Assembly: GCA_027459625.1 (NCBI GenBank) | Contig: DAIDHP010000042.1 | Span: 1-35,059 of the forward strand | DNA: 35,059 nt | Direction of reading: 5' to 3' | Source of the DNA: Chthonomonadales bacterium | GTDB taxonomy: Bacteria; Armatimonadota; Chthonomonadetes; Chthonomonadales; CAJBBX01 | In this document: in pieces, positions 1 to 35,059 of the stretch | Numbering within the stretch: the first letter of the stretch is position 1 | How the letters are laid out: the number at the start of each line of letters is the position of its first letter | Position numbers and translations under genes: made by a program | The notes under the pieces: generated by a model | The model's input: the letters and a program-made list of their open reading frames with translations, nothing else | Databases searched by the model: none | What the model was told of the DNA's origin: nothing

Positions 1-76
1 GTGAACCGCCCGGTGCGGACCCGCATGCCGGGTGGTGTGGGAGGCGGGATCAGTAATGACCCCGCCTACCCGATTT
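1..76 (+). mobile_element. 3' end of a group II intron (domains V and VI)
   Basis: Bases 3-36 fold as a domain V hairpin: an outer ACC/GGT stem, the CCCGG/CCGGG helix and an apical TGCG/CGCA stem. Bases 43-66 form a domain VI-like hairpin, GGCGGG pairing with CCCGCC. The sequence then runs into CTACCCGAT, the usual 3' border of this intron type. I recognise the GTGCGGACCCGCATGCCGGG core from bacterial group II introns that encode a reverse transcriptase/maturase. The ribozyme 5' part and any maturase would lie left of base 1. The intron sits just past the 3' end of kdsA, transcribed towards it. The exact splice site (about 73-76) is inferred. Confidence 0.75.
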
Positions 77-112
77 ATTTCACGTTAAGCCGCTCGGCAT
101 CGGTATTTTACA

Positions 113-952
113 CTATGCGCCCGACTTGGTTTGTTTGCGGGTAATGGTGTCAATATCCCGAACCGAGATCAATAGCTCCTCCAATTTATCAAGGGGGAAC
201 ATGGTGGCGGGGTCTGACAATCCCTTTTCGGGTTCCGGATGCACCTCCATGAATAGGGTGTCGATGCCAACCGCCGCCGCTGCTCGTGCGAGATAGGGGA
301 TGGCTTCCCGATTTCCGCCCGATTGGGTACCGCCTGCACCTGGGCGTTGTGCGCTGTGGGTGGCATCGAAGCAGACGGGATATCCCAGTCCGCGCATCTG
401 CGGTAACGCGTACATGTCAACAACAAGTGTGTTGTATCCGAAACTCACCCCGCGCTCCGTTAAAAGAATGTTCCGATTGCCGGTTTCCTCGATCTTTTGC
501 ACCACGTTTTTCATGTCCCAAGGAGCCATGAACTGACCTTTTTTCACGTTCACGCACTTGCCAGTAAGACCGGCGGCGCCAGCCATGTCCGTCTGACGGC
601 AGAGGAACGCGGGCACTTGAAGGATATCAGCCACCTCCGCCACTGGCTGCGCCTGCCAAGGCTCGTGAAAGTCCGTCAACACCGGTATGTTCAGGGTGGA
701 TTTGACGGTTTGAAGGATCTCAAGACCTCTCTCCATCCCCGGACCACGATAGGAATGCAGAGAGGTTCGATTTGCTTTGTCGAAGGATGCTTTAAAAATG
801 TAATGAACCCCAATTCTCTCGCTGATTTCGAGAACCGTGCGGGCGATGAGCATGCATAGCTCCTCCGATTCCGCCACGCAGGGCCCCGCAATGAGCGTGA
901 GCCGGTCCGCGATATCTCCGATATGGATTTCACCAATTGAAATGGAATGCAA
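113..952 (-). CDS. kdsA: 3-deoxy-8-phosphooctulonate (KDO-8-P) synthase
   Basis: Condenses phosphoenolpyruvate with arabinose 5-phosphate to KDO 8-phosphate, the first committed step to the KDO sugar of LPS; cytoplasmic. The 279 aa match the family length. Signature stretches are [75 protein letters not shown] and [14 protein letters not shown]. The IAGPC motif places a Cys at residue 25. With the His of DATHS, the Glu of FMEVHP and the Asp of LSDP it makes the metal site of the metal-dependent (Aquifex-type) class; the metal-free E. coli class has Asn there. The start is TTG (950-952), supported by AAAGGA seven bases upstream. It is transcribed away from the T-box operon. Its presence argues for an LPS outer membrane. 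Confidence 0.96.
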
Positions 953-1237
953 TGCCGTGTCCTTTCAGTATTATGAAAAAAACCTTTCAATAAGGATACT
1001 GTATTTGAAGAGTGGTTTCAATCAGCGCCCAACCAAATTCCATGATGTATTTGCATAAGGAACGAATATGAGGATGGAAACGCTTATGCTGCCTGAGCAG
1101 AACGCTTGGAGAGTGATTATCACAATCACATCATCTCTTACATATGTAATATGTGATTATGTCATCCAATGAATGCATACGGGAACAGGCTTTCTTTCGA
1201 ACCATGCAATCCCCATGAAAAAAAATGTAAATAGCTC
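953..1237. other. Divergent intergenic region between kdsA and the T-box promoter
   Basis: No convincing gene. The stretch is AT-rich and must hold the kdsA promoter on the minus strand; I could not pick one with confidence. Bases 1113-1129 form a dyad, GTGATT-N5-AATCAC. The half-site GTGATTAT recurs at 1153-1160, and AATCAC recurs at 1268-1273 just after the operon -10 box. These may be operator half-sites. Confidence 0.4.
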
Positions 1238-1267
1238 TTGACGTAATGACCATAATCATGATAATAT
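1238..1267 (+). promoter_or_regulatory. Sigma70-type promoter of the T-box/ilv-leu operon
   Basis: -35 TTGACG (1238-1243) and -10 TAATAT (1262-1267) are separated by 18 bases. They lie immediately upstream of the T-box leader, so transcription should start near 1274. Both hexamers are close to consensus. Confidence 0.75.
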
Positions 1268-1284
1268 AATCACTGAAAATAATA

Positions 1285-1572
1285 CGGTAAGGTGTTGATA
1301 AGGCAAGTACGCTCAGGCTTCGGTTTCAGAGAGTCGTCGGTTGGTGCGAGACGATAAGGGTTGGAGCGGAAACTCCCCTTGGAGCTGAATCGCTGAAAGT
1401 CCTTTGGATACAATGGATTAGTAGGGGGTTACGGGTGCGCCCGATATAGCGGCAGAGTGAAGTGAAGGTCCCTTAGGGCATCGTTCGCGTTTCGATAACG
1501 CGCTTCGCTTTACAAGGGTGGTACCGCGTGAGCAAGCCTCTCGTCCCTTGGGGATGAGGGGTTTATTTGTTT
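1285..1572 (+). promoter_or_regulatory. T-box riboswitch leader (tRNA-sensing)
   Basis: The diagnostic T-box element AGGGTGGTACCGCG lies at 1515-1528. Stem I is readable: AGTA of a loop E at 1306-1309, a GCTC/GAGC helix (1311-1314 with 1382-1385), a GTTTC/GAAAC helix (1323-1327 with 1369-1373), the AGAGAG bulge (1328-1333), and the distal stem TCGTC/GACGA enclosing GGTTGGTG (1339-1346). The GTAGG...ACGGGTGCGCCCGATATAGC segment (1421-1450) is the usual stem II/III region. The T-box bulge reads TGGT, so it should pair with a tRNA ending ACCA, which fits Ile, Leu or Val tRNAs. An uncharged tRNA would open the downstream terminator. The specifier triplet lies in the loop 1386-1400 but its register is ambiguous (ATC at 1389-1391, or TCG at 1390-1392). 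The downstream genes favour Ile. Confidence 0.93.
1537..1572 (+). terminator. T-box intrinsic terminator
   Basis: CCTCTCGTCCC (1537-1547) pairs with GGGGATGAGGGG (1550-1561) and is followed by a T-rich tract (1562-1572). It sits directly after the T-box element, as expected for the alternative, terminating fold. Confidence 0.88.
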
Positions 1573-1640
1573 ATGGAGTTCAATTAGAGCCATTTTGGAA
1601 ATTCCTCTCATTCACAGCAAGGCTGTGGAAAGGCGAAAAG

Positions 1641-2300
1641 ATGAAAAAGATTTTAACGGCAACCCTTCTTGTTTTGTGCATCGCAGGTTACGCCTCCGCG
1701 CAAAAGACCTACTACTGCCAGACCAAGATTATCAACACCGTGGATGGAAAGACGCAAACCGCTTATGGGAAGGCGTGGATGAAGTCCCCGACGGTATTTC
1801 GCATGGAGAAGAGCGTCAACGGTAAGGAGATGATCATCATCGGCAACGGTGCGAACCTTTGGCTGGTTGATCCCTCCACTAAGCGAGGGATACATAGCAT
1901 TCAGCCTTCGACGGCTCTGCAACAATTACAGGCGCAAAAGCGTATCGTAGGCAACGATTTGGATGGATTCATGAAGGCTGGAGCTCACAAGGTGGGCAGG
2001 AAGACTTTGGATGGCAAGGTTTGCGATATCTATCAGAGAAAAGATGCAAGGAACGGTGCGGTCTATACATTATGGGTTCAGGAGGGAGCGGACAAGCTTA
2101 CTCGGCGCGAGGAGGTGAAGGCCACCCTTCGTCTCACACCCCCCGGCGGGAAGAAGCCGCAGGTGCATCACATAGTCTCCATCACGGACATATATGATTG
2201 GAAGATCAATTCTGCAATGCCTAATAGTCTGTTCACAGTTCCAGCGGGTTATAATATCCAAAACGCAGCTTCCGCGCCTGGGCAGGCTCCAGCGAAGTAG
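1641..2300 (+). CDS. Secreted LolA-like / outer-membrane lipoprotein-sorting-like protein
   Basis: The 219-aa product has a clear signal peptide (MKK, hydrophobic core, AxA cleavage near residue 20), so it is exported. The mature part has a pattern of short beta strands typical of LolA/LolB-like lipid-binding half-barrels: an opening YYCQTKIINTVDGK, then KAWMKSPTVFRMEK, NLWLVDPSTKRG, a Cys-containing GKVCDIYQRK and YTLWVQEG, ending with DIYDWKINSAMPNSLFTVPAGY. That last motif is common at the end of LolA-like/DUF4412-type proteins. ATG 1641 was chosen because the signal peptide begins there; no in-frame start further upstream makes sense because that region is the T-box terminator. It is the first gene behind the T-box and lies 86 bases before ilvB. 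Its substrate is unknown and its link to amino acid synthesis is unclear. Confidence 0.72.
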   Translation: MKKILTATLLVLCIAGYASAQKTYYCQTKIINTVDGKTQTAYGKAWMKSPTVFRMEKSVNGKEMIIIGNGANLWLVDPSTKRGIHSIQPSTALQQLQAQKRIVGNDLDGFMKAGAHKVGRKTLDGKVCDIYQRKDARNGAVYTLWVQEGADKLTRREEVKATLRLTPPGGKKPQVHHIVSITDIYDWKINSAMPNSLFTVPAGYNIQNAASAPGQAPAK

Positions 2301-2386
2301 AGGTTTTCAGGAAGCGGGAAAACCATATATCCCGCGTATACACGATGAGCAAAATCGCTCCGGTATCGAAAGAAAGGATGAATGAA

Positions 2387-4183
2387 ATGAAAATGTCAGG
2401 CGCACATGTGGTTTTGGAATGCTTGCGCCAGGAAGGCGTCAAGCACATCTTTGGGTTCCCCGGCGGGGTACTCCTTCCCTTTTATGATGCGCTCTATGAT
2501 TGCCAGGACATTGAACATATATTGGTTAGGCATGAGCAGGGGGCTGCGCACATGGCTGATGGATACGCCCGTGCGACGGGAAAAGTCGGCGTATGTCTTG
2601 CCACCAGCGGTCCTGGAGCGACAAATCTTGTTACTGGAATCACCAACGCTTATATGGATTCCATACCGATGGTCGCCATCACAGGACAGGTGCGCACTGC
2701 AGTGATCGGCAAGGACGCTTTCCAAGAGGCGGATATCACAGGCATCACCATGCCCATCACCAAACACAACTATCTGGTGAAAAATCCCGAGGACTTGGCG
2801 CGTGTCATATCCGAGGCTTTTCATATCGCTCGAACAGGCAGGCCAGGACCTGTGCTGATTGACATACCGTTCGATGTGAACAAGCAGGTTATCGAATGGG
2901 ATCCCTCCACCTATCCCAAGAAAGTGGATATCCCTTCATATCGTCCGAATATTCGCGGACATGAAATGCAGATACGCAAGGCGGCACAGGTGATCGCCGA
3001 GGCGGAGCGCCCCGTCCTATATGTTGGAGGAGGCGCGATCTCAGCCAACGCCCAAAAAGAAGTCACGGAGTTGGCGGAAAGATGCAATATTCTGGTCACC
3101 ACCACTCTTTTGGGTAAGGGCGCCATTGACGAGACCAATAGGCTCTCCATTGGCATGCTGGGAATGCATGGCACGGCATACGCCAATCATGCGGTGAACA
3201 ACTGCGATTTGCTTATCGCCGTGGGCGCGAGGTTCGACGATCGTGTGACAGGGAAGGTGGATAAGTTCGCGCCGGATGCGAAGGTGATTCATATCGACAT
3301 TGATCCCGCTGAGATCGGCAAGGTGAGATTCGCCGATGTGCCGATTGTTGGGGATGTGAAGCTAGTGCTGAAGGAATTGCTAAAGCATGTTCAGCCTCGT
3401 CCTTGGTCGGAGTGGAACGATCAAATCATGGAATGGAAGAAGTTATTCCCATTGATCTATCCGAAGGATGGCAAGCTCTACGTCGAATATATCATCGATC
3501 AGGTCGGCGAGGCGACCAATTGGAATCTCATCATGGCTACGGATGTGGGGCAGCACCAGATGTGGGCGGCGCAATACTTCAAATGCCGAAAGCCTCATCA
3601 TTGGATTTCATCCGGTGGATTGGGAACGATGGGCTTCGGATTGCCCGCTGCCATTGGAGCCAAAGTGGCATGTCCCGATAGTACCGTTGTTTGCATATCC
3701 GGAGACGGTTCCTTCCAAATGTGCACCCAGGAGTTGATGACCGCTTCCGTCTATGAGTTGCCGGTGATAACCGTTATCTGTAACAATCATTCACTGGGGA
3801 TGGTTCGCCAATGGCAGGATCTCTTCTACAAGCAGAGGTTCTCGCAAACCAGTTTGGAGGCTTCCCCGGATTTCGTGAAGTTGGCTGAAGCCTACGGATG
3901 CGTTGGCATTCGCGTTGAAAAACCGGAAGAGGTGCGTCCGGCGTTAGAAGCGGCGCTGAAAGTCAGGAAAAAACCTGTTGTTATAGAATGCATTATTCCC
4001 ACCGAGGAAAATGTCTATCCGATGATTCCCGCCGGTGAAAGCGTAAGTGAGATGAAACAGCGTACCGATCTCGAAGAGCTTAAGGCCAGCCTCAATACCG
4101 ATAGCGAAGCTTGGTCCTTTTCCGAAGAGGACAAGGTACTGTCGGAATATGTTGAAGAAGCGGAATCGGTTCAAACCCCCTAA
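2387..4183 (+). CDS. ilvB: Acetolactate synthase (AHAS), large catalytic subunit
   Basis: Makes 2-acetolactate from two pyruvates, or 2-aceto-2-hydroxybutyrate from pyruvate plus 2-oxobutyrate: the first shared step of valine, leucine and isoleucine synthesis. It is a ThDP/FAD enzyme of about 598 aa. The N-terminal ThDP-binding domain carries FGFPGGVLLPFYDAL, the catalytic Glu in RHEQGAAHMADGYAR, and SGPGATN. The middle domain has GMLGMHGTAYAN. The C-terminal ThDP/Mg motif runs GDGSFQMCTQEL to CNN. The start is uncertain: in-frame ATGs lie at 2345, 2378, 2387 and 2393. AAAGGA at 2373-2378 best serves 2387, while 2345 lacks a Shine-Dalgarno sequence. It needs IlvH, encoded next, for valine feedback. 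Confidence 0.97.
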   Translation: MKMSGAHVVLECLRQEGVKHIFGFPGGVLLPFYDALYDCQDIEHILVRHEQGAAHMADGYARATGKVGVCLATSGPGATNLVTGITNAYMDSIPMVAITGQVRTAVIGKDAFQEADITGITMPITKHNYLVKNPEDLARVISEAFHIARTGRPGPVLIDIPFDVNKQVIEWDPSTYPKKVDIPSYRPNIRGHEMQIRKAAQVIAEAERPVLYVGGGAISANAQKEVTELAERCNILVTTTLLGKGAIDETNRLSIGMLGMHGTAYANHAVNNCDLLIAVGARFDDRVTGKVDKFAPDAKVIHIDIDPAEIGKVRFADVPIVGDVKLVLKELLKHVQPRPWSEWNDQIMEWKKLFPLIYPKDGKLYVEYIIDQVGEATNWNLIMATDVGQHQMWAAQYFKCRKPHHWISSGGLGTMGFGLPAAIGAKVACPDSTVVCISGDGSFQMCTQELMTASVYELPVITVICNNHSLGMVRQWQDLFYKQRFSQTSLEASPDFVKLAEAYGCVGIRVEKPEEVRPALEAALKVRKKPVVIECIIPTEENVYPMIPAGESVSEMKQRTDLEELKASLNTDSEAWSFSEEDKVLSEYVEEAESVQTP

Positions 4184-4230
4184 GACAGGGAGGGTTTCAT
4201 CTTAGGCAGATAACGGAGGATATATAGGCA

Positions 4231-4752
4231 ATGACCATTGGTAATTTAATGATGACTCAGTTGGAGCATCATCACGTTTTAACCGCGTTAGTGGAAAATC
4301 ATCCAGGGGTTTTGGCGCGGATGGCGGGATTGTTCGCTCGTAGGGGATACAATATAGAAAGCCTTACGGTTTCCGTCACGGAGGATCCAGCGATATCTCG
4401 CATGACAATCGTGGTGGCGGGGGATTCGATGGTGCTGGAGCAGATCACAAAGCAGCTCAACAAACTGATTGAAGTGATACGAGTAGTGGATTACGCGGAG
4501 TTGCCCTCTGTGCTGAGAGAGTTGGCGTTGATTAAGGTTAACGCCGAACCCAGGGATCGTTCGGAGATCATGCAGATCGTTGAGATATTCAGGGGCCGAA
4601 TCATTGACATGGGTGAAAGGACTTTCATTATCGAAGTCACCGGAGGCTCGGAAAAACTGGATAAGATACGCGAGTTGTTAAATCCGTATGGCATCAAGGA
4701 GATGGTACGCACCGGCATTATCGCCATGGCGAGAGGTCCACGCACGGCGTAA
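4231..4752 (+). CDS. ilvH: Acetolactate synthase, small regulatory subunit
   Basis: Regulatory partner of IlvB; it confers feedback inhibition by valine and full activity. The 173 aa match the family. An N-terminal ACT domain begins HVLTALVENHPGVLARMAGL, with FARRGYNIESLTVS and DPAISRMTIVVAGD. The second domain has ELALIKVNAEPRDRSEIMQI, IDMGERTFIIEVTG and a C-terminal YGIKEMVRTGIIAMARG, all typical of IlvH/IlvN. A Shine-Dalgarno GGAGGA (4215-4220) precedes ATG 4231; a second ATG seven codons in (MTQLEHH) is possible. It lies 47 bases after ilvB in the same transcription unit. Confidence 0.96.
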   Translation: MTIGNLMMTQLEHHHVLTALVENHPGVLARMAGLFARRGYNIESLTVSVTEDPAISRMTIVVAGDSMVLEQITKQLNKLIEVIRVVDYAELPSVLRELALIKVNAEPRDRSEIMQIVEIFRGRIIDMGERTFIIEVTGGSEKLDKIRELLNPYGIKEMVRTGIIAMARGPRTA

Positions 4753-4861
4753 ACCGTGTTGTTTTTCATGCACTTTGACGTGAATCGCAATAAACCGATT
4801 ATGCGGTTCCCGTCTGGTTCATCCATTGATATAATTCATAGCACTGAAGAGGTCCAAAAGC

Positions 4862-5230
4862 ATGGGGCAGATGAAGGAGTTGGTCACCCCGCAACAAATT
4901 CACACTCTGTTTATCGCGCTCGCTATCGGTTGCCCCGTTCTGGGAATCATAGCGGGAGCGTGGTTCGGTGCGAGGAAAAATTCGCTTCGCAGTTATTTGT
5001 TATCCGGTTTTTTGATCGGTTTGGTTGGTCCTTTGAATCTTCTTCTCTGGGAAATGTACAATGGAATTACAAATCGGCTAGGCTTGGATACGGTGCGTAA
5101 TCTGCTAGTGAATCTGGCGTTGTTTGTGGTTCTTGGCTTGGTTGCCGGTATCTTATACGGTAATATATCCGCCCGTACTCGCACTTCTCCAAGCAAAGAC
5201 CAGACGGCGATCAGCGATAAGGATGTATGA
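4862..5230 (+). CDS. Small three-TM membrane protein of unknown function
   Basis: A 122-aa protein not recognised as a named family. Three hydrophobic segments are visible: about residues 15-35 (LFIALAIGCPVLGIIAGAWF), 45-63 (LLSGFLIGLVGPLNLLLW) and 83-103 (LLVNLALFVVLGLVAGILYG). Short charged loops and a hydrophilic C-tail rich in Thr, Ser and Asp separate and follow them. A GAAGAGG precedes ATG 4862. It sits between ilvH and ilvC in the same direction, with gaps of 109 and 73 bases, so it is probably co-transcribed. A TATAAT at 4830-4835 might be an internal -10 box, though no good -35 is present. Nothing in it points to amino acid metabolism; its only link is position. Confidence 0.65.
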   Translation: MGQMKELVTPQQIHTLFIALAIGCPVLGIIAGAWFGARKNSLRSYLLSGFLIGLVGPLNLLLWEMYNGITNRLGLDTVRNLLVNLALFVVLGLVAGILYGNISARTRTSPSKDQTAISDKDV

Positions 5231-5303
5231 TAAAATCAAATTTTAGTGTACGGATAGACTATATGCATGGATATCCGACCGAATACTAAGGAGAGACTAA
5301 ATC

Positions 5304-6320
5304 ATGGCAGTGAAGATCTATTACGACAATGATGCAAAGCTGGATGTATTGCAGGGCAAAAAAATCGCCATCATTGGTTACGGAAGCCAAGGACACGCTC
5401 ACGCGCAAAATCTCAAGGATAGCGGACTGGATGTTCGCGTCGCTGAAATTCCAGGGAAAAACTGGGATCAGGCGGTGAAGGATGGGATGCGAGTGATGGA
5501 TGCCAACCAGGCCAGCGCCGAAGCGGATATCATCATGATCCTTGTGAATGACGAATATCAGGCGGCGGTGTATCAGGATAGCATCAAGTCTAACTTGAAA
5601 CCGGGCAAGGCTATCGCCTTTGCGCATGGATTCAATATCCATTTCGGGCAAATTATTCCCCCCAAGGATATCGATGTTTTCATGGTAGCCCCCAAAGGTC
5701 CAGGTCATCTTGTTCGCCGGCAATTCGTGGAGGGTAAAGGCGTACCGAACCTGATTGCGGTGCAACAGGACGCCACTGGCAAAGCGAAGGAGATAGCTTT
5801 GGCTTGGGCGAAAGGGATTGGAGGAACCCGTGCAGGCGTGCTTGAGACCACCTTCAAGGAGGAGACAGAGACCGATCTTTTCGGAGAGCAGACGGTACTG
5901 TGCGGCGGCACGACGGCGTTGGTGAAGGCGGGTTTCGAAACGTTGGTTGAGGCAGGCTATCAGCCGGAGATCGCATATTTCGAGTGCATGCACGAACTCA
6001 AGCTTATCGTCGATCTGATGTATGAGGCAGGAATTGCCGGAATGCGGTATTCCATATCCGACACCGCTCAATACGGGGATATGACCCGAGGTCCCGTGAT
6101 AATTGATGAGACAGTCAAACAGCGTATGAAGAAGGCGCTTCAGGATATTCAGGACGGCGTCTTCGCTCGGGAATGGATTTTGGAAAATCGAGCCAATCGT
6201 CCCGTGTTCAATGCGTTGGCACGTAAGGACAAGGAGCATCTCATCGAGAAGGTTGGAAAGCAACTGCGCGGTTTGATGAGTTGGATTAAATCGGATGTGG
6301 CGGAAAAGCTGGAAGGTTAA
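5304..6320 (+). CDS. ilvC: Ketol-acid reductoisomerase, class I
   Basis: Converts 2-acetolactate to 2,3-dihydroxyisovalerate (and the isoleucine equivalent) by isomerisation and reduction. At 338 aa it is the short, class I form. The Rossmann motif is [15 protein letters not shown] (G25, G27, G30). Substrate and metal motifs are [42 protein letters not shown] and [18 protein letters not shown]. The loop after strand beta-2 reads AEIPGKNWD (residues 47-55), where NADPH enzymes have G-x-R-x-G-K/S-S-x-S/T. The phosphate-binding Arg and Ser/Thr are replaced by Ile49, Asn53 and Asp55, and Glu48 is added. That pattern suggests NADH preference. A strong AAGGAGAG Shine-Dalgarno precedes ATG 5304. It lies 58 bases before leuA. 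Confidence 0.97.
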
Positions 6321-6378
6321 GCGGAAAGGGGCGTCTCGTTCAGGACGCCTCCATCCATCCTTTGGAAGGATACGAGTT

Positions 6379-7926
6379 ATGGCTCGACGAATATACATAT
6401 TTGACACCACTTTGCGTGACGGAGAGCAGTCTCCCGGAGCATCGATGAACGTACAGGAGAAGCTGGAGATCGCTCATCAGCTAGAGAGACTTGGAGTGGA
6501 TGTGATCGAAGCCGGTTTTCCTATCTCCTCCCCCGGCGATTTTCAAGCCGTGCAAGAGGTCTCGAGAATCGTGAAAAACGCCACTGTCTGCGGACTAACC
6601 CGCGCGGTGAGCAAGGATGTCGAAGTTGCCGGCGAGGCTCTAAAAGGCGCCGTGCATCCACGCATCCACACGGGACTTGGAGTATCCGACAACCATTTGC
6701 AATATAAGTTGCGCATGACTCGCGAACAGGCCTTGGAGCGCGGGGTAAGCGCTGTGAAGGTGGCGCGCAAATACGTGGACGATGTGGAGTATTTCCTGGA
6801 GGACTCCGGGAGAGCTGATCCCGACTACCTATGCAAGGTGATCGAAGAGGTCATCAAGGCGGGGGCTACGGTGATCAATATCCCCGACACAACTGGATAC
6901 ACCATGCCTGAGGAATATGGAGCACGGATCAGAATGGTGGTGAACCGCGTTCCGAACATCGACAAGGCGACCGTATCCGTGCATTGTCATAACGATCTCG
7001 GCATGGCTGTCGCCAACTCTCTTGCGGGCGTCATGAACGGAGCCACACAGGTGGAGTGCACCATCAATGGGATCGGGGAGCGCGCGGGCAATACGAGTCT
7101 CGAGGAGGTGGTAATGGCGATGAAAACTCGCGCCGACTTCTTCGATGTTCAAACCGGGATTGTCACTCAGGAGATATACAACACAAGTAGAATGGTTTCG
7201 TCGCTTACTGGAATTCTTGTGCAACCGAACAAAGCGATTGTGGGGGCTAACGCATTCGCACATTCCTCGGGGATTCATCAGGATGGAGTGTTGAAGGATC
7301 GCACCACCTACGAGATTATCGATCCCAAGGATGTTGGCATTCCTGAAAGCAAGATACTCTTAACCGCTCGTTCCGGGCGCCATGCATTGCATCATCGTCT
7401 GATGGAACTGGGTTTTCTGTTAAATGAAAATCAGGTTGACAAGGTTTACGAGCGTTTTCTTCAAGTCGCGGATCAGAAAAAGATGGTCTACGACGAGGAT
7501 CTCGAGGCGATTGTGGCTGACGAAACCTCAGCAGTGCACGTGAGTTATCAGATGATGCACGTTCAGGTTTCCTGCGGCGATCACAGCATCCCCACAGCCA
7601 CGGTGCAACTGAAGGATCAGGACGGTAATATTTACATTGACTCCGATCATGGCACGGGACCGGTTGACGCGATTTATCGTGCGATTAATCGAATAGTGAA
7701 GGCGGAGAATGATCTGATTGAGTTTTCAATACAAAATGTCACCGCAGGTATCGACGCTCTCGCCGAAGTGACGATTCGCATCAAGCAGGGGAATGATATC
7801 TATACCGGACGCGCCGCGGATACCGATGTGTGCGTGGCGAGTGCGAAATCATACATGCATGCGTTGAACAAACTTAAGGATAGAATGGTTCATGCATCAC
7901 AAAAGGAATCGCTGGAGCATGTTTAG
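6379..7926 (+). CDS. leuA: 2-isopropylmalate synthase
   Basis: Condenses acetyl-CoA with 2-oxoisovalerate, the first leucine-specific step. The 515 aa fit full-length bacterial LeuA. The TIM barrel begins [20 protein letters not shown]; the metal motif is [14 protein letters not shown], followed by [29 protein letters not shown] belongs to the linker. The C-terminal LeuA dimer/regulatory domain (about residues 390-515) is present, so feedback by leucine is expected. ATG 6379 was chosen because it starts the conserved N-terminus and follows GGAAGGA with an eight-base gap; longer readings upstream overlap ilvC. The related cimA lies further down the window and uses pyruvate instead. Confidence 0.96.
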
Positions 7927-8012
7927 GGTGAAAATCAGGCGTTAAGCGTTGTGGGATTATGTTAGTCGCACGCATACTCGATAAGCATGATGGAAGACGA
8001 GGATAGGATATT

Positions 8013-9413
8013 ATGAAACAGAAAACGATGTTTGAAAAAATATGGGATGCGCATGTGGTCAGAAGCGAGGAAGGGAAGCCTGCGATTCTATATATAGATA
8101 TGCATCTGGTGCATGAGGTTACTTCGGCGCAGGCGTTCGACGGGCTACGCATGACCGGACGCAAGGTGCATCGTCCAAATCTCACTGTTGCGACGATGGA
8201 TCATAACGTGCCAACCACAGACCGCTCCGCTCCTATTAAGGATAGGATCAGCAAGAAGCAGATGGATGTGTTAGCCGCTAATTGCAAGGAGTTCGGTATC
8301 CCTCTCTTCGATCTGCATCACACATTGCAAGGCGTAGTGCATATTATAGGGCCGGAGTTGGGGTTATCTCAGCCTGGCATGACCATCGTTTGCGGGGATA
8401 GCCATACCGCCACGCATGGAGCCATGGGGGCGCTGGCGTTCGGGATCGGAACATCCGAAGTGGAGCATGTCCTTGCGACGCAATGCCTTCAGCAACTGAA
8501 GCCGAAAACAATGCGGATAGATGTTCAAGGCTCCTTGCCCACTGGCGTGACTGCAAAGGATATGATCCTATCCATCATTGGCAAAATCGGTACCGACGGA
8601 GCGACGGGTTACGCGGTGGAATATACAGGTGAAGCCATCCGCAACCTATCCATGGAGGGACGCATGACCGTATGCAACATGTCCATTGAGGCGGGGGCGC
8701 GTGCCGGGATGATCGCTCCTGACGAGACGACGTTCGCATATTTGAAGGGAAAGCTCTACGCTCCCAAAGGATCCGATTGGGATGAGGCGGTTAACAAATG
8801 GAAGATGCTTGGCACCGATCCAAGCGCGGAATTTGACACCACGGTGGAAATCGATGTCTCCAAATTGGAGCCATATGTGACATGGGGAACCAATCCAGGG
8901 CAGGTTGCGCCAATAAGCGGAAGGGTCCCCGATCCGGAAACGTTCGCAAACGAGACCGACCGCAAGGCGGCGAAAGCCGCATTGGAATATATGGGGTTGA
9001 TTCCTGGAACGCCGATCAACGAAGTGAAGGTGGATCGAGTGTTTATCGGCTCCTGCACCAATGGGCGAATCGAGGATCTACGTGCCGCGTCGAAAATCGT
9101 GAAAGGCAGGATGGTGGCTCCGAATGTTAACGCCATTGTGGTTCCCGGTTCAGGCGAGGTGAAGCGGCAAGCGGAGGCGGAAGGGTTGGATAAAATCTTC
9201 ATCGCCGCAGGGTTGGAATGGCGTGAAGCCGGTTGTTCAATGTGTCTCGGGATGAATCCGGATATCCTGCAACCCGGTGAGCGATGCGCATCCACGTCGA
9301 ATAGAAACTTCGAGGGACGCCAGGGAAAGGGCGGAAGAACGCATCTTGTGAGCCCGGAGATGGCTGCGGCTGCGGCTATCACAGGACACCTGACGGATGT
9401 TCGACAGTTTTAA
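8013..9413 (+). CDS. leuC: 3-isopropylmalate dehydratase, large subunit
   Basis: Aconitase-family [4Fe-4S] subunit that, with LeuD, isomerises 2-isopropylmalate to 3-isopropylmalate. The 466 aa match LeuC. Conserved stretches include [51 protein letters not shown] and [17 protein letters not shown]. Cluster Cys residues sit in CGDSH, GSCTNG and [10 protein letters not shown]. An AGGATA precedes ATG 8013. It lies 86 bases after leuA and 53 before leuD. As cimA is also present, LeuCD probably handles citramalate in the isoleucine route too; this is known for the pathway but not shown here. Confidence 0.97.
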
Positions 9414-9466
9414 CCGCTCTGATTTTCGATTTGACTGAATGTTATGAAGAAAAAGAGGAAGCTTGA

Positions 9467-10081
9467 ATGGAACCTTTTGTGAAAATAACCGGGATAGTGG
9501 CGCCTTTGGATCGCGCGAATGTGGACACCGATCAAATCATTCCAAAGCAGTTTCTAAAGCGAGTGGAGAGAACCGGTTTCGGTGAGTTTCTTTTTTATGA
9601 TTGGAGATATCAAAGCGACGGGAAAACTCCCAATCCCGACTTCGTTTTAAATTTTCCACAATATACTAGCGCGTCCATCCTTGTCGCCGCAAAGAATTTT
9701 GGAAGTGGCTCATCTCGTGAACACGCCCCTTGGGCGTTGATGGATTACGGGTTTCGAGTGATACTTGCTCCGTCATTCGCGGATATTTTCTATAACAACT
9801 GTTTCAAGAATGGACTCCTTCCCATTAAGCTCCCGGAGGAGACAATTCGGACTATCATGGATAACGCAGCGAACCAGCGCGGCTATGAACTTACCATCGA
9901 TCTTGAAAATAAGAGGATAATGGATAAAAATGGGTTCGTCATTGAATTTGACATGGATCCATTTAGGCGTTACTGCTTGTTGAACGGGTTGGATGATATC
10001 GGTTTAACACTTCAGTACTCCGATGATATCGCGGCGTATGAATCCAAGCGCCCCTCCTGGATGTGTGGGATCAGCATATAG
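9467..10081 (+). CDS. leuD: 3-isopropylmalate dehydratase, small subunit
   Basis: Swivel-domain partner of LeuC. The 204 aa are the usual length of the bacterial type. Motifs are [24 protein letters not shown] (residues 9-32), the substrate-binding [18 protein letters not shown], and [17 protein letters not shown]. An AGAGGA precedes ATG 9467. It appears to be the last gene of the first amino acid block: the next gene is 328 bases away and unrelated. Confidence 0.96.
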
Positions 10082-10409
10082 GGTTCGACTCCTTGTAAAG
10101 CTAGGTGATTGCAAAATTCGTCTTCCAATTATTTTTCCCAAGGAGACATCTTGGATGCTTGCTTGTGTTTCCTGATTTTGCAATTATCTCAAGCGTTATT
10201 ATTTACGCCGGAGTATTCTCACGTATAAAAAGCTAAACGCTCGATTTCCAAGCCTTGAAATAACTATTTTCACTATAGGTACGGATTGCGCACTGGAATA
10301 TCCTCGCTATGCAGAGGGACTTCCATTTCGTGAGATTGATAATTCCGTCTTCAAAATACATTGCATCTTTCGATAACTAATCCGATTTGCAGGCGGTTTA
10401 CACTTCCAT
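10082..10409. other. Intergenic region after leuD with a 10-base inverted repeat
   Basis: No gene seen. ATTGCAAAAT (10108-10117) and ATTTTGCAAT (10175-10184) are perfect inverted copies 57 bases apart, able to close a long hairpin around an internal CAAGGAGACATCTTGG palindrome-like stretch. No T-run follows, so I do not call it an intrinsic terminator. A promoter for the downstream acetyltransferase is likely here but not obvious. Confidence 0.4.
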
Positions 10410-10889
10410 ATGGAAACACCACTGATACGTGAAGCGACCAAAAAAGACATAGCGAACCTATGCACGCTCTGGCGCAAGATGATGTTTTTTCATGAGAACT
10501 TGGATGAGCGGTTTCGCTTCTCCAAGAATGCATCTCAGGAGTATTCAAGACATATTGCAAACGCATTGCATGCTGGGAATATGCGGGTGTTTGTCGCCGA
10601 AATGGAAGGGGAGATAATCGGTTACATATTTGGCGAGGTGCAGGAGCGAAGTCCGATATTCCCTGTTGGCAGGTTTGGATTCGTTTCTGATATTTACGTG
10701 GCGGAGGAGTGGCGAAGGAAGGGTGTTGGAAGGCGGCTTTTTTTCAAGATGCGGGACTGGATGTTGAAGGAGAGGATAACTGCGGTTGAACTGTTGGCGG
10801 CGGAACGAAATCCGCAATCCGTCGCCTTTTGGGAATCCCTTGGGTTTGTTTCGTATTTAAAATTATTACGCAAAGAGGAAAACTGTTGA
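10410..10889 (+). CDS. GNAT-family N-acetyltransferase
   Basis: A 159-aa acyl-CoA-dependent acetyltransferase; substrate unknown. The GNAT fold is readable: an N-terminal IREATKKDIANLCTLWRKM strand and helix, then VFVAEMEGEIIGYIFGEV. Motif A is FVSDIYVAEEWRRKGVGRRLF, where RRKGVG binds the pyrophosphate of acetyl-CoA. The C-terminal VELLAAERNPQSVAFWESLGF is the conserved motif B end. The Shine-Dalgarno before ATG 10410 is weak. It lies 67 bases upstream of leuB on the same strand and may be co-transcribed. There is no sign that it acts on branched-chain intermediates. Confidence 0.85.
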   Translation: METPLIREATKKDIANLCTLWRKMMFFHENLDERFRFSKNASQEYSRHIANALHAGNMRVFVAEMEGEIIGYIFGEVQERSPIFPVGRFGFVSDIYVAEEWRRKGVGRRLFFKMRDWMLKERITAVELLAAERNPQSVAFWESLGFVSYLKLLRKEENC

Positions 10890-10956
10890 CACGCAAGCCA
10901 TCATATATTTAATGAATGATGGCCAGGGGATAATTTGAAAAGGAGCGTACTAGCTG

Positions 10957-12033
10957 ATGGGGAAACTGATTGCGGTATTGCCGGGTGACGGCATAGGACC
11001 GGAGATTGTGGAGCAGGCTTTGCGCGTGCTGCATAAGGTTGAGGAGGCATTCGAGACAAAGTTTGATTACGAAGAGGCTTTGATAGGTGGTGTTGCGTTT
11101 GATGAAACCGGTCATCCTCTCCCTCCGGAAACGCTGTCTTTGTGTAAAAGAGCGGACGCGATCCTATTTGGCGCCGTGGGGGGGCCGAAATGGGATCAAA
11201 TACAACCGCCCACCCTTCGACCGGAGCTTGGGGCTCTTCTTCCTTTGCGCAAGGAGTTGGGGCTTTTCGCCAATCTTCGTCCCGCTAGACTTTACCCTGC
11301 ACTGGCTGGGTCCTCCGCGTTGAAAAGCGATTTGGTGGGAGGCGGATTGGATATTCTTGTGGTGCGGGAGTTGATCGGAGGCATCTATTTCGGGGAGCCG
11401 AAGGGGCGAACGGATAACGGAACGCGCGCCGTGGATACCTGCGTGTATACACAGGGGGAGATCGAGCGAATCGCTCGTGTGGGTTTTGAAGCGGCTCGGA
11501 AGCGATCGAAAAGATTATGTTCCGTGGACAAGGCGAACGTTCTGGAGACATCCAGGCTTTGGCGCGAGATGGTGACTCGAATAGGGTCGGAATACCCTGA
11601 TGTGGAACTCACTCACATTCTGGTGGACAACTGCGCCATGCAGTTGGTCCGCAATCCTGCCCAATTCGATGTAATCGTGACGGAGAACCTTTTCGGCGAC
11701 ATTTTGAGTGATGAGGCTTCGATGCTCACCGGAAGTTTGGGAATGCTTCCTTCGGCAAGCCTTGGAACAGGGACGTTCGGGTTGTATGAGCCCATTCACG
11801 GCTCCGCACCGGATATTGCTGGGCAAAACAAAGCTAACCCGCTCGCGACTATCCTCTCAGCCGCGATGATGCTGAGACATTCCTTCGCGATGGAAGATGC
11901 AGCGAAGTGCGTGGAATCCGCTGTTGAGATGGCGCTGGCGAAAGGGGCGAGAACTGCGGATATTGCTAGCGGCGGAGAGGAGATCGTTGGGACGAAAGTT
12001 ATGGGTGATATCGTAATTCGAGAAATGAATTAG
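10957..12033 (+). CDS. leuB: 3-isopropylmalate dehydrogenase
   Basis: NAD-dependent oxidative decarboxylation of 3-isopropylmalate, the third leucine step; it also serves 3-methylmalate in the citramalate route. The 358 aa fit LeuB. Motifs are [19 protein letters not shown] at the N-terminus, [15 protein letters not shown] and [17 protein letters not shown] (substrate Arg and Tyr residues). Also present are [15 protein letters not shown] (the catalytic Lys region), the metal-site run [20 protein letters not shown] and [18 protein letters not shown] (NAD-binding). GGAG lies about ten bases before ATG 10957. It is separated from leuCD by the acetyltransferase rather than joined as leuBCD. Confidence 0.97.
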
Positions 12034-12063
12034 TAGATACCCTTCAAGGATATGGGGATTAAT

Positions 12064-13472
<1,409 letters not shown>

Positions 13473-13539
13473 TCTCTTTAATCACTTTGACCGTCTCTCG
13501 TAAAAATGCTCAATGCAGACTTAGGAAAGAATCAGGAAG

Positions 13540-15129
13540 ATGACTCATAGAATAACCATATACGATACCACACTAAGAGATGGTGCTCAGGGAGAGGGAG
13601 TGAATTTCTCACTGACCGATAAGGTCCGCATCGCCCGAAAAATGGATGAGTTCGGCATGGACTATATTGAGGGAGGGTGGCCAGGGTCCAATCCAAAAGA
13701 CATCGATTTTTTCGAGAGCATGAAAAAGGAGCGACTATCGCATTCAAAGCTGTGCGCCTTCGGTAGCACACGACGCCCCCACCGAAAGGCGTCGGAGGAC
13801 GATTTAATTCTGCAGCTGCTTAAAGCGGAGACGCCGGTCATCACGATTTTTGGCAAGTCATGGGATTTTCATGTGACCCACGCCTTGAAGGTTTCCCATG
13901 AGGAAAACCTTGAGATGATCCATGACAGCATCACCTTCCTTAAATCCCATGTGGATGAGGTCATTTTTGACGTGGAGCACTTTTTCGACGGATACAAGCA
14001 TAACCGCAATTACGCCATGGAATGCCTGAAGGTGGCTGGAGAAGCCGGCGCATCCGTGCTAGCGTTATGTGACACGAACGGCGGTACTCTTCCAATGGAA
14101 ATCGGGGCTGTCATGGAGGATGTGATAGCTAATGCGCCCGTAGCCATTGGAATTCATTTGCATAACGATTCCGGCTGCGGAGTGGCCAACGCGCTGATAG
14201 CCGTGGATAAAGGGGCGATTCAGGTTCAGGGAACGATTAATGGATACGGGGAACGTTGTGGAAACGCCAATTTAACTTCCATCATCGCCAACCTTCGGCT
14301 GAAAATGGGGCGGGATTGCCTCGTGCACGATTCTCTGTCTCATCTTACCTCCTTGTCCCAATATATCGACGAGACGGCGAACTTGGCTCCCAACACACGC
14401 GCGCCGTTTGTGGGGCGAAGCGCCTTTGCGCACAAGGCGGGAGTGCATGTTGACGCCGTGCTGAAGCATCGTTCAACCTATGAGCACGTGGAGCCGGAAT
14501 CGGTGGGGAATACGCGAAGGATGCTCGTTTCCGAACTATCCGGTGGGAGCACCATTGTAAACAAAGCGGCGAAACATGAGTTGGACCTCACAAAATCGTC
14601 GCCTGAAACGAGGATGCTGTTGAAAAAGGTCGCCGATCTGGAACGGCATGGATATTCGTTTGAAGGAGCGGAGGCGTCGTTTGAACTGCTGCTTATGGAG
14701 ACGATGGGTACCTATCGAAAACTCTTCGATCTGGAAGGTTTTCGGGTCATTGTGGAGCAAAGATCGGATAAAACTCCCGTCACGGAAGCTACGGTGAAGA
14801 TCAAGGTCAATGGGGAGGAGCGATTGGAGGTGGCGGAGGGCGATGGACCTGTGCATGCTTTGGATTCCGCTTTGAGGAAGGCTCTACTGCACTTTTATCC
14901 GGAATTGGCGAATATCAAACTCACCGACTTTAAGGTGCGTGTGGTGGACACCAGTGATGGCACTGCGGCGAAGGTGCGCACGATCATCGATTCCACGGAT
15001 GGCGCGGAAGTTTGGAGCACCGTGGGTGTTTCGGAAAATATGGTGGTCGCAAGCTGGAAGGCTTTGGTGGAGGGCGTGGTGTATGGCATTTTACGAAAAA
15101 ACATCATCAAAACTCACCAAACCCAATGA
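13540..15129 (+). CDS. cimA: (R)-citramalate synthase
   Basis: Condenses pyruvate with acetyl-CoA to (R)-citramalate, giving 2-oxobutyrate (via LeuCDB-type steps) for isoleucine without threonine deaminase. The 529 aa and the opening IYDTTLRDGAQGEGVNFSLT with YIEGGWPGSNPKDIDFFE are typical of the CimA branch rather than LeuA. The metal motif is IHLHNDSGCGVANA; GYGERCGNANL and FAHKAGVHVDAV follow. The C-terminal dimer/regulatory domain (about 400-529) is complete, so isoleucine feedback is likely. ATG 13540 starts the conserved N-terminus. It is the last gene of its unit, followed by a hairpin terminator at 15158. With ilvB/H/C it supplies both substrates of acetohydroxyacid synthesis. Confidence 0.95.
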   Translation: MTHRITIYDTTLRDGAQGEGVNFSLTDKVRIARKMDEFGMDYIEGGWPGSNPKDIDFFESMKKERLSHSKLCAFGSTRRPHRKASEDDLILQLLKAETPVITIFGKSWDFHVTHALKVSHEENLEMIHDSITFLKSHVDEVIFDVEHFFDGYKHNRNYAMECLKVAGEAGASVLALCDTNGGTLPMEIGAVMEDVIANAPVAIGIHLHNDSGCGVANALIAVDKGAIQVQGTINGYGERCGNANLTSIIANLRLKMGRDCLVHDSLSHLTSLSQYIDETANLAPNTRAPFVGRSAFAHKAGVHVDAVLKHRSTYEHVEPESVGNTRRMLVSELSGGSTIVNKAAKHELDLTKSSPETRMLLKKVADLERHGYSFEGAEASFELLLMETMGTYRKLFDLEGFRVIVEQRSDKTPVTEATVKIKVNGEERLEVAEGDGPVHALDSALRKALLHFYPELANIKLTDFKVRVVDTSDGTAAKVRTIIDSTDGAEVWSTVGVSENMVVASWKALVEGVVYGILRKNIIKTHQTQ

Positions 15130-15157
15130 CCGTGGAGCATCCGTATTGTTATCTATT

Positions 15158-15199
15158 GCAGGCAACTCGTTCAGGCGGGTTGTCTGCTTGTTATTATTG
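15158..15199 (+). terminator. Intrinsic terminator after cimA
   Basis: GCAGGCAACTCG (15158-15169) pairs with CGGGTTGTCTGC (15176-15187), twelve pairs with G-T wobbles and a six-base loop, followed by TTGTTATTATTG. It lies 29 bases past the cimA stop. Confidence 0.7.
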
Positions 15200-15345
15200 A
15201 AGTTTCCGTTACGCGCAACTGTCGTTTTCGCAACACATTTATCAGCCGTTAACGTACCTTTCACACCCTAAATTTTTCTTCCGAGCATTTAAAACATCCA
15301 CGACAGGAACATGTTACAATATCCACAACCACACAAGCAAATAGT

Positions 15346-15375
15346 TTGAAAATCTAAATGTTTCTGGGGTATTAA
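15346..15375 (+). promoter_or_regulatory. Likely promoter for the GH172 gene block
   Basis: TTGAAA (15346-15351), then an 18-base spacer, then TATTAA (15370-15375). This lies 42 bases before the ATG and downstream of the cimA terminator, which separates the two blocks. The match is fair, not strong. Confidence 0.45.
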
Positions 15376-15417
15376 CTATTAAGATAGCTTTAACATTTAA
15401 CGCGGGAGGATAAATTG

Positions 15418-17448
15418 ATGATCGCCAAACGTATTGTCTTATTCTGTGTCATGTTCTTCCTATGCACTCCCTCCTTCGCTGTTCGAATTACCTATCCTGA
15501 TCTTGTCAAGCGGTTGTACGATCTTGACGCATTGGCGATACCTCCCGTCCCGGGAGAGAAATGTGATCAGTGGTCAAGCTACGATCGTGCGAGCAGATAT
15601 GATCCCATTACGGGTAAATACATCGATTGGGACGCCAACGGTGATAGCAACGGAGTGATCCGCATGGAGGGCAACCAGGCTGTCATGGCTGAAATGAAAG
15701 GACCAGGATGCATTTTCCTAATCTGGTCCGCAGCACCAGGAAACGGCCATGTGAAAATTTACCTGGACGGGAAGACCGAGCCAGTCGTGGACCTGCCCTT
15801 CAACGGCTATTTCAATCGTGAAAACGAGCCTTTCACCTATCCGTCGTTGGTGAATTACGTTTCAAACGGTGCGAACAGTTACATCCCCATTCCATATCAG
15901 AAATCATGCAAAATCGTAGCGGATCCCGGATGGGGCGCCTATTACCATTTTACATACGTCACTTTCCCGCCGGGCACGCACGTTCCGACGTTTACACGCA
16001 ATCTTTCCAAAGTGGACCGCGACGCACTGCAGCAGGCGGACGATATACTCAGCGGAGCTTTGGGATGCGATCCGATGTCTCCCCACATTGGGGCGAAAAC
16101 CGCACAGGGAGAATGCGTGCTCAAACCGGGGCAAACGAAAGTTTTGCATCAGTACGATGGATCGGGCGCCATTACAGGGTTCCATATCAACACCCAGTTC
16201 GCCGATCGAACGGATCAGATGGAGGGGTTACGGGATATGACAATCTCCATGTACTGGGATAAGGGAAAAATACCGTCCGTTTGGGCTCCGCTTGGTGATT
16301 TCTTCGGAACCGCTCCAGGTGTGAATTACTACCGCTCCCTGCCTCTTGGGATGACACGGGAGGGGTACTATTCTTACTGGTACATGCCCTTTAGTGACGG
16401 AGCTAAAATTGAGGTGACCAATGACGGAAAGGTTCCTCGCACCCTTACCTATTCCATCACCACCGCACCAACCATTGCGAATCCGAAGAATTTATTACGC
16501 TTCCACTGCAAATGGCATCGGGATGCGTTTCTTCCCGTCGATCCCGATCGTCAAATTGATTGGCCCATGTTGAAAACGGATGGCATGGGAAGATATGTTG
16601 GTGTGATGCTGCATGTTTGGAATCCCAAAGGCGGCTGGTGGGGCGAGGGGGACGAGAAGTTCTTCGTGGATGGAGAGAAGTTTCCCTCGACTTTTGGAAC
16701 CGGCTCCGAAGATTTTTTCGGATACGCATGGAGCAGCGACCAGCTATTTCAGAACGCATTTCATGACCAAACCTACAACGATGGCGGAAGCAAGGGGAAT
16801 ATCAGCGTCAATCGCTGGGAGATAGCGGAAAACGTTCCGTTCCAAAAGAGATTCGAGGGAGATATTGAGAAGTACTTCCCCAATTCTCGCCCCACGCTTT
16901 ATGCGTGCACGGCGTATTGGTATCAGAAAGCTGGCGAGGAGGATAGATATCCCGAGTTGCTTGTGTCGGATCGCACAGGTTACCCCTTTATGCATCCCCC
17001 GATGACTTTCAAAGTTCCCGGGGCGTTGGAAGGAGAAAAAATGAATGTTCTCTCCATTTCCGGGGGTATCACCCAAACACAGGATTTGAGCGGATTTGAA
17101 GGTCAATGGAGTGGTGACGCTCAGTTGTGGTGGACGGAAGCGAAGCCGGGCGATACCCTCTCGTTACAGATACCCGTCGACAAGGATGGCAATTACAGGA
17201 TTGACGCTCAGTTCACCAAGGCGCATGATTACGGAATCGTGCAACTCAGTATGGACGGGCGAAAACTTGGTGATCCTATAGATTTCTACAACGGTTCTGT
17301 GGTCCCAACCGGACAACTTGTTCTAGGATCCATGCATCTTATGGCGGGGAATCACGTGCTTGAGGCGAAGATCGTTGGCGCCAATCCAAACGCCATAAAA
17401 AGTTATATGTTCGGTTTGGACTATGTTCTTCTGTCCCCCGTGCAATAA
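15418..17448 (+). CDS. Secreted GH172 (DUF2961) family protein
   Basis: A 676-aa exported protein with a signal peptide ending near SFA (about residue 22). The body is the DUF2961 fold, now glycoside hydrolase family GH172, whose known members act on fructofuranose- or arabinofuranose-containing glycans. Recognisable parts are QWSSYDRAS, GVIRMEGNQAVMAEMKGPGC, SAAPGNGHVKIYLDG, YYSYWYMPFSDGAKI and FGTGSEDFFGYAW. The Glu of GSEDFF (about 431) and a Glu 21 residues earlier (about 410, in WWGEGDE) match the spacing I recall for the two catalytic Glu residues of the founding enzyme. From about residue 540 a second beta-rich domain ends GLDYVLLSP. ATG 15418 follows GGGAGGA. The next gene starts 12 bases after its stop. 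Substrate is not predictable from sequence. Confidence 0.85.
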   Translation: MIAKRIVLFCVMFFLCTPSFAVRITYPDLVKRLYDLDALAIPPVPGEKCDQWSSYDRASRYDPITGKYIDWDANGDSNGVIRMEGNQAVMAEMKGPGCIFLIWSAAPGNGHVKIYLDGKTEPVVDLPFNGYFNRENEPFTYPSLVNYVSNGANSYIPIPYQKSCKIVADPGWGAYYHFTYVTFPPGTHVPTFTRNLSKVDRDALQQADDILSGALGCDPMSPHIGAKTAQGECVLKPGQTKVLHQYDGSGAITGFHINTQFADRTDQMEGLRDMTISMYWDKGKIPSVWAPLGDFFGTAPGVNYYRSLPLGMTREGYYSYWYMPFSDGAKIEVTNDGKVPRTLTYSITTAPTIANPKNLLRFHCKWHRDAFLPVDPDRQIDWPMLKTDGMGRYVGVMLHVWNPKGGWWGEGDEKFFVDGEKFPSTFGTGSEDFFGYAWSSDQLFQNAFHDQTYNDGGSKGNISVNRWEIAENVPFQKRFEGDIEKYFPNSRPTLYACTAYWYQKAGEEDRYPELLVSDRTGYPFMHPPMTFKVPGALEGEKMNVLSISGGITQTQDLSGFEGQWSGDAQLWWTEAKPGDTLSLQIPVDKDGNYRIDAQFTKAHDYGIVQLSMDGRKLGDPIDFYNGSVVPTGQLVLGSMHLMAGNHVLEAKIVGANPNAIKSYMFGLDYVLLSPVQ

Positions 17449-17460
17449 GGGGGAATGGAC

Positions 17461-18456
17461 ATGCGTATATTGGTCAATTTGCCTGAAGGTTTTTTTAATC
17501 ATTTAGCGTTGAAGAAAGCGTTCCAAAGGTTACGGAATAGAGGGGGGCTTCGCCTCTCCTCTCATAACACGTCGGAGGAGATATTAACCGACTTGAAATG
17601 GGCGGACGCTGTCATTATGTGGTCCTGGCCGGAGTTGACCGACGAGTTATTATCTATGGCTGACGGATTAAAGTTTGCCGGGCATCTGGATATAACGCAG
17701 CGTGCGGCGCTGGTGGAGCTTAGGCATGGATTAACGGTATCGGTATCGCGTGGAGGTTTCTCGCCTGCGGTTGCGGAGATGGCGATAGCCTTAATCCTTA
17801 ACTGTCTTAGAAGGGTGAGCGATTATCACAGTCAAATGCGTGTCGGCGTGGAGAGATGGGTGGATCGATTTCCTGATGACATAAACCCATCGGAGCGAGA
17901 GTTGACGGGAGCGAGGGTGGGCATCATAGGTTTTGGCGGGGTCGGAAGGCGGCTTGCGTATCTGCTAAAACCCTTCGATTGCGAATTGAGAGGCTATGAT
18001 CCCTACGTTTCCAAGGAGAATATGGGCGAATATGCCGTTAGTAAAACGAGTTTGCACACCTTGCTTGCGGAATCCGAAATAATTGTTCTCTGCGCCGCCA
18101 CCAATAATGGCACGAAACGACTTATCGGTGAGGAGCAGATAGCGTTGTTTTCCATTGACTCACTTTTCGTGAACGTTGCGAGGGCGGCATTGGTGGATAC
18201 GGATGCGTTGATACGACGCTTGGAGCGAGGGGATATGATGGTGGCTTTGGATGTGTTCGACATGGAGCCTCTGGATCGCCATTCACGTTGGCGATCTCTT
18301 CCGAACGCATATCTTACGCCGCATCGCGCGGGAGGGATATCCTCTTCCGTGGTGAGAATTGTGAATTGGCTTGTGGATGATTTTGAGGCTTTTTTGGACG
18401 GCATGCCAAGGTCGCACGCATTGGAGGAATGGATGCTGAACGGATTGGATTTGTGA
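17461..18456 (+). CDS. D-isomer-specific 2-hydroxyacid dehydrogenase
   Basis: An NAD(P)-dependent 2-hydroxyacid or 2-ketoacid oxidoreductase of 331 aa. The nucleotide-binding domain has ARVGIIGFGGVGRRLAYLL. The catalytic triad is visible as Arg in NVARAALVD, Glu in DVFDMEPLD and His in LTPHRAGG. The N-terminal substrate domain ends in the SPAVAEMAIALILNCLRR helix. ATG 17461 was preferred over 17455 because AGGGGG at 17448-17453 is too close to the latter. It lies 12 bases after the GH172 gene and 64 bases before the first exporter, so it probably belongs to the same operon. Close subfamilies include phosphoglycerate and glyoxylate/hydroxypyruvate reductases; I cannot choose among them. Confidence 0.88.
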   Translation: MRILVNLPEGFFNHLALKKAFQRLRNRGGLRLSSHNTSEEILTDLKWADAVIMWSWPELTDELLSMADGLKFAGHLDITQRAALVELRHGLTVSVSRGGFSPAVAEMAIALILNCLRRVSDYHSQMRVGVERWVDRFPDDINPSERELTGARVGIIGFGGVGRRLAYLLKPFDCELRGYDPYVSKENMGEYAVSKTSLHTLLAESEIIVLCAATNNGTKRLIGEEQIALFSIDSLFVNVARAALVDTDALIRRLERGDMMVALDVFDMEPLDRHSRWRSLPNAYLTPHRAGGISSSVVRIVNWLVDDFEAFLDGMPRSHALEEWMLNGLDL

Positions 18457-18520
18457 GCAAGGAACTGGCTGGAGATGATGGGCGATATGTGCCGGATCAC
18501 AAAACGAAGGAGACAGAAAT

Positions 18521-20113
18521 GTGTCTGTATCTAATGTGATGAAAACAGAAAATGATTATTCAATCTATCCGGGTGTTATTCGCTGGATTATCCTTGTTGC
18601 AGTCATGCTTGGAACCATCATGCAGGTTTTGGATACTAGCATCGTAAATGTCGCCATTCCATACATGATGGGAAATCTCGGAGCCACCATTGATGAAATC
18701 AATTGGGTTTCTACGGCATATATGATCTCAAATGTAATTCTTCTTCCGCTCACCGGATGGCTGTCCATGCGTTCTGGCAGAAGAAGATATCTCGCGTATT
18801 CTATCATTCTTTTCACCACAGCCTCTTTTTGTTGCGGTATGTCCACATCTCTGAATCAGCTTATCCTGTTTCGAATTATTCAGGGAGCGGGAGGTGCAGC
18901 TCTGATCTCCACGGCGCAAGCCACTCTAATCGAGATATTCCCTCCGCAGCAACTCGGGATGGTGCAGGGTGTTTACGCCATTGGTGTTATTACGGCTCCC
19001 ACCATTGGACCGACATTGGGCGGATGGATAACGGACAACTACTCTTGGCCTTGGATATTTTTCGTTAACATTCCCATTGGGATTATCGCGGCGACGCTTA
19101 CTCTGATCTTTTTGAAGGATTCAATATATCAAACAAATAGACGCGGGAAAGTGGATTTTCTTGGAATCGTCTTTTTGGCGATTGGACTATCGTGCATGCA
19201 AGTGGTTTTGGAAAAGGGTGAGAGGGATGATTGGTTTCAATCCAATTTTATTGTGACGCTGACTGTTATTTCCGTGGTTGCTCTTGTTACCTTCATCTAC
19301 TGGGAGTTGCACATAAAGGATCCTGCGGTTAACCTGCGCATTTTAAAAAACAGAAATTTTTCCGCAGGTGTGACCTTTGCCGTTATTTATGGCTTCGCAT
19401 TATACGGAGGGATATTTGTGCTGCCGATTTTCTTACAGAATATTCGACAGTACACTGCCGAACAAACAGGTCTGATTTTCCTGCCGGGAGGATTGGCGTC
19501 CATGTTTGTGCAACCGATAGCGGCTCGTTTGGTTTCTAGAGTCTCCACGCGCCGACTAGTGGCAATAGGTGTTGGCGCGTTCGCCGGTTCCATGTATTTA
19601 ATGCATTTCCTTACTAATCTTACCGGTCCGGAGAATTTCTATTGGCCATTGGTTCTTCGTGGCGTCGCGACCGGGTTTATGTTTATCCCGCTTACCTTGG
19701 CGACATTGACCGGTTTAAAGGGCAAGGACCTCTCATATGGCACGGGACTTTACAATTTAATGCGCTACGTGGGCGGGAGCGTAGGGATCGCTTGGCTTTC
19801 AACAATGGTGGATAATCGCATCAGCTATCATCGAAGCCATTTGGTGAATTACGCTAATTATTTCAATCCGGCATTCCAACACCGAATGAGTATCCTTACT
19901 CACATTTTTATCACGAAAGGTGCGGCGCTGAATGTGGCTCGGATGCAGGCTCTTGGAATGATTGACGGCACAATACAGACACAGGCTTCGGTGCTGGCGT
20001 TCGGCGACACTCTCCTTTTCATTGCGCGGATTTTGCTGTTCTCCCTTCCTCTATTATTAATTTTCCAGCATGGTGTTCCGAAAGAGATGTCTGACGCAGT
20101 TGTGAGTGAATAA
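18521..20113 (+). CDS. DHA2-family (EmrB-type) MFS exporter, copy 1
   Basis: A 530-aa proton-driven exporter of the 14-TM DHA2 group. The N-terminal half holds MLGTIMQVLDTSIVNVAIPY, NWVSTAYMISNVILLPLTGW, FRIIQGAGGAALISTAQATL and the antiporter motif C region TIGPTLGGWITDNYSWPW, followed by FFVNIPIG. The C-terminal half has LRILKNRNFSAG and TGLIFLPGGLASM. A hydrophilic 30-residue stretch precedes the end helix. The start is GTG 18521 after AAGGAGA with a seven-base gap. Two paralogues follow in tandem. No EmrA-type membrane fusion gene is nearby, so periplasmic delivery or an unlinked partner is implied. Substrate unknown. Confidence 0.93.
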   Translation: MSVSNVMKTENDYSIYPGVIRWIILVAVMLGTIMQVLDTSIVNVAIPYMMGNLGATIDEINWVSTAYMISNVILLPLTGWLSMRSGRRRYLAYSIILFTTASFCCGMSTSLNQLILFRIIQGAGGAALISTAQATLIEIFPPQQLGMVQGVYAIGVITAPTIGPTLGGWITDNYSWPWIFFVNIPIGIIAATLTLIFLKDSIYQTNRRGKVDFLGIVFLAIGLSCMQVVLEKGERDDWFQSNFIVTLTVISVVALVTFIYWELHIKDPAVNLRILKNRNFSAGVTFAVIYGFALYGGIFVLPIFLQNIRQYTAEQTGLIFLPGGLASMFVQPIAARLVSRVSTRRLVAIGVGAFAGSMYLMHFLTNLTGPENFYWPLVLRGVATGFMFIPLTLATLTGLKGKDLSYGTGLYNLMRYVGGSVGIAWLSTMVDNRISYHRSHLVNYANYFNPAFQHRMSILTHIFITKGAALNVARMQALGMIDGTIQTQASVLAFGDTLLFIARILLFSLPLLLIFQHGVPKEMSDAVVSE

Positions 20114-20143
20114 GAAACAGGAACTGAAGAACGATTCCCCAAA

Positions 20144-20167
20144 GTATTATATAACATGTTGTTAACT
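20144..20167 (+). promoter_or_regulatory. Conserved palindromic site before exporter copy 2
   Basis: Bases 20144-20167 read GTATTATATAAC, then ATGTTGTTAACT. The core AACATGTT is a perfect palindrome within TAAC-AT-GTT-G-TTA. The same 24 bases recur before copy 3 (21806-21829) with only the two central bases changed, while the flanks differ. TATTAT/TATAAC may be a -10 box overlapped by an operator. It lies 23 bases before the GTG start. Confidence 0.55.
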
Positions 20168-20189
20168 AAATGGGTGGGGAGCCTGTTCG

Positions 20190-21778
20190 GTGTCTATATC
20201 CTCCTTTATCGGGAAGAGTAAATCATCTACGGACTACACAGGTGTCATTCGATGGTTTATTCTTGTCGCAGTCATGCTGGGCAATATACTTCAAACTCTG
20301 GACTACAGCATGGTCAATGTGGCAATACCCAATATGATGGGCAATCTCGGAGCCACAATTGACGAAATTAACTGGGTATCCACCGGTTATATGATGGCGA
20401 ACGTGATTGTGCTCCCGCTTACAGGATGGCTCTCAGCCGTATTCGGCAGGAAGCGATATCTTACATACTCCATTTTGCTTTTCATCATCGCTTCCATTTG
20501 CTCCGGCATGTCTCAGTCGTTAAATGAATTAATTATATTTCGAATCATCCAAGGTGCCGGGGGGGCTGCGTTGATTTCCACAGCTCAAGCTACGCTTGTT
20601 GAGGTTTTCCCGCTCGATCAACTAGGGGTTGCGCAAGGTTTTACGGTTTTGGGGTGGCGATGTCTCCCACTTTAGGGCCCATCCTTGGAGGATGGATCAC
20701 TGATACGTACTCGTGGAGATGGATATTCTTCGTGAATGTTCCCAGAGGCTTCCTTGCTGCTATGATGGTTTGGGTGTTCATACAGGATTCCGCATATCAA
20801 ACAAAAGGATTTGGGAGAGTGGATTTTACCGGCATCGCCCTGCTGGCAATCGGTTTTGGATGCATGCAAACCATGCTGGAGAATGGGGAGCGTGATGACT
20901 GGTTACAATCGGATTTCATTGTCACGTTAGCTGTTATATCCGCTATCTCATTGTTGATTTTCATCTATTGGGAACTCCATACGGAATCTCCAGCAGTAAA
21001 TTTGCGCATTCTGAAAAACCGAAATTTTGCGGCTGGCACCATTTTTACCGTTGTTTACGGTTTCGGTATGTATGGTGGAACGTTTATAATTCCGCTATTC
21101 CTGCAAAACATTCGACAATATACTGCTGAACAAACCGGTGCGGTTTTCATTTTGGGCGGACTGACGGCGATGGTGGGGATGCCGTTGGTTGGGAGGCTTA
21201 TCAATCACATACCTACGCGATTGTTGATTTTCATCGGGACTTGGGGATTTATCATTTATTTGGACATGCTTCATTTTCTTACAAACGTGACTAGTTCCGA
21301 GCATTTTTTCTGGTTAGTCGGCTTTCGCGGAATTTCCATGGGGTTTATATTCATCCCGCTTACTTTCATAACCTTGACCGGGTTAAAGGGTAAGGATTTG
21401 GCGAATGGATCGGGGTTGTACAATCTCATGCGACAAGTGGGAGGCAGCATAGGCATCGCATGGCTTTCTACGATGGTGGATAATCGTATCAGCTACCATC
21501 GGAGTCATCTGGTGAACTATGCAAATTCCTATAATCCAGCGTTCAGATTGAAGATGATTAGATTGATCGGGCTTTTCGAATCAAAAGGAGCCTCTTACCT
21601 TATGGCGCGAATGCAAGCGTTATCCATGGTGGATATATCCATACAAACGCAAGCTTCCGTCATGGCTTTCGGTGACACGCTGCTTTTTGTCGCACGCATC
21701 TTTTTCTTCTCTCTTCCACTATTATTACTTTTCCGACAAGGCCATCCCGGTCGAATGTCCCAGACTTCGGTTGATTGA
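20190..21778 (+). pseudogene. DHA2-family MFS exporter, copy 2, with one-base frameshift
   Basis: Paralogue of copies 1 and 3 across its whole length, but the frame breaks at GGGG (20651-20654). The first part, from GTG 20190 (after GGGGAG), reads to QLGVAQGFTVLG, then shifts into WRCLPL and a stop at 20673-20675. Adding one G restores VAMSPTLGPILGGWITDTYSW and the rest of a normal 14-TM protein ending at 21778, about 529 aa. In the sister copies the same place reads QGVYAIGVITAPTIGPTLGG and QGIYSIGVVVAPTIGPTVGG. Both halves keep clean conserved motifs and no other stops, so the change is either very recent, a homopolymer sequencing error, or a slippage-tolerant gene. If real, it leaves about 161 residues of a dead transporter. 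Confidence 0.88.
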
Positions 21779-21805
21779 AACGGGAACCGCATGGAGAAGC
21801 ATGAG

Positions 21806-21829
21806 GTATTATATAACCGGTTGTTAACT
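21806..21829 (+). promoter_or_regulatory. Conserved palindromic site before exporter copy 3
   Basis: Second copy of the 24-base sequence found at 20144. Here the central palindrome is AACCGGTT instead of AACATGTT. The paired change (AT to CG) keeps the dyad, as expected for a bound symmetric site or a base-paired element. It sits 20 bases before the TTG start of copy 3 and just upstream of its Shine-Dalgarno. Confidence 0.55.
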
Positions 21830-21849
21830 GATTCAAAAGGAGTTCATAG

Positions 21850-23445
21850 TTGCCTACTTCCTCAGCGGAGCAGACACACGAAGAATATAGCGATTATACA
21901 GGCATAATTCGTTGGGTTATCCTGATTGCGGTGATGTTGGGCACCATTTTGGAGGTGCTTGACGTGAGTATTGTAAATGTGGCTATCCCTGATATGATGG
22001 GCAATCTGGGAGCCACCATTGATGAAATCGGCTGGGTCTCCACGGGTTATATCATCTCCAACGTAATCGTCTTACCGCTCACCGGTTGGCTCTCTACCCA
22101 TTTCGGCAGAAAAAGATATCTTGCGGGCTCTATTATTCTTTTCACCTTAGCCTCATTCATGTGCGGCATTTCACACTCGCTGAATGAACTCATTTTTTTT
22201 CGAATTATCCAAGGAGCCGGCGGAGCTGCTCTCATCTCCACCGCCCAAGCCACTCTTATCGAGGTCTTTCCTCCGCAACAGCTAGGCGTTGTCCAGGGAA
22301 TATACAGTATCGGTGTGGTGGTCGCACCCACGATAGGTCCGACAGTTGGAGGGTGGATCACGGATAATTACTCCTGGCCGTGGATATTCTTTGTCAATAT
22401 CCCCATTGGCATCATGGCGGCGACGCTTGTCATTCTGTTCCTAAAGGATTCCAGATTTCAGAGGCGAGGAAGCGCCAAAGTGGATTTCCCGGGGATATTT
22501 TTCCTCGCAGTGGGGCTTGGTTGCATGCAGACGGTGCTGGAAAAGGGGGAGAGGGATGATTGGTTTCAATCCGATTTCATTGTGCGACTTACCGTCATCT
22601 CCGTAATCGCTCTGATCATCTTCATTTATTGGGAATTGAAAACCACCGATCCGGCGGTGAATTTACGTATTCTGAAAAATCGCAGCTTTATGGCGGGAAC
22701 TCTTTTCGCGAGTGTTCTGGGGTTTGGTCTTTACGGGGTTATCTTTATTCTGCCCATCTTTCTGCAGGACGTACGCAATTACACGGCGGAGCAGACTGGA
22801 TTAATGTTCCTTCCGGGAGGTCTTGCCACCATGTTTGTGGCGCCGATCATTGGCAGGTTGGTAAGCAAGATATCACCGCGAATCCTAGTCTTCATCGGAG
22901 CGGTGACTTTTGCATTCTCCATGTTTATGATCTACACTCTCTCGCCGAACACCGGTCCGGAACAAATTTTCGTCCCTCTTATCATTCGGGGTGCGGCGAT
23001 GGGATTCATCTTCATTCCTCTTACCTTGGCGGCTCTAACCGGGCTTCACGGCAAGGACCTGGCATATGGAACAGGTTTATTCAATCTGATGCGGCAATTG
23101 GGGGGTAGCATTGGGATCGCTTTCCTTTCCACCTATGTGGACAATCGGATGAATTTCCATCGTTCTTATCTCGTTCAGGATATCAACGTTTATAATCCCG
23201 CCTACCAAATACGCCTCGCGAATTTGGAGCATGCATTCCTCGCCAAAGGCGCAACGCCATATATCGCAGTGCGGCAGGCGTATGGGGTGTTGGATGGCAT
23301 CGTCCAACAGCAATCCGCCATCATGGCTTATAGTGACGCTCTTCTTATTATCGCCATCTCCTTTGTCGTAACACTTCCATTGTTACTGCTTTTCAAGAAA
23401 GGGGTTCCGGAGCATCTGCAAAGGGGAGGGGGAGGAATGCATTAA
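21850..23445 (+). CDS. DHA2-family (EmrB-type) MFS exporter, copy 3
   Basis: A 531-aa, 14-TM drug:H+ antiporter family member, closely similar to copy 1: MLGTILEVLDVSIVNVAIPD, GWVSTGYIISNVIVLPLTGW, FRIIQGAGGAALISTAQATL, APTIGPTVGGWITDNYSW, TGLMFLPGGLATM and LMRQLGGSIGIAFLSTYVDN. The start is TTG 21850, chosen because AGGAG (21838-21842) precedes it by seven bases and no ATG in frame comes before the first helix. The C-terminal tail ends in a Gly-rich GGGGMH. Three copies in a row imply repeated local duplication, with divergence perhaps towards different substrates. Confidence 0.93.
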   Translation: MPTSSAEQTHEEYSDYTGIIRWVILIAVMLGTILEVLDVSIVNVAIPDMMGNLGATIDEIGWVSTGYIISNVIVLPLTGWLSTHFGRKRYLAGSIILFTLASFMCGISHSLNELIFFRIIQGAGGAALISTAQATLIEVFPPQQLGVVQGIYSIGVVVAPTIGPTVGGWITDNYSWPWIFFVNIPIGIMAATLVILFLKDSRFQRRGSAKVDFPGIFFLAVGLGCMQTVLEKGERDDWFQSDFIVRLTVISVIALIIFIYWELKTTDPAVNLRILKNRSFMAGTLFASVLGFGLYGVIFILPIFLQDVRNYTAEQTGLMFLPGGLATMFVAPIIGRLVSKISPRILVFIGAVTFAFSMFMIYTLSPNTGPEQIFVPLIIRGAAMGFIFIPLTLAALTGLHGKDLAYGTGLFNLMRQLGGSIGIAFLSTYVDNRMNFHRSYLVQDINVYNPAYQIRLANLEHAFLAKGATPYIAVRQAYGVLDGIVQQQSAIMAYSDALLIIAISFVVTLPLLLLFKKGVPEHLQRGGGGMH

Positions 23446-23520
23446 CATAGAGCTGGAGGACGTTTTTATGTGTGTTTGAACATTTCACAGATCGCTTGTT
23501 AAGGGTTGATCCAATAACAC

Positions 23521-23594
23521 GGAACGGAAGTTCACCCCCTCGGAAGAGATGAAATCCTCTATCTCATCTGCGCGGAAATGAACTTTCGCGTTCC
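23521..23594. repeat. 74-base imperfect hairpin
   Basis: GGAACG plus GAAGTTCA (23521-23534) pairs with TGAACTTTC plus GCGTTCC (23579-23594), leaving a small bulge. The enclosed part has a weaker AGATGA/TCATCT pairing. TTTGTAAT follows on the plus strand. It could be the terminator of the exporter block or a small mobile hairpin. The remaining sequence from 23446 to 23715 shows no gene. Confidence 0.45.
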
Positions 23595-23715
23595 TTTGTA
23601 ATACCTATTTTTCATGTATTGCCCGCGCTCGCGAATTGCACGAATAGGCGCCATCCCGCGGTACGGATTGATTCTCGTCATTCATGCGCCCGTCGGTCGG
23701 CGAAAATGATAATCT

Positions 23716-24936
23716 ATGAAGCGTCTGCCGCCTCCCGCAATATTCGCCTTGAAAACGATCACCTCCCTACGCCATTCCTCACTTCCTCTTCCCAGTGGCT
23801 TCGATCAGGGCGCAGAGATTGCAATGATCGGACCCCACGTAAATCGTTCCGTTTTTGCCTATCACGGCGCCGGAAAGCGAACGATCACTATTTGTTTCAT
23901 ACGCTCAACTCAATTTGCCGGTGGCTCCGTCAAAGGCGCGGAATTCCCCAATGAGATCGTGTTCACCTCCGGAGCGACGGAATTGGTCAATCTGGCGATA
24001 AAGGGGGTTGCGGAGGCGAATGGGGACCGGGGCGATCACATTGTGACGGCTCTGTCGGAGCACAAGGCGGCTCTGAACGCGTGCCGTCATCTGGAGCGCA
24101 AGGGGCTTCGTGTCACCTGGCTGTCGCCCGACGGCGACGGACTGATCGACCCCGAGGCGGTGAGGGAGTCCATAACCGACAGGACCGTTCTCGTCTCGAT
24201 CATGGCGGCGAACAACGAGACCGGCGTTCTGCAGGACGTGGCGTCCATGGGGCGGATATGCCGCGAGCGCGGGGTTCCTTTTCACACGGACGCGACTCAG
24301 GCCGTCGGCAAGCTCCCCTTCAACGCAAGGGACGCCAACGCCGACATGATCTCGCTCTCCGCCCACAAGATATACGGTCCGAAGGGGGTCGGTGCGCTGT
24401 ACGTCAACCGGAAGGCGAGGGGGAGGATCGCGGCGCAGGCGGACGGGGGAGGGCACGAGGGCGGGCTTCGATCCGGGACCGTGAACACGCCGGGCGCGGT
24501 GGGAATGGCCACCGCGCTGAGATTATGCGCCGACGAGATGGCGACCGAATCGGCTCGAATAGGAAGACTGCGCGACAGGCTGCAAACGGGTCTGATGGCC
24601 TCCATCGAACATGTCAGGCTGAACGGTCACCCGACTCGAAGGGTACCCGGAACCCTGAACCTCTCCTTCGCCTTCGCGGAGAGCGAAAGTCTGCTTCTCC
24701 TGACGCCGGAGATAGCGCTGTCGCCGGGCTCCGCCTGCACGTCGGCGTCGCGCGAGCCGTCTCACGTCCTGAAGTCAATGGGAATCGATGACGACCTGGC
24801 GCACTCGGCGGTGCGCTTCAGCGTCGGAAGGTTCAACACGGAGGAGGAGATTGACCTTGTGATCGCGAGGGTTACGGAGAGCGTGAACCGCCTTCGGTCC
24901 ATAAGCCCATTGTTCGCAACGTCCAGGAGAAAATGA
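23716..24936 (+). pseudogene. 5'-truncated cysteine desulfurase (NifS/IscS family) remnant
   Basis: From about base 23937 on, the protein is a clean IscS/NifS-type PLP enzyme: NEIVFTSGATELVNLAIKGV, the PLP-ring His in LSEHKAAL, SIMAANNETGVLQDV, FHTDATQAVGKLP and the Schiff-base Lys in SLSAHKIYGPKGVGALYV. The active-site Cys sits in LSPGSACTSAS, and SAVRFSVGRFNTEEEID ends the family part. The first 70 or so residues of the open frame (MKRLPPPAIFALKT onward) do not resemble the family: the YLDYSATTP-type N-terminus and its following helices are absent in all three frames I checked. Base composition jumps to GC-rich with strong third-position G/C from about 24000, unlike the exporters. This looks like a truncated, probably transferred, gene without its normal start. 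An intact novel N-terminal fusion is less likely. Confidence 0.75.
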
Positions 24937-25479
24937 GGGAAAATCATCCCCCCTCTCCGTCTCGCCGCAGTCGGAGGGTTGCCGTTGTCGTGAACGTACA
25001 CGTGGAAACAGCCGACTGTGATTGCAAGCCTGCGCTCCGCCGTTGATTCAAAGCTTTTGTTCACGTTGGCAGCCTCTGAAGCATTCATAAGGATCGATTC
25101 CCGTCATGTACTCGCACGACTGTCAGAACGTTTATATCCGATGAGCGAACGTCCCTCTTCTCAAACTAATCATCCGAGACATCAACATCTCTTTTGCATC
25201 CGGTATATGCATTAAACGCCAATTATTGATATGAAGGAATGATCCTATTAGGGCCATGTTATTAATGACCGTTAAGCGTGGGGTAACTATTTCTCACCAA
25301 ATTAAAACCGAGCATTAGAATGATATGGAATACCACCTATGAGAAAGAATATGTAAGGATCCACCCGACGCCCCAATCAAGAGACACCAACGGGATGCGG
25401 ACTGCGGTAATACAGGAAAGAATACGTATCAACCACCAATGATATCATCGTGATAGATCAAGGGAGGGCGAAAACCAGA
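24937..25479. other. Non-coding stretch between the nifS remnant and the Rhs region
   Basis: No supported gene or RNA. Open frames here are short and lack start signals or recognisable composition. Bases 25091-25128 resemble 23665-23702 (about two thirds identical, 15 of the first 17), a possible direct repeat either side of the nifS piece. Composition shifts from GC-rich to AT-rich rightwards. Confidence 0.4.
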
Positions 25480-26718
25480 TTAACTTCCTTTACATTGAAT
25501 GTCTGAATGATTCTCAAAAGATTTATCCATTCTTTTCCATCCAAGTATCATAATAAGAACTAATGGCACAAAAGCCAGTAGGATTGACTTTGGCCAATTA
25601 TATAAATCACTTGTAAACACATAAACAAAAAATTCGCATCCGAAAAATACTATATACGGAAACTTTCTGGGAAACAACATCCAGATAGGGACTAACAGAA
25701 TGATAAGCCAAGGTGACATTAAAACATTGAGTCTAAATAGATTATTTAATATAATCATTAAAAAAAGCATGATTGCCAAAACAATCGAAATCCAAGTTGA
25801 TATTCTTCGGCGAAGCACGTCATTAATACGATATATTTTAAATATCGTATTTTGAATTATAATTATAATTATCACAAAAATCAAAATTACTATTGGATGT
25901 ATCCATTGATTTATGGGGCATTTTATATTAGAATTAATCAAGAAATACGCTCCAGCCACCCAACTGAAAAATATCCAGTACGAAATCCTATAATTAAATT
26001 TCTCATCCGAGTTAAATACCATTAGAAAGATTGCCAGATCAATAAGCACAAAGGAAATATCGTATGGAACCTCGCTCCAATCAGGACCATATATTTTGCC
26101 ATTATATGTATCACCTAAATAGTAAGGTATCGGTCCAGAGGATATTGTCGTGAAGATAAATAATTTCTGTGTTCCATATGGACTTACAGAATTAACTATA
26201 TAAGAAGGAAAAAATATAAAATAAGAAATAATCATGAAAAAGCATGAAATTAGAATTATTTGATGTACATATGAAATCCTTCTTTTCTCCAATACGACTA
26301 AACACAATAAGTTAGAAACGGCAAGACATGGGAGAGTGAACCAATATCCTACAATATCCCGTAAATTCAATTCATATCCATGATCAAACTTTGCCCATGG
26401 ATGCAGATAAATAATAAAATATAGTATCTGCAAGCCTATCCCAGTGATTAGAATGGTCAATTGATAATATCGTAACCTATCACAATTGCGAAAAATCATA
26501 TAAATTGAATATAGCGCAATGAAGATGCATGCTATTTCGAGTTTTAACACATAACCGTTTGACGACGTATTCTTGATAATTTGAATATATTCCCCAAAAT
26601 TCTTCATAGTATTGAATGAAAAATATTCGAACCTTACTTCCATGTATAAATGTAAAAGATATAACAGAGCCCCAGTCAAAACGCACCATTCCGTTATTTT
26701 TCTAGCCATTGTTGTCAT
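25480..26718 (-). CDS. Polytopic membrane protein, candidate immunity or accessory protein to the Rhs tip
   Basis: A 412-aa protein with roughly ten to twelve hydrophobic helices. Examples are CVLTGALLYLLHLYM, FIALYSIYMIF, LTILITGIGLQILYFIIYL, IIFFPSY-type segments, an unusually Ile-rich VILIFVIIIIIIQNTIF, and LLVPIWMLFP. No family is recognised. The gene is strikingly AT-rich compared with the amino acid block. Two starts are possible: ATG 26718 (MTTMARK) or ATG 26709 (MARK), the latter better spaced from GGA. It follows the Rhs1 tip gene by 135 bases on the same strand, the position where immunity or companion genes usually lie. That role is an inference from position only. Confidence 0.6.
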   Translation of the reverse strand: MTTMARKITEWCVLTGALLYLLHLYMEVRFEYFSFNTMKNFGEYIQIIKNTSSNGYVLKLEIACIFIALYSIYMIFRNCDRLRYYQLTILITGIGLQILYFIIYLHPWAKFDHGYELNLRDIVGYWFTLPCLAVSNLLCLVVLEKRRISYVHQIILISCFFMIISYFIFFPSYIVNSVSPYGTQKLFIFTTISSGPIPYYLGDTYNGKIYGPDWSEVPYDISFVLIDLAIFLMVFNSDEKFNYRISYWIFFSWVAGAYFLINSNIKCPINQWIHPIVILIFVIIIIIIQNTIFKIYRINDVLRRRISTWISIVLAIMLFLMIILNNLFRLNVLMSPWLIILLVPIWMLFPRKFPYIVFFGCEFFVYVFTSDLYNWPKSILLAFVPLVLIMILGWKRMDKSFENHSDIQCKGS

Positions 26719-26853
26719 CCGTTCATTTATAATAAACCAAGTGCCATATGAAAATATAATCCGTTATCGCTATGACCGTTAGTTTCATCACCACGCGAAA
26801 AACGTCGATACTGCCGAAATACCTTGCATTCTGAAAAAGATACATCGTTATCC

Positions 26854-28185
26854 TCAATAACATTGTTTGCCTAATTTACAAGGAAAAGTGTGCTTATAGT
26901 AAATAGTTTTCGTAGGGCAGTCAGGTCCACCTAATGGACTCCAGCATTCACAGTTCCTATTGTGGTATTGGAATCCAGATCCCAGTACAATAGGCTCATC
27001 GCAGGGTAAGCATGTGCTATACGAAACAAGTTTTTTGGATGTGACGCAATCATCCAGAGCCTCCGACAAAGGATTGAATTTCTTCGAGATTTGATTGGTT
27101 TGCAACGTAAGGATTCCGAACGAGAAACAAAAATTCTGAATATTATTTGTCGCTCCCATATTATAAAGATCATACCCAACCCCATATGCATATCCCTTTG
27201 CATCGCACCATTTTCCTTTGACAGCACTTAAGAAACAGTAAGGTGCAGCTAAGATATCATTAAACGAAAAATTGAGAGCCCTTCCTACTAGTCCGTACAT
27301 AATATTGCCAACCTGATGTATCGGAAGACACTTGCCGCAAAGCGTGACCGTATGATGCCCGCAATTATGGGAATATTGTGGAATTTTTGGACAAAGATAA
27401 GTTGACTTATTACCCATTCTCTTGTAACCTTGGTTCATGCCAGCCCAGCCTAAATAATTCAAAATATAGTTGTCCAAGGAACAGGCTAATAAATTCATTC
27501 CTATGGTACATAGAGGAAGCAAATCAGATGTGTTTTTAATTTTGTTGTGAAACATCCTAGCCCACTTTATTTGTGTTCCGATTTCCTTTATAATCCATTT
27601 ATCCAAATTTGGACCGCAGTACATGCAAGAACTCAGTCCGGATGGATCCATGCGCTTTATCGACTGATTCCCCACGTAATGATAAGCACCCTTGTCCGCG
27701 CTTCGATATCCGATTGGATCCCGGCTCATCCACCTCCCCTGATCAACCCGCAAGACCCTTCGTCTAACGTACAGCCTCTCCGCCTCGTCCCGCCAGTACC
27801 CCACCTGGCCGCCGAACCTCAGCGAATTGATCGTGGATCCGGAAACCGCCATCTCCTCCCCGAACGCCTCGTAGAGATAGTCATCGGTGACATTACCATT
27901 TATCGACGCGAGAATGCGCGTGTTCGCCTGCTGGTCGAAGCCGTAGAAGCTTGACGTGGCTCCCCTTCGCTCCGAGGCAAGCCCTCCCCACACGCCCGGG
28001 AAGTCGGTGTAGTGCGCGTGGGTGACGAGGCCGGAGTCGGTTTCAATAAGCACGTTCTCGCCGTCGCGAACATAATACACGGTTCCCGATGAATTGACTT
28101 TTTCCTCCCGCATCCCGTCCGCCGAGTAGGAGTAGGTCTCGACCCCGCCCGGGGAGGAGACGCCCGTCAGTCTGTTCTTGCAATC
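26854..28185 (-). CDS. Orphan Rhs core end with Cys-rich tip (Rhs1), 5'-truncated
   Basis: The frame is open from 28185, just inside a TGA at 28186-28188, and reads DCKNRLTGVSSPGGVETYSY, then from ATG 28113 MREEKVNSSGTVYYVRDG. The core part (first 160 residues from that ATG) ends in GRWMSRDPIGY and MDPSGL, the standard Rhs repeat-associated core. The remaining 259 residues are the tip: about 19 Cys, an NCGHH pair, and a central VGNIMYGLVGRALNFSF with GYAYGVGYDLYN. That pattern resembles, from memory, the polymorphic toxin type 44 family. The core is GC-rich and the tip AT-rich, the classic Rhs pattern. The YD-repeat shell, N-terminal delivery part and start site are missing, so it is probably a silent, displaced tip cassette. 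The membrane protein gene downstream is the candidate immunity partner. Confidence 0.75.
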   Translation of the reverse strand, partial: DCKNRLTGVSSPGGVETYSYSADGMREEKVNSSGTVYYVRDGENVLIETDSGLVTHAHYTDFPGVWGGLASERRGATSSFYGFDQQANTRILASINGNVTDDYLYEAFGEEMAVSGSTINSLRFGGQVGYWRDEAERLYVRRRVLRVDQGRWMSRDPIGYRSADKGAYHYVGNQSIKRMDPSGLSSCMYCGPNLDKWIIKEIGTQIKWARMFHNKIKNTSDLLPLCTIGMNLLACSLDNYILNYLGWAGMNQGYKRMGNKSTYLCPKIPQYSHNCGHHTVTLCGKCLPIHQVGNIMYGLVGRALNFSFNDILAAPYCFLSAVKGKWCDAKGYAYGVGYDLYNMGATNNIQNFCFSFGILTLQTNQISKKFNPLSEALDDCVTSKKLVSYSTCLPCDEPIVLGSGFQYHNRNCECWSPLGGPDCPTKTIYYKHTFPCKLGKQCY

Positions 28186-28308
28186 TCAATTTCAAGCGGC
28201 TACCTCTTGTGCCTTTAAATTCGGATGTCCTAACCTCTTTTCAAAGCTATCGGTTATTTTAAAACATTTTCAACCGCGAAGGATTTTCCCATTTTGTCTA
28301 CATCGGTA

Positions 28309-28926
28309 TTACCATCCTAGTTTATTCCATGCCTCGCAGCGAACGAACTTAACATGTCCATCAAGGAAAGCGAAATTCAGATCGCCTGGATGTCGTTTTT
28401 CAGGAGTTATAATATCCTTGTTGCCATACGCATCGGGACCGGTGGCGTCACATTCGAACAGCATAACGATATCTTGCCAGTTATCTCTCTTGTAAAGCAA
28501 CCCCTTCCCCAAGGAGATATTCAAGGCGTACGTATATGGCGATGAGGATGCAGGACAACGTATGACGCCAATTTTCTTTTCGGAACCAAGAAAAGCTCGC
28601 CCTTCCGTATACCATTGATTGGCGGGTGGAAAAGTATCATCCCAGTCATCTGCGTAGTCAAGAAGCGCACGACTCAAAATCCTCATGTTCTCATTGCATG
28701 TCACATTCTGGCGAACGACGAATGCGGAGAGGAAAGGTGCGTAAAATACGCTGCAAAGTCCCACGAAAGCAATAAGGAACAGAAATATTTTCACCCATTT
28801 GACGACCTTACGAAATATGGAAGATCCAATTCGTTTGTATGTCACTTGTAATAGCACAGCGGGAACAAACAACGTAATCAACCATATCATATCTCTATCA
28901 ATTCGTAAGGCTATCAAATAATTCAT
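28309..28926 (-). CDS. H-X9-DG / DUF1559-like prepilin-type membrane protein
   Basis: A 205-aa protein with two N-terminal hydrophobic segments (IWLITLFVPAVLLQV and FLFLIAFVGLCSVFYAPF), then an extracytoplasmic domain. The domain has NMRILSRALLDYADDWDDTFPPANQW and ends RHPGDLNFAFLDGHVKFV, an exact H-x9-DG motif. Such domains are abundant in Armatimonadota, Planctomycetes and relatives, usually on type II pseudopilins that begin with a prepilin cleavage site. Here the usual FTLIELLVV signal is absent and two TM segments replace it. ATG 28926 follows GGGAGGGA with an eight-base gap, a strong start. It lies just upstream of the truncated Rhs1 and may have come in with an insertion that cut it off. 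Confidence 0.8.
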   Translation of the reverse strand: MNYLIALRIDRDMIWLITLFVPAVLLQVTYKRIGSSIFRKVVKWVKIFLFLIAFVGLCSVFYAPFLSAFVVRQNVTCNENMRILSRALLDYADDWDDTFPPANQWYTEGRAFLGSEKKIGVIRCPASSSPYTYALNISLGKGLLYKRDNWQDIVMLFECDATGPDAYGNKDIITPEKRHPGDLNFAFLDGHVKFVRCEAWNKLGW

Positions 28927-29591
28927 CGTTAATCCCTCCCGATCTTTGTGTTGCCGCCATCACATGAAATGCAATTTCAGCTTCAGCTAAACCATACTCT
29001 ATTCGCATGGTTACGTTAATAACTGTTGAAAGATACGTTGGGCATCATCATAACTTTTCTGTTTCGCTACCTGTGTTTGCGGAACATTGCAATGAAAAAC
29101 AGCAATGCTGGAGAAGAAAGTGAACGTGGCTTACTCACAGTGCAATTTCTCCTCTCATCTCTTGTACTACGTTCGATTTTTAAAGGTAGGTTTTTAATCG
29201 CTCTTATTGATATTGCTCCTGCCATACAACATCTCAAACTCATCCACTGGCGTTATAAATACCATCACTTCACATGAGCGTCTTACCTTTTGAATCCGCT
29301 ACACTTTTACACTACATCAGATAAATAATACAGGCATACTTTCCATGTCAATTCAACACTCACACATTCGCTCACCTCGGCATTGACCATAAAAGACGTG
29401 TAATGTGACCGCTTTATCGCTCGAATTGCTCCGTGCAAAGATTACATGCAACCTTCCTATTTTAATCGTTGCCAATGCCTTGTCGATAAGATCAGTAACC
29501 GAAATTGAGAGGACAGCATGATGACATTATTCTTCTCATATTTGCAGATAACTTGCTAATTGAATCATTTTTCTTTTCAGACATATATTGA
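28927..29591. other. Non-coding region downstream of the Rhs2 tip
   Basis: No supported gene on either strand. A plus-strand frame at 29026-29277 has no Shine-Dalgarno and an unconvincing composition. An immunity gene would be expected here for Rhs2, since it lies downstream on the minus strand, but none is visible. Confidence 0.45.
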
Positions 29592-30700
29592 CTACATACT
29601 TGGATATTGCCAAACAGGGAAATATGGCGGTGGCGGATATTTGAAATAGCCATGACGTTGGCAACTAAGAAATGCGTTATCACGCCACTTCTTTAATAGT
29701 GCCTTTCCCGGCCCCGTAATGGAGCAACAAACGTTAATACCACATTGTATGCAACATAAACTTATTTGGAGAAATCCTGTCCCTCCTCCTGAAGTATAAC
29801 ATTGTTTATAGTATGGATTATATGTAGCACACTCACCGAGATGATAGTTCACAATTGTACATAGAGATATTTGTTCAATTATATTTCTTGAATCATCACA
29901 TAACTCCGAATCAAGATTGTCATAATAATCCTCCCAAAAAGTATAGATTGCACACACATTCTTATAGCAACTATATTTTGGATATTGGGGGCTTACCCCT
30001 TTCATTGTGGATGGACTATTACTACCACAAGATATTTGTAACTTATCATAGTGGGATATACCACCATTCTTCTGCAAGCCGAGTGGATCAATATAGAACG
30101 TTGGACGATTTTCAACATATTGATATGGATGAATCGCTTGATTGATCTGGTCCCCGCTCATCCACCTCCCCAAATCCGTCCTCAAATGCCTCGCCCTCAC
30201 GTACAGCCTCTCCGCCACGTCCCTCCAGTACCCGACCTGACCGCCGAACCGCAGCGGGTTCACCGTATTTCCTGAAACAGCAAGCTCCTCCCCGAACGCC
30301 TTGTAGAGATAGTCGTCCGTGACCGCCCCGGCGGGGGAGACCAGAATGCGCGTGTTGGCTTGCTGGTCGAACCCGTAAAAGCTGGAAACTCCGCCCCTTC
30401 TCTCGGATGCCAGCCCGCCCCACATCCCCGGGAAGTCGGTGTAGTGAGCCTGGGATATCAAATTCGCATCCGTTTCTATCAGCACGTTGTCGCCGTCCCT
30501 CACGTAATAAACGGTTCCGGAGGAGTTGACCTTTTCCTCTCTCATCCCGTCGGCCGAGTAGGAGAATGTCTCCATTCAGGACGGGGAGGTGACGCCAACA
30601 AGCCGGTTTTCGTAGTCCCATGAATATGTGGTCAGCGCGCCTCCTGCGTTCTCGGTCAGAATGTTGCCGTTCGCGTCGTAGGTCGATGTGGTCGGCACCG
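29592..30700 (-). pseudogene. Orphan Rhs core end with short Cys-rich tip (Rhs2), in-frame stop
   Basis: Translated from ATG 30575 it gives 327 aa: METFSYSADGMREEKVNSSG, a core nearly identical to Rhs1 (YYVRDGDNVLIETD, GFDQQANTRIL, LRFGGQVGYWRD), an altered junction GRWMSGDQINQ and DPLGL at about residues 163-167. A 160-residue tip follows with 13 Cys and no recognised family. Upstream of the ATG the Rhs frame continues (TYDANGNILTEN, TTYSWDYENRLVGVTSPS), but a TGA at 30576-30578 interrupts it where Rhs1 has a Gly codon. Homology fades near 30700, so the bulk of the Rhs gene is gone. The near-identical core with an unrelated tip is the signature of tip exchange. The ATG just after the stop has no good Shine-Dalgarno, so expression is doubtful. 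Confidence 0.75.
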
Positions 30701-30844
30701 GAGCAAAGCTCCACCCCAGGTATGGGGGGAGGGCTTTAAAGACAAGCTTCCATTCATCCTCGTCGTGTATAGAAATCCGCCTAGGTCATAGCCGCTCGAC
30801 CGATTGACAATCGGATTGCACACGAATTCTCATAGACCCGTTAT

Positions 30845-31441
30845 TTATAATTTGGGACCTATAAAAAGAGAAATAAGCCACGGAGTCGAAGGCTTATATT
30901 TTTTATCGTTGGGTGTAAGTCTATACGCATCTATAGAAATAGTCAAATGTTTTCCTAAAATAACGTAACCCGAGTATTCCCTGTGCACTGTCTTTCCCCT
31001 GTAAGGAGATAGACTTATTATTCTTTCTAGTTTATTTGTAAAATCAGCAAATTTATAATGTGTTTCAGGCCCTAAGCATGCTTTAATGTATGGTAAATTG
31101 GTTCCAAGTCGGTTCCAGAATACGCCATCGTAAAACTCCATTGCGAGTCTACCATCTTGAGAGGTTGAAAATTGTACGAAATATTCTCATGGCAAGGATT
31201 TTATCTCCGACAATTCACGAATGACTCCTCCTTCAGGAATTGGAATTGGAACCGGAAGCGATTTGCCATTGATTGCATGTATTACCTGAAGTTTATAGAT
31301 AGCCCCTTTAATCTTGATTGAGCTAGCATTTTGTGTTCTTGTATGTGCGATATCCATGACAATTACAAAAACGTAGATTATAGCAAATACCGATATAGTC
31401 AATCTCACATGTGATGATATTATAGTTCCAATGTTTTTCAT
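30845..31441 (-). pseudogene. Small TM-anchored protein interrupted by an in-frame TGA
   Basis: ATG 31441, preceded by AAAGGA with eight-base spacing, starts MKNIGTIISSHVRLTISVFAI, an N-terminal membrane anchor (about residues 14-32). A polar domain follows to KSLP and TGA (31187-31189). The same frame then continues without a break, EYFVQFSTSQDGRLAMEFYD, to 30845; it includes LGKHLTISIDAY and LISLFIGPKL. Read through, the product is 198 aa and looks like one exported domain on an anchor; stopped, it is 84 aa. No family is recognised. It lies between the Rhs2 remnant and the secreted protein gene. It may be a decayed immunity or accessory gene of the Rhs region. Confidence 0.55.
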
Positions 31442-31578
31442 TTGAATGATCCTTTCTAAAACGACCTATTGTCGAAAGATAATTGGTTCTTCGCTGTTTC
31501 CTGTGGGTGATGAATGGATGAGTAAGCGGTGACATGGAATAAGACGTCGTTTATTATGGTTCCGCTCCATATTCCCAT

Positions 31579-31645
31579 CGGGATGAATCCCGAGGTACGA
31601 TATCCCAAATGGCTTGAAAGCCATCCGCCAACCCCGAAGGGGTTG
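31579..31645. repeat. Cluster of three short hairpins, REP-like element
   Basis: Three perfect stem-loops follow one another: CGGGAT-GA-ATCCCG (31579-31592), ATGGCT-TGAA-AGCCAT (31609-31624) and CAACCCC-GAA-GGGGTTG (31629-31645). The CCCCGAAGGGG hairpin next to a GGGATGAATCCC hairpin is a layout I associate with dispersed intergenic repeats in Planctomycetes-like and Armatimonadota-like genomes. The surrounding gap, 31442-31961, holds no supported gene; a minus-strand frame across it (31466-31777) only translates the hairpins. Confidence 0.55.
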
Positions 31646-31961
31646 AATATTAACAGTTCGGTTCGCCCGCAACACATCCTCCTTCAGGCTTTGCAAGCGT
31701 ATCGGCACACTCCATTGGACATCTTTATCGGGATGGAATGAGTTCAATGCAGAGATACCCGCCTGTCGTATAACCACACAAAACAGCGAGGAACCTAGTT
31801 TCTTCTAAAATGACGCTGGCGCAATAACCTCTTCGATCCCTGCTCGCTAAGTTTCTCGTCTTACTTCAATCCATTTCCTTTCATCATTTAACTCCCTGAT
31901 ATCTACACCAATTTGTACCGAGAGGCTGTTTCGCTTATGTTAACGCAGAGGAACAAATACT

Positions 31962-32678
31962 TTACCTCCAATGCTTGAACGTCAATGGCTCCAGACGTTT
32001 GACGTAGGGGCAGTGACGAACCAGCACGTATCGAAACCGCGCCTGTGACCACTTCCACACTTTGGCGGTCATTTCACTCAGTCCGATCTTGGCATTCGTC
32101 ATAGGGGGATACCAATTAAGTGTAATTATCTCCTCGTCGGAATAGGCCGGGTAGGCGTCCTTGTCCAAATCCACGAATTCCGGCATATACTGAAAACCGG
32201 TTCGCATGCTTCCTGCGTCAAACACGATCGAAAATTTGCCGCTGTATTGCCTCCCTATAATCACCCACTCAGTATTCGGTTGTGCTTCTCCGGAAGCTGT
32301 AATAAGCATGGCTCCCAATCGGGGGAGTTTTCCGTCAGCTGTGCTCTCGGCGGGTTCAATCCAAGGCATTATCCCGTTGACCCAAGTTTCAGGTCTGTTG
32401 AAACGATATAGAATTCGACCGGAAGTCCAACTCCTAAATTCCACGATATCTCCTTTCACAGGATTAGTTGAATACCATTCCACGTAGAATTCGGAATGTT
32501 CACCATTAGGGGGAAACCATTCAAAATAATGGTATTTCAAGGATGATATAGCAAATTTAGAGGGACCATGATGGAGGCCCTTATCGGGTGATTTGTGTCC
32601 ATGCGGGGCGCCAAGCGACAGCAGTGTCAATGCGCTGAAAACGATAACGAGGGACGCAACAGCATTCTTGATGAACAT
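31962..32678 (-). CDS. Secreted protein of unknown function, candidate immunity or companion of the HELGH-Rhs protein
   Basis: A 238-aa product with a signal peptide (KNAVASLVIVFSALTLLSLGA, cleavage near 23), hence periplasmic or extracellular. The mature part begins His-rich (HGHKSPDKGLHHG). It carries two copies of a Trp/Tyr-rich strand pattern (FEWFPPNGEHSEFYVEWY and ITLNWYPPMTNAK). Its C-terminal half has EFVDLDKDAYPAYSDEEII and KVWKWSQARFRYV, reminiscent of VCBS/FG-GAP-like 'DLDGDG' repeats. No named family. GGGAGG precedes ATG 32678. It starts 19 bases after the stop of the metallopeptidase-Rhs gene, so the two are translated as a pair. An exported immunity protein would suit a toxin acting outside the cytoplasm, but that is inference. 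Confidence 0.65.
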   Translation of the reverse strand: MFIKNAVASLVIVFSALTLLSLGAPHGHKSPDKGLHHGPSKFAISSLKYHYFEWFPPNGEHSEFYVEWYSTNPVKGDIVEFRSWTSGRILYRFNRPETWVNGIMPWIEPAESTADGKLPRLGAMLITASGEAQPNTEWVIIGRQYSGKFSIVFDAGSMRTGFQYMPEFVDLDKDAYPAYSDEEIITLNWYPPMTNAKIGLSEMTAKVWKWSQARFRYVLVRHCPYVKRLEPLTFKHWR

Positions 32679-32697
32679 TTCCCCCTCCCTTTCATAT

Positions 32698-34569
32698 TCA
32701 TTTAGCGTATCGCAGGCAATGATCGCATGTCTGTTCGTCTTTGTGCTTTTTCCAATCCGTGCTCAAACATTTTTCGCATTTCCTCATCTTTGAAATATCA
32801 TACTCTGGCGATCCATAGCGTTTCAATCCTATACATTGTAATCCGATATAGGCAGCCTTCGCCCCTTGGCACCAATCCTTGCCCTGAACCCCTTTTTGCT
32901 TATCACCTTTACAGCAAGCACCGCGATTGCATCCGCAATTGATCAACGTCTTTAGGAGTCCGGGTTGTCCACTCGGTAGGGTGCACATAAGTTGCCCTAT
33001 TCCTCCATGGTTATCTCCCCCGCAGCCTTGATCCATCATATCGCACTCAATATGAAAGACGCAAAGCATCATCTCTTTACTAACCTGATGTTGATTAGGA
33101 GCCGCCTTGCACCCACACCCATGCCCTTTGCAATTATACTTTCCCGTATTTTCCAGGCATGAATAAACATCCTTGCAACTATGTTTATGACTCGGGGGGG
33201 AAGGTTTTTTGTGAACGCGTGAGATCGGTGCTCTTCCTGACGGGCTAGCATATTTAACCGGATTGTCATACGCATACCTGTATGGCGATTCGGTGCCGGT
33301 TTGTTCCGCCAGGCGCTCCCTGCTCAGCCACAGTCCGATCCCGGGCATGTAGCTTCTTCCAAAGTGACGCTGTCGGTGTGAGCCGATCCGTCGGGGAATG
33401 GACGGTTGATCAAGCCTCATGACGGAGCGCCGTAATGCCGTGGGCTCCGTCCAACGATAGGAGGCGTCGAGAAACTGTATCTGTGCACTTCCGTTGGGAG
33501 CGCCGAATATTCGCCATCGCACATTCGCGCCGATATCGTGCTTCGCCATTGCCTTTCCAATCTCCAGCTTCTCTCGTACGGAACAGCCTGGAAAGAACTT
33601 GGGAAATTTATCCTGATAACATTCGGTCGGGATAACTTCCTCCAAATCCCTCGTTATATCGAATGAATCGCCGATTGCGCGGAATGATAAGATTGCGCAC
33701 TCATTTATGACTTCCTTTATCGAACCGCCGTCGTCAACCCCGTGTTGACTAACACTGTTTACGAATTCTTCGGCCAAGAGGCATATTTCAGGTATGCCTT
33801 GCTTCAACGTGGCAATAGCGACATTAAAATCCCGTAATGATGTTTCTGAAAGCCGATTTTGATCCAGAATCGCGGCGGCTATGATTGGAGCCAAACACGC
33901 CGCCTCTCGCTTTGAAGGGGGCTGATAACCGGCGTTTACCGCTTGAGCCATGGAATGGATCGTCTCAAATTGCTGGTCGTCGATGATCGTCATATCGAAT
34001 CCGCGCCCCGCAATAACATCGTTGACCTTCCGATCTAAAACAAACGATTGAATATACTGGAACTGGCGAACTCTGCTCGTATCGGACAGGTCGCGCATCA
34101 TACGGTAGTCTTCGCAATTTTCAATCAGATCAATCCACACATGCCCCAGTTCGTGTGCAAAGATGGTTTCATGAAGATGAACTGCGTCAAAGAAAAACAA
34201 TATCCTATTGGGGTCGGACCAGGCGTCCACGCTATGCCCGTCCGGATGGGATTGGTTAGGATGGAGATGCGGCATCGTATCGAGAGGGATAAGATGTTTG
34301 CTGGTGCTACGATCAACCTGGATGAAAAAGTCATTCAGTCGCGGTGACATATTTTGGGGAATAATAACCGGAAGAAGATCACGTGGGTCGTGGGAAATGA
34401 CATTTCCATAATCACGAGCCATGGATGAAAGAGTGGGTGCAAAAAAGTGACCGTATACGATCCATTCCATACCGTACTTGTTAATCATTTTTGACCCGAT
34501 CGATGGTAGTTTATTCTCCAAAGCGATTGTATTATATTTCTCTCGGATTGCGGATAGTTCTTTACACAT
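32698..34569 (-). CDS. HELGH metallopeptidase-like domain fused to an Rhs core end and a Cys-rich tail
   Basis: A 623-aa protein in three parts. Residues 1 to about 330 form an alpha-rich domain with HETIFAHELGHVWIDLIENC; H139-E140-x-x-H143 is a zincin motif, and Glu or Asp at 153-154 could be the third ligand. Residues about 340-395 form a linker with WRIFGAPNG. Residues about 400-445 are an Rhs core end: FGRSYMPGIGLWLSRERLAE, YRYAYDNPVKYASPSGR. Residues 460-623 are a tail with 19 Cys, closing with a CxxC-x13-CxxC zinc-ribbon-like pair (598/601 and 615/618). No signal peptide is evident. Start ATG 34569, GGGAGG upstream. Its core end differs from Rhs1 and Rhs2. The peptidase could be a processing domain or a second effector. 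The secreted protein gene lies 19 bases downstream. No known family with this whole architecture comes to mind. Confidence 0.7.
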   Translation of the reverse strand: MCKELSAIREKYNTIALENKLPSIGSKMINKYGMEWIVYGHFFAPTLSSMARDYGNVISHDPRDLLPVIIPQNMSPRLNDFFIQVDRSTSKHLIPLDTMPHLHPNQSHPDGHSVDAWSDPNRILFFFDAVHLHETIFAHELGHVWIDLIENCEDYRMMRDLSDTSRVRQFQYIQSFVLDRKVNDVIAGRGFDMTIIDDQQFETIHSMAQAVNAGYQPPSKREAACLAPIIAAAILDQNRLSETSLRDFNVAIATLKQGIPEICLLAEEFVNSVSQHGVDDGGSIKEVINECAILSFRAIGDSFDITRDLEEVIPTECYQDKFPKFFPGCSVREKLEIGKAMAKHDIGANVRWRIFGAPNGSAQIQFLDASYRWTEPTALRRSVMRLDQPSIPRRIGSHRQRHFGRSYMPGIGLWLSRERLAEQTGTESPYRYAYDNPVKYASPSGRAPISRVHKKPSPPSHKHSCKDVYSCLENTGKYNCKGHGCGCKAAPNQHQVSKEMMLCVFHIECDMMDQGCGGDNHGGIGQLMCTLPSGQPGLLKTLINCGCNRGACCKGDKQKGVQGKDWCQGAKAAYIGLQCIGLKRYGSPEYDISKMRKCEKCLSTDWKKHKDEQTCDHCLRYAK

Positions 34570-34928
34570 CCCTTTGATCCTCCCTTACAATGATTTCCAT
34601 TTACATAGACAGTTTCAGTACGGTTATTGCTCGTGATAGAGCTAATCGCTGCTGATTTTCGACATGCGAAGGAATATCCTTTCAGTTAGTTATTATGTAA
34701 CATTGTGCATCATGTCTCTCCGTATAAATTGTTGCGTATGAACACCAATCTGAAATCCAATACAATCGTGAGGATCCAATTATTCGGATGAATTGTTGGC
34801 TTTGATATTTCGTATCGCTGGTAAAAGCTTATCCATCCAATCCTCGGTTTACAAATCAAAGAGGGAATATACGCCTTGTGTAAGAAGATGTGCCTCGTTA
34901 AGGCGGATGCAATGGGTTTCAGAATCCG
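34570..34928. other. Intergenic region upstream of the HELGH-Rhs gene
   Basis: No gene supported. It should contain the minus-strand promoter for the HELGH-Rhs/secreted-protein pair; several AT-rich candidates exist (for example around 34685-34740), but none has a clear -35/-10 pair. Confidence 0.35.
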
Positions 34929-35059
34929 ATGGATGCCGAGAAGATGGAACTGGGGGAGAGCGAAATAGATGCAATCATAGACGTTTCCGAAGGGGACGGC
35001 AGGAAGGTGATGAACCTTCTGCAGGCAGCATCCATGCTGGGCAAAGTCACCGCCTCCAG
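34929..35059 (+). pseudogene. Fragment resembling an RFC small subunit (AAA+ clamp loader), cut by window end
   Basis: Translation from ATG 34929 gives MDAEKMELGESEIDAIIDVS, followed by EGDGRKVMNLLQAASMLGKV, still open at the edge. SEGD-x-RK-x-x-NLLQAA matches the lid helix region of archaeal and eukaryotic RFC small subunits, better than bacterial DnaX. Just upstream in frame FQNP (from 34917) fits the 'F-x-P-M' lead-in, but TAA at 34899-34901 ends the frame. The stretch between DAEKM and ELGES is shorter than in the family. No AAA+ ATPase core precedes it, so within the window it is a remnant. It may continue on the right. Confidence is limited by the 43 residues available. Confidence 0.4.

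What the first reader, a model, noticed from the sequence alone, without database searches (positions are those of the whole stretch)
25480..34569. Minus-strand array of displaced Rhs tips with paired downstream genes
Three Rhs core ends with unrelated C-terminal tips lie on one strand. Two share nearly identical cores (Rhs1, Rhs2) but differ completely after DPSGL/DPLGL. None has the large Rhs shell or a delivery domain. This looks like a reservoir of tip-plus-immunity cassettes left by repeated recombination at the conserved core, with some decay (in-frame stops, truncation at 28185 and about 30700). GC-rich cores and AT-rich tips add support.
Basis: partly seen in the sequence, partly recalled or inferred. 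Interest (0 to 1): 0.6.

Follow-up and report, generated by a model that had tools for sequence, protein, structure and literature searches.

The report
Shuffled toxin-tip cassettes in Armatimonadota bacteria
This stretch of DNA from a bacterium of the little-studied phylum Armatimonadota holds two spare end pieces of Rhs proteins and one complete protein built on a different, apparently undescribed enzyme-like body, whose cysteine-rich tips seem to be swapped like cassettes together with a neighbouring gene.

Summary
The window is a whole contig of an Armatimonadota (Chthonomonadales) genome. Rhs1 and Rhs2 are real orphan Rhs ends: 0.45-0.55 kb of GC-rich core, cut at different 5' points, then unrelated AT-rich, cysteine-rich tips. 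Their cores match a long Rhs gene on contig C60 and six orphan copies on C30; against a sister species, core-tip-partner blocks have moved, vanished or swapped at cores. This is the displaced-tip array known from Enterobacteria, here with 74-85% (not near-identical) cores and no full-length Rhs beside them.

Rhs3 is not a displaced tip. It is an intact 623-aa gene, 90% conserved in the sister species: a 390-aa N-domain with invariant HExxH, a ~40-aa reduced Rhs end, a cysteine-rich tip, then a partner gene. This backbone occurs in 28 of 291 Armatimonadota genomes; some of its tips are homologous to Rhs tips elsewhere in the phylum, others match Ntox16, phospholipase A2 and phosphodiester glycosidase models. 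Close tip homologs usually keep a homologous downstream gene (9 of 11 pairs; 14 of 5211 unrelated pairs), distant ones rarely (1 of 20). Toxin and immunity function, and delivery, are inferred, not shown.

The parts
32698..34569 (-). Intact 623-aa gene ('Rhs3', HExxH-backbone polymorphic protein)
   Evidence: Single open frame; 90% identical full-length copy in sister genome G001:C46
33400..34569 (-). Constant N-domain (aa 1-390); HExxH (HELGH) at aa 139-143, about 34141-34155
   Evidence: 28 of 291 phylum genomes; A138-H139-E140 and H143 invariant in 28 of 28 rows; AF2 pLDDT 87.5
33220..33360 (-). Reduced Rhs end motif (YMPGIGLWLSR...YDNPVKYASPSGR)
   Evidence: TIGR03696 E 6e-5, below its cut-off; same motif in all 28 distinct backbone genes whose C-terminal side is readable
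32698..33219 (-). Cys-rich tip 3 (19 Cys in about 177 aa)
31962..32678 (-). Downstream partner gene of tip 3 (238 aa, hydrophobic N-terminus), candidate immunity
   Evidence: Starts 19 nt after the tip's stop; 64% homolog after the same tip in G001
31480..31804 (.). MITE-like dispersed repeat with imperfect terminal inverted repeats
   Evidence: inverted repeat I1; 23 places in the genome
31187..31441 (-). 84-aa ORF with N-terminal hydrophobic segment, possible leftover partner gene
   Evidence: no relative in the fetched loci outside this contig
30845..31141 (-). 98-aa ORF, possible leftover
   Evidence: no relative in the fetched loci outside this contig
30145..30696 (-). Rhs2 core fragment, 5'-truncated
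   Evidence: 84% nt identity to the long C60 gene
29592..30575 (-). Rhs2 orphan ORF (ATG directly after a TGA); tip 2 = 29592-30074, 8% Cys
   Evidence: weak tip relative in G001:C143
28309..28926 (-). 205-aa gene with H-X9-DG/DUF1559-type end; doubtful partner of Rhs2
   Evidence: TIGR04294 22.8 bits over cut-off 19; PF07596 1e-4, just below its cut-off
27713..28188 (-). Rhs1 core fragment, 5'-truncated
   Evidence: 82% nt identity to the long C60 gene
26854..28113 (-). Rhs1 orphan ORF; tip 1 = 26854-27633, 7% Cys
   Evidence: tip relative (37%) in G025:C506, also an orphan
25480..26718 (-). 412-aa multi-pass membrane protein downstream of tip 1, possible immunity
   Evidence: 9 hydrophobic segments; no family match; not found beside the tip-1 relative

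Best explanation
The locus is a cassette region of polymorphic effectors in a Chthonomonadales bacterium. Rhs1 and Rhs2 are displaced, probably silent tip modules of a genome-wide Rhs subfamily whose long parent lies on another contig. They keep 0.45-0.55 kb of core, which serves as the homology block by which core-tip-partner units are exchanged. Rhs3 is an intact gene of a second backbone: an HExxH, probably zinc-peptidase-like, constant domain that ends in a minimal Rhs end onto which tips from an overlapping pool are grafted. The tips are predicted to be disulfide-stabilised effectors acting in the cell envelope or outside the cell, and the gene after the tip to be its immunity protein. 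Shown: anatomy, family membership of the cores, block differences between sister species with junctions in cores, tip homology across backbones, tip-partner co-conservation among close homologs, invariant HExxH. Inferred: toxicity, immunity, zinc binding, disulfides, silence of the orphans, delivery route.
For: Parent and siblings: long C60 gene with 14 RHS repeats and six C30 orphan cores, with nearly every 5' cut different. Exchange: C30 10002-15650 and 26432-27161 are collinear (88%) with G001:C70, where the 10.8 kb between them is absent; the block C30 21411-23739 lies at another place in G001, on the ends of contigs C131 and C32; at C30_21870/C131_315 flank, truncation junction and core are shared but the tips are unrelated. 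Pairing: 9 of 11 homologous tip pairs at 40% identity or more (outside the genome's other Rhs families) have homologous downstream ORFs, against 14 of 5211 non-homologous pairs. Overlapping pool: backbone tip L185 and Rhs tip G022_C141_929, E 3e-29; L170 and G022_C141_4524, E 1e-10. Enzyme-like tips on this backbone: Ntox16 41.5 bits over cut-off 25; PLA2 3e-4 and NAGPA 4e-4, both below their cut-offs. Cys: Rhs tips fetched by core similarity median 7.0% (n 61), HExxH backbone 8.7% (n 25), this genome's other Rhs tips 0.9% (n 17). Orphan tip C30_23751/C32_1152: dN/dS 0.32 (0.19-0.54).
Against: No tip in the window matches a toxin family over its cut-off (Rhs1 only Ntox44 at E 0.046), and none of five C30 orphan ORFs scanned matches any Pfam family. 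Below 40% tip identity only 1 of 20 pairs keeps a homologous neighbour, and none of the 5 cross-backbone pairs does. Tip 1's relative has an ankyrin-type neighbour instead (label by eye). The HExxH domain has no significant Foldseek match and only Z 4.7 at best with VIA-align. The excess of hydrophobic N-termini downstream is modest (31 of 66 against 27% of 347 background ORFs). No VipB or phage-type sheath was found in the genome. The long ORFs of related Rhs proteins in G004 and G027 show no clear signal peptide by eye, so an extracytoplasmic site for the tips is unproven. The sister genome is a draft MAG; assembly errors at repeats are possible.
Confidence: 0.68

Rival explanations
1. Neutral decay: Rhs1 and Rhs2 are plain debris of old Rhs genes, with no reservoir role; only Rhs3 is functional.
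For: Stops upstream of both frames; orphan C30_15193 has two TAG; the G001 core at C102 is cut by a stop and has no tip; a MITE-like repeat sits in the locus and is enriched near Rhs loci.
Against: Tip and partner frames stay open; an orphan tip shared with G001 shows dN/dS 0.32 (0.19-0.54); core dN/dS is 0.09-0.20 over 21 pairs, though that may mostly reflect time before displacement; blocks differ as core-to-core units.
Confidence: 0.2
2. Rhs1 and Rhs2 are stand-alone genes started at the conserved internal Met (MREEK), not displaced remnants.
For: Six of the eight orphan copies on C30 and C42 have an in-frame ATG at MREEK and open frames of 283-419 aa.
Against: The same Met is part of the long C60 protein; 5' cut points differ in nearly every copy, and I saw no shared upstream element in the 60 bases printed there.
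Confidence: 0.12
3. The variable tips are adhesion or recognition tips rather than toxins; the partners are chaperones or anchors.
For: Cys-rich tips without toxin-family matches in the window; partners often have hydrophobic N-termini.
Against: Tips on the same backbone match Ntox16 (over cut-off) and, below cut-off, PLA2, NAGPA and M35-type models; the layout is that of polymorphic toxins (PMC3482391).
Confidence: 0.2

Closest known systems
Displaced Rhs C-terminal tips (Jackson et al. 2009, PMC2935791; passages read)
   Same: Core fragments of variable length with unrelated tips in strings, GC-rich core and AT-rich tip, sharing of tips between loci
   Different: Cores 74-85% identical, not near-identical; no full-length Rhs next to them on the contig; another phylum; Cys-rich tips
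Orphan cdiA-CT/cdiI modules (Poole et al. 2011, PMC3150448; passages read)
   Same: Arrays of start-less tip fragments with partner genes; homology running from one conserved block to the next
   Different: Rhs core instead of VENN; no CDI two-partner system was looked for
PVC-metallopeptidase toxins (Zhang et al. 2012, PMC3482391; section 13 read)
   Same: Constant N-terminal HExxH domain plus variable C-terminal toxins
   Different: No HExxHxxQ signature, no Pfam match, an Rhs end before the tip, no phage-type sheath found in the genome
Low-Cys Rhs proteins of the same genome (C43, C39, C5, C9)
   Same: Shared pre-tip plus swapped ends, downstream partner genes
   Different: Low Cys, HNH-like stretches (label by eye), Sec-type signal peptide on the C5 gene (by eye)

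Membership tests
Displaced Rhs tip array | Fragments of one core subfamily, variable 5' cut, unrelated tips | tested here: met
Displaced Rhs tip array | Fragments lie downstream of an intact rhs gene at the same locus | tested here: inconclusive
   None on contig C42, which ends at 35059; the matching long gene is on C60
Displaced Rhs tip array | Cores near-identical to the local intact gene | tested here: not met
   74-85% identity to the other copies and to C60
Displaced Rhs tip array | Exchange at the core between related strains | tested here: met
   (between sister species; draft MAG caveat)
Polymorphic toxin system (HExxH backbone) | Constant N-domain with variable C-terminal domains | tested here: met
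Polymorphic toxin system (HExxH backbone) | C-terminal domains of known toxin families | tested here: met
   Ntox16 over cut-off in L188; PLA2 and NAGPA below cut-off. Not met for the window's own tip 3
Polymorphic toxin system (HExxH backbone) | Cognate immunity gene downstream | tested here: inconclusive
   Co-conservation in 9 of 11 close pairs, 1 of 20 distant pairs; neutralisation not tested
Polymorphic toxin system | Growth inhibition by the tip | not testable with these tools
   needs an experiment
PVC/eCIS metallopeptidase toxin | HExxHxxQ-E signature | tested here: not met
   HExxH is followed by x-W in most of 28 rows; no HExxHxxQ
PVC/eCIS metallopeptidase toxin | Contractile sheath in the genome | tested here: not met
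   PF04984 and PF05943: 0 matches in a 96.6% complete genome
Zinc metallopeptidase (gluzincin-type) | Fold match | tested here: inconclusive
   M61, M48, M1 and M4 peptidases among the VIA rows at Z 3.3-4.7, with unrelated folds between

The most novel reading that the evidence does not exclude
Armatimonadota carry an undescribed class of polymorphic effectors: an HExxH backbone without Rhs shell, without evident signal peptide (window copy) and without a detected contractile apparatus, which plugs into the Rhs tip pool through a roughly 40-residue Rhs end and carries disulfide-type toxins by an unknown export route.
Probability: 0.45. Interest if true: 0.7.

Novelty: new variant of a known kind. 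Interest (0 to 1): 0.52.

Why it matters
It would show that the Rhs C-terminal cassette is not tied to the Rhs shell: a short end motif seems enough to let an unrelated backbone draw on similar tips. That makes it testable what the minimal adapter for tip exchange is, and it gives a family of cysteine-rich effector candidates with partners in a little-studied phylum.

Tried and rejected
Ntox44 for tip 1 (E 0.046): not upheld; its relative gives no Pfam match. AF2 model of tip 1 from two sequences: mean pLDDT 40, not used. PDB sequence search with the N-domain gave only viral capsid rows at E 0.67 or worse, taken as chance; none for the PLA2-like tip. Foldseek gave nothing at E 0.001. Viral contigs: none of 138 pattern stretches encodes the N-domain. 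Rfam: 0 matches in 23000-35059. A first downstream-gene comparison was spoilt because downstream stretches contained the next Rhs core; it was redone with stretches cut at the next core and Rhs-like frames left out, and only that is used. Rows dropped before counts: one search kept only core hits reaching the core's end; tips under 40 or 60 aa, hits with inner stops and homologous pairs aligned over fewer than 60 aa were left out. Papers: among the rows listed by searches 56, 60 and 77 none holds Armatimonadetes, Armatimonadota, Fimbriimonas or Chthonomonas together with the toxin terms; this covers only those rows of the held open library. Papers seen only in listings are not relied on.

Full report
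Setting. The window is the whole of contig C42 (35059 bases) of a 4.55 Mb, 114-contig genome, 96.6% complete. Relatives found by core sequence carry the names MAS4.bin79, WY3.bin81 and uncultured Chthonomonas sp..

Rhs1 and Rhs2. Both are 5'-truncated ends of one Rhs subfamily. The Rhs1 core (163 aa) has 32 matches in the genome, itself included. The closest are five on C30, one on C60 and Rhs2 (72-80% identity) and a broken C30 copy at 71%; the rest are 31-40% families. C60:18931-21698 is an open frame of 921 aa running off the contig end, with 14 RHS repeats and its own Cys-rich tip. Blast against it places the 5' cut of orphan cores at many different points, and the 3' end of nucleotide homology mostly at about the RDPIG codons. 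Pairwise dN/dS of seven core segments (21 pairs) is 0.09-0.20; much of that may predate displacement. The frames directly upstream of both ORFs hold stops, so translation would need an internal ATG.

Sister-species test of recombination. Against G001: C30 10002-15650 and 26432-27161 match C70 6379-779 and 732-2 at 88%, so the 10.8 kb between them, with five tip modules, is an insertion or deletion. C30 22195-23739 matches C32 1-1541 at 90%, and C30 21411-22180 matches C131 775-5 at 85%; the two contig ends abut on C30, so one core-tip-partner-core block sits elsewhere in G001, next to different neighbours. At C30_21870/C131_315 the upstream flank, the truncation point and the core are shared but the tips are unrelated. 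The end of the aminotransferase gene next to the window's array (24676-24960) is found in G001:C102 next to a tipless, stop-broken core fragment. These are drafts; misjoins cannot be excluded, though cores about 80% alike share few long exact words.

Rhs3. The third item is a different thing. The whole 623-aa protein is 90% identical in G001:C46. Residues 1-390 occur in 28 of 291 phylum genomes. In 28 aligned copies A138, H139, E140, H143, S175 and D179 are among the invariant columns. Pfam, NCBIfam and PDB sequences give nothing for the N-domain. The AF2 model is good (pLDDT 87.5, pTM 0.86). No Foldseek hit reaches E 0.001; VIA rows at Z 3.3-4.7 include M61, M48, M1 and M4 peptidases but also unrelated folds such as TetR regulators, so a zinc-peptidase fold is plausible, not shown. 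One search lists 35 open frames (33 after two repeats of the same gene); 5 are broken or cut before the end. All 28 others carry the reduced Rhs end: 25 by pattern, 3 read by eye. Variable, mostly Cys-rich tips follow (exceptions such as L179, 2 Cys in 93 aa). Identity between the two sister copies is 95-98% along the N-domain and then patchy, 51-99% in 150-column windows, from the linker through tip and partner. dS is 0.08 in the N-domain, 0.27 in the tip and 0.67 in the partner, as expected if the 3' part was exchanged.

Overlapping tip pool, two backbones. I compared 112 tips: 83 Rhs, 25 HExxH-backbone and 4 others. Cross-backbone pairs with composition-adjusted blastp include L185 with G022_C141_929 (3e-29), L170 with G022_C141_4524 (1e-10) and L184 with G022_C141_5833 (3e-9). 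Weaker pairs may owe something to cysteine richness. None of the pairs at E 1e-5 or better involves the window's own tips.

What the tips may do. On the HExxH backbone: Ntox16 over cut-off (L188), PLA2 3e-4 (L172), NAGPA 4e-4 (L181), M35 0.039 (L190), the last three below their cut-offs; of the 10 proteins scanned 5 had no match and one (L164) only implausible weak ones. Tip 1 and its relative in G025:C506 share 37% identity and 12 invariant cysteines. Cys content is 7.0% median for 61 Rhs tips fetched by core similarity, 8.7% for 25 backbone tips, and 0.9% for 17 tips of the genome's other Rhs families; background ORFs average 2.0% (n 347). These counts are not independent draws.

Partners. 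With downstream stretches cut at the next core, 103 tips give 5253 pairs. Of 42 homologous tip pairs, 17 have homologous downstream ORFs; of 5211 others, 14 do. Leaving out pairs within the C43/C39/C5/C9 family: 10 of 31, made of 9 of 11 at tip identity 40% or more and 1 of 20 below. Two of the nine are the G000/G001 sister pairs and one lies within a single contig. None of five cross-backbone pairs shares a neighbour. So tip and neighbour travel together over short distances and are re-paired, or diverge beyond recognition, over long ones. Candidate partners have a hydrophobic N-terminus in 31 of 66 cases (47%) against 27% of background ORFs (Fisher p 0.001; starts chosen crudely).

Delivery. 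The genome shows no phage-type sheath and no VipB. The genome's other Rhs family has a Sec-type signal by eye (C5 gene, C15 5' end), whereas long Rhs relatives in G004 and G027, and Rhs3 itself, show none by eye. The route is open.

Verdict. Rhs1 and Rhs2 work like the displaced-tip arrays of PMC2935791 but differ in core identity and in the missing local parent. Rhs3 is a second backbone carrying the same kind of tips, like the PVC-metallopeptidase toxins of PMC3482391 in layout but not in signature. I found it in none of the papers listed by searches.

Noticed in passing
window 31480-31804: A MITE-like repeat of about 315 bp present at 23 places in the genome; 8 of 23 lie within 2.5 kb of an Rhs core (2.5% of the genome; binomial p 5e-8).
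   Followed up: partly
window 34943-35059 (+): Fragment at the contig end reads like a clamp-loader (archaeal RFC-type) AAA protein; resemblance recalled, not searched.
   Followed up: no
window 18521-23445: Three tandem DHA2-type MFS transporter genes, the middle one split into two frames (label recalled).
   Followed up: no
G000:C43, C39, C5, C9 (L054, L055, L057, L059): Another Rhs family with low-Cys tips sharing a pre-tip and swapped ends, some with an AHHxxPWxF stretch; several contig ends fall inside Rhs genes.
   Followed up: partly
G001:C46:22180-22425 (L158): Displaced fragment of the reduced Rhs end downstream of the Rhs3 partner: tip displacement may also occur in the HExxH backbone.
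   Followed up: partly
L181, L183 (Armatimonadota): HExxH-backbone tips with an NAGPA-like GGGSTQ/GGGSSQ end.
   Followed up: no

Follow-up and report, generated by a model that had tools for sequence, protein, structure and literature searches.

The stretch of DNA analysed here (the window, 35,059 nucleotides) is contig C42 of a 4.5-Mb genome that is 96.6% complete. About 0.5 kb from the contig end it carries a gene for a protein of 623 residues, whose features are listed in Table 1. The preliminary description had placed a zincin motif, the end of an Rhs core and a tail with 19 cysteines in one open reading frame, and this was confirmed, the frame lying on the minus strand. The frame begins with an ATG, which has an in-frame stop close upstream as read from the sequence and is preceded by a strong Shine-Dalgarno-like AAGGGAGG. 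Neither Pfam nor PHROGs matched the 623-residue protein, and no Sec-type signal peptide was seen in its sequence.

Two ordinary Rhs core-end frames of the window share 77% DNA identity over 447 bp around the core. The place between these two orphan cassettes, at which one would look for an immunity gene, is taken by a DUF1559 / H-X9-DG-CTERM pilin-like gene (28309-28926, minus strand). Elsewhere in the window, at 18521-23445 on the plus strand, there are three tandem MFS-transporter-like frames with DNA identity of 66-69%, the middle one being split in two.

Table 1. Positions of the zincin-Rhs gene, its parts and the related genes in the window
Feature	Position	Strand	Basis
Complete gene (623 aa) with zincin-like head, linker, stub of an Rhs core and Cys-rich tail	32698..34569	-	ORF and translation; full-length copy in the same genus
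Shine-Dalgarno-like AAGGGAGGA 5' of the ATG	34578..34586	-	read from the sequence
Conserved N-terminal zincin-like domain, residues 1-380	33430..34569	-	28/291 genomes; AlphaFold; alignment of 25 sequences
HELGH, residues 139-143, in predicted helix 134-148	34141..34155	-	invariant H139/E140/H143; model
D179, candidate third metal ligand, in predicted helix 164-188	34033..34035	-	invariant 25/25; putative ligand role
Variable linker, residues 381-404	33358..33429	-	low-confidence model; 48% identity to sister vs 95% for the N-domain
Rhs core stub, residues 405-445, ending SPSG, not DPSG	33235..33357	-	TIGR03696 positions 36-75; comparison of core ends
Exchangeable C-terminal tail, residues 446-623, 19 Cys	32701..33234	-	convincing homologue in the same genus only; other tails unrelated
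Two CxxC pairs, tail residues 598-601 and 615-618	32716..32778	-	sequence
Candidate immunity gene, 238 aa, signal-peptide-like N-terminus	31962..32678	-	20 nt after the toxin stop; putative immunity role
Orphan cassette: ORF with an ordinary Rhs core end and a Cys-rich tail of its own	29592..30575	-	TIGR03696 E 2.8e-13
Second orphan cassette: ORF with an ordinary Rhs core end and a different tail	26854..28113	-	TIGR03696 E 8.5e-12

Relatives and distribution

The N-terminal domain is present in 28 of 291 Armatimonadota genomes. One of the same genus has the full-length protein at 90% identity, and an assembly join is thereby ruled out. A search for homologues with the same three-part order had been proposed in the preliminary description, which also considered that the two halves might prove to be separate genes; the order is kept in all 25 full-length relatives that were aligned, each with a TIGR03696 match in the same frame. 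The tails of the full-length relatives are mostly 140-220 residues long. Among the matches listed in a contig-wide search, the domain occurs in Armatimonadota only (one record is named otherwise), the named relatives being Fimbriimonadaceae, Chthonomonadaceae and Chthonomonas records; as found here, the zincin-headed family is thus restricted to this phylum among the matches listed. No relatives of the domain were found in viral contigs, phages or plasmids, and there was no PHROG match.

A contig of 424 kb whose title is 'Methanoregulaceae archaeon isolate SJ84' (L095, JADZEW010000001.1) also carries a family member and coincides with a genome, G149, that is Armatimonadota by taxonomy; the Methanoregulaceae name of this record is probably wrong. 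Four members (L010, L018, L022 and L012, of families f3 and f17) have an extra helical segment N-terminal to the zincin head, with a motif resembling LHxAQxxLAREYGFxSWxxL. Two members are broken, one (L018/L092) by a frame break in L092 in the region of the head/core junction, the other (L080/L053) by an in-frame TAG in the head region.

The N-terminal domain

An HExxH motif by itself is weak evidence, because about 0.05 occurrences are expected by chance in a protein of such composition, and it is conservation that counts. Across the 25 aligned N-domains, which are 32-94% identical to the window protein, residues H139, E140, H143, W145, D163, S175 and D179 never vary, and E153 is likewise invariant. 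The AlphaFold model of the domain alone (mean pLDDT 87.8, pTM 0.87) places HELGH in a high-confidence helix (134-148) that is preceded by strands and followed by D179 in a conserved helix (164-188); the lack of an active-site helix around residues 139-143, which the preliminary description named as an outcome that would count against a zincin, was thus not encountered. D179 may supply the third metal ligand. A large additional helical half spans residues 194-300 of the model. The head is under strong purifying selection in two other pairs of relatives (dN/dS 0.08) and moderate purifying selection in the window pair (0.33).

Foldseek gave no significant match for the model of this domain. In VIA-align, which bears only on the fold families that it listed, all rows were weak (Z < 6), and the top ones were short helical-bundle matches. 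Eight rows have long alignments that start at residues 3-29, and seven of them are zincins, at weak Z values of 3.7-4.4: ArdC (Z 4.4 over 131 residues), a cold aminopeptidase (4.0 over 181), M61 (4.0 over 194), aureolysin (3.9 over 157 and 3.8 over 164), LTA4 hydrolase (3.8 over 167) and DPP III (3.7 over 210). The eighth is 3o0y, titled putative lipoprotein. Together with the confident helix, these fold matches give moderate support to the view that the head is a zincin of an undescribed family, and we consider it probable that it is an active one. Assignment to Peptidase_M91 was rejected, the single match among 22 N-domains (E 0.0097) being at about the chance level for 22 scans.

A reduced Rhs core

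The NCBIfam profile TIGR03696 (Rhs_assc_core) aligns with residues 405-445 at its positions 36-75 of 76 (E 6e-5), a match that for the window protein alone falls short of the curated cut-off; in all 25 full-length relatives it is again only the C-terminal half of the profile that matches. The stub starts at about the strand GRFLS/T, and the upstream YVRARYYDP half is missing from the family. There are no YD repeats: no Pfam repeat matched, and residues 1-380 are confidently predicted to form a domain of another kind.

In Rhs1 of Photorhabdus laumondii a pair of DPLGL motifs, spaced by 17 residues, precedes the site of C-terminal cleavage; autocleavage depends on the Asp of the second motif (PMC8636562). 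The first DPxG motif is lost in all 23 zincin-headed members read (e.g. LTEARLAERL, LSRERLAEQ). Of the 23, 20 still have the Asp in the second motif; in the window protein and in its sister this motif has become SPSG, in L094 NPDG. It is SDRSG in L083, one of the two members which the pattern left unread. With its first motif lost and Ser in place of the second motif's catalytic Asp, the window protein probably lacks aspartyl autocleavage, which may survive in part in the relatives that keep the second Asp. RDPIG or a similar motif is retained by several core ends of ordinary Rhs proteins in the phylum, one of which lies in the window; those of G022 have lost it too. The stub suggests that the family either descended from ordinary Rhs proteins or captured tails from them, and the fact that the stub has been kept without a functioning autoprotease points to a role as a recombination seam.

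Exchange of tails

Of the 26 cysteines of the protein, 19 lie in its 178-residue tail. The tail is modelled at a pLDDT under 50, and Foldseek returned no usable match for the tail-containing model any more than for the N-domain. A guess that the tail is lysozyme-like, made from HIECDMMDQGC..GGIGQL, found no support in PDB sequence or Pfam searches.

The head is constant and the tail exchangeable, the switch falling where the core ends. L072 and L073, which come from a single genome, are 93% identical in the N-domain and 91% in the core, and 17% in the tail; for L079 and L085 the corresponding values are 90%, 97% and 21%. The converse is seen in L079 and L096, whose N-domains are 36% and PLA2-like tails 50% identical, and whose downstream genes are related. 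In L076 and L083 the gene is followed downstream by a displaced cassette, in which linker and core carry another tail; DNA homology between cassette and parent (83-85%) stops at the core motif. L070 has a short core remnant. Moreover, the tail of two zincin-headed proteins is found on an ordinary Rhs core protein of G022 as well (E 4e-27 and 3e-7); in this comparison of tails with ordinary Rhs proteins the L032 match was used, and L036 (a split gene) and L040 (a contig-end fragment) were left out.

Pfam recognised Ntox16 in one tail (1.6e-10), PLA2 in one (3e-4) and NAGPA in two (best 6e-7). The Cys-rich tails of L009, L018/L025 and L014 end in LHEMIGNCG or LHEMISVCG, similarly to LHELLHSCG of an ordinary Rhs protein of G036; this is perhaps a zincin-type tail whose second His has been lost in the zincin-headed proteins.

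Downstream genes and export

The 238-codon gene adjoins the same tail in the sister genome too, and its product is envelope-like by hydropathy. Envelope-like adjacent downstream frames were found at 18 of 21 loci, versus 81 of 149 (54%) other frames (P 0.005), where envelope-like denotes a hydrophobic N-terminus, a membrane helix or a lipobox by a crude hydropathy rule and the loci are not all independent. Downstream genes were related in three of eight tail pairs (P 0.002 by a count of pairs that takes no account of relatedness). Among the remaining neighbours none is conserved widely across the loci, so that no dedicated exporter is visible.

The source genome has neither a sheath (PF04984) nor gp25, and no contractile injection system is detectable in it. 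Among the 28 carriers a sheath gene is present in six and gp25 in four; strong eCIS_core matches occur in those carriers which have both, on other proteins. Delivery by a PVC/eCIS apparatus is unsupported, the source genome having no sheath and no gp25.

Discussion

The analysis shows a conserved three-part order, an invariant HExxH in a predicted helix, a switch of tails where the core ends, displaced cassettes and partly matching downstream genes. The protein looks like an interbacterial weapon which swaps its tails in the manner of Rhs proteins without their usual cage. It is very likely that we are dealing with a polymorphic toxin system. Our leading explanation, which we hold with slight preference over its negation, is a polymorphic toxin with a tail-releasing zincin head, an exchangeable tail and a downstream immunity gene; we infer for it proteolysis, tail release, toxicity, immunity and export. 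The head would cut in the region of the linker and core and free the tail, taking the place of the Rhs aspartyl autoprotease, and the core stub would be kept chiefly as a homologous seam at which tails could recombine with one another and with those of the cell's ordinary Rhs proteins. The tails would then act in the envelope of competing bacteria, and the downstream immunity product would be exported to the cell envelope. A more extended proposal, in which an undescribed-family zincin has replaced both the Rhs cage and the aspartyl autoprotease, the core of about 40 residues links the protein to the Rhs tail pool, and export is non-contractile, is a tentative one, to which we give somewhat less than an even chance.

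That the head frees the tail by cutting has, in our estimation, an even chance or slightly better. Such release had been raised in the preliminary description, and it is the best-supported reading, with a conserved order of parts, though supported in part only. Against the leading explanation as a whole it counts that the zincin fold matches are weak (Z 3.7-4.4, none significant in Foldseek), that tail and neighbour agree in only three of eight tail pairs, and that most relatives keep the second Asp, so that some aspartyl cleavage may occur there. A polymorphic toxin whose head is not a releasing peptidase deserves attention, although we consider it rather unlikely. The head could be a trafficking or docking domain, or its substrate could belong to the exporter or to the target cell, the tail being left uncut or cut in another way. 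The variable linker with no visibly conserved cleavage site would fit this, as would the helical half of the head (194-300), which could dock to an exporter, and the second core Asp of 20 of 23 members, with which the old autocleavage might persist. On the other hand, the catalytic-type triad is invariant in all 25 N-domains despite identity down to 32%, and the aspartyl route of the window protein is without its catalytic residue.

The preliminary description also considered that the peptidase may be the effector itself, the Cys-rich tail then being a targeting or binding part. Zincin toxins are indeed known in polymorphic systems (Tox-MPTase, HopH1/NleD types; PMC3482391), and one N-domain matched Peptidase_M91 marginally. 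We regard this as very improbable: it is the head that stays constant while tails are exchanged, the Ntox16, PLA2 and NAGPA tails are enzyme-like, and in L079 and L096 the candidate immunity genes go with the tail, not the head. About as improbable, and if anything slightly more so, is a protein without toxic function that Armatimonadota secrete or carry on their surface for housekeeping and whose C-terminus evolves fast; many tails are without known activity and most carriers without an identified injector, but a system of toxin and immunity accounts better for tails replaced abruptly at a single motif, for the orphan cassettes, for the tails of Ntox16 and PLA2 type and for the envelope-type genes beside them. 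An artefact of assembly or recombination fusing two separate genes, which the nearby contig end might suggest, has negligible probability in view of the full-length copy in the sister genome and the same order in 25 of 25 full-length relatives.

If the leading explanation, a toxin with a tail-releasing head, is true, the Rhs core end would be an interchangeable adapter joining unrelated heads and tails, and its role in tail exchange would be separable from cage building and autocleavage. The zincin-Rhs head could then also be a marker for finding toxins of Armatimonadota. The hypothesis of a releasing peptidase is testable by one active-site mutant.

Comparison with known systems

Rhs toxins, such as Rhs1 of the type VI secretion system of P. 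laumondii (PMC8636562), resemble the zincin-Rhs protein in a DPxG-type core end bordering a polymorphic tail, in orphan cassettes and in an immunity-like gene downstream. Unlike them, the zincin-Rhs protein has no YD repeats or cage and no PAAR domain; its core is reduced to the last 40 residues or so, the first DPxG is lost, and the window protein has no catalytic Asp. Gluzincin-type metallopeptidases (M4 aureolysin, M1, M61, M49) and ArdC share with the head an HExxH helix followed by a second helix, but their structural alignments with it, long as they are, are weak (Z 3.7-4.4), and no sequence similarity was detected. The TANFOR-domain toxins of Bacteroidetes (PMC7073777) appear to be likewise a phylum-specific class defined by its own N-terminal domain, although that domain and the phylum are different and the abstract mentions no Rhs core stub.

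The open-access papers searched yielded no account of this N-domain or of its fusion to an Rhs core reduced to a stub, nor any work on Rhs toxins or contractile injection systems of Armatimonadota. The claim of the preliminary description that no family with this order has been described holds as far as this domain and its fusion to the stub are concerned; it does not hold for the general plan, a metallopeptidase followed by variable toxin tails, which is that of PVC/eCIS proteins (PMC3482391). In the PVC-metallopeptidase plan a constant N-terminal metallopeptidase was proposed to release diverse toxins (Zhang et al. 2012, PMC3482391). These proteins (eCIS_core, PF13699, DUF4157) are similar to ours in the constant N-terminal HExxH domain and the highly variable C-terminal toxin domains (PMC3482391). 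Their signature is HExxHxxQ-E (PMC3482391), whereas the zincin-Rhs head has HExxHxW with invariant D163 and D179 and no conserved Gln three positions after the second His, and PF13699 matched none of 22 N-domains up to an E value of 1. Most zincin-Rhs carriers, moreover, are without contractile system genes, and, unlike in PVC/eCIS, an Rhs core stub stands between head and tail and immunity-like neighbours are common. Since both signature and genome context differ, the zincin-Rhs head is an analogue of the PVC/eCIS metallopeptidases, not a member of their family.
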